From Sabellastarte sp. h YS-2021 (Eukaryota; Annelida; Polychaeta; Sabellida; Sabellidae), in NCBI GenBank assembly GCA_964017235.1, contig OZ024929.1, positions 29,509,464-29,573,463 of the forward strand: DNA of 64,000 nucleotides. Direction: 5' to 3'. A program made the position numbers and the translations under genes. This document shows positions 1 through 64,000 of the stretch, piece by piece (within the stretch, counting starts at the first letter, position 1; each line of letters starts with the position of its first letter). The notes beneath the pieces are model-generated. The model was not told the origin of the DNA, searched no databases, and saw only the letters and a list, made by a program, of their open reading frames with translations.

Positions 1-1530
1 ATTTTATTACTTCTCCACATTTACAAAACAAATGTTCCAAATTTTCCTCATATTGCTTACATAACAAACATTGACTATTCATGTTTAGTTTTAATTTTTT
101 TAAGTAATCTTTGGTTCCTAAGATTTTAAATAACACTCTGTATTGAAACCAAATTAAGTTATTGTCAAGTACAGAGTAAAAACAAATTTTGTAAATTGAT
201 TCCCATCTTTCTTTTAAAGTAATTTCTAAGTTCTCATTAGAAACAAGGTTAGACCACATGGTTTCACAAATTGGATTATCATTTTGTGTTCCCAAATCGT
301 TATAAATATCATAAAAGTTCTTGCATCCCTTTTTGGATCTAAAAAGCACATCTAAATGGAAGGGATATGTAGGTTTTTCAAGAGTCCAATTACCTGAAAG
401 TTTATGCCTTGACATAAAATCCTGTATTTTAACTTTAATTGAATAGTAATTTAAAATGTTTGGATTAAAATTAAATTTGTACTTAATTTCTTCAATAGTC
501 AGAATGTTACCGTCTGGGGAAATGATATCCCCAACCAAGTAAACACCTTTTTTGTACCAGTCTGGAAAAAATGGCATGGTTCCTGAAATATAAGAATTGT
601 ACCAAAGACAATTTCTAAATATTTCTGAATTATTCTTGGGTTTTTGTATTTTGACTAGGACATTCCAGTCCTTCAGTATATTTTGCCAAAATTGATTGTG
701 TATTTTCGGGAGAATTTTACTGTACCATTTATCTCCAAATGTTACAATTTGGTCAATATTACCATACATTGCCTCCAAAAGTTTATACCATTGAGAATTT
801 GGTTGAGTAATTAATTTCTTAACCCAGCTTACTTTAAGTGCTTTCTCAAAATTATATATATTTATCATTTTCAAACCCCCTTGCATGCAATTTGAACAAA
901 CAGTGGTTCTTCTAATTTTATCAGGTTTTCCATTCCATAAAAATTTATATAAAATATTGTTCGCTGCTTTAAGAAATGAATCAGACCTTTGTATCGAGGA
1001 TAACAGGTGAACACACTGTGATAAGACATTTGTCTTAATGACAGTTATCTTGCCAAAAGGTGTCAAATATCTACTATTCCACATTTTAATCAATTTCTTT
1101 ATTTTTTCCAAAGCTTTTGCATAGTTGTGTTCCATTATTTTAGGTAAATTTGTTGAAAATTCTATACCCAGTAGTGTAAAATCTGTACATCCCCATTCCA
1201 AATCCACAGAGACATTAAGTTTATCCTTTGAAATTTTTTTCCGACCAATCCAAATTACCTTAGTCTTTTCTTTATTCATTTTGAGACCTGATATATTTCC
1301 GTATATTTCTAAAGTATTTAAGGCTGATTAAAAGGAGTGCTGGCTGCCATCAAGTATTAATGTTGTGTCATCCGCAAATTGTGTTAGTTTAAATTCCATG
1401 TTTTCAACTTTTATTCCAATTATATTTGGGTTAATTTGAATGAGCCTAGACAAAATCTCAGCCCCGATTAGAAACAAGTATGCTGATATTGGGTCACCTT
1501 GCCGACAAGGCAACTTAATGTAAGGTATAT
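1..1530 (-). mobile_element. 5'-truncated LINE (L1/Tx1-like) reverse transcriptase fragment
   Basis: On the minus strand the sequence reads as the C-terminal part of a non-LTR reverse transcriptase. It begins near 1525 with a CRQGDP box and continues through AEILSRLIQ to the catalytic motif FADDTT near 1370. After this come the thumb and connection regions usual in L1/Tx1-type proteins (LTPFGKITVIK, FLWNGKPDKIRR, QGGLKMINIYNFEKALK). The frame is open as far as I translated it (to about 365), apart from one TAA at about 1325-1327, just after the FADD box. The 5' part is missing, as expected for target-primed 5' truncation, and the 3' end lies beyond the left edge. It sits in intron 10 of WDR33, in the sense orientation. 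The clade assignment is from motif style only. Confidence 0.85.
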
Positions 1531-1620
1531 TACATATACATCATTATTATAGGGGAATAAAGTGATAACTTAAACCAAAAGATTGACCATGAATGAAAGT
1601 TAAACTTTCGTACATGTCTT

Positions 1621-1741
1621 TGTCCATTTCATGAAATGGATAGTAAAATATATATGGATTTGTCCATTTCACGAAATGGACAGTTGAGTTGTCCATTTCA
1701 TGAAATGGACAATTTCCTTGTCCATTTCACGAAATGGACAA
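1621..1741. repeat. Four spaced copies of a 21-22 bp perfect palindrome
   Basis: The motif TGTCCATTTCATGAAATGGA and its variant with CACG at the centre begin at 1621, 1661, 1690 and about 1719. Three of the four are full palindromes ending GGACA; the first ends GGAT. Centres are 29-40 bp apart. No coding or SINE context explains them. Confidence 0.85.
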
Positions 1742-1889
1742 TTTCACACTTGGGTCGTAACATATATATGTGGTTGTTTTGGTCAATGAGTTTGTGTATA
1801 TGTGTATTTATTTTTTATATATAAATATATCTAAAAGTTTTGAGTCCCAACTCACAAGTTACTCACATTCCCCTAATCAAAAGATAGAG

Positions 1890-2080
1890 GCTCAAGGATG
1901 ACCATTTATCAACATCCTTGAGGTTCTTTAGCCTGCTACTGGGGATAGGACCCAGTGACAGAGGACGGCTATTTTAAGTGGTCATCCGAGCCACTATGTA
2001 TCTGCCTGTACCTGGGTTTGAACCCACGTCCTCTGAGTTCCTAGACAAGTGTGTTACCCACTAGGCCACAGTGGCAGAGT
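1890..2080 (-). mobile_element. tRNA-derived SINE
   Basis: Reading the minus strand from about 2078, there is a pol III A-box-like TGGCCTAGTGGGTAACA followed 30-35 bp later by a B-box-like GGGTTCAAACCC, then an unrelated body ending near 1905. This spacing is that of a tRNA-derived SINE head. The stem pairing of a functional tRNA is not evident, so I do not call it a tRNA gene. It lies in intron 10 in the sense orientation. Confidence 0.7.
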
Positions 2081-3071
2081 TGTAAATGAGTAAGCATTGG
2101 CAGGAAACTGCCAACTTTTTTCAAATTTAGCTCAATGCAGAAACTCAAAACCATAACATTGAAACTGTGGAGGCTATTGCTACGCTAATTTGAATATTGA
2201 CTCACAGAATGTAGAATCAGGAACGGCAGAGTATCCCACAGTATGTGACCAGAACCACTACAAATACCATAAATTTCACTCAAAGACAATGTGGCCTAGA
2301 AAGCTGATATATGGCCCTGTCAATGCTGGTGAAATTTATACTGAAAGTTTGATAGCAATGCAGTTTCAGGTTTGATGTCAGGAACATGCAGACGACTTTT
2401 GAAAACAACTCAATTTACCAAAGAAAAACAATTGCCATGGCAGCATTCTTCACCTAATCTTGGCGAAATGTTTTTGATAAATTCTGCCTAGGTAGAAATA
2501 AAGTCCAAGGGTGAGTACTTCTGACTTCTTTAAAGAATGGCAAGGTCCATCGCTTACAGAGGTCTTGAAGTACAAACCTAAGAACTTTATTTCTATTATA
2601 AAGACTGGTTCAAATATTATTTTATGCACATTTTTGTCACACTGTGTTCTGTCTGTATCGTGTCTTCTATTATTGACCATCATTCATTTATTGCTCCAAA
2701 TAATGTACCGCAAAAATTGCATACTGCAGTGTTTTTGGCTGTCTGCACACTTCCATTCTACAATGGGTTACGCACTATGTGAAAATTTGCTAAGGTTCGG
2801 TCAAGTACAGTGGAAGTGAGAGGACATCGATGGCGGATACAGGGAAGAACAGACAGATGGGAACCAATTATTCCCATGTCCTCCTTTAGCCTTTGTTGAC
2901 ATGGGATAATAAATATAAAACACTACAATAAGTGCAATTCAACACCATAATTATGATACAAAAATATTTTTCCAAAAAAAACCCACAAATGTTACTGTAA
3001 TGTCTAGTAATTGCAAAGTAAAATCTGGGGGTTTACTGGGGCACCAATCTCATATTTTTGACTGTACTTAC
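2081..3071. other. Intron 10 of WDR33, rest
   Basis: AT-rich sequence between the SINE and exon 10. I looked for the next WDR33 exon (the conserved KFWTRNRPGD region) on the minus strand and did not find it, so the intron extends past the left edge. Confidence 0.6.
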
Positions 3072-3182
3072 GTGTTGTGGTCATTAGAGCCTGTCACTAG
3101 GATATGTCCCAGTGGATGCCAAGTGGCGCTCCAGATCAGGCTGTCATGTGCCTCGTTAATATTCCCCACTTCACGCTCATGG
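3072..3182 (-). CDS. WDR33: WDR33 exon 10
   Basis: The acceptor TTTCAG precedes 3182 and the donor GTAAGT follows 3072. The exon completes the glycine begun in exon 9, then encodes HEREVGN, an AHDSLIW segment and [16 protein letters not shown], matching the last propeller blade. It ends with two bases of the next codon (AC). The following exon is outside the window. Confidence 0.92.
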
Positions 3183-6100
3183 CTGAAATTAACATTACAT
3201 ACTCTCTGTAGGAAAACATCAATGAGACATAAAATGGGTAGAAATTTTAGCCGGTGCATTTCAATTTGAATTTACAGTGAAAACCGCCGTCACTCATCTC
3301 TGTTAGGAGAGATTTTGAAGGGTCACCAAATAGAAGAGGTGGCTTACTGTCAATGGGAGAATATCAACTTGGGAGAATTTGCCAAATCAATGTGCACATT
3401 TAAAAGAGATTGACATCACTTTCAAGGCAGTTTCAGGCCTGACTAGGACTTATATAATATATGAATCAGGTAAAAATCCTACTAAAACTGCCCTCAAAAG
3501 ATCTGGGTTACCAGAAACAGAATTCTAATATCCATATCAATTACTGCGGGATTAGCCTACAGAGGGGAACATGTTTCAGATCTATTGGCTGTACTCACCC
3601 CACAAGCCAGAACATGACTTGTCCATCAGACCCTCCACTGGCAAACAGAGACTCGTGGATTGGGTGCCAGGCCACCGCTGTCAAAATCAATACAACCATT
3701 GCTCAAAAACTCCTAAAACAGTTACACAAGTACTTTTCTAACTACTTCAAGCTATATTTTAAATCAGGTCACATTTAATTTTTTTTTTTTCCAAAAGGCA
3801 GATCTATCACACTTATGTTACAGATTTAGATCCAGTTTTCTATCGTGTGCAAGACTTCAAATATATTTCAGAAGAGTAAATATAACTCCGGATTTGAGGG
3901 TGTGTTGAGGGGGCATATCCTTAAACAGGTTATGGTGGCCATCAAATTGTTGAACCTTAGGGGTAAACTGAATATCATGATTGGCCTGAATATTATGATT
4001 TCTGGTTAGTTAGACAGAAATGTTTAAAATGTACTGAATTTTAAATTTTAGGCAACAGAGAAGAAGTAACTTACACACTTATACTAGGGAGATTTAATTA
4101 CCATCAATACAGAGAATAAGGCAGTCTGAGGTTACTAATCATTTTACTGAGCACTGTTCTGTGGGAACTAATGAGCACTAAATTCTGAGTTAGGAGGTAA
4201 GCACTAGTTATTCTTAGACTATTTCTTTTTCTTTGGCTGTCTCATTTTACACAAATATAAGTGCATAGCGCCATTTATACAAATATATGGTTTGCATCAA
4301 AGGCAGTGATGTTCCTGTACCTCTAAAAATTGATACTTTCTTGTGCAAGATATATACATTTTACAGATGTAATAATCAAGCAGGATTTCAATGGCCACAA
4401 AATGAATGAACTCTGTATTTATGTGTTTTTGTTGGGGGGGTCAACAATCACAGGCACCCTTGCACATAAATCGTAAAATGGCATCACAAGATATTTCAAA
4501 ATTTAAAACCCCCAACTTTGCTCCAGAAAAAGTCATGATTGATTAATTGGTTTGTGTGACATAGTAGTCAAACAATATTACAATAATGTAATTTTATAGG
4601 GCAATATGCTGTAGAAATGGACCGCCATCAATCATTATTGGCCTGACACATCCATTAGTGCCCGAGGCTTGCCAAGGGCACTAATGGGTGTAAAAGGCCA
4701 AAATTCATTGATGAAGGTCCATTTCTACAGCAAATTTCACATTAAAATTGCATTATTACTATTATTATTAGGTGAATTTCATAAAATTGGACGGTGCGTT
4801 AGTCAAAGACACACATACAGTAAAGTTGTGACATCATATAATATTATGTAGAGGCTAATAACAATACGTCACTGTGACGTTTTTTGAATGGTTCTTGGAT
4901 GTTTTTCTTCCGTAAACAATTGCCAGTTTCTCATTATAAGCAGTTTACCTACCAGAATATTTTAATGTCATTGGAAAGATACTTTTACGCTGTTTTTTCT
5001 CATTTTTGTTTGATCAAAATCTGTACATTAATAAGTGAGATATAATAAGTTGAAAATTTCAAGTGAGAGTACAATATTTGTAAACAAATACTTGGTGACC
5101 TCAGAGCCCAGTCAATAATACACATTATTGGACTGCAGACCGGCTAGCAGTAAAATACTGCATTTTAAAAGACTCTATTCTGCACTGATAATCCACTAGT
5201 AACACACGCTCAGCTAATAATAATGGGAAATAATACAGGGCCAGTAGTGTATAATGCAGAGTGGCTTTTCATTATTTTAAATTACAAACAGTTGTAGTTG
5301 GTTCTAATTTTCCAAAACATATTGTTGGCTTGTTTTAAAAAAATATTAAAACTAGACCTACGCATCAGAGAACCGATGCAAATTTGTATCCACCAAAAGA
5401 CAACTCACCAAAGCCAGTGAACCATGGTTTGACCTTGAAGGAGGGGCCCAAGGTCAAATCTGAAACATCAGAAGATTCCCAGCCCATGACCTCCTATAAG
5501 TTGGTTTTATATTGCAAACCTCTAGGACCAATAATAAGCAAGTTATCAGCACTTTTAAGTTTGGCTATTGTCGTTTGACCTTGAAGGAGGGGCCCAAGGT
5601 CAAACCTAACCACATCAAGAGATTCCCAGCCCATGATTTCTATAAGTTGGTTTACCATCCCAAACCTGTATGACCAATAATAAGCGAGTTATAAGCACTT
5701 TTAAGTTTGGCTATCCTTGTTTGACCTTGAAGGAGTCGTCCCAGGTCAAATCCGACAACACCAAAAGATTCTCAGCCCACAATTTCCTATAGGTTGGTTT
5801 CCCATCCCAAACCTCTAGGACCAATAATAAGCGAGTTATAAGCACTTTTAAGTTTGGCTATCCTCGTTTGACCTTGAAGGAGGGGTCCAAGGTCAAATCC
5901 GACAACACCAAAAGATTCCCAGCCCATGATTTCCTATAGGTTGGTTTACCATCCCAAACCTGTACGACCAATAATAAGAGAGTTATAAGCACTTTTAAGT
6001 TTGGCTATCCTCGTTTGACCCTGAAGCAGGGGTCCAAGGTCAAATCTGACCACATCAAAAGATTCCCAGCCCATGATTTCCTATAGGTTGGTTTACCATC

Positions 6101-9100
6101 CCAAACCTCTAGGACCAAAAATAAGCAAGTTATAAGCACTTTTAAGTTTGGCTATCCTTGCTTGACCTTGAAGGATGGGTCCAAGGTCAAATCTAACCAT
6201 ACCAAAAGATTCCCAGCCCATGATTTCCTATAGGTTGGTTTACCATCCCAAACTTGTAGGACCAATAATAAGGGAGCTATAAGTACTTTTTATGACTGAC
6301 AAAAAAACGCCCGTGGCGACCATCTTGTTTTTCAAAATGAGATCAAAAATACTCCCAATCAAGATTTTGTAATGAGGAACATACCCTGCGAATTTGCGAT
6401 CCCTACCTATAATACCCTTTGCTCTAGAGTGCCAACAAAAGTCCTTGCTGAAAGTCGAAAAAACGCCCGTGGCGGCCATCTTGTTTTTCAAAATAAGGCC
6501 AAAAATATTCCCAGCCAAGATTTTATGGTTATGAATATATCCTGCAAATTTGAGAAGGCTAGATATAATATTTTTTTCATTGGAGCGGTAACGGTGAAAT
6601 CTCTCTACACACTGCGGCGGCGTAGGCGTAACAAAGCGAAATCCATAGTATCCACCGCATGCTATCTGGTGGATACAAATATGCATGTACCCCAGAGCCC
6701 TGAGAAAAAGTTTTCAACATCATGAGAGATGGGAGCAGTGAAACAGCACACAGATCAGGATTTTTTCAGAGCAGTGTCAGTCATATATAAAGGTCCAAAT
6801 AATGTTTATGTAAAGAAAATAAATGTCAAAGAGAAAGAAAATGTATGTAAAGATAAGGTATTAAAATGAGATAATTCGATAGCAAGATGACAGTATTAAT
6901 CAGTAAATTAAACATTATGATGCTGTAAAATTTATCAATTGAAGTATAGTTGTCAGTAAAAAAAAGCACAATTAAGTAGAAGTAGATATAATAATCCGTT
7001 GCAGCAATCTTTGTCATAAGAGAAATATGGCAGAGTAACATACTTTAGCAGAGCCAAAGTTTAAGGTCACACTATGATGATGCACACCTACACCACCTAA
7101 CTAATGTCCCTACCAAGTATCAACTTCCTACACCTTACGGTTTCCGAGATAAGGCCAGGACAAGGTTTTAAAGAGCTAGGTCACTCTGACAAGCTCAAAC
7201 CGAGGCCAGATCATCATACTGCACACCTACACCATTAAATAATGTCCTAAACAAGTATCAACTTCCTACACCATGCAGTTTCTGAGATATAGCCTGAACA
7301 ATATTTTAAAGGTCAAGGTTACTATGGCAAGGTCAAAGGTCAAATTAAGGTCACACCATGACGTTTCACACCTGCAACCCTGGACCAATGTCCCTACCAA
7401 GTATCAACTTCCTGCACCCTATGGTTTCCAAGATATAGCCTGGATAAAATTTTAAGGTCAAGGTTACTATGGCAAGGCCAAAGGTCAAATCAAAGTTACA
7501 CAAAGACACTGCACACTTACACTCCCAAACCAATGTATCAACTTGCTACACCTAAAGGTTTCTGAGATATAGCCTCGACAAGATTTTTAAGGTTAAGGTC
7601 ACTACAGCAATGTCAAAGGTCAAATCAAGGTCACACCACGACGTTGCAAACCTACATTCCCAAACCAATGTTCCTATCAAGTATCAAATTCCTACACCTT
7701 ACGGTTTCTGAGCTATAGCCCGGACAGATTTTCAAACTTAAGGTCACTATGGCAATTTCGAAGGTCAAATCAAGTTCACATAATGACGTTGCACCCATAC
7801 ACTCCCCCAACCAATGTACCCATCAAGTATCAACTTCCTACAACTTATGGTTTCTGAGATATAGCCCGGATATGATATTCAAACTCAAGGTTACTATGGC
7901 AAAGTCAAAGTTCAAATCAAGGTCACACCAAGATGTTACACACCTACACCCCCTAACCAATGTCACCACCAAGTATGAACTTCCTACACCTTACGATTTC
8001 CGAGATATAGTCCGGACAAGATTTTAAAGGTCAATGTCACTACAGCAGGGTCAAAGGTCAAATCAAGGTCACACCATGATGTTGCATACCTACACCCACC
8101 TACCCCCCACCCCCAACCATGTCCCTTACAAACAAGTATCAACTTCCTACACCTTACAGTTTCGGAGATATATGCCGGACATGATTTTAAAGGTCAATAT
8201 CATTACAGCAGAGTCAAAGGTCAAATCAAGGTCACACCATGATGATGCACACCTACAACCCCCCAACCGATGTCCCTATCATGTGTCAACTTCCTACACC
8301 TTACCGTTTCTGAGATATAGCCCGGACAAGATTTTCGAACTCAAGGTCACTACGGCAAGATCAAATCAAGGTCAAACGATGAGTTGCATATCTACACCTC
8401 CTAACCAATGTCCATACCAAGTATGAACTCCATACACATTACGGTTTGTGAGATACATCCGGGACAAACTTTTTTCTGTACCTGCCCATCTGGACACCAT
8501 GAGTGAAAACAATAACTGCATAGCCCTTAAAGGCTGTCGGTTAAAAACGACAGGCAAGGCATATAGCTTCATGGGTTTGGTGAATCTATGCAATAATTTT
8601 TGGTAACAAAAGTTGAGAAGGTAAGGTTATACAGTATTTCATCTGATAGTAAGCCTTTTAGTATCTTTTAAAATGTTGTATTGTATTGTAAATTGTACCA
8701 CACTCTATATGACATGCTAAATGTATAATTGTCTAATGTTTACATATGGTTATTAACAAAGCTAAGTTCCACTTACAACCTCATAACACAGCCAAATGAA
8801 AAGCAGAATATCAGCATTTTGCGATTCTTAACCATTATGTCACATAGTCATATGTCTGAATTAGTGTTCATAGCCAGAATAGGTTCTGTTTCTCTTGTGT
8901 GTTTACGCATTATATTGTGAAATTGTGTGCAAGAATGATGAATAAAAAACCTGTTTCTTTCATTGAGACTTACTTATCAGATACTCTAGGGATGTGAAAT
9001 CCTTTCACCAATGACACCAGTATCCAAGTCACTTTGGTACTTACTTGTAGCCTCTTTCATATGACCCTTAAAGCTCTGCATTTCCTCCTTGAAGTTCCTG

Positions 9101-12100
9101 ATGTCAAACAGTTTGATGAGGTGGTCGCGCGAGGCTGTCAGCAGCCAGTTGCCATTACGATTGAACTTTACTTCCATCACAGTATGTTTGTGGGCATGTC
9201 TGCAAAATAATTGCACCTAACTAGTCCAAAGCAAGGTTTTTCTCCCGCAGCATTAATGAACTTTTCTTTGTCGAATTTTATGGGCACATGCTCAATATTC
9301 TAATTCTGACATAAAATGCAAAGTTGTTTCTGTGACCAGTACTTGTGGCGACCTCCAATTAATATTGGAATATTCTGCAACATATTGTAAGTCTGCTGGC
9401 TCACTATATCTGTGTGTAAAGACCTATGTAAACATTTCTGTTACTGCTAGTATCTGATTGTGTAGTTTGGTTCTACCTGTTTAACATAAAATCAACAAAG
9501 TCCTAATTTGCCTGTACTTCGGAAATCCACAATAGAGGTTACACTTGTAATTGAGCAGCAACAAAAATAAGTCACTGAACATTGGCAACAGATGAGATAT
9601 AGAAGGTAAAATTGCACTAAAATCAAATGTATGTCTCATAACTCAATGTAAACAGAGGATGTAAGGAAGTCTGCTGGAGGTGAAAAGTTACTTTCAGCAA
9701 ACTTTAGATGACAAAGCAGTTCACTGGCTGACAAAAATGGCCAGATAGCGGATCAAAATCTTGGCACTGAAAACCAAACACCTTGATATTTACTGGCAGG
9801 TTCTCACTTCTTCAGATTTCAACTACAAATAGGAGGCTACAAGTATATTAAACAGTAAACCACAGAGGTTCCCTCTACAGAGATTTGCAATGGCTTGCCA
9901 TTATGGCATGATGTATTAATTCTCTTAGTGACCAAAGATTTAGTTATCTGGCTTGCAAGACAGTGTAGAGCAGAATACAGGACATTAATTGGTTTCTCTG
10001 ATCTAAAATATGATTAAAAATATCTTGAGCATGCTGATAAAATAAATCTATGTTTCACCCACAAAACACTTGTAACATTTCAAACCTAACTGACAAATCC
10101 CTGTCAGCTGATCAGTAACTTGGTACAAGCTAGTGTTTGAGCAATTGCACACACAGGATTACTGGGATTAGATAAAATCAAGAATCTGTGGCCCCGAGTT
10201 AGTGTAACCTGAAAGTTCTGAATTCAAATTCTACTAGTTTGGGTTAAACATCACTTTGAAACACTGTAAAGGTAATTCCACAATGGATGGTTCTAGCATT
10301 GGAGCAAAGAGGCGTATCTTGGTCATGAATCTATCAACAATCAATTTCCAACTTTTCCTTTTTTTGGGGGGAGGGGTGGGCAACAAGATTTCTGCCAAAT
10401 TCAGTTAGGGTTTAACAACCTCTTCAATAGCCGGGGTCATAATGGGGCAGGCCCATAGTACTGCTACTTGCGGGAGTTGAACCCACACAGAGCTGACAGC
10501 TTGTGATTAGATGCCAAACTTGCTAACCACTAAACTACTGGTGGCAGACTGCAGAGCCATTGTTATGTTTACGGTAGTTGAAAAGAAGCAACAAGGTGCA
10601 CATAGCCAAGATTGTTTTTTCATAAACCACCAACCACTCTTAAGATCCCTGGCAAATGTTAGATGTTCCAAGTGCTTGCTAGATCTTCTGTTCAAACTTA
10701 CACAGTGGACAACTTCTGTCCCATCCTTGGATCCCACAGGATAAGGGGTTGTTGATTGTCTCGACTTCCTGAAGCAATCAGACCTTTAGTGGGATGCCAG
10801 TCCACACATTTCACATCTGCACCATGTCCTGAAGTAAGTAAGGCACGGATTGATATATCAACAGGAAATCAGGTGACAAGGTTTCACCTCTATATCAGTA
10901 TGAAAGAAGAATTCTAGTATGAAAGTCATAGAAGAAAAAAATGTTCAGTAGTGTTATAAATAAGTGTCAAGGACTTTAACAAATAAGGTTTAAGTATATT
11001 TTTTAAACAAGTGCAAAAGGAATTAGTGTTTCATACTTAAGGTATGCACATTAACTGCATTCACAGCCAAAAGTTAAAAAATATCTTTAAGTTTCTCGTT
11101 AGCTTTGACTCAAAAATAGATCCTGCAAATGTGACAATGTGTCCACCAGTTTGTCAGTGGATATTAAAAATGCCCATCACAATCATCACATTTCCCAGAT
11201 AAAGAGGGAATCTTAATTGGAATACATACCATAAAATCGGCTCAAATGACAAGCAGAAGCAATTCTCCAGTTTGTCATTAATCTTGACTTCTTACAAAGT
11301 CAAGAGTTTCTTGGTTGAATACAATCATTTCCAAGATGCATTTTAGATTAGCCCATCTTGAGCTATTAACAGCAGAAATATTACGATACGGGCAAATTTT
11401 AAAGCTTATTTTTGCGACTGATATAAAGAACATTTACTACTTACAAAGATGTTACTTAATACTTAATATTGCCATCCGAAGAATGTCAGAAAAAGAACAG
11501 ATGTGAAGGTGAACCTACTTTGACAGAAAGGTAACAAGAGGATGATTTGTCCCATTATCCTTGATGAACTCTAGTTTAACTGTATCTGACATTAATTTTG
11601 ACAGCGTATGTTACATCAAGGCCACTTTTAAGTATTTCTCTGCTCATTTTATCCAGATAAAGATTACATCTAATCTAGTGATTGCACAGTACACTTGCAA
11701 GTTGCTGCCTATGCCACAAAACTAGTGTATTGACATTGAATGAAATTATTAAAAACACTTGCAAGTGCCGGGTATTTGGATAACCACTGGCAAAACGGGT
11801 TATCTGTACTTCAAAACAACACCAATCTAAGATTGTCCATTGGCCAGTAGGAGATCTAATGGGAACACACATCCCTGTGCAAAGCACATCAATGTAAGGA
11901 AGTTGTGAAAGTATTTACAGCATCAGCATATTCTTCTCTGACCTCAGCTTCCTGTGCAAAGCTTTTCCTTTTATTTTATAGATATAAAATACAAACTACC
12001 TTATCACTACCGTTGAAGTCAGTATCCACCAAAAATGGTCTTGACAATTTGTGGATTCACATTGACCCAGTGTGCTCTACCAAAAAGTTAACTGGAAAGA

Positions 12101-15100
12101 AATTCAGTTCACTTCCTCGATTTTGACGTGAACTGTCATGATAAACCTATCTCTTTTGAATAATCATATACACCTGCAAAATCATGCCAGACTTCAAGAA
12201 CCCCCACATGCAAAAATCTCAAGATCCAGATAAACATACCACATTCGAAAGTTAAAGGTGAGCTTCCCCCCTTTTCCAACAGTTATAGTATTTTGTCTAA
12301 CAAATGGTGCAGCATAGTCCAGGATAAAGATTTAACCAAAGCAGCAAATAGGTCTTCACAATAACAAGAAAACAACAATCACTTTGGTAAAGTGTATTAA
12401 AGTTTCACTGAAAATCTGATAAATATCGATGACCTTTCAAGTTTGATCTCAATTTGTTTCACATACCTCTAAAAATTCTCTCTTCATGGCAGCGTAAAAA
12501 ATCCCAGATACGGACAGTACCATCATCAGAACAGGACGTATATTTTTGGTCAGTTGGGGAAAAACTGTATCAGTAAAACAACAAAACACAACCTCTTTGT
12601 TGTATTCATTGACAACCTTTCTATAAAACAAACAGCTTCAACAAAACGTTCACAATTTTATTAAAGAAGTCAATTTGCAAATTTAATAAGTAAATTAAAT
12701 TTTTATAAGTTAATACCCTATCCAATGGACAATTGCTTTACCGGTCGACGCGACCGGTCCCGCCAAACGTCAGAAAAAGACGTCCTGTATATACTACCGG
12801 CAGGACCGGTCACAGAGTGTGCATTCGCCAGGTGGCGCATGGTACTTCATTTCCTGTTTACCTATTGACGTCATAGCATCTTTTTCGTGTCTAATCCTAG
12901 TAAGACCCCTAGTAAGCTGATAGCGGGGCCGGTTGGGTGGGCCTTGCCTATCCATTGGATAGGGTATTAACTTATAAAAATTTAATTTACTTATTAAATT
13001 TGCAATTTTATTGTGTTAATACATCCTATCCAATGGACAATTGCTGAATAACTACCGCTTGGTAGGCGGGTAAGCAGCTAGGGACTTATGTGAACTCATA
13101 ACAACAAATTCGAACAGGCCCATTTGACCTAGGGTCAGAGAACCCTGAAAGGTCAGGGTTGGCCACTAACTCACCGGTTAACCGGGAGCCTACCGACGTT
13201 GCCCCCCCCACCCCTTTTTTCTTTCCTTCCAGAGATGGTCTGAGAAGGGAAAGATAGAGAGAGAGAGGGGCTGAGTTCAGTCCCAGAAGAAATAAACTTC
13301 CCAAGGGAAGCAAGTCACAGTTTTTTTTTTCTTTTTTTTTTTTTTTTTTTTGAAAATATATGTACACTCAACATATTTACATTATGTACATATCTAACAT
13401 ATTTACAATATGTACATATTTACAACATCCCCTCACTTCTGGGCCTGGTGGTGCACCTGCTGGGCAGCCACTACAGGTCCCAGGTGGAAAAGCTCTGAGT
13501 CAGCCCAGGCAACATCCTTCACATAGAATTGGGTGAAGGTGTTGTGAGATTTCCAGTGGCAGGCTGACAAGATCTGATCTAAGGAGATCCCTGATTGGAA
13601 GGCCTTAGAAGCAGCAAAGGCCCTAACATCATGGGCTTTAACCTGATGTAAGGTGAGGGCCTCCTGGTCAGAGAGCTCATAGCACAGAACCACAGTCTGT
13701 TTGATCCATGAGGAGATGGTGGCAGGTGAGATGTCTTTATCAAAACCCTTCTTGAAGGAGACAAAGACTAACTCCTTATTCTGCCTGAGGTCTGCAGTCC
13801 TGTCCAAGTAGTAGCGCAGAGCTCTAACTGGACATAGGGACCTGTCACCTTTGAGTGACCTATCCAGAGATGGTGCCAGGGCTGGGATGACCACTGGCGC
13901 CACACTATCTGGACCTTCCTTAGCCAGCTGGTTCTTGGATAGGAAGCTGGGTGAGGGGTACAAAGACACCTTAGACCAGTCTGACTGGTGTCTGATGTTC
14001 TTATGTAACCAAGCATGGATCTCACTCCTGCGTTTACCTGAACCCAAAGCCAGCAAGAAAACAGTCTTGAAAGTCAAATGTTTCAAGGAGGACTCTTTCA
14101 GGGGTTCAAAAGGAGCCTTTGTGAGCTGATGTAAAACCAGTGAAAGGTTCCAGGAGGGGATGCCCCTCCTGCCTTTAGGTCTGTCTCTATGGAAACTATC
14201 CAGGAGACGAGTGAGATTCTCATCTTTGCTGACATTAATGGTGGAATTGCCCAGTTTGTCAGCAATGGCGGATCTGTAGCCATCAATAGTGCCTGGTTGT
14301 AACTTCTTGTCCTGAAACAAGTGCAGGAGGAAGTCAGCAATGGCTTTCAGAGGTGGTGCCCTGAAGTCCACCTGATTACTGAGGCACCACTTTGTAAAAA
14401 TGGTCCACTTTGCCTCATAGACAGATCTGGTTGATCTTCTTTGAGGAGCCTCAATTCGTGCTGCCACTGCCTCAGAGAAGCCTTGCTCCTTGATTGCTGA
14501 GGCTCTAGGAGCCAGGCATGTAGGTTCAGATTTGACAGGTTCCTGTGAAGGACCTGGTTGAATGGCTGAGACACTAGGTTGGGTAGGTTGGGCAGACACG
14601 GTGGGATCTGGCTTGACATTGCTACCAGGTCCCAAAACCAGGGCATGTTGGGCCACCCTGGGGCAATCAGGATTATTCTGTTGCAGGGGTAGCTCCACCA
14701 CTTTGCCCAAGATGGCTGCCGGTGGGAAGGCGTATGGGTCCAGGTCCTCCCAGGAGAGACTGAGTGCATCCACTGCCCAAGCCTGGGGATCTGGCACCGG
14801 TGACACAAACTGGGGCAGTTTGTTGTTGAACCTGGTGGCAAACAGGTCCACTTGTGGCTGGTGCCACCTTGCGCATACAGCTTGGAACTCTGCTGGATGA
14901 AGTGACCACTCTGTTTGAATGGTCTGGCCAAGTCTGGATAGCTTGTCTGCTATCACGTTCAGCCGGCCGGGGATGTGACGTGCCCTGAGGGTTACCTGCT
15001 GTCTGGTGCACCAGGACAGGATTCTCCACAGTAGGGCACACAGTGACCCCGACTTCATCCCCCCTTCTTTGTTGATATAGGCAACCACTGTTGTGTTGTC

Positions 15101-18100
15101 TGTAGCTATCAACACAGTCTTGTTGCAGACCAGGGTTCGAAACTCCTTTAGAGCTAGAAAAACTGCTTTTAACTCTAAGTGGTTTATGTGCAACTTGCTT
15201 TCTGGAAGGGACCAAGTTCCCCTTGCAGTGTGGTCGTCCAAGTGAGTTCCCCACCCTTCGTTTGATGCGTCTGTAAAGATCTGCAGAGCATGTTTTAGAG
15301 GGTGTAATGGTTGACCCAGTAGCACATTGCTTTCCTCCAGCCACCACCTTAGATGGGGGTGGAGGGACTTGGGGACCGGGATCACCTTTTCCAGTGACTC
15401 TGGGACCCTCCAATTGTTTTTCAAGTGCCACTGTATGGGCCTCATGTGGAGTCGCCCTAAGTGGACTTGTTTTTCTGTTGCTGTGAGGAGACCTATGAGG
15501 GACATGAATTTCCGGACCGGACATACCGGATCCGACATCATTGATCTGATCTTATCTGTCAAGGCCTGCCAACGTTCTGCTGTTGGTCTGACCTTGCCCT
15601 CTTTCAAGTCGAACTGGTAACCTACGAAGTTGAAGACCTGTTTGGGTGCCAGTTCTGATTTTTCCTTGTTCACCAGCCACCCTAGTTCCTGACAAAGTGT
15701 GACCAGGGTTTGGGTATGCTGGAGACAGGTATGGAGGGTAGAGGCTCTCACCAGCCAGTCGTCTAGGTACTGGTGGATCCTTATACCCTTCTGAAGGGCC
15801 ATGAGTTTGACCTCTTTGGCCACCACTGTGAATTCCATGGGAGCTGTGGAAAGGCCAAAGGGAAGGGCTTTGAACTGATAGGACCGACCCTAGAGGTGAA
15901 AACGCATGTACTTCCTGGACTGACTGTGAATGGGTATATGGAAGTATGCATCTTTGAAATCTATGGATGTGACCCACTCCCCTACTTGGAGGGAGGTTCT
16001 TATGGTCTCTGGGGTCTCCATCTTGAACGACCCTGTGTTTAAAAAGGTGTTCAAGGTGCTCAGGTCTAGGATGGGTCTCCACCGGTTGTTGGGTTTGGGT
16101 ACCAAAAATAGCCGGTTGTAAAACCCCAATGAATTTGGATTGTCCACCGGTTCGACTGCATTTTTGTTTAACAGCTGATACAGTGCCTCTATAAGGAAGG
16201 ACTGTTTGGTTGGATTGTGGTAGTTGCTTATTACAGTCGGTGACCTTGTCAAGTGGGGTCTGAACCGGAAGGGGAGGGTGTAACCCTCCCTCAGTATGTT
16301 TACCACTTTTGGACTTGAACCCAGGGTTTCCCATTTTTGCCAGCACTGGTTTAACCTCGCCCCTACAGGGGGATCTAAAACAGCATGTTGGGCATTGGTG
16401 ACAAGCTTTACAGAAGGTAATTTGACTTACACAAGAAACATCTTTCACATATTTTATTTCTGTGTACAATTGACATATATTGGGATTTACACCTTTCCTT
16501 TGTGGTAACCCGGTGACAATATGAGCATTTGCAACATGAGAGTCTACATTTAAAGTCAATTTGCTGTTCTTCTGATCTGTCACTGGTGGTGGGTTCAAAC
16601 CCTCCATCTTGTCGGATACAACTACAGAGTTCTTCAATCCGACCACATTTGAAACACAATAATTGTCATTTATGCTTCTTAAACCCTTTGGCCGGCTTCT
16701 GGTTGAAGTTTGAGGCTTTACCCCCACCTTTCTGACCAGTTTGCCGGTCTCTGATTTGTTTCCAAGCCGGTGTAGTGGGTTTCCGGTCCGGCTGGTGTGA
16801 AGGTTTAGTACTGGAGGGAACGTACGGATGAAAACGTCCGGGTTTCCTCTGTGTGCTACCCATAGAACGCCTCTCCTCACTACGGGAAATCTCATCTTCT
16901 GCCTTGACCAGTAAGCTGTCCGGGAACAGTGAGAGTAAGTGGATTGGAGATGTACGTAAGGCAGTTAAGGTGTCAGGTTTAACTCCACCACGGATAAACT
17001 CCAGATAGCTATCCCTACGTGCCAGAGTGAGGTTGGCCATGCTGATGAAAACTCCCTCTGAGAGATCCTGCATTGTACGCTGCATAGCCTGGGAGATTGA
17101 CCGGTTAAAGGTCACCAGATATTCAAGTTCTTCAATAGCTTGCTGTGTTCTCTCAGTACTCTTGCCCTTAGATGAATCTGGCCGGAGAGACTTCAGCTGG
17201 GTAACCATTGAATCCTGCACTTTAGTAAGGCATCTAGATAAACCAGCAGCGTGATTACACATCACGGATTGTTCCCTGAACGCCTTCTCCCACCTTCTAA
17301 GGGTATCTTGGCTGAATGTACGGGAAGCTGGAGCAGAAGGTAAACTTCTTCTTGCGACCCTAGAGAACATGCTGTTCAGCTTTGCCGGTTCCGGAGACCA
17401 GTGGGATACAGCCTGAGTAGACGCGTCGCCCTTCTTAACTGCTTGCATTTCATACCACTTGGAAGAACGTGGAGTCTTTACAAACTGGTCACGTAGCAGT
17501 CCACTGGTTTCAGAATTTCTAGCTGGATAACCTTCAGCAATAGTTACATTCAGTTTCTCCAGTTTTTTGCAAAGCCACTCATCAACCGGCAATTTCACTG
17601 ACACTTTACCGGTAGTCTTCACTCTAGAACCGGCAAAAGGATTATCATCCAAAGAGGCAGCTGAGTTATCATAATCCGGGATGTGGTGCCAGTTCATGAA
17701 ACTTCTAACCCCTCTAATAGTTTCCCTGTAATTGGCGTCTTCAGAGAGGTCCTGATCTGTAGCTGTGTCCGGTAAGTCACCCTGGCAGTGCATACTAGCC
17801 GGAGAAGACGGTTCCCCATCCAACTCAGCCTCACTCTCAGATTGCCTAGCAACGTCAGATTCCTGGCCAATGAGAGGCGACTGGTTATACAGCGTAGTTT
17901 CAACACCGGCAGGTAGAATTTCCGGACCCGCACCAGGAGCCTGTGAAGGCTGGGTGGCCGTCCCTGCACCGGGAACCAGTAAAGGTTGGGTGGCTAACAC
18001 TGTAGAGGTACCGGGGCCCTGAACAGGGTGGGTAGCACTCTCAACACCATCTCTCTCAGCCTCAGTACCGGGAACCCCCAGTGGAGGTTGGGTAGCCGTC

Positions 18101-21100
18101 AACTGCGTAGCAACGTCATCAGTGCCCTCAGAAGACATAACACTTGTAGAAGCACCCGGATCAAAGAAAGGGTGTTCTCTGGGCACCACAGAGGCAGAGG
18201 TCACCGGTCTCACCGGAACAGCAAAAGATTGGTTAACCAGCATAGCTTCTAGACGTGAAAATCTCTCACTCCACTTGTCATCAAGGGACTTGAGGTCGTC
18301 TGAAGTAGGTTTGCTGCTATGCTTCCGTTTACTCGACCTTGGGGAGCCATCAGAACGCTTCTTCTTCTTTGGAGTAGAATCAACAGGGGAGGACTTGTCA
18401 CAGCTAACCCGTCCCAACAGTGTAACATCTGAAGGGTCCACGAGAGTGGGGGTCGTGCTTGCATTACCTTCAGCCCTCTTCTGCTCAGAACGTTCTTTCC
18501 TTTCCTTGTAGTCGGAGTTGCTAACTGGTGGATCTGCGCAGGCGTAAAGGACTTACAGATCTGGCAATCCAGCTTTTTAACACAGGGGTCGTCTCCCACC
18601 CCCTTGTCACGACAACGCGCGCATTTCTGGTGGTTGTCGAAAAGGGCCATAACGTGCCCGCAAGAACCTCGTTTCTGTCCAGGAGACGACATAATGATCA
18701 GTAACGTTGGTAGAATTACTCCGTACTAATAAAAAACAAGAAACTTGGAAGAGTTCGTTGTAAAAATTAAAAAACGTATCTCTGAAGAAAATCTTCTGCA
18801 CACTCTTTCGCGCCAAACGAAAAAGATGCTATGATGTCAATAGGTAAACAGGAAATGAAGTACCATGCGCCACCTGGCGAATGCACACTCTGTGACCGGT
18901 CCTGCCGGTAGTATATACAGGACGTCTTTTTCTGACGTTTGGCGGGACCGGTCGCGCCGACTGGTAAAGCAATTGTCCATTGGATAGGATGTATTAACGC
19001 AATAAAAATGTTAAATAATATCCAGTGACTTTGAAGCACATGATCCTTTATCTGGTGCACACACCCCTTCTCAGTTGTATCTGTAACTGTTGACTTGATC
19101 CTGTAAACCTCCTTAATGTAATAACTTCCAACTCCAATCCTGTAAACTTTCTCAGTGTAATAGCTTATAACAAGACTAGATACACAAGTTAAAAGTACAA
19201 TGAAAAAGTCAACTGATAAACAACTTCACATCAAGGGAAACTTGTAAAAACATTATTTAAGTATTATAATTTTTCACTGCTTATAATGTCTGGAAGTTTC
19301 ACAGATGAGTGTATTGACAAACACTTGTAATTTTTTGTTGTGCCATTAATGCTGTTATAAGAAGTATTTCTTCTTCCTGCAGTATTTTATCCATGATGAA
19401 TATTGAGAGGTATATAGATTTTTGGTTATCCAGTTCTGACCCAAATGTCGTCTTCTTATCAGATTTACATATTAGTCCCTTCCCAAAAGTATATGTTTTC
19501 CACAGCAAAACTTCTAAATAATATAATAGCATATCTCAAATAATATAAGCAGAGGTCATCTTTCAAGACAGAAACAGTAGCCTTCACATATTTTGCTGTT
19601 GTGTGTGTTTGTGGTTTTAATATTTGTTTAATGTTTAAGATGCATATCTTGAAACTGAAAAATTGGTATTTTTCAAACAAAGTGTTAAGACTTCAGTTCA
19701 TTTAAATGTTCTTCAGGTTTTGCCAATGACTTAATAGGGTTGTTAATGCAATATTGCAACAGGTCTATTGCATTTCATTTGGCTAACTTGTAACCCCTAG
19801 ATCCTCAATGTTTTATGATGTAAATCTATTGGTCAATGCATCAATGGCAATATTCCATTTGACCATATTATCAGGGTGTTAAAAGTGTGTCTTGTGAACC
19901 TTCTAATACTGGCAGTCCCGACCAGATAGACACATGCCCCAACATAAAAAATTAATCTGATTAGCATTAAATTAATAAGGAAGAAGAATATTCGAATTGT
20001 AAAGTTTTAGCAGTTAATATCTTACCTAACAGGCCTGTGCATTATCCCAGCACAAGCCAATCTCACCAAATTTAACAATAGATGTCCTGAGCTATGGTCC
20101 AGCCAGACCAGACGTATCCCAAATATTTGCTGGATGGCTATTTTTTCCAGTACTTCCCACAGGGCCACAGATGACACAACTTCCCCTTTTTGTTGTAGTC
20201 TGCTAACAAAAAGGTCCCAAGTAAGGGGAATCTGCAGGGATGGTACAGTGGAATCCCCTGCCTGTTAGGCAAGATATTAACTTACAAAATTTTACAATTA
20301 AAATTTAACTTATTACGTTAATATATCTTCCCGGACAGATATGTGCCAAAATAACGACCCAGTGGATGGTGGCAGACTAACATGCAAAAAAAATAAAAAT
20401 ACAGCCAACACTCCCATGACAAAGGTTCAATAATCCAACTGATTAATTCTAAAGGAATTTTGTATTAATTTGTGATATAGGAGAGTAAGGAACTAAAAAA
20501 ACCTAGGCGTATAGTGCCAGATAAAAGGTGTAATACAAGGGTGAATGTTCTTTAAAAACAATCTTAACTCTTATATGTACACCTGACAAAGACTGGTATA
20601 GTACACTATATACAGAAATTCACCTTGGGTTTAGTGTTGTATTTGTTGAGCAGTAACCACTGGGTCTAGATGTTAAAATGCCAAGTGAGCCCAAGCTAAA
20701 AATTTGGTAAAGGTATTATGTGACTGCCTATGACAAACTGACAGGATCTGCTTTTGGGATACTTCATCTGGAACAGAAGCAGCAAAGGCCCTAATATCAT
20801 GAGCTATAACCAGATGCAAATACATTGCTTCCTGGTCAGTCAGATTTGACAGTTAAGTGCTGCTTCTGAGAAGCTCCCTTAAGTAGCTCAAAGGAAAGCT
20901 TTGTCTACTGATGTAAGCCTAAGGAAAGGTTTGAACTAGGAATACCTATATGCCTCTACTGTCTATGCTAGTTGAAGCTATCCAAGCTTTTATTGAGACT
21001 TTCATTTCTGCTGATATTGAGCCCCACATTCATAATCTTATCTGCAATGATTGATCTATAGACATTAATAGTCCTGGGGTGCAATTTCCAGTCCTAAAAA

Positions 21101-24100
21101 TGTGCAGGAGGAAGTCTGCAATGTACTTTACAGATAGTGACCTAAGTCCACCTGTTTGGATTTGCATCATATCAGAAAAACCGACCACTTTGCCTCAAAA
21201 ACAACTTTGGATGAGCTTTTTCCAAGAGCCTCAATTCTAGCTGCCACTTGGGTCAGAGAAGCTCTGCTGTTTCATAGCCATGGCTTGAGGCAAGCATGAA
21301 GCTTCAATAGATTTTTTTAAATGGGAAGGTAGATAGGTATTGATGACAGTTTCACTACATTCCAAAAACATGGCATGTTTGGTCAACTTGTAGTTACTAA
21401 GACAACTTTGTGGCAGGTGTTCTTCATAATTTTGCTGACCACCTAGCTCAGAAGAAAGACCGGGCAGAAAACATGAAGTTTAGTTCTTTCCAAGACAGGC
21501 GTAAACAGAGCATAGCATAGCAGAGCATAAACTGACTAGGCTTTTGAAACTTGGACTGGGGAGACAAACTGTGGTAACTTTTTGCTGCTTCTGGTGGTAA
21601 AGAAGTCCACTTGGGTTAGTGCCACCTGTTTCAGATATGCCTGCATATCCCTTGAAGAAGAGATCATTGTCTGCATCACCTACCAGTTACATCCACTTGG
21701 GTTAGTGCCACCTGTTTCAGATATGCCTGCATATCCCTTGAAGAGATCATTCTGTAGGAATCACCTACCAGTTAGTTTGTAATCATGTTTAGGCAACCCA
21801 GAATATGATCGGCTTTTAAGACAATGAGATTGCACTAAGACTGGATTATCCACAGGGAGCTTGATTTCATACCAGGCACGGATATTCATATTCTTAAGTA
21901 TTCAAATACATTTTTCTATGTATTTGTATGTATATTAGAACACTTTTGTGAAAAATGCAAAGTATTTGTATACATTTCAAAAGTATTTCATATATGTATT
22001 TGTATGTGTATTAGAATACTTTTCTGAAAATGCAAAGTATTTGTATTTGAATACATTTCAAAAGTATTCATGAACACTTTTATTACATTAAACTAGAAAT
22101 AGGACGCCCTGTAGATAGTAGCTGCGACATATGAATAGAAAGAGGATAGCACAAAAGAATACACATTATCATGTGTAATGTCCACCCCATGAACCTTTTG
22201 GTAAAATTGTACAGTAGTGTTACAAGACCCTGTTTCATTTGTAAAATATATCAATGATGCTTAAATATTTATTAGTGTACATGTAAATCATTTCAGCTTC
22301 ATGCCTTTTTGCATTGGTTGGGTCAAAAATTTTGACGAAATCACTCTATCTTGCACGGTTAAGAAGATAGAAGCAAATTTCTGTTTTTCTATTTTGGGCA
22401 AAAGTTTGAAAATTCAAAATGGCCGCCATTTTTGGGAAAAGGAAAATTTTTTTAAAATTGCCAAGAGTACATTTGTTAGATACCCTATGGGTCGAAAATT
22501 TCAACGAAATAACTATTTTGCACGGTTAAGGCCAATTTGTGTTTTTCCATTTTGGGCAAAAATTCGAAAATTCAAAATGGCCGCCATATGTGGGGAGGGG
22601 AAATTATTTTTGAAAATTGCCAAGAGTACATTTCTTAGATACCCTGTGGGTTGAAAATTTCGACGAAATCGCTTTATCTCGCACGGTTAAGGAGATACAA
22701 GCAATTTCGTGTTTTGCCATTTTGGGGAAAAATTTGAAAATTCAAAATGGCCGCCATATGTGGGTAGAGGAAAATTTTTGAAAATTGTTAAGAGTACATT
22801 CCTCAGATACCCTGTGAGTCGAAAATTTCGATGAAATCCTTCTATCTCACACGGTTAAGGAGATAGAAGCAAATTTGTGTTTCGCCATTTTTGGCAAAAT
22901 TTGAAAATTCAAAATGGCCGCCATTTTGGGGGAGGGGAAATTTTTTTTGAAACTTGCAAAGAGTACATTCCTTAGATACCCTGTGGGTCAAAAATTTCAA
23001 CGAAATCACTTTATCTCGCACGGTTTAGGAGATATGAGTACATTTGCCTTTTTCAGTATTCAAAATAGCCAATTACTCATTTATTTAGTTAATGACTCAC
23101 TCATCTATGAAGCAATTCCCCCCAAAAGCAATCCCATACAACCTATTAACCCAATGAACCTCCATACCAAATTTCAGAAAGCTAGGCTTAATAGCATTTC
23201 TGAAAATGTCTGGAAACCAAAGAGATACTCAAAAGTAGCAATTACTCAGTTAGCTATAGAGCTATCATCACCAAAAGCAATCCCATACAAGCTATTAACC
23301 CAATAAACCTGCATGCCAAATTTGGTAAAGATAGGATAAGAACTGTTGCCTAAAATGTCTGGAAACCAAGTGGGACGCCGGAAAAAGCAAAAATAATATG
23401 TCCACCCCCCAGCGGGGTGGACATAATAATTTTCACTTTAATTGACTTATTTCTTTGCCCTTAAAACAAGTTTAGATTCAAATATGAAAATTACTGCATT
23501 TGTTCCCATGAGAACTAACAGCATATATTTAAAGAATACTTTAATTTTATCATGTACATGTTACATGACACAATAATGAAATTGTCCTACAGGATCCGAG
23601 TAGTTATATTGTAATTTCCTCTCTTCGATCTATATAATTGGGCTAGTTTTTGAGTTTAAAACAAGTAAACCTCGAGGATCGCTTGCAAAAATAGATGTTT
23701 TTGCACAGCAAAAACAAAGCCTCCCAAAAAGGATATAAAGGCGAGTGCTAAAGTATTAAGAAAATGCTCTGCCATTATGAAAATGGCCGCCATTTTTGGT
23801 GAAACCAAATTTTTTTTTAAAATGGGATGTCTACTCTGCAGATATACTCTGCGGGTCAAAAATTTCGTCAAAATTGCTCTATCTAGCAGTTTTTGAGATA
23901 TCAGAAATTTTGTGTTTTTGCAATTTTTGCGAAAAATTTTAAAATTCAAAATGGCCGCCATTTTTTTTGAAAATTGGGATGGCTACTCTCCAGATATATG
24001 CTGGTCAAAATTTTTGTCGAAATTGCTCTATTTCGCACACTTCTGGAGATATAAGCATTTTTTTGTGTTTTGCAAATTTGCGAAAAATTTGAAAATTCAA

Positions 24101-27100
24101 AATGGTCAGCATTTTGGGCAAGACAAAAATTTTGGGAACATCAGGATAACTACTTTGGAGAGATACCCTGCGGATCAAATATTTCATCGAAATTGCTGTA
24201 TCTAGCAAGGTTTTCGAGATATAAGCATTTTTGTGTTTTGCAATTTTTGCAAAGTACAAAAGAATGGGTCTCATGTGAAGTCAAACTGAAGGGACTTGCT
24301 TTTCTGTGTCAGTCAGACCACTGAGAGACAAAAATTGCCCGACTGAACAGACCAGTCTTGATAACAACTTTAATTTGGAATTCAGGGTCTGCAACCTTCC
24401 TGTGGTGGGTTGACCACTTCCTGGAGTAGGTCATATTGTTGGCCAACAAAGTCAAAAACTTGCTTGCTTTCTAATTCTCACTTTAAGGTTTACTACCCAA
24501 CCTAATTCCTGACATAGAGCTAGCAAGGCCCGTGTCTCTTGGCAACACAATTCCTTGGGTGATTCATCTAGGTACTGGTGGATCCTACACCTTTCACTTC
24601 TACCACAAGCTTTACCTCCTTCACGACTATGATGAATTCCATCGGTGCAGATGACAGTCAACAGGAGAGAGCCTCAATTTGGAAGATTGACCTTGGTAAT
24701 AAAATCTTAGATACTTTCTTGAGCTTTGGCTTACAGGGATGTGGATTAAGTATCATTGAAGTCTAGCAAGGTTACTCATTTTGTTTGTTGAAAAGAAAGT
24801 CTTAATGATTCTGGAGTTGCAATTTTGAAAGACTTGATATTGGGGAACATATGCTGAGAGTTCAGATCTAAGATGGTCCTTCATTTGTTGTTTGGTTTTG
24901 GGACCAGAGAAAATACTATGGTAAAATGCCAGAGAAAACTGAACCATGCTCTCTTCTATGGCCTGCTTTTGTGAGAAGAAATGCAACGTATGTCCGCTCT
25001 TGATGAAAGGATGTCTGGTCAGAGTGGGCTTGATTTTGAATAGCAGGGTGCAGGTCTGCCAAAATTTGAGTATGTACAGCAAAGAAGGCACTTGCGATAG
25101 GCAGCGCAGACAAAAACAATGATTGACAAAAGCATCTTTTACATGCTTTACTCACTTCAAATCTGGGTCTTTCACCTTTGTTATGCTGCACTTTTAGGAG
25201 TTTTAAACACAAGGAGTCTTAAGGACAAGATAATTTTAATGTGCATGTTTTAAAAACTGTCTTTCTGAGACACTGGGTACACAATCTGCTTGGGAGCTTA
25301 ACTGATCTACATGCCTCACACAATGATTGTCATTTGTATGACTGTGACCCTTTGGCCCATTTGTTTTGAGTGACCAGATCCAACATTTTTAATTCCCCTG
25401 CCTCTGAAACAGCCCTGTGGGCTCAATGACCTCCAGGCTGGTTGGTTAGTAGACTGACTGGATTCATAGGATGTATTGTTCCGAGAAGACTTCTGAGATG
25501 AACTAGTTTGGTATGGTCGGTAACAACTTTGTTTCCTAATGACAAACTCCTCGGAGCCTGATCCAAGTTGGTATGCCTAGATTTTTTAGATCTGGCGATT
25601 TCTTCTTCTGTTCTGGTCACTAAAGCATCTAGAAAAAATAGCATCAGAGATGCTTGTACCTCACAGCCTGGGGAAATAGTTTTCAACAACACGAGATATA
25701 GAAGTAGTGAAACAGTTCAAAGAGCTGGATACTTTCAGAGCAGTGTTAGTTATATAAAGCTCCACATAATGTTTAAGTAGAGAAAATAACATTTAAGAAA
25801 ATAGCATCAGAGATGCCCGTACCCCACAGCCTAGGGAAATATTTTCAACACCATGAGATACAGAAGTACTGTACCAGTACAAACTTCAGGATACTTTCAG
25901 AGCACTGTCAGTTATATAAAGGTCCAAACAATGTTTAAATGGAGAAATAATGTTTAAAAGAAAGATAATGCATATAAAGATGAAGTACTAAAACAAGATA
26001 ATTCAATAACAAGATAACAGCATTAATCAGCAAACTAAAATTCAACACTCTTTATCTACACCTGCATGGCCCAATTATGGTTTAGATGGTTTGAATATTA
26101 TCATGCATACAGAAGTGGTAATACATTTAATGAATGCTTATGTGTGGTGTTGGAGCAAAATCTGTGGCTCACTTGATGAAATTCTATCTCTTACAATGGG
26201 AAGTTATGAAAGTAAAATTCTTAATAAATTCTAATATGACTTTAACAGTGCTAAATCTGCATTAAAAAAACAGACTCAAAGGTGCAACAAGATTTTATAG
26301 GTCAAGGTCACTACAGCAAGGTCAAAGGTCAAATCAAGGTCAGATCATGACCTTGCACAACTACACCCCCTAACCAATGTCCCTACCAAGTATCAACTTC
26401 CTACACCTTGCGGTTTCCGAGATATAGCCCGGACAAGATTTTCGAACTCAAGGTCACTACGGCAAGGTCAAAGGTCAAATCCTTGTCAGACCATGACATT
26501 GCACACCTACACCCCCTAACCAATATCCCTACCAAGTATCAACTTCCTACACCTTACGGTTTCTGAGATATAGCCCGGACAAGATTTTATAGGTCAAGGT
26601 CACTACGGCAAGGTCAAAGGACAAATCAAGGTCAGACCATGACGTTGCACACCTATACCCCCTAACCAATATCCCTATCAAGTATCAACTTCCTACACAT
26701 TACAGTTTCTGAGATATAGCCCGGACAAGATTTTATAGGTCAAGGTCACTACGACAAGGTCAAAGGTCAAATCAAGGTCACACCATGACGCTGCACACCT
26801 ACACCCCCTAACCAATATTCCTACCAAGTATCAACTTTCTACACCTTACGGTTTCTGAGATATAGCCCGGACAAGATTTTATAGGTCAAGGTCACTACGG
26901 CAAGGTCAAATCAAGGTCACACCACGACGTTGCACACCTACACCCCCTAACCAATATCCCTACCAAGTATCAACTTCCTACACCTTATGGTTTCCGAGAT
27001 ATAGCCTGGACAAGATTTTCAAACTCAAGGTCACTACGGCAAGGTCAAAGGTCAAATCAAGGTCAGACCATGACGTTGCACACCTACACCCCCTAACCAA

Positions 27101-30100
27101 TGTCCCTACCAAGTATCAACTTCCTACACCTTACGGTTTCTGAGATACAGCCGGGACAAACTCTTTTCCCGCCGCCCACCCACCCGCCCACCCACCCACC
27201 CGGACGCCCGCCCGCCCATCCGGACACCATGGGTGAAAACAATACCCCAACAGCCCTTAAGGGCTGTGGGGTAAAAATGTATGTAAAGATAAAGTATTAA
27301 AACAAGACAATTCAATATCAAGATGACAGCATTTATCGGTAAACTAACAGAAGGGTCAGCAATGCCCCAAAAGGCGGGTTGCACAGGCAGCAATAAGGTT
27401 AGCGACTGCTGTAATTAAATTTAGAAAAATATAGCATCAGAGATGCCCGTACCCCACAGCCTGGGGAAATATTTTTCAACACCATGAGATGTAGAAGTAG
27501 TGTAACAGTACAAAGTTCAAGATACTTTCAGAGCAGTGTAAGTTATATTAAGGTCCAAATAATGCTTAAGTAGAGAAAATAATATCTAAGGAAAAGAAAT
27601 GTATATAAAGATAAAGTATTAAAACAAGATAATTCAATAATAAAATGACAGCATTTATCAGTAAACCAAAAATGGCCGAATTATGGTTTGGATGTTTTGA
27701 ATATTACCCATGCATACAGAAGTGGCAATACATTCAATGAATGCTTATGTGTGGTATTGGAGAAAAGCCTGTGGCTCACTTGATGAAATTCCATCTGTTA
27801 CAATGGAAACTTGCATAATGAAATTCTTAATGAATTCTAATATGACTTTAACGGTGCTTAATCTGCATCAACAGACAGACCCAAAGGTGCAACAAGATTT
27901 TAAAGGTCAATACAGCAAGGTCAAAGGTCAATCAGTGTTATACCATGATGTGGCACACCTAAAACCCTCAACCAATGTCCCTACCAAGTATAAACTTCCT
28001 ACACCTTACAGCCTCTGAGATATAACCTGGACAAGATTTTATAGGTCAAGGTCGCTACAGCAAGGTCAAATCAAGGTCACATGACGTAGCACACCTACAC
28101 CCCCTAACCAATGTCCCTGACAAGTATCAACTTCCTACATATCTTACGGTTTCCAAGATATAGCCCAGACCAGGTATTATAGGTCAAGTTCACTACAGCA
28201 AGTACAAAGGTTAAATCAAGGTCACACCATGACATTGCACACCTACTACCCCCAATCAATGTCCTCACCAAGTATCAGCTTCCTACACCTTACAGTTTCC
28301 GAAATATAGCCCAGACAAGATTTTATAGATCAAGGTCACTACGACAAGGGTCAAAGGTCAAATCAAGGTCACACTATGACGTTGCACATCTACACCCCCT
28401 AACCAATGTCCCTACCAAGTATCAACTTCCTACACCTTACAGTTGCTGAGATATAGCCCGGACAAGGTTTTATAGGTCAAGGTCACTACAGCAAGGTCAA
28501 ATCAAGGTCAGACCATGATGTTGCACACCTACAACTCCTAACCAATGTTCCTACCAAGTATCGACTTCCTACACCTTACGGTTTCTGAGATATAGCCCGG
28601 ACAAGATTTTATAGGTCAAGGTCACTACAGCAAGGTCAAAGGTCAAATCAAGGTCAGACCATGACGTTGCACACCTACACCCCCAACCAATGTCCCTAGT
28701 AAGTATCAACTTCCTACACCTTACAGTTGCTGAGATATAGCCCGACCAGCTTTTATAGGTCAAGGTCACTACGGCAAGGTCAAAGGTCAAATCAAGGTCA
28801 GACCATGATGTTGCACACCTACAACTCCTAACCAATGTTCCTACCAAGTATCAACTTCCTACACGTTACGGTTTCCGAGATATAGCCCGGACAAGATTTT
28901 ATAGGTCAAGGTCACTACAGCAAGGTCAAATCAAGGTCAGACCATGATATTGCACACCTACACCCCCTACAGCAAGGTCAAATCAAGGTCAGACCATGAT
29001 ATTGCACACCTACACCCCCTAACCAATGTCCCTACCAAGTATCAACTTCCTACACCTTACAGTTGCTGAGATATAGCCCGGACAAGGTTTTATAGGTCAA
29101 GGTCACTACAGCAAGGTCAAATCAAGGTCAGACCATGATGTTGCACACCTACAACTCCTAACCAATGTTCCTACCAAGTATCGACTTCCTACACCTTACG
29201 GTTTCCGAGATATAGCCCGGACAAGATTTTATAGGTCAAGGTCACTACAGCAAGGTCAAATCAAGGTCAGACCATGACGTTGCACACCTACACCCCCAAC
29301 CAATGTCCCTAGTAAGTATCAACTTCCTACACCTTACAGTTGCTGAGATATAGCCCGACCAGCTTTTATAGGTCAAGGTCACTACGGCAAGGTCAAAGGT
29401 CAAATCAAGGTCAGACCATGATGTTGCACACCTACAACTCCTAACCAATGTTCCTACCAAGTATCAACTTCCTACACGTTACGGTTTCCGAGATATAGCC
29501 CGGACAAGATTTTATAGGTCAAGGTCACTACAGCAAGGTCAAATCAAGGTCAGACCATGATATTGCACACCTACACCCCCTACAGCAAGGTCAAATCAAG
29601 GTCAGACCATGATATTGCACACCTACACCCCCTAACCAATGTCCCTACCAAGTATCAACTTCCTACACCTTACAGTTGCTGAGATATAGCCCGGACAAGG
29701 TTTTATAGGTCAAGGTCACTACAGCAAGGTCAAATCAAGGTCAGACCATGATGTTGCACACCTACAACTCCTAACCAATGTTCCTACCAAGTATCGACTT
29801 CCTACACCTTATGGTTGCCGAGATATAGCTCGGACAAGATTTTCAAACTCAAGGTCACTACGGCAAGGTCAAAGGTCAAATCAAGGTCAGACCATGACGT
29901 TGCACACCTACACCCCCCAACCAATGTCCCTGCCAAGTATGAACTTCCTACACCTTACGGTTTCTGAGATACAGCCTGGACAAACTATTTCCCGCCGCCT
30001 GCCCGCCTATCCGGACACCATGGGTGAAAATAATACCCCGACAGCACTTAAGGGCTGTGGGGTAAAAAGGAAAGAAATGTTAGGTCAAATGTTAAGGTAA

Positions 30101-33100
30101 ATGTGTTAGATGTGCTATGAAATGTAAAACTTGTAATCTAGGTTACATAATTGTATCTATGGTATAAAAGGACAAACGAATGGATGGAATTACACCAATT
30201 TCGAAAGCAACTTAGCTATGATGGTGATGTATCTCCCTGTCAAGTTTGAATTTGATTGGACAAAGCGTTTTTGAGTTAGAGTCTGGAAAACGAAATGTTG
30301 ATGGGCAGACAAATGGACAAAAAACATATAAACGAACACACGGAATTACACCAATTTCGAAAGCAACTTAGCTATGATGGTGATCTATCTCCCTGTCAAG
30401 TTTGAATTCAATTGGACAAAGCGTTTTCGAGTTGGAGTCCCGATACAAAAATGTTGGACAGACAAATGGACAAAAAATAGACAAATGAACGGAGAGAATT
30501 ACACCAATTTCGACAGGAACCTAGCTATGATGGTGACCTATCTCCCTGTCAAGTTTGAATTCGATTGGACAAAGCGTTTTCAAGTTAGAGTCCGGAAACG
30601 GAAATGTTGACGGACAAACGAACAGACGGAATTACACCAATTTCGAAAGGAACCCAGCTATGATGGTGATCTATCTCCCTGTCAAGTTTGAATTCGATTG
30701 GACAAAACATTTTTGAGTTAGAGTCCGGGAACGAAAATGTGGACAGACATCGGACACACCAATCTAATAGGCGGGTTGGTTACATGCAACCCGCCTAAAA
30801 ATTATGAAGCTGTAAAATTTATTAATTGGAGAATGGCTGTCAATGGAAACAGCACAATTATGTAAAAGTGCATATAATAATCAGTTGCAGCAATCCATAT
30901 ATCTTTGTCATAAGAGAGAGATGTCTCAAATATGGCATGTGAACACACTTTGGCAGAGCCAAAGTTAAAGATCAGACCATGATGCATACCTACACGCCCT
31001 AACCTATGTTGCTACCAAATGTCAACCTTCTACACCTTATGCGATCCAAGAAATAGCCCAGACAAGACTTTAAAACTCATGTTCACTATGACAAGGTCAA
31101 AGGTCAAATCAAGGTCACACCAAGATGTTGCACACCTACAATCCCTAACCAATGTTCCTACCAAATATCAACTTCCTACACTTACAGTTTCTGGGATACA
31201 GCCCAGACAAGAATTTATACGTCAAGGTCACTGCGGCAAGGTCAAATCAAGGTCACACTATGATGTTGCACACCTACAGGCCTCAACCAATGTCCCTATC
31301 AGGTATCAACTTCCTATACCTTACAGTTTCCGAGATACAGTCCAGACAAGAGTTTATAGGACAAGGTCACTATGGCAAGGTCAAATCAAGGTCACACCAT
31401 GATATGGCACACCTACACCCACTAACCAATGTCCCTACCAAGTATCAACTTCCTACACCTTACGGTCTCCGAGATATAGTCCAGACAAGATTTTATAGGT
31501 CAAGGTCACTTGCACACCTACAACCCCTAACCAATGTCCCTACCATATATAAACTTTCTACACCTTACGGTTTCCAAGATATAGCCCGGACAAGATTTTA
31601 TAGTTCAAAGTCACTACAGCAAGGTCAAATCAAGGTCACAGCATAACATTGCACACATACACCCCCTTACCAATGTCCCTACCAAGTATCAACTTCCTAC
31701 ACCTTAAGGTTTTAGAGATATAGCCCGGACAATATTTTATAGGTCAAGGTCACTATGGCAAGGTCAAATCAAGGTCTCACCATGATGATGCACACCTATA
31801 ACCCCTAACTTATGTCCCTACCAAGTATCAACTTCCTACAACTTACGGTTGCCGAGATATAGCCCAGACAAGATTTTCAAAGTCAAGGTCACTGCGGCAA
31901 GGTCAAATCAAGGTCATAATGACATTGCACACCTATACCCCCTAACCAATGTCCCTACCAAGTATCAACTTCCTACACCCTACAGTTTCTGAGATACAGC
32001 CCGGATAAGCTACTAAGACTTTTACGTGTATTATGGATGGAATTCCATACATCTGGCTAAATGCTAGCGTTTAAATGATCAAGGTAGGCAGCCCTTCTAG
32101 CAAGTACAAAATTTCTGACTTGAATAAAAATGGAATTCTGCTAAGTGCTGCATGGCTTTACCACAGTCAAAACCGACATTCTGATTGATACCACTCAAAT
32201 CATGGATTTCATCCAAAGCCTGGTTGAAAATAAAGATATCCTCATTTGCTGCCCTCTCCCACTTCCTTAATGTCTCTTCGGATATGGGACAAGAGGAAGG
32301 AGAAATAGTTGCAGTACCCAAAAGGCTTGGTGCTGTGGATGTAGGAACTGTTCAAGTTAGGTTTTTTCTTTATACCAATGATATTTCTTCTGGATAAGAA
32401 ACAGCAGAAGCAGATAAGCCAGAGTGAAGATCATACCATGTCGACGAGTCTTGGGTATCCTTAAGAACTGGACAGTATGCCGACCTGCAGACTCTCCTGA
32501 CAAATTTGTATATCCAGTAAAAGTGGCCTCAAAATCTGGTTGAACAAGTCATCCAGAGGCATAGTCACGCTCACTTTCCTAACCAGCTGACTCTGAGTGC
32601 CAGTATCCATCTTAGATGCTGGTTGGTATTCTAGTTCAAGGATGTGATTAACTCTGATCTTCAGAGATGGGAGGTTCATCGGTTGGAAAATTCTCCCTCT
32701 TCAAATGGACGTTCAGGAGAAATTGTCTTGGGAAGGCTGGACTGAGACAAAAACAGGTTGTTTGTCTGCACAAAACATCTTTGGGTTGAACTGGTGGTGA
32801 GTTTTTTTTAACATAAAGGTTTTGCAAAGGAGATTTCATGTGCACTTGCCCTGGTCACCAATCTGGTTACACAGCCAGACCAGCTGGACTGGAAGGGTAT
32901 GACAGGGAGATGAAGGAGACTTACTTAGCACACATGCTGGTGTTGTGTGGCTTACATCCATTTTACTAGTCTTGAAGGAAGGTTCTGAACTAGGACCTGA
33001 TCCGAGTCTTAGGAAAGCTTCAATACAGACAAATCTTGAGTCCCATTTATCATCCAACTCTGCAAGCTCTTTTTTGTATGCATCACAGTGGGTAATAGAA

Positions 33101-36100
33101 GACTTACTTGGCATAACAGAAGCCAGAACTCATTTAAGGAGAAATTTCATCCACGGCTAAAACAACAGTAACAAATCGCTGGACCAACAAGAGTGCTAGA
33201 GGAATCTTGCTTCTTTTTATCCTTACGGATATTTAAGTCAGTGTAGATAGCTGTAGGACTTGAGTAGGTGACAACACTCCACAAAATTTACACTCTTGCC
33301 CCAACAAGCAAGGATCATGGCAGACCCGTTTCTACAATGTGCAAATTTATTCTGGGGATCAAAGCTCGACATCTTATGGCTGAATGAACTCTCTTCTGTC
33401 CTGGAGACACTATGACAGTCACGAAGTAAATCCAAGTGTGAGAAATACATGAACACACGATAAAAGGAAATAAAGGTTCTCTTAACCATAAGCATTTCCT
33501 ATTATGCCAAATGAAAAGAGGAAGATAGTCATCAGTGGTTCCCTGAAGGGAACTTGAGGAAATGGCTACCTAGCAAATGGCTGGGACACTACCGGTATGG
33601 CTGGAGCACAACTTAGGATGTTTTTTTCTGGTGTATGGCAGAATCCACTTGCACCAGACTAAGGCACCTGTCTGTTAGGTAAGATATATCAACACAATAA
33701 AAATTTCAGTTTTAAACCATTTGAAGTGCAGTTCAAAGTAAATATATTTATATCACTGAAAGACCAAGTATGTCAAACTATATACTAAAGAAAAGTTACA
33801 CATGTTAAATTCTTGCTGCAATAACTGGAACAAGGTTTTTCTTCAAAACAATGAGAGGAGAATCCTTTATGAATAATTAATTTAAACAGCTTTCAACAGA
33901 AGTGAATAATATGTTTGTCTTAGCACCTTTTAAGTTATCCTTATGAAATACATGTGTGCTACAATACCATGTGATCAATTCCAATATATTTAACATGGTC
34001 TACAAACTTTTATAAACTTGAGAAAATATTGTACTTTGTTCAGAGTAAGATTTAACTATTCAACTTTGGCAAATAACATTTTTGTGAGACTGTCCTAACC
34101 AGATATAGATGTTGTGAGTTCTGTTGTTTCTGTAGTTTTGTAAACCTTCAGCCAAATTCTTTAGATTTCCAGCATTTCGATATACGTTTATTTACACATG
34201 TGAATCAAACAGTATATGCAACAATCAGAGCTAACCACACAAGCAATAAAACATCCTGAAATAATCTTATTAGCATCTTGTAGAATCTGGCAGGCCTCTT
34301 CTTCAGGTCACAATCCTTCGGCAAAATGGCACTGGCTCTCATGAAATATCTGATTAATTTCTACTTTTGTAAAACAGTTTCATTAATTTCTAATTACAGG
34401 AATCAATTATTGAACATTAAAAGTTAAAAATTATGAAATCTTATAATAATGAAATAAAAATATTTATCAGACAAAATATTAAATGCACAATATTACATGT
34501 AAAATATTTAAAACAGTTTTTAGCAATTCACAAACTTGTGCAGATATATACTGATAATGCTGGTGTGACAACATTGATTTAAAGTGCATCACAAAGATCT
34601 GAGGTGGCAAGTCTTTGTAAAGCACTTTAAAGAAATGAGTTTATTTATTGAAATCAATGAAATCACACAAATATTCAGTGGTGCTCCTTTCCCAACCCAC
34701 AGGAGAAGTATGTTTATTACCACCCACAATGTAACCCCTTCTTTAGAGATCTCCAAGCCATGTATCCTGGATGCATTTAGATGATTTAGGACCATGAGTA
34801 GTGCATTGGGCCAAGGTCATATCAAATCAAAGCCATAGGTTTTTAGATATTTTCTGTTTTTTTAACCTCTCTGAAAATAAAACTACATTCTCTGGCAATA
34901 ATTTATTTAAATTTTATTAATTTTTATTCTTTATTTTTCTTTATTTTATATTTATTCAAATATAACAAGTGTATATACTACATGCAATGATGCTTTAGTT
35001 TGAAAAAAAAAGCTATAAATATATTTAACAAATAAATTCATAATAATAAAGTATAAAGTTTAATATCACAGGTAACAATGACTAGATTCATTAAGTTTTA
35101 TGCACAATATGAACAAGTTGAAATACCAGGGTGCAAGGGGGCGTAAGCCTTTATTGGGCACCCTCAGAATATTTAAACACCTCTGACTTTAATCTCCTCC
35201 TCATTGTGATAAAGTCTTGACACCAATCCATGGGATTCCCACAAAGTAAACTTTATCCACATTAATCATCCCACCAAAAATTAGCACCACTACTCGTGTA
35301 CAGGAAGTGGGTTTGAAATACTATTGACTTTTGTCAATATAATTTGACGCAATTTATAAAATTCCCGATGTTGAAACCAAACTACGGGAAACACTTTTTT
35401 TTATCTTCAAATAGCAAAGGCTTATTTTGGTCCAAATTTGTTCTCACCAATTAAGATAATCCCACTTCCTGCAGATTAAAAATTTCTGTGATTGAAATGA
35501 AATATTCAGACTTATCGTTGGCAGTTAGAATCAGGCCTGTTGTTGTCAGCAGTCAATGAACACGCACACACATGATAGTAAAGGAAGATCCAAAGACAAA
35601 CCACAACCTGTAGCCCGCAGCCGGCTGAGGAAACCAACCTTAATCCCCGCACTGGGTCCTTATGAGCTTGATACATTTTCACGTTGTTCATGTTGAGCTG
35701 CCAATACTTCACATAGCCCCCATGGTCGCCAGAGAGAAGCCATTGCTCATTATGACTCCACATCATGCAACGTACTGCTGAATCATGGGCCTAAAAGAAA
35801 AGATGTTTTGTCCCCCTTTAAATTATATTAAAGGTGATCTCTGGGAGACATTTCTGGTTAAATCAAAGTAGTTTTCTGGTACCTAAAAACTTGACTTAAC
35901 AGAGTCCATAGCATAAAGTGTGACTTTAATTGCTTATTACAAATGATACAACTGACTTTCCACTTTCTACATGAAAAAGAAGTACGAGATCGAAAATATT
36001 ATCTCAATATCAAAGGATTTTTTTTTCTTTGGTTACAAAGAATTCCAAAACTCAATACATTAGACACAACACAAGAGAGGTTTATATGAACATTTTTCAA

Positions 36101-39100
36101 GGAAATTCTGCAGGTACTAAGATATCAACATTTTATGTAAATAACAAAATTTTCATATTTACCTACTGAAAAAAAATGAATTTTGAGAAAGTTGTACCTT
36201 TGGTTCTGTTATTGCATTTCATAATACCATTGAAAACATTTATCTAGCTTTTCAAGAATATCTTCATGGCAAAATGTGTTGTCCTAGTATCGTACCTGTA
36301 AAATTGTTTCAAAGCTAAATGTAAGTCCATTCCAAAGTGTGAACTCCCCACTGGATGCTCCTGTGATCAGACGTCTTCCTTCTGGTGTCCACTGAAACAA
36401 AAGTACAAAAGACAAATTTCTGTCAATATAAATTTATGAAAATGACAAAATAAAAAATTGACCGGTGCTGGACTGCAGTTGCAGCTCATGTGAAACTGAA
36501 GTCTCCCAATGTTTCAGAATACAGGAGAGCAATGTTAGGTCAACACGAAGTTCTTCACACTAAGCTATCTTCTCCAGAGTCTCACGCCTGGTTGATTACT
36601 TTAGAATGAAGCCTGTTATCTAGGAATCACACTTTGCATTTTTGAATACAAAATTCTTAAATATAATCTAATCATTTTATTTCTCCAATTATCAACCATG
36701 GATAGTTTTTACTTTACCAGTACGAGATTTGCACGATGATATAAATTCTATATTTTAATAATTTAATCTTTTTATTTTATTTCAAATACACACCCATATT
36801 ATTTATGGGGATTGGGGGCTTGCCCCCAATTATAACTCTGTTAATTTAATTTTAAATTTCCTTGAAAGTTTTTTGTAATTATCCAATATGGGGGATCTTG
36901 TACTTGTAAAGTAAAATTGCTCCCCAACCATAATGCATACAACAGTAATTTATGTAATTTAATACTCTGTTAACACTTAGTACCAGATGTTTTCACAATT
37001 TAACTGTTATAGATTAGGCTCTTTACTGTGACAGTATAGGATATTTATATATACATATAAGTACCACAGTACACTAGCATATCTGAAAGTAGACTAATGA
37101 TTAGATCACGTGACTGATTGCTTTGGGTTAAAAGTAAGCTACTACATACTGCATGTTCTATCACAACAGACAGTGGAGGAGAGGAGGAAAGAAGTTTACA
37201 TAAATTGATCACAATCAGCATTGGATATCAGCAAGAAACTACCACCCTTCCCCACGAATCATTCACAAACTTACCCAAATATCCTTTTCTTCCCATTTTT
37301 GGCCCGACGCCCCCTGAAATGTACCTTAAGTAAGGATTAGGGCCATAACTTAACCAGAACTTCTCCAAACCCCATACTTTCTATTCCCAATATGTATGGG
37401 AGAAAAATTCCCAGCGATTGAATATCTCAAGTACGGCTGTTTACTGTGTGCCAATAAGATTATTACTCTGACCTTAGAGGTGACATTTCTGTATCATTAC
37501 ATCACTATTATCCTATCTGAGTGTGTTATTGTAATTTATTGTGTGAATTAATGTGTTCAGAGTTTACATATGAACTCAACTTCTTGGCAATGGATTAAGT
37601 TGCCTTACTATACTTCAAATACCAACCACATTGTGGGACAGCATTGAAGTATACTTACACAAACACAGAACACGGGGCACCTGACTTTGTTGGAGGCTGT
37701 CCTCACATGTTTTGTGACCACACAGTTCAATGGGTGCTCCAACATGTCAGCCGGTGGCCTCAACTAAAATATATAAAAACATAAACTCACTGAACTCTGC
37801 TGAAGATTGAGCAAGCCAGTAACCATATTTAAAACATAGATTTTTTTTCTTTTATTGATCTTTATATCTTCATTGTATTTTTTTTCAGTTCAAATGACTA
37901 CATCTGCCATTTTTCCAGCATGTTTATGTTAAAGGAAGCAGCTAAGTCAAATTTTAACTATGGAAGGAAATCTGATTAAAGAAAGTAATAAATAGTTGTG
38001 TAACTCACACTTGGAAAATATAGTGAATCTGGCTGCACTGAACGAACATCTCTGTGGTCCCTCTGCCAGATACGATTCTACGCAAAACAAAATAAAAAAT
38101 TAGCTTTTATGTACATTTTATTTCAGGCTAAAATCATATTGGCACTAGCACTGGGCAATTATTTAGAATTTTGGGTTTGATGTTTGGTGTCTCTACAAGC
38201 TAGCAATTTGATCTAGTTTGATCGTTTTCAAAACCAATAAAAATGGAGTCATCTACCATAAAATCTTCTCACTAAATTGAAATATAACAAAAACATAATC
38301 TAATTTACCATAAATAATTTTCACCTTATTCTCAACAAAATGCATTTTTTATAGATTGGTGAAAAATAGAATCCCCTGTAATTTATTTTTAATGTTTTGC
38401 AGAGTTTGAATTTCAGAATTGTACCAGACTCTGTTTTCAGGGCAGTCAATAAGCAAACTATACAATTTTTACGGACATCATCCTAGCATGCCTGAAGTAC
38501 TACCCACAAGTTGCTAACGGCTGGATGCAATCCCACAACCACAGAGGTGAAAGCCTATATGATCATCTGTCTCAATTAACCAGAGGATTGCTTGTCAAAA
38601 AAGATAATGTTTTTGCACAGCAAAAACAAAGTGTCCCGAAAAGGATATAAAGGTGAGTGCTAAAGTATTAAGAAAATGCTCTGCGTCTAGCCTTATACTG
38701 TTGTGGCAACCAAAGTCTGTGTAGTCTGCTCTATCTAGCACAGTTTTATGGATATAAGCATTTTTGTGTTTTGCATTATTTGCAAAAAATTCAAAATGGC
38801 CGCCATTTTTGGGGAGACAAAAATGTTTTGAAAATTGAGATGGCTACTCTGCAGAGATACCCTGTGGGTAAAAAAATTTGTTGAAACTAGAAGAATGCTT
38901 TTGCTAACAAAAGTGAAGCATCCCTGAAAGTTTAAAATGCTTTGTGGTTTTAATAAGCATGCTGTAAAGCTAAGAATGCACAAAGCTGCGCCGTATGCTT
39001 TCCCAATACCTCTTAATACATTCTGAAGCTATAAAAGCAACGATAAAGGAGACATAAGGCAAATACTCAAAATCAGCTATTTTATGACCCCAGTTTGGCC

Positions 39101-42100
39101 CATAAGGGGGGGGGGTAAAACTGACCGGCTATTTAGACTCTCCACATATGCTTTCCCAATACCTCTTAATACATTCTGAAGGTATAAAAGCAACAATAAA
39201 GGAGATATAAGGCAAAACTCCAAAGCAACTATTTTATGACCCCAGTTTGATCTGTAAGGGGGGTCGGGGGATAAACCTGACCGGCTATTTAGATTCTCCA
39301 CATATGCTTTCCCAACACCTCTTAACACATTCTGAAGCTATAAAAGCAACAATAAAGGAGATATAAGGCAAAAACTCCAAAGCAGCTATTTATGACCCCA
39401 GTTTGACCCATAAGGGGGGGTCGGGGGATAAAACTGACCGGCTATTTAGATTCTCCACATATGCTTTCCCAATACCTTTTAATACATTCTGAAGCTATAA
39501 AAGCAACGATAAAGGAGATATAAGGCAAAAACTCCAAAGCAGCTATTTATGACCCCCGTTTGGCCCATAAGGGGGGGTCGGGGGGGTAAAACTGACCGGC
39601 TATTTAGACTCTCCACATATCCTTTCCCAATACCACTTAATACATTCTGAAGCTATAAAACCAACAATACAGGAGATATAAGGCAAAAACTCAAAATCAG
39701 CTATTTATGACCCCAGTTTGACCCATATGGGTGCTGACCGGCTATTTAGACTCTCCACATATGGTTTCCTATTACCTCCCAGTACATTTTATGGCTCTAA
39801 ATGCGTGTGTGACCTAAATTTGTAAATTTTAATTACTTAAATGTAGCTTTTATAAGCTACAAGCTTACCATGTGGGACTTAATGCTGTTCTCGGGTTGCC
39901 ACACCCGGGGCCAACGTCTTAGAAAAAAAGATCGTTCTTGTTAGCCACCGGATATACTGGTAGTTGTCGTCACGTGATAACTTCTGACCAATCACCCTAC
40001 TTTCTCGTTGAAATTTTATTAAACCTACCCCTCAGCTGTAAACAGCGGGGAGGCAGGGTGGGACTCTTCTAAGTCCCACATGGTAAGCTTGTAGCTTATA
40101 AAAGCTACATTTAAGTAATTAAAATTTACAATTTTATTACGCTACAATAGCTTACCATGTGGGACTTAATGCTGAATTCAACCGCCCGGTGGCGGGATTA
40201 CAGCTGAGACTGGAAGATATGTAATTTTTTTCTAAGATTTGAATTAATATATACAGAATAGTGCCAGAAATGCCAGTCTGAGTCCCTTTTACAGAGCCCC
40301 GATCCCGAAGATCGGGCCTGTAACGAGCCAAAAACCTGAGTAAAAAGGGACAGTGCTAAAAACTGTCCAGATGTTTGGTAGTAGGACGGAAGTGCAGCAG
40401 TGCTCACTTCGAGGTCTAAGGGTCCCTATTAGACCTTCACGTGTGACTGACCAACCCCGTGGTCGGGCATCTCATGAAATTTTTAACCTGAAATATGAGA
40501 TTAACGACAACTGACTAAGTCCTTAATAGAAATTACCTGATAATTGAAAAAATAAAATGACCTTACCCGTAACATCTTGAAGGTAAAGGAATACCTAGAT
40601 CCTGGGAGAGACTCCTGAAGACTTGGTTGTAGCGGATGTGCCCCCCCCCCCCCCCCCCCCCCTTTTTTCTTTCCGAGGACAACTGGTCTGAGGGGAAGGA
40701 TCTAGGACTTGTTGTGCCGCCACTACGGGTCCCAGATACATATTGTTGTCGGTGTCCGACCAAGTAAGTAAAATTTGTGAATGTGTTGTGAGCTTTCCAG
40801 TGACCGGCTTGCATGATTTGGTCCACCGATACGCCACCGTAAAAGGCCTTAGAGGCCGCGAAGGCCCGGATGTCATGCGCTTTGACTTGGACCAAGTCCA
40901 AGGCTTGTTGATCTGCTTGTTTATAACAAAGTAGAATGGTTTGTTTCAACCATGAGGAGAGTGTAGCGGGTCTGATGTCTGAGGTATGTCCTTTCTTAAA
41001 GGAGATGAAAAGGACACAACGAGACCCTCTCAGGTCTTTAGTTCGGTCCAAATAGAACCTCAGGGCCCGCACGGGACACAGGGTCCTGTCTTCCTTAAAC
41101 TGTCTATCTACAATGGTAGTCAAAGCAGGAATAGTCACTGGTGACACACTTTGAGAACCTTCTCTTGCTAGTTGGTTTTTGGCTATGACATCAGAAGAAG
41201 GGAACAAGGCTACCTTTTCCCATTGGCCTAAATTAGCTACTTTGTTAGCGACCCAGGCATGGATTTCGCTGCGGCGCTTGCCGGAGGCCAAGGCTAGCAA
41301 GAAAGCAGTTTTGAGAGTAAGATGTTTGAGGTTTGAGTCTTTCATGGGCTCAAATGGTGCTTTGGTGAGCTCGTTAAGGACAACAGAAAGGTTCCACTTG
41401 GGTAAATTTCTGGAACTTTTAGGACGATCCCTGTGAAAACTGGAGAGTAACCTATGAAGGTCTGCATTGTGCGCAATGTGTTGGGCCGTTGGGCCCAAAG
41501 TGTCAACGATAGCAGTCCTGTAACCATCAATGGTCGAGGAGCGCCTGTTTAGGTCTTGGTACAGGTACATGAAAAAATCTGAGATTTGTTTCACAGATGG
41601 AGTGGAGAAATCCACCGAATTTTCTCTGCACCATTTTTCAAATAGGGCCCACTTTGACCTGTAGATGGTCCTTGTTGATGACCGCTGAGGGGCAGCAATT
41701 CTCTCTGCTACCTCCACAGAGAAGCCTTGTTCTTGGAGTTGTCCGCTCCTAGACACCAGGCGTGGAGGTTCAGCTGTTGTGGATTGTTGTGGAACACATA
41801 GTTGTGGGACTGTTTGAGTAGGGTCGTTGACACTGGGAGTTGTAGTGGGATCTCTGTTGAGAGCTGCACTAGGTCCCAAAACCAGGGCATCCCTGGCCAG
41901 CCTGGGGCTATCACGATGATCAGGCAATGGCATTGCTTGATCTTTTGGATCACCTTGTGAAGGAGAGCCGTAGGAGGGTAGGCGTAAGCCGTGAGGTTGG
42001 TCCAGTTTATGTTCAGAGCATCTATGTTCCAGGCCCTTGGGTCTGGGATAGGAGACACATATAGAGGGAGTTTGTGATTCAGGTGAGTAGCGAATAAGTC

Positions 42101-45100
42101 TACATGAGGGGTGAACCACTTTCGGCAGATTTGCTTGAAGACCTGAGGGTGCAGGGACCATTCTGTTGACTGCACTTGGTTGGACCTGGATAGGAGGTCG
42201 GCCATCACATTCAGACACCCTGGAATGTGCCTGGCTTTCAATGTTATATGGTAGTGATGGCACCAGGTCATGATTTTCCACAGGAGAGCGCACATCTCTG
42301 CTGAGTGAGTTCCCCCTTGCTTGTTGATGTAGGCTACCACTGTTGAGTTGTCCGTCGCAACTAACACTGTTTGATTCTGGCACTGGTCCTTGAAGTCTCG
42401 AAGGGCCAGGGAGACCGCCTTCAATTCCAGGACATTTATGTGTAGCCTTTTTTCCCGCTCTGACCACAGCCCTTTTGTAGAATTTTGATATAAGTGAGCG
42501 CCCCAACCTTCGTTTGAGGCGTCGGTAAAGAGTTGGATACTGTGGTCCTTGGGATGAAGGTCTGCGCCTTTCATCACATTTGAGGGGTTTTGCCACCAAT
42601 CTAGGTGGGCTACAATGGCTTCTGTCCAAGGAAGGAGGTTGTCCAGCGACTGAGGATATCTCCAGTGCTCCTTGAGATGAAACTGAAAGGGCCTCATGTG
42701 AAGGCGTCCCTCCGGGACCATTTTCTCCATTGAGGCTAGCAACCCAATTAGAGACATCAAACATCTTGCAGTCAAAACACGTTTTGACTTGAGTCGTAGG
42801 ATCAAATCCTGAAGTTTGAGCCATCTCTCATGAGTGGGTCTTACAAGGGCTGAATCTAGGTGGTATTCGTAGCCCACGAACGAAAACACCTGAGTAGGTT
42901 TCAGTTCTGATTTTTCCTGGTTGATTATCCAACCCAAGGATTGGGTTAGGTCTACCACTGCCTGTGTGTCCCTTTGAGATTCCTCCTGGGACTGGGACCT
43001 GATCAACCAGTCGTCCAGGTATTGGTGAATTCTGAGTCGTCTTGAGAGGGCCATTAGTTTCACTTCCTTTACGATCATCGTAAAGACCTGGGGGGCTGTG
43101 GCCAGTCGGAAAGGTAGGGAGGTGAACTGGAACACCTGGGCCTTGTAGCAAAACCTTAGGTACTTCCTTGAGTTTGGATGGATGGGGATGTGAGGGTATG
43201 CGTCCGACAGGTCTATCGACGATACCCACTCCCCTGGGACCAGGGAAGTCCGGATGGACTCCGGGGTTTCCATTTTGAACTTTTCTACATGGAGAAAAGT
43301 GTTGAGCCTGCTTAGGTCTATGACTGGCCTCCACCTTTGGTGAGGCTTGGGTACTAGGAACAGGCGACTGTAAAACCCGAGAGATTTTACGTTTTCCACC
43401 CTTTCGATGGCGTTCTTTGACAAGAGAGACTGGATACAAGTGGCCAAGGCTTGGTCTTTTTGTTGGGACTTGTACTCTGATAGAATCAGAGGGAATCTGA
43501 TCAAGTTTGGCTTTGAACGGAATGGCAGAACGTAGCCATTGGTGATAATGTTTAACACGTTTTGAGAACATTTGTTTGTTTGCCAGTCTCTCTTGAAAGA
43601 ACGGAGGCGACTTCCTACTGGTGGACTGAATGAGGCTTTGGAGGAGTCATTGCGAAGGGGGGTTTCCACGCCCCCTTCCTCTATTGTGGACCCCTGGAGC
43701 CTCTGAAGTTGGATTTTCCTCTTCCCGAGGGAAAGGATTGGTTACTGCTTTGAGAGGTATTGCCCCCATAGGGGCGTTTCCTGTAGGAGCCTCTTTTCTT
43801 GTGGGGGCCACGAAAGGGCTTATTCTGGTAGGGTGAAAAACCCTGAGAATCTTTTGAGGTGCCTTTTTTGAGAAGGAAGTCCTCACCTTCATTTACAAGT
43901 TGAGACTCGAACAAGGAGGAGTCCCAGAAGGACGAGTTCCTAAGTTCTTGGCGTCTCGTTTCCCCTAGCTGGGGATGCAATAGAGTCATTTCGGCTTCGC
44001 GCCTAAGCAAGCCGGTATTAGCCATGGAATATAATTCTCTCTGGAGAATATGGGCTAGCGATTTGCTGAGACAGGTAAGAGCTCTATGTTGAACAAGAAC
44101 CGTCTTGTTCCAAAAATCCAAGTACTCAGCAACTTCCTCATATCCGCGCTTTGCTGCTTTCTCAGGATTGGCACCTTTCTGGATCTGAGACTTAATCTTC
44201 TTGACAGTTGACTTGATGCTATGTTGACACTTCTCCAAGGAAGCATTGCAAGAAGAAGAGGTTTTGGCAAAGGCATCGGTGAAATTGAGGGTTGAGATAT
44301 TTTGTCTAGCCTGATGTTCCAGCTCCTTAAGGACTGGCATAGGGACTTTGGCTACTGGTGCCCCAGGAGGTCTAGGAGTAATACAGATCTTGGCAAAGTC
44401 CGTATTCAACTCCTGGATTTTGTCTTGAAAAGTGGGCTGTCCAACCTTGTACCACTTAGAAGTGGAAGGAGGAGGCTTCACATATTTTCCATCAGATAAA
44501 TTGGCAGCTTTGAAATCATGTTGAAATTTATCAAAGGCGTCCTTGATAACTGAGCTAAGTGGTAGGATAGAGGAAGGACCTCTAGGTCTGAGCTCTTGAC
44601 GGCCTTTTTCGTCATCCAGACCCAACACTGAAGTTGAGGACCTAGGCATAGAGTCCCTGGGGTCAGGGAGAGAAAGAATGCGCCTGAAGGTGTCTACCTC
44701 TTCAGAGTATTGGGAGGGAATGTCAGACAGGGCTACTTCCCTATAATAAGGGGGGTCTGGATCATGTTGTGGGAGGTCTTGATCAGAAGCTGCGCCTGAG
44801 GGCTGAGCCCTAGAGGGCTTAGAAGACCTGTGTCTAGCCACAGGGGAGTGATCTTCCTCTGAAGATGACACATATCTGGACCTAGATTTATGCTTGCTCT
44901 TGTCAGAGTGTTTCTTAGGTCTAGGATGGATCCGAGATTCGTCGGAATCCTCATCCAGATGATCCGAGGCAGAGCTCGGTGTTACTGTTTGCCTGTGGCT
45001 TTGTTTTTTATGTGAGTACGAGGAATCCTTCGGTATTGCTTCAGAAGGGGCGACGTACTGATCCGAGGAAGTTTGATTTAGTACTAGTCGAGGAGGGAGT

Positions 45101-47712
45101 GCTGGACCAACGTCCACATCCATTGCCTCGGACTGTGCATTAGTACTTGACCTCGGAGGGGGTAGGTCCAGATGAGCAGCAGAGTTGCTGGATGGACCAG
45201 CTTTTGAAGCATGAGGCGAGGGATCAACCTCGGCAGACTTTTTAACTGCCAACTCCTCTCGGAGTGATTGAAATGCTTCTAACATGGATGCCTGGAAGGA
45301 ACCCATTTGCTGCTGGATATGTATATTTAAGGAATCACCCAGGGATTTCTCTAGATTTCTTTGAATTTTGTTTTGTAAAACAGTACCTGGGGTGGGAGGA
45401 ACAGCCTTGGCTGGGGTCTTTAGTGATAAAGAACTGAAGGCGAGAGGTTGAGGACGGGGGGGTGAGGTAAAGAGGTTATCGGCAGCACTCTCAAGGTCTG
45501 CATTAGAACCATTAAAAGAGTCCCCATCGCCTTCACCCAAGAGATCTAGTTCATCTTTGGAACTAGTTTCCGCTTTTTGCTTTTTTAAGTACCGCTTCCT
45601 GTTTTGAATTTTTTGTAATTGTTCATCAGAGAGAGACGTACAAATATGGCAGGGTGCTTCAAAAGTGACACAGGGGTCATCTCCCTTGCCAGCCTCCCTA
45701 CAGGTAGGGCAGTAATTATGAGTATCAAAACTGAAGCAAAAAAGGCGGCATTTCTGAGCTCTCGGTTTGTCTTTGTTTGCTTGATGAAGGGACATTTTAA
45801 CGCAATAAAAAGACGTACAATTGAAATTGCCTGAACCGAGAAAACTCAAAACACGCGGATTGTAAGGAAAATACTTAAGTTGTGAAATTAAAAATTTTAC
45901 AGGATAATCTATGACATATATTTAAAGAAATATCCAAATATTAGCCTCCAACAATACGTGAATACTGAGAAATAAATGAAAATGTCTGTATATTTACAAA
46001 CTGCTACCAGTCATCGTGGCCAACGAGAAAGTAGGGCGATTGGTCAGAAGTTATCACGTGACGACAACTACCAGTATATCCGGTGGCTATCAAGAACGAT
46101 CTTTTTTTCTAAGACGTTGGCCCCGGGTGTGGCAACCCGAGAACAGCATTAAGTCCCACATGGTAAGCTATTGTAGCGTAATAAAATTAAGGCTTTCAGA
46201 TTAGAAGGTGTCATTTTTCAAGGGATTGCTCCCAAAATCTAATCGGCTCGCGTTTTTGATAGTATGAACAGGTGTGTCAAATTATAAGGCTGTGTAGAAA
46301 GTAGTTTTTCCTGAACTGCGATGACGGGGGTGGGGGTGGGGGGTGTACTTCAAAAAAAATTCTTTTTGATCATGTGACCTTCATAAAGGTCAAATTTAAG
46401 CATGCAGAAAAATTTTCCCACGCCTAAGGTATATAACTGCCAAATATGGTTTGAAACCTTCGAATAACAAGGGAGATATTCAAGGGAGACCATAATGTGG
46501 CGGTGAGGAAACTGAGGCGAAAACAAATAAGCGCCCTTTCAGGGACGCTTAATTACTCTATCTAGCACAGTTTTGTGAGAAATAAGCATTTCTGTGTTTT
46601 GCAATTTTGCGAAAAATGCGAAAATTTAAAATGGCCGCCATTTTTTTGAAAATTGGAATTGCTACTCTGCAGAGATACCCTGTGGGTCAAAATTTTTGTC
46701 GAAACCGCTCTATCAAGCACAGTTTTCGAGATAGAAGCATTTTTGTGTTTTGCAATTCTTGCGGAAAATTCAAAAAGGCCGCCATTTTGGGCGAGACAAC
46801 AATTTTTTGAAAATTGGGATGGCTACTCTGCAGAGATACCCTGTAGCTCAAAAATTTTGTCAAAATCGCTCTATCTCGCACGGTTTTCGAGACATAAGCA
46901 TTTTTGTGTTTTCCTTATTGGAAAATTTGTAATGATTAATTAATCATTAATTACTCAGCCATTTCTTAACCAATCAATCCCAAAATCTAATGATTTCTAG
47001 ATTTTAATAGAATGAATGTATTTGCAAAGTTTCAGGTGAATTGATAAAATCCCCTTTAAGTTATCATCTGGACAAGTTTACACATTCAAAAAAGACATTT
47101 TTGGTGATGTGACCTCTTTGATTGGTCGAAATGTCACTGCAGCATATTCCAAAAAATTCCCCAGGGCTACTGCATACACCTGCCAAATTTGAAAAGAATC
47201 CGCCCAACGGTCACAGAGTTATAAGGAAAATGAAACGCGGAGTCTGATTTTCCCCCCATAACACAAAGACCACAGAATGTACAGGGCTAAACACAGAATA
47301 TTCTTCACACACATTCTAATTTATGTCCTTATCCAGGGATAGTTCTTTATGTTGCAGACAATTTCCAAGCATTTTACAAAGTATTGGTCTGAGACAGATT
47401 TGAAAATGTCCCAATAGATGGCAGCTCAAAAGTGACACTCTAGTACCCAGTTTTTCATTCACAACACTAGCATACACACACCTGTACGAAGCTGCAGACT
47501 GTGCTGTTGTAGTCCACTGTCTTCCTTGTGACAACTTTAGTTCTGGGTTTCTTACCATCGCAGCTCTGACCAGCACCTTGTCCTGGGACTGACGGGGCTC
47601 GGAAGTTAAAGGTATAGGTACTTTCTGGTCTGGGTGCTCTCTGCTGAAACTGACCCAGCCTGAACCCTGTAAACCTGGTTGGGGGTGACATCATCAAACC
47701 ACCATCCATCAT
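3072..47712 (-). CDS. WDR33: WDR33-like pre-mRNA 3'-end processing factor, 10 N-terminal coding exons, partial
   Basis: WDR33 is the WD40 subunit of the cleavage and polyadenylation specificity factor in the nucleus; with CPSF30 it contacts the AAUAAA signal. Exons at 47482-47712, 38009-38077, 37659-37763, 36296-36391, 35639-35790, 12467-12564, 10702-10828, 9045-9199, 3599-3677 and 3072-3182 all have GT-AG borders and matching phases. They encode about 404 residues: a basic N-terminal segment ([15 protein letters not shown]), then [79 protein letters not shown] and WHPLGHIL, collinear with the WDR33/Pfs2/FY propeller. The C-terminal part lies beyond the left edge. Introns 1 (9.4 kb) and 5 (23 kb) are swollen by retrotransposons. 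Identity rests on family recognition. Several strongly conserved positions differ from vertebrate and insect proteins, so the host is probably phylogenetically distant from both. Confidence 0.93.
3183..3598. other. Intron 9 of WDR33
   Basis: Short intron of 416 bp bounded by GT and AG on the minus strand. I see no repeat or gene inside it. Confidence 0.85.
3599..3677 (-). CDS. WDR33: WDR33 exon 9
   Basis: The acceptor GACAG ends at 3678 and the donor GTGAGT starts at 3598. The exon encodes [18 protein letters not shown] and MFWLVG, a WD blade with the GGSDG turn conserved in WDR33. The phases (2 bases in, 2 bases out) fit exons 8 and 10. Confidence 0.92.
3678..4572. other. Intron 8 of WDR33, 5'-distal part
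   Basis: AT-rich intronic sequence with short homopolymers (T run near 3780, G run near 4435). No gene or clear repeat seen. Confidence 0.6.
4573..4770. mobile_element. Foldback MITE-like element
   Basis: Two imperfect arms of about 95 bp face each other around a short centre near 4668. The left arm holds TGCTGTAGAAATGGACC and CCATTAGTGCCC; the right arm holds GGGCACTAATGG and GGTCCATTTCTACAGCA. The AT-rich outer parts also pair (ATAATGTAATTTTA against AAAATTGCATTAT). Coding capacity is absent. It looks like a foldback or hairpin MITE. Confidence 0.75.
4771..5349. other. Intron 8, middle
   Basis: No gene or recognised repeat. AT-rich intronic sequence. Confidence 0.5.
5350..6686. mobile_element. 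Tandem-repeat-bearing non-autonomous element, family F, copy 1
   Basis: Six or so head-to-tail monomers of 145-149 bp, marked by GACCAATAATAAG at about 5527, 5672, 5818, 5967, 6112 and 6259, each with TTTGACCTTGAAGGAGGGG and CCCAGCCCATGATTTCC. Two copies of a different unit with GTGGCGACCATCTTG or GTGGCGGCCATCTTG follow at 6310-6500. The left flank GCAAATTTGTATCCACCA near 5373 is the inverse of TGGTGGATACAAAT near 6668, so the element has subterminal inverted repeats. The small open frames are by-products of the repeats. Copy 2 is at 49.8 kb. Confidence 0.75.
6687..8547. mobile_element. AGGTCA tandem-repeat element, family E, copy 1
   Basis: The left end (GTACCCCAGAGCC, then TTTTCAACATCATGAGA) and right end (GGACACCATGAGTGAAAAC, then AGCCCTTAAAGGCTGT) are inverted relative to each other, giving imperfect subterminal inverted repeats. 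A non-repetitive lead of about 380 bp comes next, then roughly nine monomers of about 147 bp (7070-8480). Each monomer has several AGGTCA hexamers, AAGTATCAACTTCCTACACC and GAGATATAGCCCGGAC. It starts directly beside family F copy 1 and lies in intron 8. Confidence 0.8.
8548..9044. other. Intron 8, 3' remainder upstream in coordinates
   Basis: Between the family E copy and exon 8. No gene or repeat seen; exon 8's donor GTAAGT is at its upper edge. Confidence 0.6.
9045..9199 (-). CDS. WDR33: WDR33 exon 8
   Basis: The acceptor TTTTGCAG ends at 9200 and the donor GTAAGT begins at 9044. The exon encodes [34 protein letters not shown] and FKGHMKEAT, closely matching the WDR33 blade with the TASRDH turn. 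It completes a valine from exon 7 and passes one base to exon 9. Confidence 0.94.
9200..10379. other. Intron 7 of WDR33, most of it
   Basis: No gene or repeat recognised in this stretch. The SINE at 10380 interrupts the intron's upper part. Confidence 0.55.
10380..10556 (-). mobile_element. tRNA-derived SINE, second type
   Basis: On the minus strand from about 10553: TAGTTTAGTGGTTAGCAAG (A-box-like), then GGGTTCAACTCCC (B-box-like) about 50 bp on, then a non-tRNA body ending in a C/A-rich tail near 10365. The head differs from that of the 2.0 kb SINE, so it is a separate family. It lies in intron 7, sense orientation. Confidence 0.7.
10702..10828 (-). CDS. WDR33: WDR33 exon 7
   Basis: The acceptor CTTCAG ends at 10829 and the donor GTAAGT begins at 10701. 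The exon encodes [38 protein letters not shown] and KLST. The [13 protein letters not shown] block is a hallmark of metazoan WDR33. A phase-1 start and phase-2 end fit its neighbours. Confidence 0.95.
10829..12466. other. Intron 6 of WDR33
   Basis: 1.64 kb intron, AT-rich. I see no transposon signature or coding sequence in it. Confidence 0.6.
12467..12564 (-). CDS. WDR33: WDR33 exon 6
   Basis: The acceptor GATACAG ends at 12565 and the donor GTATGT begins at 12466. The exon encodes [15 protein letters not shown] and [18 protein letters not shown]. The first base completes a serine begun in exon 5, which is 23 kb upstream. DIRS element A ends only about 110 bp before this 3' splice site. Confidence 0.95.
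12717..12888 (+). repeat. DIRS A left inverted terminal repeat
   Basis: Runs from CCTATCCAATGGACAATTGC to CATCTTTTTCGT and is the near-perfect inverse of 18817-18988. It contains the interrupted palindrome ACCGGTCGACGCGACCGGT and a CRE-like TTGACGTCAT. Confidence 0.93.
12951..13045. repeat. DIRS A internal complementary region
   Basis: The first half (12951-13003) is the inverse of the element's left end; the second half (13004-13045) is the inverse of its right end, joined directly. This is the template by which DIRS elements are thought to regenerate both termini through a circle. The minus strand has AATAAA at 13007-13012, downstream of the recombinase gene, a candidate poly(A) signal. 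Confidence 0.9.
13433..15838 (-). CDS. DIRS A RT C-terminus, RNase H and tyrosine recombinase in one frame
   Basis: This 801-residue frame begins in mid-RT with QYLDDW (residues 23-28, the YxDD catalytic box). RNase H follows with [10 protein letters not shown] near 188-197, ATDNTTV near 245 and [13 protein letters not shown] near 286. A tyrosine recombinase occupies about 440-801 with GKRRSE (601-606, arginine), HDVR (736-739), CHW (760-762) and the nucleophile in QFYVKD (Tyr772), so its catalytic set is complete. The fusion is probably accidental: the RNase H tail found in element B (IAPGW, PWFWDL) lies in another frame here (14931-14347), which implies an indel near 14680. RT and recombinase would normally be separate overlapping frames. 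Confidence 0.88.
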   Translation of the reverse strand: MEFTVVAKEVKLMALQKGIRIHQYLDDWLVRASTLHTCLQHTQTLVTLCQELGWLVNKEKSELAPKQVFNFVGYQFDLKEGKVRPTAERWQALTDKIRSMMSDPVCPVRKFMSLIGLLTATEKQVHLGRLHMRPIQWHLKNNWRVPESLEKVIPVPKSLHPHLRWWLEESNVLLGQPLHPLKHALQIFTDASNEGWGTHLDDHTARGTWSLPESKLHINHLELKAVFLALKEFRTLVCNKTVLIATDNTTVVAYINKEGGMKSGSLCALLWRILSWCTRQQVTLRARHIPGRLNVIADKLSRLGQTIQTEWSLHPAEFQAVCARWHQPQVDLFATRFNNKLPQFVSPVPDPQAWAVDALSLSWEDLDPYAFPPAAILGKVVELPLQQNNPDCPRVAQHALVLGPGSNVKPDPTVSAQPTQPSVSAIQPGPSQEPVKSEPTCLAPRASAIKEQGFSEAVAARIEAPQRRSTRSVYEAKWTIFTKWCLSNQVDFRAPPLKAIADFLLHLFQDKKLQPGTIDGYRSAIADKLGNSTINVSKDENLTRLLDSFHRDRPKGRRGIPSWNLSLVLHQLTKAPFEPLKESSLKHLTFKTVFLLALGSGKRRSEIHAWLHKNIRHQSDWSKVSLYPSPSFLSKNQLAKEGPDSVAPVVIPALAPSLDRSLKGDRSLCPVRALRYYLDRTADLRQNKELVFVSFKKGFDKDISPATISSWIKQTVVLCYELSDQEALTLHQVKAHDVRAFAASKAFQSGISLDQILSACHWKSHNTFTQFYVKDVAWADSELFHLGPVVAAQQVHHQAQK
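15839..16607 (-). pseudogene. DIRS A reverse transcriptase, N-terminal half, broken
   Basis: From about 16440 to 15890 the frame encodes [32 protein letters not shown] and [14 protein letters not shown], the fingers and first catalytic aspartate region of DIRS RT. A TAG at 15890-15892 interrupts it; the same frame continues into the 801-residue frame. Upstream, a different frame with an ATG at 16607, 57 nt past the gag stop, carries [10 protein letters not shown]. Element C has a similar Cys cluster joined in frame to RT, so a 1-bp shift near 16385 has probably split the start of RT in this copy. The long 447-residue frame over this region is otherwise out of frame with RT. Confidence 0.8.
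16666..18692 (-). pseudogene. DIRS A gag, frameshifted
   Basis: The N-terminus starts at ATG 18692 with a Cys/His cluster ([31 protein letters not shown]) like the start of element B gag. Near 18520 the frame is lost; the rest continues in another frame down to 16666, passing [34 protein letters not shown] and a C-terminal basic, Gly/Lys-rich tail ending FKKHK. The 591-residue downstream frame uses no ATG at its apparent start. The total would be near 675 residues against about 704 in B. Gag is assumed to form the element's particle; this is inferred from position and low-complexity character. Confidence 0.82.
18817..18988 (-). repeat. DIRS A right inverted terminal repeat
   Basis: Inverse of 12717-12888 with about three differences. 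It lies upstream of gag and is the likely promoter side. The right end of the element continues to GCAATAAAA at 19007. Confidence 0.93.
19008..19994. other. Intron 5 sequence between DIRS A and DIRS D
   Basis: About 1 kb of AT-rich sequence; no gene, SINE or tandem repeat recognised. Confidence 0.6.
19995..20210 (+). repeat. DIRS D left inverted terminal repeat
   Basis: Begins AATTGTAAAGTTTTAGCAG, continues TATCTTACCTAACAG and ends near CACAGATGACACAACTTCC. It aligns over most of its length with the inverse of 33510-33704 despite many substitutions. Confidence 0.75.
20261..20347. repeat. DIRS D internal complementary region
   Basis: CCTGTTAGGCAAGATATTAAC is the inverse of the element's left end. 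ACGTTAATATATCTTCCCGG and GACAGATATGTGCC are the inverse of its right end (GGCACCTGTCTG, AAGATATATCAAC). The two are joined in the AT-rich middle. Confidence 0.75.
20640..21885 (-). pseudogene. DIRS D tyrosine recombinase and RNase H remnants
   Basis: The minus strand near 20840-20660 still reads [10 protein letters not shown] and SHNTFTKF, the HxxR and post-histidine boxes of the recombinase. The central part with the arginine box is deleted. From about 20880 to 21440 the sequence parallels A's recombinase N-terminus. At 21480-21885 it parallels A's RNase H, with a local duplication of about 100 bp (CACTTGGGTTAGTGCCACC at about 21610 and 21705). No frame is intact. Confidence 0.75.
21886..24262. 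mobile_element. Block nested in DIRS D: AT-rich repeat plus family G copies 1 and 2
   Basis: 21886-22085 holds two copies of an AT-rich unit with GTATTTGTATGT and CAAAGTATTTGTAT. 22085-23440 is family G copy 1: four or so monomers of 157-169 bp marked by CAAAATGGCCGCCAT at 22419, 22576, 22745 and 22911, each with a CACGGTTAAGGAGATA-type box. It ends in the perfect hairpin GTCCACC...GGTGGAC near 23400. 23655-24262 is a second related copy. The block replaces about 400 bp of RNase H relative to element A. Confidence 0.7.
24263..25080 (-). pseudogene. DIRS D reverse transcriptase remnant
   Basis: 24265-24350 matches A's RT-RNase H linker (GGTCTCATGTGAAGTC). 24550-24660 matches the YLDDW region of A (CTAGGTACTGGTGGATCC) and the ATGGAATTC region. 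Frames are broken throughout. 24660-25080 parallels the upstream RT with gaps. Confidence 0.72.
25400..25632 (-). pseudogene. DIRS D gag, C-terminal remnant
   Basis: The minus strand reads [20 protein letters not shown], matching A gag [20 protein letters not shown], followed by a degraded tail. It is cut at about 25632 by the family E insertion; the rest of gag resumes beyond 32040. Confidence 0.75.
25632..27423. mobile_element. AGGTCA element family E, copies 2a (fragment) and 2b
   Basis: 2a (25632-25796) is only a left end (ATAGCATCAGAGATGC, then CACAGCCTGGGG). 2b (25797-27276) has the same left end, a lead to about 26285, five or six AGGTCA monomers of 141-147 bp, a C-rich stretch (27178-27222, CCGCCC/CCACCC repeats) and the right end CAGCCCTTAAGGGCTGTGG. 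27277-27423 is a short stray piece with AAAGGCGGGTTGCAC. Frames here are chance. Confidence 0.78.
27424..30067. mobile_element. AGGTCA element family E, copy 2c with higher-order repeat
   Basis: Left end at ATAGCATCAGAGATGCCC, right end at GGGCTGTGGGGTAAAAA. The array from about 27900 to 29960 holds about fourteen monomers. A block of 613 bp (four monomers plus a partial one) is repeated nearly identically: ACCATGATATTGCACACC occurs at about 28941 and 29554. Each monomer carries AGGTCAAAGGTCA or AGGTCAAATCAAGGTCA arrangements. Confidence 0.8.
30068..30799. mobile_element. Tandem-repeat element family H with terminal hairpin
   Basis: Four monomers of 133-156 bp marked by ATTACACCAATTTCGA at about 30190, 30345, 30499 and 30632, each with ATCTCCCTGTCAAGTTTGAA. 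The block ends in GGCGGGTTG...CAACCCGCC (about 30770-30796), a 9-bp-stem hairpin, followed by TAAAAA. Confidence 0.72.
30800..32040. mobile_element. AGGTCA element family E, copy 3 (truncated)
   Basis: Begins in the family E lead (GCTGTAAAATTTATTAATTG, shared with copy 1 near 6930), then about seven AGGTCA monomers to about 32010. The usual C-rich tail and hairpin are missing; sequence from about 32040 is DIRS D gag. Confidence 0.72.
32041..33509 (-). pseudogene. DIRS D gag, N-terminal and middle remnants
   Basis: Three stretches match A or B gag: [12 protein letters not shown] near 32270 (A has [12 protein letters not shown]), [19 protein letters not shown] near 33040 (A has [19 protein letters not shown]), and a Cys-rich N-terminus near 33400-33260. 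They are in different frames and separated by decayed sequence. Confidence 0.78.
33510..33704 (-). repeat. DIRS D right inverted terminal repeat
   Basis: Inverse of 19995-20210 at moderate identity; ends GGCACCTGTCTGTTAGGTAA then AACACAATAAAAA, the same right-end style as A, B and C. Confidence 0.75.
33705..35638. other. Intron 5, part next to exon 5
   Basis: Nearly 2 kb of AT-rich intronic sequence; no transposon, RNA gene or exon recognised. Confidence 0.6.
35639..35790 (-). CDS. WDR33: WDR33 exon 5
   Basis: The acceptor CTTTTAG ends at 35791 and the donor AAG|GTTGGT is at 35638. The exon encodes [39 protein letters not shown] and [11 protein letters not shown]. The donor is weaker than the others (GTTGGT) but is required to join in phase with exon 6, giving S-F-S-P-T-D. 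Confidence 0.94.
35791..36295. other. Intron 4 of WDR33
   Basis: 505 bp intron, AT-rich, with nothing else recognised. Confidence 0.8.
36296..36391 (-). CDS. WDR33: WDR33 exon 4
   Basis: Exactly 32 codons in phase 0 at both ends, acceptor TTTCAG and donor GTACGA. It encodes [20 protein letters not shown] and [12 protein letters not shown], nearly identical to animal WDR33 and the strongest single identifier of the gene. Confidence 0.96.
36392..37658. other. Intron 3 of WDR33
   Basis: 1.27 kb; no repeat family or coding sequence recognised. Confidence 0.7.
37659..37763 (-). CDS. WDR33: WDR33 exon 3
   Basis: 35 codons, phase 0, acceptor TTTTAG and donor GTAAGT. It encodes [20 protein letters not shown] then [15 protein letters not shown]. 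The human counterpart has VPPIGMLNNPMNAVTTKFV and RTSTNKVKCPVF, the same length but with several changes. Confidence 0.93.
38009..38077 (-). CDS. WDR33: WDR33 exon 2
   Basis: 23 codons, phase 0, with AG at 38078-38079 and donor GTGAGT from 38008. It encodes [17 protein letters not shown] and SLYFPS, matching the conserved NRIWQRDxRD block that follows the basic N-terminus. Confidence 0.93.
38078..38580. other. Intron 1 of WDR33, start of the repeat-rich part
   Basis: AT-rich, no recognised element before the family G fragment at 38.6 kb. Confidence 0.55.
38581..38950. mobile_element. Family G fragment, copy 3
   Basis: Starts with GTTTTTGCACAGCAAAAACAA and AAGGATATAAAGG, shared with 23.7 kb. 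One monomer with AAAATGGCCGCCATTTTTGG follows, then GCTTTTGCTAACAAAAGTGAAGC, an imperfect palindrome near 38900. Confidence 0.65.
38980..39819. mobile_element. Tandem-repeat family I, copy 1, left part
   Basis: Five monomers of 146-158 bp marked by CTGACCGGCTATTTAGA at about 39121, 39279, 39436, 39590 and 39736, each with AAGGAGATATAAGGCAAAA and a G run. The copy is interrupted by DIRS B; its continuation resumes at 46189. The uninterrupted counterpart is at 48.9-49.6 kb. Confidence 0.75.
39862..40010 (+). repeat. DIRS B left inverted terminal repeat
   Basis: From AGCTTACCATGTGGGACTTA to CTACTTTCTCGTTG; near-perfect inverse of 46021-46170. It contains TCACGTGA, a palindromic E-box. Confidence 0.94.
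40071..40174. repeat. DIRS B internal complementary region
   Basis: AAGTCCCACATGGTAAGCTT and on to AATTAAAATTTA is the inverse of the left end; ATTTTATTACGCTACAATAG then CTTACCATGTGGGAC is the inverse of the right end. The minus strand has AATAAA at 40133-40138, downstream of the recombinase. Confidence 0.92.
40175..40562. other. DIRS B spacer between complementary region and recombinase
   Basis: No coding sequence recognised. It corresponds in position to the non-coding 13046-13432 of element A. Confidence 0.7.
40563..41933 (-). CDS. DIRS B tyrosine recombinase
   Basis: Catalyses integration of the DIRS cDNA circle by analogy with the family. The frame is open from 42824, but its first third overlaps RT-RNase H and reads as shadow; the ATG at 41933 is a reasonable start and overlaps the RT frame by about 226 nt. 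The core has [11 protein letters not shown] (arginine), [14 protein letters not shown] (HxxR), [12 protein letters not shown] and then a Tyr. Next to that tyrosine, near 40772, the frame shifts: the conserved tail ([11 protein letters not shown]) is in another frame, and this one instead runs through a 22-base C run at 40641-40662 encoding polyglycine. The tyrosine is displaced by one residue compared with A. Confidence 0.87.
   Translation of the reverse strand: MPLPDHRDSPRLARDALVLGPSAALNRDPTTTPSVNDPTQTVPQLCVPQQSTTAEPPRLVSRSGQLQEQGFSVEVAERIAAPQRSSTRTIYRSKWALFEKWCRENSVDFSTPSVKQISDFFMYLYQDLNRRSSTIDGYRTAIVDTLGPTAQHIAHNADLHRLLSSFHRDRPKSSRNLPKWNLSVVLNELTKAPFEPMKDSNLKHLTLKTAFLLALASGKRRSEIHAWVANKVANLGQWEKVALFPSSDVIAKNQLAREGSQSVSPVTIPALTTIVDRQFKEDRTLCPVRALRFYLDRTKDLRGSRCVLFISFKKGHTSDIRPATLSSWLKQTILLCYKQADQQALDLVQVKAHDIRAFAASKAFYGGVSVDQIMQAGHWKAHNTFTNFTYLVGHRQQYVSGTRSGGTTSPRSFPSDQLSSERKKGGGGGGGHIRYNQVFRSLSQDLGIPLPSRCYG
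41708..43741 (-). CDS. DIRS B reverse transcriptase-RNase H, intact
   Basis: Copies the element's RNA into DNA. From the CTT CGC AAT segment on, the protein reads [43 protein letters not shown] (first Asp), HQYLDDWL (YxDD near residue 217 counted from 43669), then RNase H with [30 protein letters not shown] and [13 protein letters not shown], and the DIRS C-terminal [12 protein letters not shown] and LNLHAWCLG. The frame opens right after a TAA at 43742-43744 and overlaps the last 60 nt of gag in the -1 frame, with no ATG before the conserved region. Translation probably needs a frameshift from gag or a non-AUG start. Confidence 0.93.
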   Translation of the reverse strand, partial: PILSLGKRKIQLQRLQGSTIEEGGVETPLRNDSSKASFSPPVGSRLRSFKRDWQTNKCSQNVLNIITNGYVLPFRSKPNLIRFPLILSEYKSQQKDQALATCIQSLLSKNAIERVENVKSLGFYSRLFLVPKPHQRWRPVIDLSRLNTFLHVEKFKMETPESIRTSLVPGEWVSSIDLSDAYPHIPIHPNSRKYLRFCYKAQVFQFTSLPFRLATAPQVFTMIVKEVKLMALSRRLRIHQYLDDWLIRSQSQEESQRDTQAVVDLTQSLGWIINQEKSELKPTQVFSFVGYEYHLDSALVRPTHERWLKLQDLILRLKSKRVLTARCLMSLIGLLASMEKMVPEGRLHMRPFQFHLKEHWRYPQSLDNLLPWTEAIVAHLDWWQNPSNVMKGADLHPKDHSIQLFTDASNEGWGAHLYQNSTKGLWSEREKRLHINVLELKAVSLALRDFKDQCQNQTVLVATDNSTVVAYINKQGGTHSAEMCALLWKIMTWCHHYHITLKARHIPGCLNVMADLLSRSNQVQSTEWSLHPQVFKQICRKWFTPHVDLFATHLNHKLPLYVSPIPDPRAWNIDALNINWTNLTAYAYPPTALLHKVIQKIKQCHCLIIVIAPGWPGMPWFWDLVQLSTEIPLQLPVSTTLLKQSHNYVFHNNPQQLNLHAWCLGADNSKNKASLWR
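43681..45795 (-). CDS. DIRS B gag, intact
   Basis: About 704 residues from ATG 45795; the open frame extends to 45849 without an ATG. The N-terminus has a Cys/His cluster ([26 protein letters not shown]). A long Ser/Pro/Asp-rich middle follows ([20 protein letters not shown]), then a conserved [14 protein letters not shown] segment and a basic Gly/Arg/Ser tail ([17 protein letters not shown]) typical of nucleic-acid-binding gag ends. It is collinear with A gag. Expected to coat the element RNA; role inferred from position. Confidence 0.9.
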   Translation of the reverse strand: MSLHQANKDKPRAQKCRLFCFSFDTHNYCPTCREAGKGDDPCVTFEAPCHICTSLSDEQLQKIQNRKRYLKKQKAETSSKDELDLLGEGDGDSFNGSNADLESAADNLFTSPPRPQPLAFSSLSLKTPAKAVPPTPGTVLQNKIQRNLEKSLGDSLNIHIQQQMGSFQASMLEAFQSLREELAVKKSAEVDPSPHASKAGPSSNSAAHLDLPPPRSSTNAQSEAMDVDVGPALPPRLVLNQTSSDQYVAPSEAIPKDSSYSHKKQSHRQTVTPSSASDHLDEDSDESRIHPRPKKHSDKSKHKSRSRYVSSSEEDHSPVARHRSSKPSRAQPSGAASDQDLPQHDPDPPYYREVALSDIPSQYSEEVDTFRRILSLPDPRDSMPRSSTSVLGLDDEKGRQELRPRGPSSILPLSSVIKDAFDKFQHDFKAANLSDGKYVKPPPSTSKWYKVGQPTFQDKIQELNTDFAKICITPRPPGAPVAKVPMPVLKELEHQARQNISTLNFTDAFAKTSSSCNASLEKCQHSIKSTVKKIKSQIQKGANPEKAAKRGYEEVAEYLDFWNKTVLVQHRALTCLSKSLAHILQRELYSMANTGLLRREAEMTLLHPQLGETRRQELRNSSFWDSSLFESQLVNEGEDFLLKKGTSKDSQGFSPYQNKPFRGPHKKRGSYRKRPYGGNTSQSSNQSFPSGRGKSNFRGSRGPQ
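46021..46170 (-). repeat. DIRS B right inverted terminal repeat
   Basis: Inverse of 39862-40010; lies upstream of gag and is probably the promoter side. The element end is at GTAATAAAATT near 46188. Confidence 0.94.
46189..46560. mobile_element. Tandem-repeat family I, copy 1, right part
   Basis: CTCCCAAAATCTAATC, GATAGTATGAACA, GATGACGGGGGTGGG, CCACGCCTAAGGTATATAAC and the hairpin AAGCGCCCTTTCAGGGACGC, then TTAATTA. The same order occurs uninterrupted at 49260-49605. G-rich at 46324-46345. Confidence 0.75.
46545..46930. mobile_element. Family G, copy 4
   Basis: Two and a half monomers of about 155 bp with AAAATGGCCGCCATTTTTT, ATACCCTGTGGGTCAAAA and GAGATAGAAGCATTTTTGTG boxes. Small frames are repeat by-products. 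Confidence 0.7.
46931..47481. other. Intron 1 next to exon 1
   Basis: 47095-47230 contains a unit (TGATGTGACCTCTTTGATTGG, CACCTGCCAAATTTGAAAAG, CACAGAGTTATAAGG) resembling the family I right part in word order. The rest is unremarkable intron. Confidence 0.5.
47482..47712 (-). CDS. WDR33: WDR33 exon 1 (start codon)
   Basis: 77 codons from ATG 47712; an in-frame TAG ten codons upstream supports this start. The N-terminus ([13 protein letters not shown]) is not conserved. The end, [18 protein letters not shown], matches the basic segment FDGKRMRK and NRKTIDYN of animal WDR33 with one extra residue; that segment helps contact RNA in the human complex. Donor CAG|GTGTGT at 47481. Confidence 0.92.
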
Positions 47713-48914
47713 GGAAGGAACAAGTAGTTTGTGGTGGATCTAATGAATGACTACTTCACTTGAATACCTATAAAGTGAAAGCAAACCAACTTTTGTGCAG
47801 GTTTTTAGCAGTGCAAAATGCAATTACAGCACTGTCAGTGAAACAATGATGTAAGATGGGCACATGTTGACAGCCTTCAACTTTGAGATTCTGGATGAAA
47901 ATCAATCTACTTAAATTACTAAAGTTATTTGTACCAATTAAGAGGAACATGTTTCAGTTTCTTACACACTTTGTTTGACTTGGTTTGATTGTATATTCAC
48001 CACAATATTTGATAAAGTATTGTGCACAGGAAGTCGATTTGCTTCAAAGTAAATGTGTGGAGTAATGGGTAAGAAATCGGAGTTGAAAAAGAGTTAAAAA
48101 TCGATTTGAATAATCCTTTGACAGCAATTCACTAAAAGCACCTGTCTTAAAATTAGGGATGTGTCAGTGGCACAGTCTCTATTTTGTCATCTCACTCAAC
48201 ACCATTTGTAGGATACCAAAAAGATTACATTAAGTATATGGGATAATCCCAAATGTAATAGGCCCAATAACAGGAGGTGAAGTTCATGAAAATAAAACAT
48301 GGCAGTTATGAGTACCTGTCCAATCACTAACGTTTAGCAGCAATGGGTTACGTTTGTACTTTGATGGGTGACTATCTGAGATCTAGGTCCTGTATGGCAT
48401 TACTTGAGTTGGAATTTGTTTTTCTCGCCAGACTTTCATAAATCTTAGTGCAATACTCATGTCTCTGATGGCTTTGCAGCTCATGCATTGTTTAAACCTA
48501 ATTCGAAAATGGTACGCTGCGTAGTGAGCTTGGACACGTCTTTTGTGCAATGCTGGAATCGCGAATATAGAACGGTACATAAAACAATGCTGTTGAATTC
48601 TGCATGCATCATCCCTTTGTGTACAAATGTAAACAACTAGCGGTAAAATAAAACGTAAATTATATGCAGCAAATATGGAGTCAAATAATTCAGTGGGGAT
48701 ATTTTATCAATATTTCATTTAAAGATCGACTACTCATTAATATTTATGAGATCACGGAATTCTGTTGGGGATTTCCTAACAAAAAGGCTGTTTATACATT
48801 CATCACTATGCAGGTTTAGTTAATGGAACATCCAACATGGCATTGGATTTGTTTTGATTTTTGCTTAAGATTTACCCCTTATTTTGAACAAAATATCAAT
48901 GTTACCATTTTAGA
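47713..48914. other. 5' flank of WDR33
   Basis: Must hold the promoter and 5' UTR, unless an upstream non-coding exon exists. I see no clear TATA box or CpG island. A 65-codon minus-strand frame at 48383-48580 has no recognised relatives. Confidence 0.45.
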
Positions 48915-49605
48915 ATAGGAATAAGGGGTAAGGGGGTAAATCTGACCGACTATCTAGACTCTTCACTTAAGGTTTCCCAATACCTCTTAACACATTCTAA
49001 AGCTGTAAAACCAATAATAAGGGAGATATAAGTAAAAATGTCAAAATTGGCTATTTTATGACCCCAGTTTGACCCCTACAGGGGGGTGGGGGTGGGGGGG
49101 GATTTGACTTACTTTCTAGACTCTCCACATATGGTTTCCTACTACCTCCCAATACATTTTATGGCTGTAAATGCAATACTTAAAAAGATAACGGGGTTCA
49201 CATGAATTTTAAGCTTTATGGTTTGTAGGTGTGAGAAAATCTCTCATAAATCAGTCATTTTTGATCAGACCGCTCCCAATATCTAATGTAATCGCGTTTT
49301 TTGATAGTATGAACATGTGTGTATAATAACAAGCTTCTGTGGTCAGTAGATTTTCCTGAGCAGCGATGACGGGCGGGTGTACCCAAAAAAACTATTTTTT
49401 GATCATGTGACCTTGATAAAGATGAAAGGTCAAATTTAGACATGTAGAAAAATTTTCCCACGCCTAAGGTATATAACTGCCAAATATGGTTAAAAAGCTT
49501 CCAATAATATGGGAGATATTGAGGAGAGACCATAATGCGGTGGTGGCGGTAAGGAAACGGACACGAAAACAAATAAGCGCCCTTTCAGGGACACTTAATT
49601 ATCAA
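48915..49605. mobile_element. Tandem-repeat family I, copy 2, uninterrupted
   Basis: Left part with CTGACCGACTATCTAGAC and AAGGGAGATATAAG (one and a half monomers), a G-rich run at 49080-49105, then the right part with CTCCCAATATCTAATG, CGATGACGGGCGGG and the closing AAGCGCCCTTTCAGGGACAC. This copy gives the empty site for DIRS B. Confidence 0.75.
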
Positions 49606-49834
49606 ATTGATTATATACATTGGTCTTATGTAACTTCGACACATATATAACTTTGACGTAATATGTATATCGTCGTTTTTGGATGTTTCTAAGGGTTTTT
49701 GAATTGATTCCAGATATATTTTTGGACGATAATTGCACATTTTGTTTATTTTTGACAAGTTTTCAAAGAAAATCCACGAAAATGCGGTCCAAACAGGTAT
49801 GATTTATAAATTCATAGTTTAGGCATATGATAAC
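49606..49834. other. Spacer
   Basis: AT-rich, nothing recognised. Confidence 0.5.
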
Positions 49835-51368
49835 TAGACCTATGCATCGGAAAAAAAACGATGCAAATTTGTATCGACCGGAAAGACAACTCACCAAAGC
49901 CAGTGAACCATCGTTTGACCTTGAAGCAGAGCCAAAGGTCAAATCTAACATCAGAAGATTCCTAGCCCAACATTTTGTATGAGTTGGTTTCACATTGTAA
50001 ACCTCTAGGATCAATAATAAGCGAGTTATAAGGACTTTTAAGTTTGGCTATCCTCGTTTGACCTTGAAGGAGGGGCCCAAGGTCAAATCTGACATCAGAA
50101 GATTCCCAGCCCACAATTTCCTGCAAGTTGGTTTCACATTGCAAACCTCTAGGATCAATACTAAATGAGTTATAAACCCTTTTAAGTTTGGCTATCCTCG
50201 TTTGACCATGGACAAGGGGCTCAAGGTTAAATCCGTCCACACCAGAAGATTCCCAGCCCATGATTTCCTATATGTTGGTTTACCATCCCAAACCTCTGGG
50301 ACCAATAATAATCGAGTTATAAGCACTTTTAAGTTTGGCTATCCTTGTTTGACCTTGGGGCCAAAGGTCAAATCCGATCACACCAAAAGATTCTCAGCCC
50401 ATGATTTCCTATAGGTTGGTTTACCATCCCAAACCTCTAGGACCAATAATAAGCCCATTATAAGCACTTTAAAGTTTGACTATCCTCGTTTGACCATGGA
50501 CAAGGGGCCCAAGATCAAATCCGTCCACACCAGAAGATTCCCAGCCAATGATTTCCTATATGTTGGTTTACCATCCCAAACCTCTAGGATCTATAATAAG
50601 TGAGTTATAAGCAATTTTAAGTTTGGCTATCCTCGTCTGAATTGAAGGAGCGGCCAAAGGTCAAATCTGACCACACAAAAAGATTCCCAGCCCATGATTT
50701 TGTATTGGTTGCTTTACAATCTCAAACCTCTACGACCAATAATAAGCAAGTTATATGGAGTTTTAACTTTGGCTATCCTCATTTGACCTTGAAGGAGGGG
50801 CCCAAGGTCGAAATCCAACCACACCAGAAGAACCCCAACCCATGATTTCCTATAGTTTGGTTTACCATCCCAAACCTCTAGTACTGATAATAAGCGAGTT
50901 ATAAGCACTTTTAAGTTTGGCTATCCTCGTTTGACCTTGAAGGAGGGGTCCAAGGTCAAATCTGACAACATCAGAAGATTCGCAGCACATTATTTCCTAT
51001 CGGTTGATTTCACATCCCAAACCTCTAGGACCAATATTAAGGGAGATATAGGTACATTTAACTTTGGCTATCTTCGTTTGACCTTGAAGAAGGGGCCCAA
51101 GGTCAAATCCAACCACACCAGAAGATTCCCAGCCCATGATTTCCTATAGGTTGGTTTACCAGCCCAAACCTCTAGGACTGATAATAAGTGAGTTATAAGC
51201 ACTTTTAAGTTTGGCTATCCTCGTTTGACCTAGAAGGAGGGCTCCAAGGTCAAATCTGACAACATCAGAAGATTCGCAGCACATTATTTCCTATAGGTTG
51301 GTTTCGCATTGCAAACCTCTAGGACCAATAATAAGGGAGATATAGGCACTTTTAAAGTCTGCTATGTG
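49835..51368. mobile_element. Tandem-repeat family F, copy 2
   Basis: Left end GATGCAAATTTGTATCGACC as in copy 1, then about ten monomers of about 145 bp with TTTGACCTTGAAGGAGGGG and CCCAGCCCATGATTTCC. The right subterminal repeat of copy 1 is not found, so this copy is 3' truncated. Confidence 0.75.
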
Positions 51369-51974
51369 GGACAAACAATGCTGAAATACCTTGCAAAGCC
51401 GGTGTTGCATTAGAGTTATGAAATGTGGAGTACCGTGCATCCCATGGGGTACTTAAAATGGGGTACAAGTAATATTCTGCCACATTTTCCTCAATAAATA
51501 ATGTTTAGATATGCCCAGTTACTAAAAACCAATAAATTTGATTTATTTATCACGTTGACAAAAAAATTACAGTACATTGTACATGGCTGTATATTGTAAC
51601 AAATTAATGCATTATTTTGAAGGTTTTAAAATAAGTAAAGGTGTTCTACATATGATCTTAACCAAGCATAGCACTGGCAAAGTGTGACAGTCTGTGAACC
51701 CTAGGTATGCAGAGATTTTGTGTTAGTGTGTGCTTTGTATGGGGATCCTGGGTTATCCCAAGGGAAGATGCTTTGTGTGTGTTGTTGTTTTTTTTAAACT
51801 GTGAAATCTATTTATAAAACTGATGAAATGTGGATGTTGATGTCTTGGTTCTCCCATTAATTGTCTAAGAGTATTAAAAATGTTGTCATAGCAAGTTGAG
51901 TAATTGTAAATTGTAATATCACTATATTTGTAAAAGTTTACCGTTTATGTAAGTGATAAATTTTAATGTTTTAT
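51369..51974. other. Unannotated intergenic stretch
   Basis: AT-rich, no gene or repeat seen. Confidence 0.5.
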
Positions 51975-52360
51975 ATTGGAGCTCCTACTAGGAGCCATTT
52001 CTGATTGGTTAAGGGGGGATTCCATGATGTAATCCAGCACACTAAGAAAGTATGTAAGGGGGTGACTAGGACCAGTCAAGCCAGTCTGAAATCTGAATGT
52101 AGACTGAAAACTTAAAATCTTGGAGGAACTGGAAAACCAATCAAAGTAATTATCACACTAGGAGCCATACTAGGAGCTACACTAGGAGCCCATACTATAT
52201 TGGTGACACTAGGAGCCATACTAGGAGCCTTGTCCGAAAGTATACAGTACCCACTAGGAGCCTCTTTAGGGACCATAATAATAAGTTCTGAAAAATGGAT
52301 GTTGGCACCTAGGATAGGATGAGGAGCCTCACTATGGAAAACAGGACTTGGAGCCTCAGA
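51975..52360. repeat. Dispersed ACTAGGAGCC motif cluster
   Basis: ACTAGGAGCC or a one-base variant occurs about nine times at irregular spacing (about 51987 to 52355), for example three times within 40 bp near 52160. The unit is too short and irregular for a satellite. It ends in a stretch with a 68-codon plus-strand frame of no recognised family. Confidence 0.7.
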
Positions 52361-52744
52361 TGGAGATGGAGTTTATCACTGGAAAACTGGAACTGGATTT
52401 CTCCTACAACAGCAGACGGAGCACTGGACACAGGATTCGCCTGTATGATGTAAAGGAGAATTTTAATGGCCTGATCCCCCATAATCTTATTCAGATCACA
52501 CCATGTGGACATGATCCAAGACCAAGTATATTTAAAAATTCATCAAACTTATGACAACAGATTTTACTTTACGAACCCCTGAACGTTTCTCCTGACACAT
52601 AAATTTTCTTTTTGTTTTCTGTTCGTCATAATCAATAACTAGCCATGTATTGAGGACTATTTACTGAAAGTTAAACATATTGTCATTTGCAGACTAAGTA
52701 TACCCAGCCCGCTACAATATTCATAAAGATATCTGATCAGTTCA
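52361..52744. other. Spacer before family E copy 5
   Basis: No gene or repeat recognised. Confidence 0.5.
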
Positions 52745-54975
52745 CCTGTGACAAGAGGTCAAGGTCGCTACAGCAAGGTCAAATCAAGGTCACATGACGT
52801 AGCACACCTACACCCCATAACCAATGTCCCTAACAAGTATCAACTTCCCACACCTCCTACGGTTTCCAAGATATAGCCCAGACCAGGTATTATAGGTTAA
52901 GTTCACTACGGCAAGTACAAAGGTCAAATCAAGGTCACACCATGACGTTGCACACCTACTACCCCCAACCAATGTCCTCACCAAGTATCAGCTTCCTACA
53001 CCTTACAGTTTCCGAAATATAACCCGGACATTATTTTATAGGTCAAGGTCACTACGGCAAGGGTCAAAGGTCAAATCAAGGTCACACTATGACGTTGCAC
53101 ATCTACACCCCCTAACCAATGTCCCTACCAAATATCAACTTCCTACACCTTACAGTTGCTGAGATATAGCCCGGACAAGGTTTTATAGGTCAAGGTCACT
53201 ACGGCAAGGTCAAAAGTCAAATCAAGGTCAGACCATGATGTTGCACACCTACAACTCCTAACCAATGTTTCTACCAAGTATCAACTTCCTACACCTTACG
53301 GTTTCCGAGATATAGCCCGGACAAGATTTTATAGGTCAAGTTCACTACAGCAAGGTCAAATCAAGGTCAGACCATGACGTTGCACACCTACACCCCCTAA
53401 CCAATGTCCCTACCAAGTATTAACTTCCAACACCTTACAGTTGCCGAGATATAGCCCGGACAAGGTTTTATAGGTCAAGGTCACTATGGAAAGGTCAAAT
53501 CAAGGTCAGACCATGATGTTGCACACCTACAACTCCTAACCAATGTTCCTATCAAGTATCAACTTCTTACACCTTATGGTTTCCAAGATATAGACCGGAC
53601 AAGATTTTATAGGTCAAGATCACTACAGCACGGTCAAAGGTTAAATCAAGGTCAGACCACGACGTTGCACACCTACACCCCCTTAGCCAATGTCCCTACC
53701 AAGTATCAACTTCCTACACCTTACGGTTTCTGAGATATAGCCCGGACAAGATTTCAAAATTCAAGGTCACTACAGCAAGGTCAAATCAAGGTCAGACCAT
53801 GACGTTGCACACCTACACCCCCTAACCAATGTCCCTACCAAGTATTAACTTCCAACACCTTACAGTTGCCGAGATATAGCACGGACAAGGTTTTATAGGT
53901 CAATGTCACTATGGCAAGTACAAAGGTCAAATCAAGGTCACACCATGACGTTGCACACCTACTACCCCCAACCAATGTCCTCACCAAGTATCAGCGTCCT
54001 ACACCTTACAGTTTCCGAAATATAGCCCGGACATGATTTTATAGGTCAAGGTCACTACGGCAAGGGTCAAAGGTCAAATCAAGGTCACACTATGACGTTG
54101 CACATCTACACCCCCTAACCAATGTCCCTACCAAATATCAACTTCCTACGCCTTACAGTTGCTGAGATATAGCCCGGACAAGGTTTTATAGGTCAAGGTC
54201 AAAAGTCAAATCAAGGTCAGACCATGATGTTGCACACCTACAACTCCTAACCAATGTTTCTACAAGTATCAACTTCCTACACCTTTCGGTTTCCAAGATA
54301 TAGCCCGGACAAGATTTTATAGGTCAAGTTCACTACAGCAAGGTCAAATCAAGGTCAGACAATGACGTTGCACACCTACACCCCCTAACCAATGTCCCTA
54401 CCAAGTATCAACTTCCTACACCTTACGGTTTCCGAGATACAGCCCAGACAAGATTTTATAGATCAGGGTCACTACAGCAAGGTGAAAGGTCAAATCAAGG
54501 TCAGACCATGACGTTGCACACCTACACCCCCTAACCAATGTCCCTACCAAGTATCAACTTCCTACACCTTACAGTTTCCAAGATATAGCCCGGACAAGAT
54601 TTTAAAGGTCAAGGTCACTACGGCAAGGTCAAAGGTCAAATCAAGGTCAGACCATGACGTTGCACACCTACAACCCCTAACTAATGTCCCTGCCACGTAT
54701 CAACTTCCTACACCTTATGGTTTCCGAGATATAGCCCGGACAAGATTTTCAAACTCAAGGTCACTACGGCCAGGTCAAAGGTCAAATCAAGGTCAGACCA
54801 TGACGTTGCACACCTACACCCCCCAACCAATGTCCCTGCCAAGTATGAACTTCCTACACCTTACAGTTTCTGAGATACAGACCGGACAAACTATTTCCTG
54901 CCGCCCGACCGCCCATCCGGACACCATGGGTGAAAACAATACCCCGACAGCCCTTAAGGGCTGTGGGGTAAAAAA
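52745..54975. mobile_element. AGGTCA element family E, copy 5 (5' truncated)
   Basis: About fourteen AGGTCA monomers, a short C-rich stretch and the right end CAGCCCTTAAGGGCTGTGG with GGTAAAAA. The first monomers (CACATGACGTAGCACACC, then ATAGCCCAGACCAGG) match those near 28080-28180 in the same order, so copies 2c and 5 share an array ancestor. A block of 1003 bp is repeated inside (CACCATGACGTTGCACACC at 52938 and 53941). Confidence 0.8.
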
Positions 54976-55189
54976 CAGTACTGAGTGCAAAAATGCCATA
55001 CTAAACCCCAGGTAAGAAATAAGTGTTTGCCAAATGTTTTTATTAATTTGATTTATTTAAAACAAGCATTCTGAAGCATGTAATTATCTCCTGCCGTATA
55101 AATTCGATGTACCAAAGATAGTGGAATATAAATTTTCTTGTGAGATGGAGGCACATGTAGAAGCGACAACAAGCAAGAGGCACTTTAAT
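54976..55189. other. Spacer
   Basis: Nothing recognised. Confidence 0.5.
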
Positions 55190-55906
55190 GTTTGATTGCA
55201 ATACTTTTATAGACAAAAGTCATTTACTCATTTTAGTAGCTATTACTCTGCCATCCAAAGAGCTACAGTTCTGCAACTTTACTATGTAGATCAACCCAAA
55301 ATAGGTGAAGGACATATTTAGAAGAAATTGCCTATCTGTAACACTTTTAGAGATAAAAGACATTTACTCATTTTATTGGCTATTACTGTGCCATCAAAAG
55401 AGCTACAGTTCTGCAACTTCACTACGTGGTAGATGGCCCAAAAGTAGGTGAAGGACTTACTCAGAAGAAATTGCTTTGTCCAATACTTTTATAGATAAAA
55501 GACATTTACTCATTTAAGTAGCTGTTACTCAGCTATGCAAAGAGCTACAGTTGTGCAACTTCATTATGTGGTAGATCACCCAAAAGTAGGTGAACAACTT
55601 ATTTAGAAGAAATTGCCTATCTGGAATACTTTTAGAGATAAAAGACATTTACTCATTTTAGCAGGTATACGACTCAGCTAAGAGCTCAGCAAAGAGCTAT
55701 AGATGTGCAACTTCACTATGTGGTAGATCACCCAAAAGGTGAATAAGTTATTCAGAAGAATTTGCCTTTTTGTAACACTTTTAGAGATAAAAGACACTTA
55801 ATAATTTTTGTAGCTATTACTCAGCTATGGAAAGAGCTATAGTTCTGCAACTTCAATATGTGGTAGATCACCCAAAAAATAGGTGAATGACTTATTTAGA
55901 AGAAAT
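55190..55906. repeat. Tandem array family J, left block
   Basis: About five monomers of about 142 bp, each with TTTACTCATTTTAGTAGC, GAGCTACAGTTCTGCAACTT and TAGAAGAAATTGCC. Interrupted at 55906 by DIRS C and continued at 61919. Confidence 0.78.
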
Positions 55907-55947
55907 TTGCAAATTTAATAAGTAAATTAAATTTTATAAGTTAATAC

Positions 55948-56120
55948 CCTATCCAATGGACAATTGCTAAACGGGCCGGCGCAGACCGGCCTGCCAAACG
56001 CCAGAAAAAGACGTCCTGTGTTTCTACCGGCTGGCCGGTCCGTAGTACTGTGCACTCCCCAGATGGCCCCTCATACTTCCTTCCTGTCTAGACAACCTGA
56101 CGTCATAGCATCTTTTTCGT
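55948..56120 (+). repeat. DIRS C left inverted terminal repeat
   Basis: From CCTATCCAATGGACAATTGC to CATCTTTTTCGT, with a full CRE palindrome TGACGTCA near 56099. Similar to A's repeat. Confidence 0.9.
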
Positions 56121-56150
56121 TGTATAGCGGGGTTGGTGGGAGGGTCTTGT

Positions 56151-56249
56151 GTGTCCATTGGATAGGGTATTAACTTATAAAAATTTAATTTACTTATTAA
56201 ATTTGCAATTTTATTGCGTTAATACATCCTATCCAATGGACAATTGCTG
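56151..56249. repeat. DIRS C internal complementary region
   Basis: Inverse of the left end (to TTATTAAATTTGC) joined to the inverse of the right end (AATTTTATTGCGTTAATACA, CCTATCCAATGG). A minus-strand AATAAA is present in the join. Confidence 0.88.
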
Positions 56250-56589
56250 AATAACTACCGCTTGGTCAGCGGGTAAGTTACTAGGGATGTATGTGAACTC
56301 ACAAGTAATAGCAAATTTTAACCTATGGTCTAGGCTGACTTCGTCAGGAGACCTATAGGCCCAGGCCTGGGTTGACTTTAAGGTCAGGAAACCCTGTAAG
56401 GCCATGGTCGGTTGCCAGCAGCCGGTTACCCGGGGCTATACCGCCGTCGCCCCCCCTTTTTTGCTCTGAGATAACAGAAGAGAGGGATGAGTTCAGTCCC
56501 AGAATGCAAATAAACCTCCCGAAGGAAGCACGCCACACTTAATTCTAATGTACATGAAGAACTGTTATGCGCATATACACATCTCCTCA

Positions 56590-59450
56590 ATCTATGGGCC
56601 ACTTGTGGATCTGCTGAGCAGCCACTGCCGAGCCCAATTGGTAAAGCTCTGAATCAGCCCAAGCCCCGCCCTTCATATAGAACTGTGTAAAGGTACTGTG
56701 ACTTCAGTGGCAGGCTGACAAGATTGGATTTAAGGAGACTCCCGACTGGAAGACCTTAGAAGCAGCAAAGGCCCTGACATCATGGGCTTTAACCTGATGT
56801 CAAGTGTGGGCCTCCTGGTCAGACAGCTCATAACATAGGATCACAGTCTGCTTGATCCAAGAGGAGATAGTGGCAGGTGAGAGGTCTTTGTTGAAACCTT
56901 TCTTAAAGGAGACAAAAACCACCTCCTTATTCTGCCTGATGCCTGAGGTCCTGTCCAAATAGTAGCACAATGCTTTGACCGGACAGAGGGACCTGTCAGA
57001 CTTGAGGAATCTATCCAGAGTTGGGGCCAGGGATGTTATAACCCCAGGGGCCACACTGTCTGGACCCTCTATGGCCAGCTGATTCTAGGATAGAAAGCTG
57101 GGTGATGGATACAGGGACACCTTTGACCAATTGGATTAGTGTCCAATATATCAGTTTTTTGCCAAGCATGAATCTCACTTCTGCGCTTGCCGACCCAAGG
57201 GCCAAGAGGAATACCGCCTTGAAGGTCAAATGCTTCAAGGAGGCCTCCTTAATTGGATCAAATGGAGTCTTAGCTGGTGCGCGGCCAGTGAGAAGTTCCA
57301 GGAGGGTATGCCCCTCCTGCCTTTGGGTCTGTCTCTGTGGAAACTATCCAGGAGACGAGCGAGATTTTTGTCCTTGCTGATGTTGAAGGGTGAATTTCCC
57401 AGTTTATCAGCAATGGCTGAACTGTAACCATCAATGGTGCTGGGCTGTATCTTCCTGTCCTCATAAGGTACATAAGGAAGTCAGCAACTGACTTTACAGG
57501 GGTACCCTGAGGTCCACCTGATTAGTGACGCACCATTTGTAACAATGGTCCACTTTGCCTCATAGACTGATCTGGTTGATCCCTTTTGAGGAGCCTCAAT
57601 TCTTGCTGCCACAGCCTCAGCGAAGCCCTGCTCCTCGAATGCTGAGGCTCCAGGAGCCGAGCATCGAGATTAAGATTTGTCAGATTTCTGTGAGGGATCT
57701 GATTGAATGGTTATGTCAACAGGTTGGGCAGATTGGGCAGGCTCAGTGGGATTTGGCTGGACATGGCCACTGGGTCCCAAAACCAAGGCATAATGGGCCA
57801 CCCTGGAGCAATCAGAATGATTCTCTTGTATGGGGAGTCCTGCAACATCACCGCTTTGCCCAATATGGCTGACAGTGGGAAGGTGTATGCTTCCTGATCC
57901 TACCATGGCAAACTGAGCACATTCACTGCTGTAACCAGGGGATCCGGTACCGGTGACACAAACAAGGGCAACTTGTTGTTGAACCTTGTGGCAAATAGGT
58001 CTAGTTGCTTGGAAGACCTCCTGAAGGAGAGACCACTCTGTTTGGGTGGTCTGGTCTAGCCTGGATAGCTTGTCTGCGACCACACTCAGCCAGCCTGTGT
58101 CGGGCTTTTAGAGTTACTTGATTTCTGGCGCACCAGGACAAGATTCTCCAAGGTAAAGCACAAAGTGGGCCCGACCTCATGCCTCCTTCCCTGTTTATGT
58201 ATGACACGACTGTGGTGTTGTCTGTTTCTACAAGTACTATCTTGTGCATACAGAGGTCTTGGAACTCTTGTAAGGCTAGAAAGACTGCCTTGAGTTCTAG
58301 GTAATTGATATGCAACTTGCTTTCCAGGAGGGACTAGGTGCCTCCTGCAGTGTGTTTGCTTAAGTGAGCACCCCACCCTGCTTTTGATGAAACTGTAAAA
58401 TTTGCAGATCATGTTTTATTTGGGTGTAATGGTTGGCCTGTAAGGACATTGTCCTCTTGCAACTACCCTTGTAAATGTGGGTGCAACACCTTGGTATTGG
58501 AATCACCTTTTCTACCGACTCTGGTACCCTCCAGTTGCTTTTGAGATGCCATTGTATGGGTCTCCTATGAAGTCGGCCTAGGTGAAAATGCTTTCCTGTG
58601 GCTGTTAGTAAACCTATCAGACATGAACTGCTGGACCGGACAAACTGGTAGTGACAGTATTTCTAGTATTTTTCCTGAAGGTTCTGCCAATGGTCCGGTA
58701 TAGGTCGGACCCGACCGGCCATGAGGTCGAACTGGTAACCTAAACTTTGGCATATTTTCACTAGATCTAGTGTATGCCGGAGACGACCCCGGGGGGATAT
58801 GGCTTTCACCAACCAGTCGTCTAAGTACTGGTGGATTATTAGCCCTTGTGTATGGCCATCAGTTTCAACTCCTTTGCTACTACAGTGAGCTCCATGGGTG
58901 CAGTGGACAGACCGAAAGACAGTGCTTTGAACTGGTATGTCCGACCCTGCACATGACATTTGATATGTCCTGGACTGTTCCTGTATAGGTATATGGAAGT
59001 AGGCGTCCTTGAAATCTATTGAGGTAACCCACTCCCATTGTTGGAGGGTGGTCCTGATGGTCTCCGAAAAGTTTGGTTTGCTCAGACCTAGAATAGGTCT
59101 CCAATGGTTGTGTGGTTTTGGAACCAAGCAAGGTTGAAGAAGCCCAGAGATTTTGAACTGGCTCGACTGCACCATTCCTTGTCCATAAGCTGATGTAATG
59201 CTTCTAACCAATATAGGTTCCTGTGAAGATGTGCATAGCATTTGATAATTTGGGTGATCTTGACTGGAAAGGGAGAGTGTAGCCCTCCTTGAACATTGTA
59301 CTACCTAGGGTCCAGTCCCCCAAGGCTTCCTAAGTCCCGAAACGGGGTTAGTCTGGCCCCTACAGGCAGATGTGTGCCACATTCGGGACATTTGCTAGTC
59401 TGACAAGCATTTCTGTCCCTCCGGCCTCCGGACACTGGTCCGGTCTGGCG
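56590..59450 (-). pseudogene. DIRS C recombinase-RNase H-RT, decayed
   Basis: Recognisable pieces in order on the minus strand: near 59400 CQTSKCPECG then LPVGARLTPF (Cys cluster in frame with the RT start); near 59120-58960 [13 protein letters not shown]; near 58830 [10 protein letters not shown]; RNase H pieces near 58310-57990 ([29 protein letters not shown]); recombinase near 57240-56600 ([14 protein letters not shown], then a shift at the arginine box; [18 protein letters not shown]; a stop before the HxxR box). At least five shifts or stops break it. Confidence 0.85.
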
Positions 59451-60000
59451 ACAATGATCCGAGAAAACAGTCTCTCTGTTCTTGCTGTGGTCCGGTCCGA
59501 TGGGACTGACACAACTTTTCACATTTAAAAGACTCTTGCCCCAGGCCAGCATCCTGCAAGGTGCAGCATTTATGCAGAAATTACCATTTTTGAGATGGCT
59601 GAGCCTTAGCGGGACATGATGAAGACTTTTTTTTTTTTTTTTTTTGATAAGACCTATTTCTTTTCATGCTGGTTATTCAGGTCTGTGTTTGTAAAGATGA
59701 AATCTATTATCTCTCCAGTCAAGTCCAGCACCGATAACAGGCTGTTGAGAGGTGTGATAAGGGAAGGTTGACTGGCAGTAGCTTGGGAAACCGTCATATC
59801 ACCAAGATCACTGACTGGTCTAAGAATTCTGTAACCAAATTTACCTTGGGCAACTCTGTCCGGTACCAGGTCTCCATAACCAGTAATTTGCTGTAAACAG
59901 AATTTAGACAGCCACTGGTCTATATTTAGCCAGTTTATGTAACCAGTTGGGTGAAACACTGCCGGTAGACTTGTAACCGGTAGGTTGAAGCCATATGTAG
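59451..60000. other. DIRS C region in place of gag, first part
   Basis: Contains a T run at 59628-59645. The 116-codon frame at 59654-60004 has no gag-like features. Nothing recognised. Confidence 0.55.
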
Positions 60001-60480
60001 CCAATTGCTAAAGCAAGTGTACAAGGCTGTATAGCTGGTACCGGCCGGTACACTCTGTAACCAGTTGTTGAAGCAAGTGTACAAGGCTGTGTAGCAGGTA
60101 CCAGTCGGTACACTCTGTAGTCAGTTTCTTGAAGCAAGTGTACAAGGCTGTGTAGCCGGTACTGGTCGGTACACTCTGCAACCAGTTGTTGAAGCAAGTG
60201 TACAAGGGTGTGTAGCCGGTACAGGTCGGTACACTCTGTAACCAGTTGTTGAGGCAAGTGTACAAGGCCGTCTAGCCGGTACAGGTCGGTACACTCTGTA
60301 ACCAGTTGTTGAGGCAAGTGTATAAGGCTGTGTAGCCGGTACAGGTCGGTACACCCCGTAACCAGTTGTTGAGACAAGGGTATAAAGCTGTGTAGCCGGT
60401 ATTGGTCGGTACACTCTGTAACCAGTTTAAGCAAGTGTACATGGCTGTGTAGTCGGTGCACTCTGTAACCAATTGCTAAA
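60001..60480. repeat. Eight-copy 60-bp tandem repeat inside DIRS C
   Basis: Unit: AACCAGTTGTTGAAGCAAGT then GTACAAGGCTGTGTAGCC and GGTACAGGTCGGTACACTC. The period is exactly 60 bp for most copies, the last shortened. Because 60 is divisible by three and the unit has few stops, long frames arise in all three minus-strand frames (one of 218 residues with a 20-residue repeat); these are probably not genes. Confidence 0.92.
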
Positions 60481-61726
60481 GCAATTTTACAACTATCTCT
60501 TGTGTTGAATTCAGCTGGCTGTAGGTTTCCTCCATTAAAAAGGTATTTCTTTAATCGCACGTCTTATTTGTAGATTTGACAGTTGCTGGGAAAGCCCTTG
60601 TGAGCTATATTTAGAAGCACTCGTTCGGTGTGTCACGTGATCCGCTTGCTGGTCGGAAAGAGACACGATTGGCTGACTGGAGATGACGTCGGTGGTCGTG
60701 TTCTTTGTGTGATACTTAACCAGCAACTTTACAGTCCACAAAACCCACTACTGACAACAAGGCCGGGTCTGCAAGGCAGGGACTTGAATCACAGTAGACG
60801 TGAGCTCTGAGAACGCACCTACTACCTTCCTGGTCGGAGAAAACACGTAACCAGCTTCGTGATCTGTTCGGTGAATCATGTGACCAGCTTCGTTATTTGG
60901 TAGGAAGGACGTGATTGGCTGACTGGATATGACGTCAGAGGTCACGTTCTTTTAAGCTGGCCGGTCGGGTGATTGCAGAGAAGCCTGGACCAGTGTACTC
61001 TGTATATGAAGTCCTGGCCGGTCTGAAGTCGGTTCTTCTTCTTAGCCAGCTGTACACTCAAACCAGTGTCCTGGCCATCCACTGCCCTTATTACCGACAC
61101 AAGGGCCGGGTCCACAAGGGTGGGACTGAGAGTGACTAAAGATGGTTCCTTCTGTGCAAGCTGTGAAGAAATCTGAAGAATTCATCTCATGCTTCTGATG
61201 AAAAAACTCAAAACTCGAGCTGGCTGGTGTGACTGATGCCTTACAGCAGAGAAGTCTTTACCAGTGCGCTCTGATGAAGAATGCACCTCGGGGAATTCCT
61301 TCTATTTACAGTGCTCAAAACTACGTAGACTGAGGTTTCCGTGATTTCTAAGACGTTTCTATGATGACAGTAGCTGGAAGGTTATAGATGGTACATTCAA
61401 ACAAAGACACGGATAAAAATACCTGCAAATAGTATATCCATAATTCCTCAATAATGTCGATCTGCCCCTAACAACACAATGGTTGAGTGGGAGGAAACTA
61501 GCAAAATGGCTGCCTTCATAATTCACGTCGATTACTGCCCTATCCTCAAAATTAAATTGAGTCAACTAGGGAGCAGATTTCTGACTGTATATCCGTGCTT
61601 GATCAGTAGAAAACACTTCTACACTGAAACTATCCACATATAAGGTTGAAAATCCGCCATAATGCACACTTTTCCTTAAAATATCTGGAGATTGTTGAAA
61701 ACATGTTCGCACAGTACACGCGCCAA
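60481..61726. other. DIRS C region in place of gag, second part
   Basis: Two related segments with ATTGGCTGACTGGA and GACGTC (near 60668 and 60915) and GTGACCAGCTTCG or GTAACCAGCTTCG motifs suggest an internal duplication. No gag or host exon recognised. Confidence 0.55.
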
Positions 61727-61899
61727 ACGAAAAAGATGCTATGACGTCAGGTTGTCTAGACAGGACGGAAGTACGATGCGCCATCTGGGGAGTGCACAGT
61801 ACAACGGACCGGCCAGCCGGTGGAAACACAGGACGTCTTTTTCAGGCGTTTGGCGGGCCAGTCTGCGCCGACCGGTTTAGCAATTGTCCACTGGATAGG
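61727..61899 (-). repeat. DIRS C right inverted terminal repeat
   Basis: Inverse of 55948-56120 with about ten differences; also carries TGACGTCA. The element ends at CAATAAAA, 61918. Confidence 0.9.
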
Positions 61900-61918
61900 A
61901 TGTATTAACGCAATAAAA

Positions 61919-62700
61919 TGTGTATATTAAATACTTTTACAGATACAAGACATTTATTCATTTTAGTAGCTATGACTGAGCTATGCAAAGAGCTATAGAT
62001 CTGAAATTTCACTATGTGGTAGATCAGCTAAAAGTAGACCAATGACTTATTTAGAAGAAATTGCCTACCTGTATTACTTTTAGAGATAAAAGACATTTTC
62101 TCATTTTAGTAGCTATTACTCAGCTATCCAAACAGCTACACTTCTGCAACTTCACTATGTGGTAGATCATCCAAAAGTAGGTGAACGACTTATTTAGAAG
62201 AAATTGCCTATCTGTAATACTTTTAAAGATAAAGGGTATTGACTCATTTTAGTAGCTATTACTCAGTTATGCAAAGAGCTACAGTTGTGCAGCCTCACTA
62301 TGTGGTAGATCACCCAAAAGTTGGTGAGTGACTTATTTAGAAGAAATTGCCTACCTGTAATACTTTTAAAGATAAAGGGTATTGACTCATTGCAGTAGCT
62401 ATTACTCAGTTATGCAAAGAGCTACAGTTGTGCAGCTTCACTATGTGGTAGATCACCCAAAAGTTGGTGAGCGACTTATTCAGAAGAAATTGCCTATCTG
62501 CAATACTTTTAGAGATAAAAGACATTTACTCATTTTAGTAGCTACGAGTGTGCTATGCAAAAAGCTATACATCTGCAACTTCACTATGTGGTAGATCAGC
62601 CAGAAGTAGGTGAATGACTTATTTAGAAGAAACTGCCTATCTATAATACTTTTAGAGATAAAAAACATTTATTCATTTTAGTAGCTATTACTCAGCTATC
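61919..62700. repeat. Tandem array family J, right block
   Basis: Five to six more monomers of about 142 bp (CTATGTGGTAGATCA at about 62013, 62156, 62299, 62442 and 62585), continuing the array cut by DIRS C. Confidence 0.78.
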
Positions 62701-63127
62701 AAATCACTTAGCTATTGACTTACATCTGCAAAAGCAACAAAAATATAAAGGACACAGGAAAGAATGCTAGATGAATGGATGCTAGAAACTAGATGAATGG
62801 ATGCTAGAAACTAGATGAATAACAAATGAAAAGATTTGCCTAACCTTAATACTTGTGAAGGCATTTCACATTTATTTCTGTCGTAATTTTGCTACAGATA
62901 AGAAAATAGCTATTACTCACTTAGGACATGCAATGGAACCCCAAACGATATGCCATGTTATAGTTAAGGTAAAAGTAGCTGAACAAATTATTTTAGGAAA
63001 ATACTCTTAGTGAAATAGTTTTGGAGTTACAATGGATTTACACAACAGTCAGAATTTCAAAGTAGCTATTACTCAGCTATCCAATGTGCAACAGATCTGA
63101 AACTTTACTATGTGATAGCTTATAAAA
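62701..63127. other. Spacer with short 22-bp triplication
   Basis: ATGCTAGATGAATGG and close variants repeat three times at 62766-62820. A degraded family J-like stretch (TAGCTATTACTCAGCTATCC) is near 63062. Otherwise nothing. Confidence 0.55.
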
Positions 63128-64000
63128 AAAAAATAGCATCAGAGATGCCCGTACCCCACAGCCTTGGGAATTATTTTCAACACCATGAGATATAGAAGTA
63201 CTGTACCAGTACAAACTTCAGGATACTTTCAGAGCACTGTCAGTTATATAAAGGTCCAAACAATGTTTAAATGGAGAAATAATGTTTAAAAGAAAGATAA
63301 TGCGTATAAAGATGAAGTATTAAAACAAGATAATACAATGACGAGATGACAGCATTAATCAGTAAACAAAAATTCAACACTCTTTATATACATCTGCATT
63401 TCCGAATTATGGTTTAGATGGTTTGAATATTACCATGCATACAGAAGTGGTAATACATTTAATGAATGCTTATGTGTGGTGTTGGAGTAAAATCTGCGGC
63501 TCACTTGATGAAATTCTATCTCTTACAATGGGAAGTTATGAAAGTAAAATTCTTAATAAATTCTAATATGACTTTTGCTTAATCTGCACCAAAAGACAGA
63601 CCCAAAGGTGCAACAAGATTTTAAAGGTCAAGGTCACTACGGCAAGGTAAGAGGTCAAATTAAGGTCACACCATGATAATACACACCTATAGCCAATAAC
63701 CAATGTCCCTACCAAGTATCAACTTCCTACACCTTACAGTTTCCGAGATATAGCCCGGACAAGATTTTCAAACTCAAGGTCACTACGGCAAGGTCAAAGG
63801 TCAAATCAAGGTCAGACCATGACGTTGCACAGCTACACCCCCTAACCAATGTCCCTACCAAGTATCAACTTCCTACACCTTACGGTTTCTGAGATACAGC
63901 CCGGACAAACTATTTCCCGCCGCCCGCCCACCCACCCGCCTGGACGCCCGCCCGCCCATCCGGACACCATGGGTGAAAACAATACCCCAACAGCCATTAA
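63128..64000. mobile_element. AGGTCA element family E, copy 4, short, cut by window end
   Basis: Complete left end (ATAGCATCAGAGATGCCC), the full lead, only two AGGTCA monomers (63620-63900), the C-rich stretch and the start of the right end (CAACAGCC). It shows that monomer number varies greatly between copies. Confidence 0.82.

Follow-up and report, generated by a model that had tools for sequence, protein, structure and literature searches.

Does a string of decayed retrotransposon fragments, spread over about 13.7 kb of the Sabellastarte genome, represent one old element that was later broken apart, or pieces of different elements that came to lie side by side? The fragments occur in a window of 64,000 nucleotides (C3:29509464-29573463), and the genome searched along with it comprises 1.79 Gb in 647 contigs. 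Three fuller DIRS elements are found in the same window, all coding on the minus strand: A at ~12657-19050, with inverted arms that are 98% identical (172 nt); B at 39815-46217 (99%, 149 nt); and C at 55880-61957 (93%, 174 nt). In element A, Pfam matches to RVT_1 and to an RNase H-like domain were above the cut-off and that to Phage_integrase was below it (21.5 vs 27.1 bits), while six ORF stretches of A and B gave no Pfam match to a methyltransferase domain at E ≤ 0.01. A further 14 DIRS-bearing loci were fetched from the genome, hand-picked from the search matches, a non-random set. Satellite-like arrays accompany some of these elements: a 143-nt array encloses DIRS C (55197-55907 and 61930-62703), a 157-nt array encloses the DIRS copy in fetched locus L025, and the gag side of C holds 7.7 copies of a 60-nt unit (59996-60457). 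A fixed DIRS target position within the 143- and 157-nt arrays was considered and rejected, as the positions differ between C and L033 and between B and L025.

Searches by tblastn with the proteins of A and B revealed a fourth, decayed DIRS element, termed R, at ~19,980-33,700. Its pieces lie in A's order and on A's strand, and blastn paired R 19926-20372 with A 12626-13069, R 20557-20845 with A 13370-13677, R 20841-21676 with A 14062-14920, R 24239-25084 with A 15409-16272, and R 33232-33909 with A 18506-19207. The gag of R, situated between these blocks, was detected at the protein level, and RT, RNase H and tyrosine recombinase were all present by tblastn with the A proteins. When the sequence from 19060 to 34800 was reversed as a control, there were zero matches at E ≤ 1e-4. 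Run forward, the search picked up the inserts described below and further satellite-like arrays of the window as well, since these arrays are also present in the sequence flanking the fetched DIRS loci.

Read along the window, with every part on the minus strand, R begins with a left inverted terminal repeat (19980-20215, drawn from its match to the right repeat and approximate at its outer edge), which is followed by internal complementary regions (20258-20342) that are complementary to both ends of the element. The tyrosine recombinase remnant (20557-21330) was found by tblastn with the A protein and by blastn to A and to genome copies; about 385 nt is gone from it at 20842, with A 13677 simply meeting A 14062 and no insert between them. 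The RNase H side of pol follows (21331-21885, by tblastn and by blastn to L025, L027 and L029 as far as 21854-21860, which sets the edge at 21860-21885). Beyond an interruption come RT and the 3′ part of gag (24252-25638, by blastn to genome copies, with 25638 aligned to position 3591 of L033). After a second interruption, the 5′ part of gag (32010-33400) was recovered by tblastn, by blastn to L025, L028 and L033, and by protein scores, and the right inverted terminal repeat (33500-33704) by terminal-repeat, complementary-region and genome-copy comparisons. A short tandem duplication, read by eye, occurs in the RNase H piece at 21613-21760. This architecture resembles that described for DIRS1-like retrotransposons, such as those of Aplysia and Lottia, in the structural account of PMC3266345: gag, RT, RNase H and tyrosine recombinase are common to both, as are the inverted terminal repeats and the internal complementary regions matching the termini. 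Unlike those elements, R is decayed and interrupted.

Comparison with the fetched loci placed R more precisely. For each of four pieces of R, the best of the 14 loci outscored the best of A, B and C: E 7.5e-37 vs 2.75e-19 for the left end and recombinase, 3.5e-59 vs 3e-54 for recombinase and RNase H (where only L023 and L021 beat A), 1.9e-74 vs 9e-49 for RT and the end of gag, and 3.8e-26 vs 4e-14 for the start of gag and the right end; 14 loci against three in-window elements have unequal chances, and small differences in E mean little. Identity of the RT/gag-end piece to genome copies reached 66% over 755-765 nt by blastn. A tree of the RT piece was built from 12 rows, with L021, L030, L031 and L033 dropped for a best match below 450 nt and L032 and L034 dropped for having no match. 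On this tree, R is a separate lineage whose branch is the longest but for that of B; it groups with L022-L025, L027 and L029 (support 83/90, an open fork), and A and C are paired elsewhere (99/98). By these comparisons, R is a sister lineage outside A's family.

The two ends of R bear directly on whether it is a single element. Its left and right terminal repeats share 139 of 183 aligned bases, and their score of 365 compares with 156 for the best of 200 shuffles. From the left repeat, the other 17 sequences score no higher than 338 and so fall below R's own right repeat. From the right repeat, 4 of the 17 score higher than the 365 of its own left partner (L033 425, L028 390, L026 375 and L027 366), and the reciprocal-best test of the two repeats was thus only half satisfied, the match being one-sided. 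The complementary region of R (~20258-20342) scores 185 against the left end and 216 against the right end, where the highest of 200 shuffles gave 129 and 166, respectively. The complementary regions of A, B and C reach at most 120 and 161 against the same two ends, in a comparison confined to the elements of the window.

The gag of R, which the first-pass annotation had cut at about 25632 and resumed near 32040, is indeed cut at ~25633-25638 and resumes at 32010-32030. At the DNA level, the cut is spanned by one of the eight references, L033, on which R 32024 falls at 3575 and R 25638 at 3591, so that 15 nt separate the halves. The L021 counterparts of R 25466 and R 32043 are 4735 and 4704; the two sides overlap there because the gag of R from 25467 to the cut has no counterpart in that copy. 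As protein, the right half outscored every one of 200 shuffles with seven of nine relatives, and the left half did so with three of nine (A 53 vs 47, L027 51 vs 49 and L022 45 vs 41), while tblastn with the gag of A placed residues 499-535 and 539-562 on either side of the cut (E 0.006 and 0.21). At the cut itself, R reads TTTTTT, at the codons around Leu-Phe. The gag seam is drawn from the L033 alignment, the tblastn match to A gag and these codons. The same first-pass annotation had proposed a single DIRS element split by insertions, and its proposal stands up well: the fragments are collinear both with A and with other DIRS copies of the genome, and every part it named (recombinase, RNase H, RT, gag, repeats and complementary region) is present in A's order. 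Terminal repeats from different families, or gag halves from non-adjacent parts, would have spoken against it; the repeats belong to one family, and the halves are neighbours on L033.

What fills the gag cut, given in the first-pass annotation as AGGTCA elements and family H, is a set of elements set one inside another; four of them, all on the minus strand, could be resolved. The outermost, E1, occurs in three parts. The first (25633-25796) corresponds to E6 63128-63289, and within it 25650-25789 corresponds to E0 6681-6822; the second (27274-27347) matches E0 6838-6911 at 86% and E6 63299-63370 at 83%; the third (30796-32012) holds body and array but no end module at the gag seam, with 30796-30966 corresponding to E0 6909-7061. 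The three pieces abut on E0, another copy, and the first two do likewise on E6 (63128-63370). Between the first and second parts lies E2 (25797-27275), an AGGTCA HINE-like element with both ends, its head and tail as in other copies and its 12-nt subterminal inverted repeat (subTIR) reading TACCCCACAGCC. Between the second and third parts lies H, which is also HINE-like and is itself split into a left part (27345-27427) and a right part carrying a 153-nt array and a 12-nt subTIR (30064-30802); genome matches listed for the right part are 72-89% identical, and many of them end at query positions 733-736.

H is interrupted by E3 (27430-30063), another AGGTCA HINE-like element with both ends and a 12-nt subTIR. 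In 9 of 11 other genome copies of H (L038 to L046), the sequence is uninterrupted at the E3 site, and the left part is joined directly to 30064 (to 30068 in L044); the remaining two (L036 and L037) have no left part. No target duplication accompanies E3 in H. Since the E1 pieces abut on E0 and H is uninterrupted elsewhere, the order is the DIRS element, E1, then E2 and H, and then E3. The last unit of E1 resembles the last units of E2 and E3, and no tail follows 32012; for a clean insertion the missing end module is unexplained, and E1 may either have arrived truncated or have lost the module later. The array of E3 has recently duplicated a 300-nt stretch, whose two copies (28639-28938 and 29252-29551) lie 613 nt apart and are 100% identical.

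The second interruption, between RNase H and RT, is less tidy. RNase H homology stops at ~21860-21885 and RT resumes at ~24252 (24245 on L029), with 371-385 nt of DIRS sequence absent from R at the seam: between R 24252 and R 21860 (24245 and 21854 for L029), L025 holds 375 nt, L027 385 nt and L029 371 nt, these being the three of eight references on which the gap could be measured, as the other five stop short of that edge. The intervening sequence comprises an unassigned AT-rich left filler with a 76-nt duplication (21886-22091, no strand assigned), the HINE-like element K1 with both ends (22092-23426, minus strand, subTIR of 11 nt), a right filler (23427-23659, no strand assigned) and K2, a related array element cut off at its DIRS side (23660-24252, minus strand). 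The start of K2 is common to L044 and L045, and its stretch 23674-23772 is also present at 38583; array homology stops at 24253, and K2 has no end module at the DIRS seam. A single deletion that removed the end of K2 and the 0.37 kb of DIRS sequence together would explain both losses. The missing RT/RNase H stretch was sought in the ~440 nt of filler beside K1, and of 12 comparisons with DIRS copies a single one beat every shuffle (one of six for the left filler, none of six for the right). That one, left filler against L024, scored 152 against a shuffle maximum of 139, and two more of the 12 were above 95% of shuffles; the faint similarity is probably due to chance in AT-rich sequence.

The left border of K1 is sharp, as nine of nine other copies, whose flanks differ, begin in the way that K1 does at 22092. 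Longer stretches of it that take in the array are 86-96% identical in 7 of the 9, and L054 matches it throughout (22090-23430, 91%). Its left 240-250 nt are found in 39 other places at 95-98% identity, whereas the terminal repeats of R have fallen to 76%, and because of this clock-free comparison K1 looks younger than R. In L053 (~1285-3169), an AGGTCA (E) element is cleanly interrupted by a K1 copy and resumes after a 2-nt overlap; therefore, K1 insertion was later than the E elements there, too.

The inserts have a common anatomy. SubTIRs near the ends measure 12 nt in E2, E3 and H and 11 nt in K1, where random box pairs gave an inverted match of at least 11 nt in 4 of 2000 trials; K2 has an inverted pair of 10 nt, and no pair of at least 9 nt was found for E0, for E6 (whose tail is off the window) or for E1 at its seam. 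Central satellite-like arrays with periods of 139-168 occupy E2, E3, H and K1. Oligo-T insertion without target duplication was seen for E3 in H and for the K1 copy in L053, the two cases examined to the base, E1 and K2 each being without one end. These features recall the HINEs of the Pacific oyster, for which the description in PMC7492417 gives subTIRs around satellite-like arrays and an A/T-rich insertion site. In terms of that description, the inserts share with Cg_HINE an 11-12-nt subTIR, a central array of ~140-170-nt units (PMC7492417), a complementary inverted stretch paired with a palindrome on the opposite side, as read by eye, and an A/T-rich site with no target duplication, as in E3 in H and K1 in L053 (PMC7492417). 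The palindromes and microsatellite of the inserts were identified by eye, and the likeness is one of described anatomy, with E1 and K2 each short of one end module. By this anatomy, the inserts look like HINEs, i.e., non-autonomous Helentrons, and would presumably have been mobilized by the rolling-circle route of Helentrons.

Taken as a whole, R is very probably one DIRS element broken by later nested insertions. The pieces are collinear, all belong to one clade, and the gag junction on L033 is nearly seamless; the E3 site is empty in other H copies, the E1 pieces abut, and the K1 border is sharp. A DIRS-type tyrosine-recombinase retrotransposon would have inserted on the minus strand at an early date, with decay setting in afterwards. 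Later, the HINE-like E1 would have entered gag in an oligo-T run that encodes Leu-Phe, to be followed by E2 into E1, H into E1 and E3 into H. Independently, K2-type array sequence would have come to lie between RNase H and RT, with the loss of ~0.37 kb of DIRS sequence, and K1 would have arrived at that site afterwards; the ~385 nt missing from the recombinase would be a plain deletion. As to what caused each deletion, and which of the two insertion sites was hit first, the account is inference. The initial account of two nested insertions was correct as to the number of sites, but six or more inserts occupy them (E1, E2, H and E3 at one, K1 and K2 at the other). Its three-layer chronology was right that the layering is real and too shallow by one, the deepest stack having four elements (DIRS, E1, H and E3). 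Its RNase H cut at ~21885, with RT from ~24263, agrees with the edges given above, but the missing DIRS sequence means that this was not a clean insertion. Neither this loss nor the gap in the recombinase had figured in that account.

Could R conceivably be a chance pairing of two truncated copies from one DIRS family, the first a left part and the second a right part? DIRS elements are dense here, three others (A, B and C) sharing the window, and the right repeat of R is closer to four other sequences than to its own left repeat. Against this, R holds no part of the element in duplicate, the terminal repeats and the short RNase H duplication excepted, R's own complementary region matches both ends, and two random ends in a 6-kb element would by simple reckoning meet within 15 nt, as the halves do on L033, about 1 time in 200. 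We consider such chance adjacency quite improbable. Less credible still, and very nearly negligible, is that the pieces were parted by rearrangement or by satellite arrays growing in place, with no insertion of mobile elements. Arrays do change in place, as the perfect repeat within E3 attests, but the inserts have subterminal inverted repeats and defined ends common to dispersed copies. Such ends and empty sites were found for E3, H and K1, including the empty sites for E3 in H and for the K1 copy in L053, and the borders of K1 are sharp. One DIRS element interrupted by mobile inserts thus remains the preferred reading.

Each kind of element in this nest is already known; the locus is a case of ordinary nested transposons, well resolved, and it leaves the known workings of DIRS elements and Helentrons unchanged. 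The E, H or K families have matches in or beside 7 of the 14 fetched DIRS loci, and other arrays of 143-157-nt units occur in four more, the loci being a non-random set. It is a long shot that DIRS elements and satellite-carrying Helentrons nest repeatedly in this genome and that DIRS elements may be a favoured landing place and growth bed for dispersed satellite DNA, with each nest dating a wave. At this locus, about a dozen would-be separate repeat matches become one readable stack, made of an old DIRS element and then several generations of satellite-carrying, Helentron-like elements, and stacks of this kind allow element families to be ordered by age without a molecular clock.
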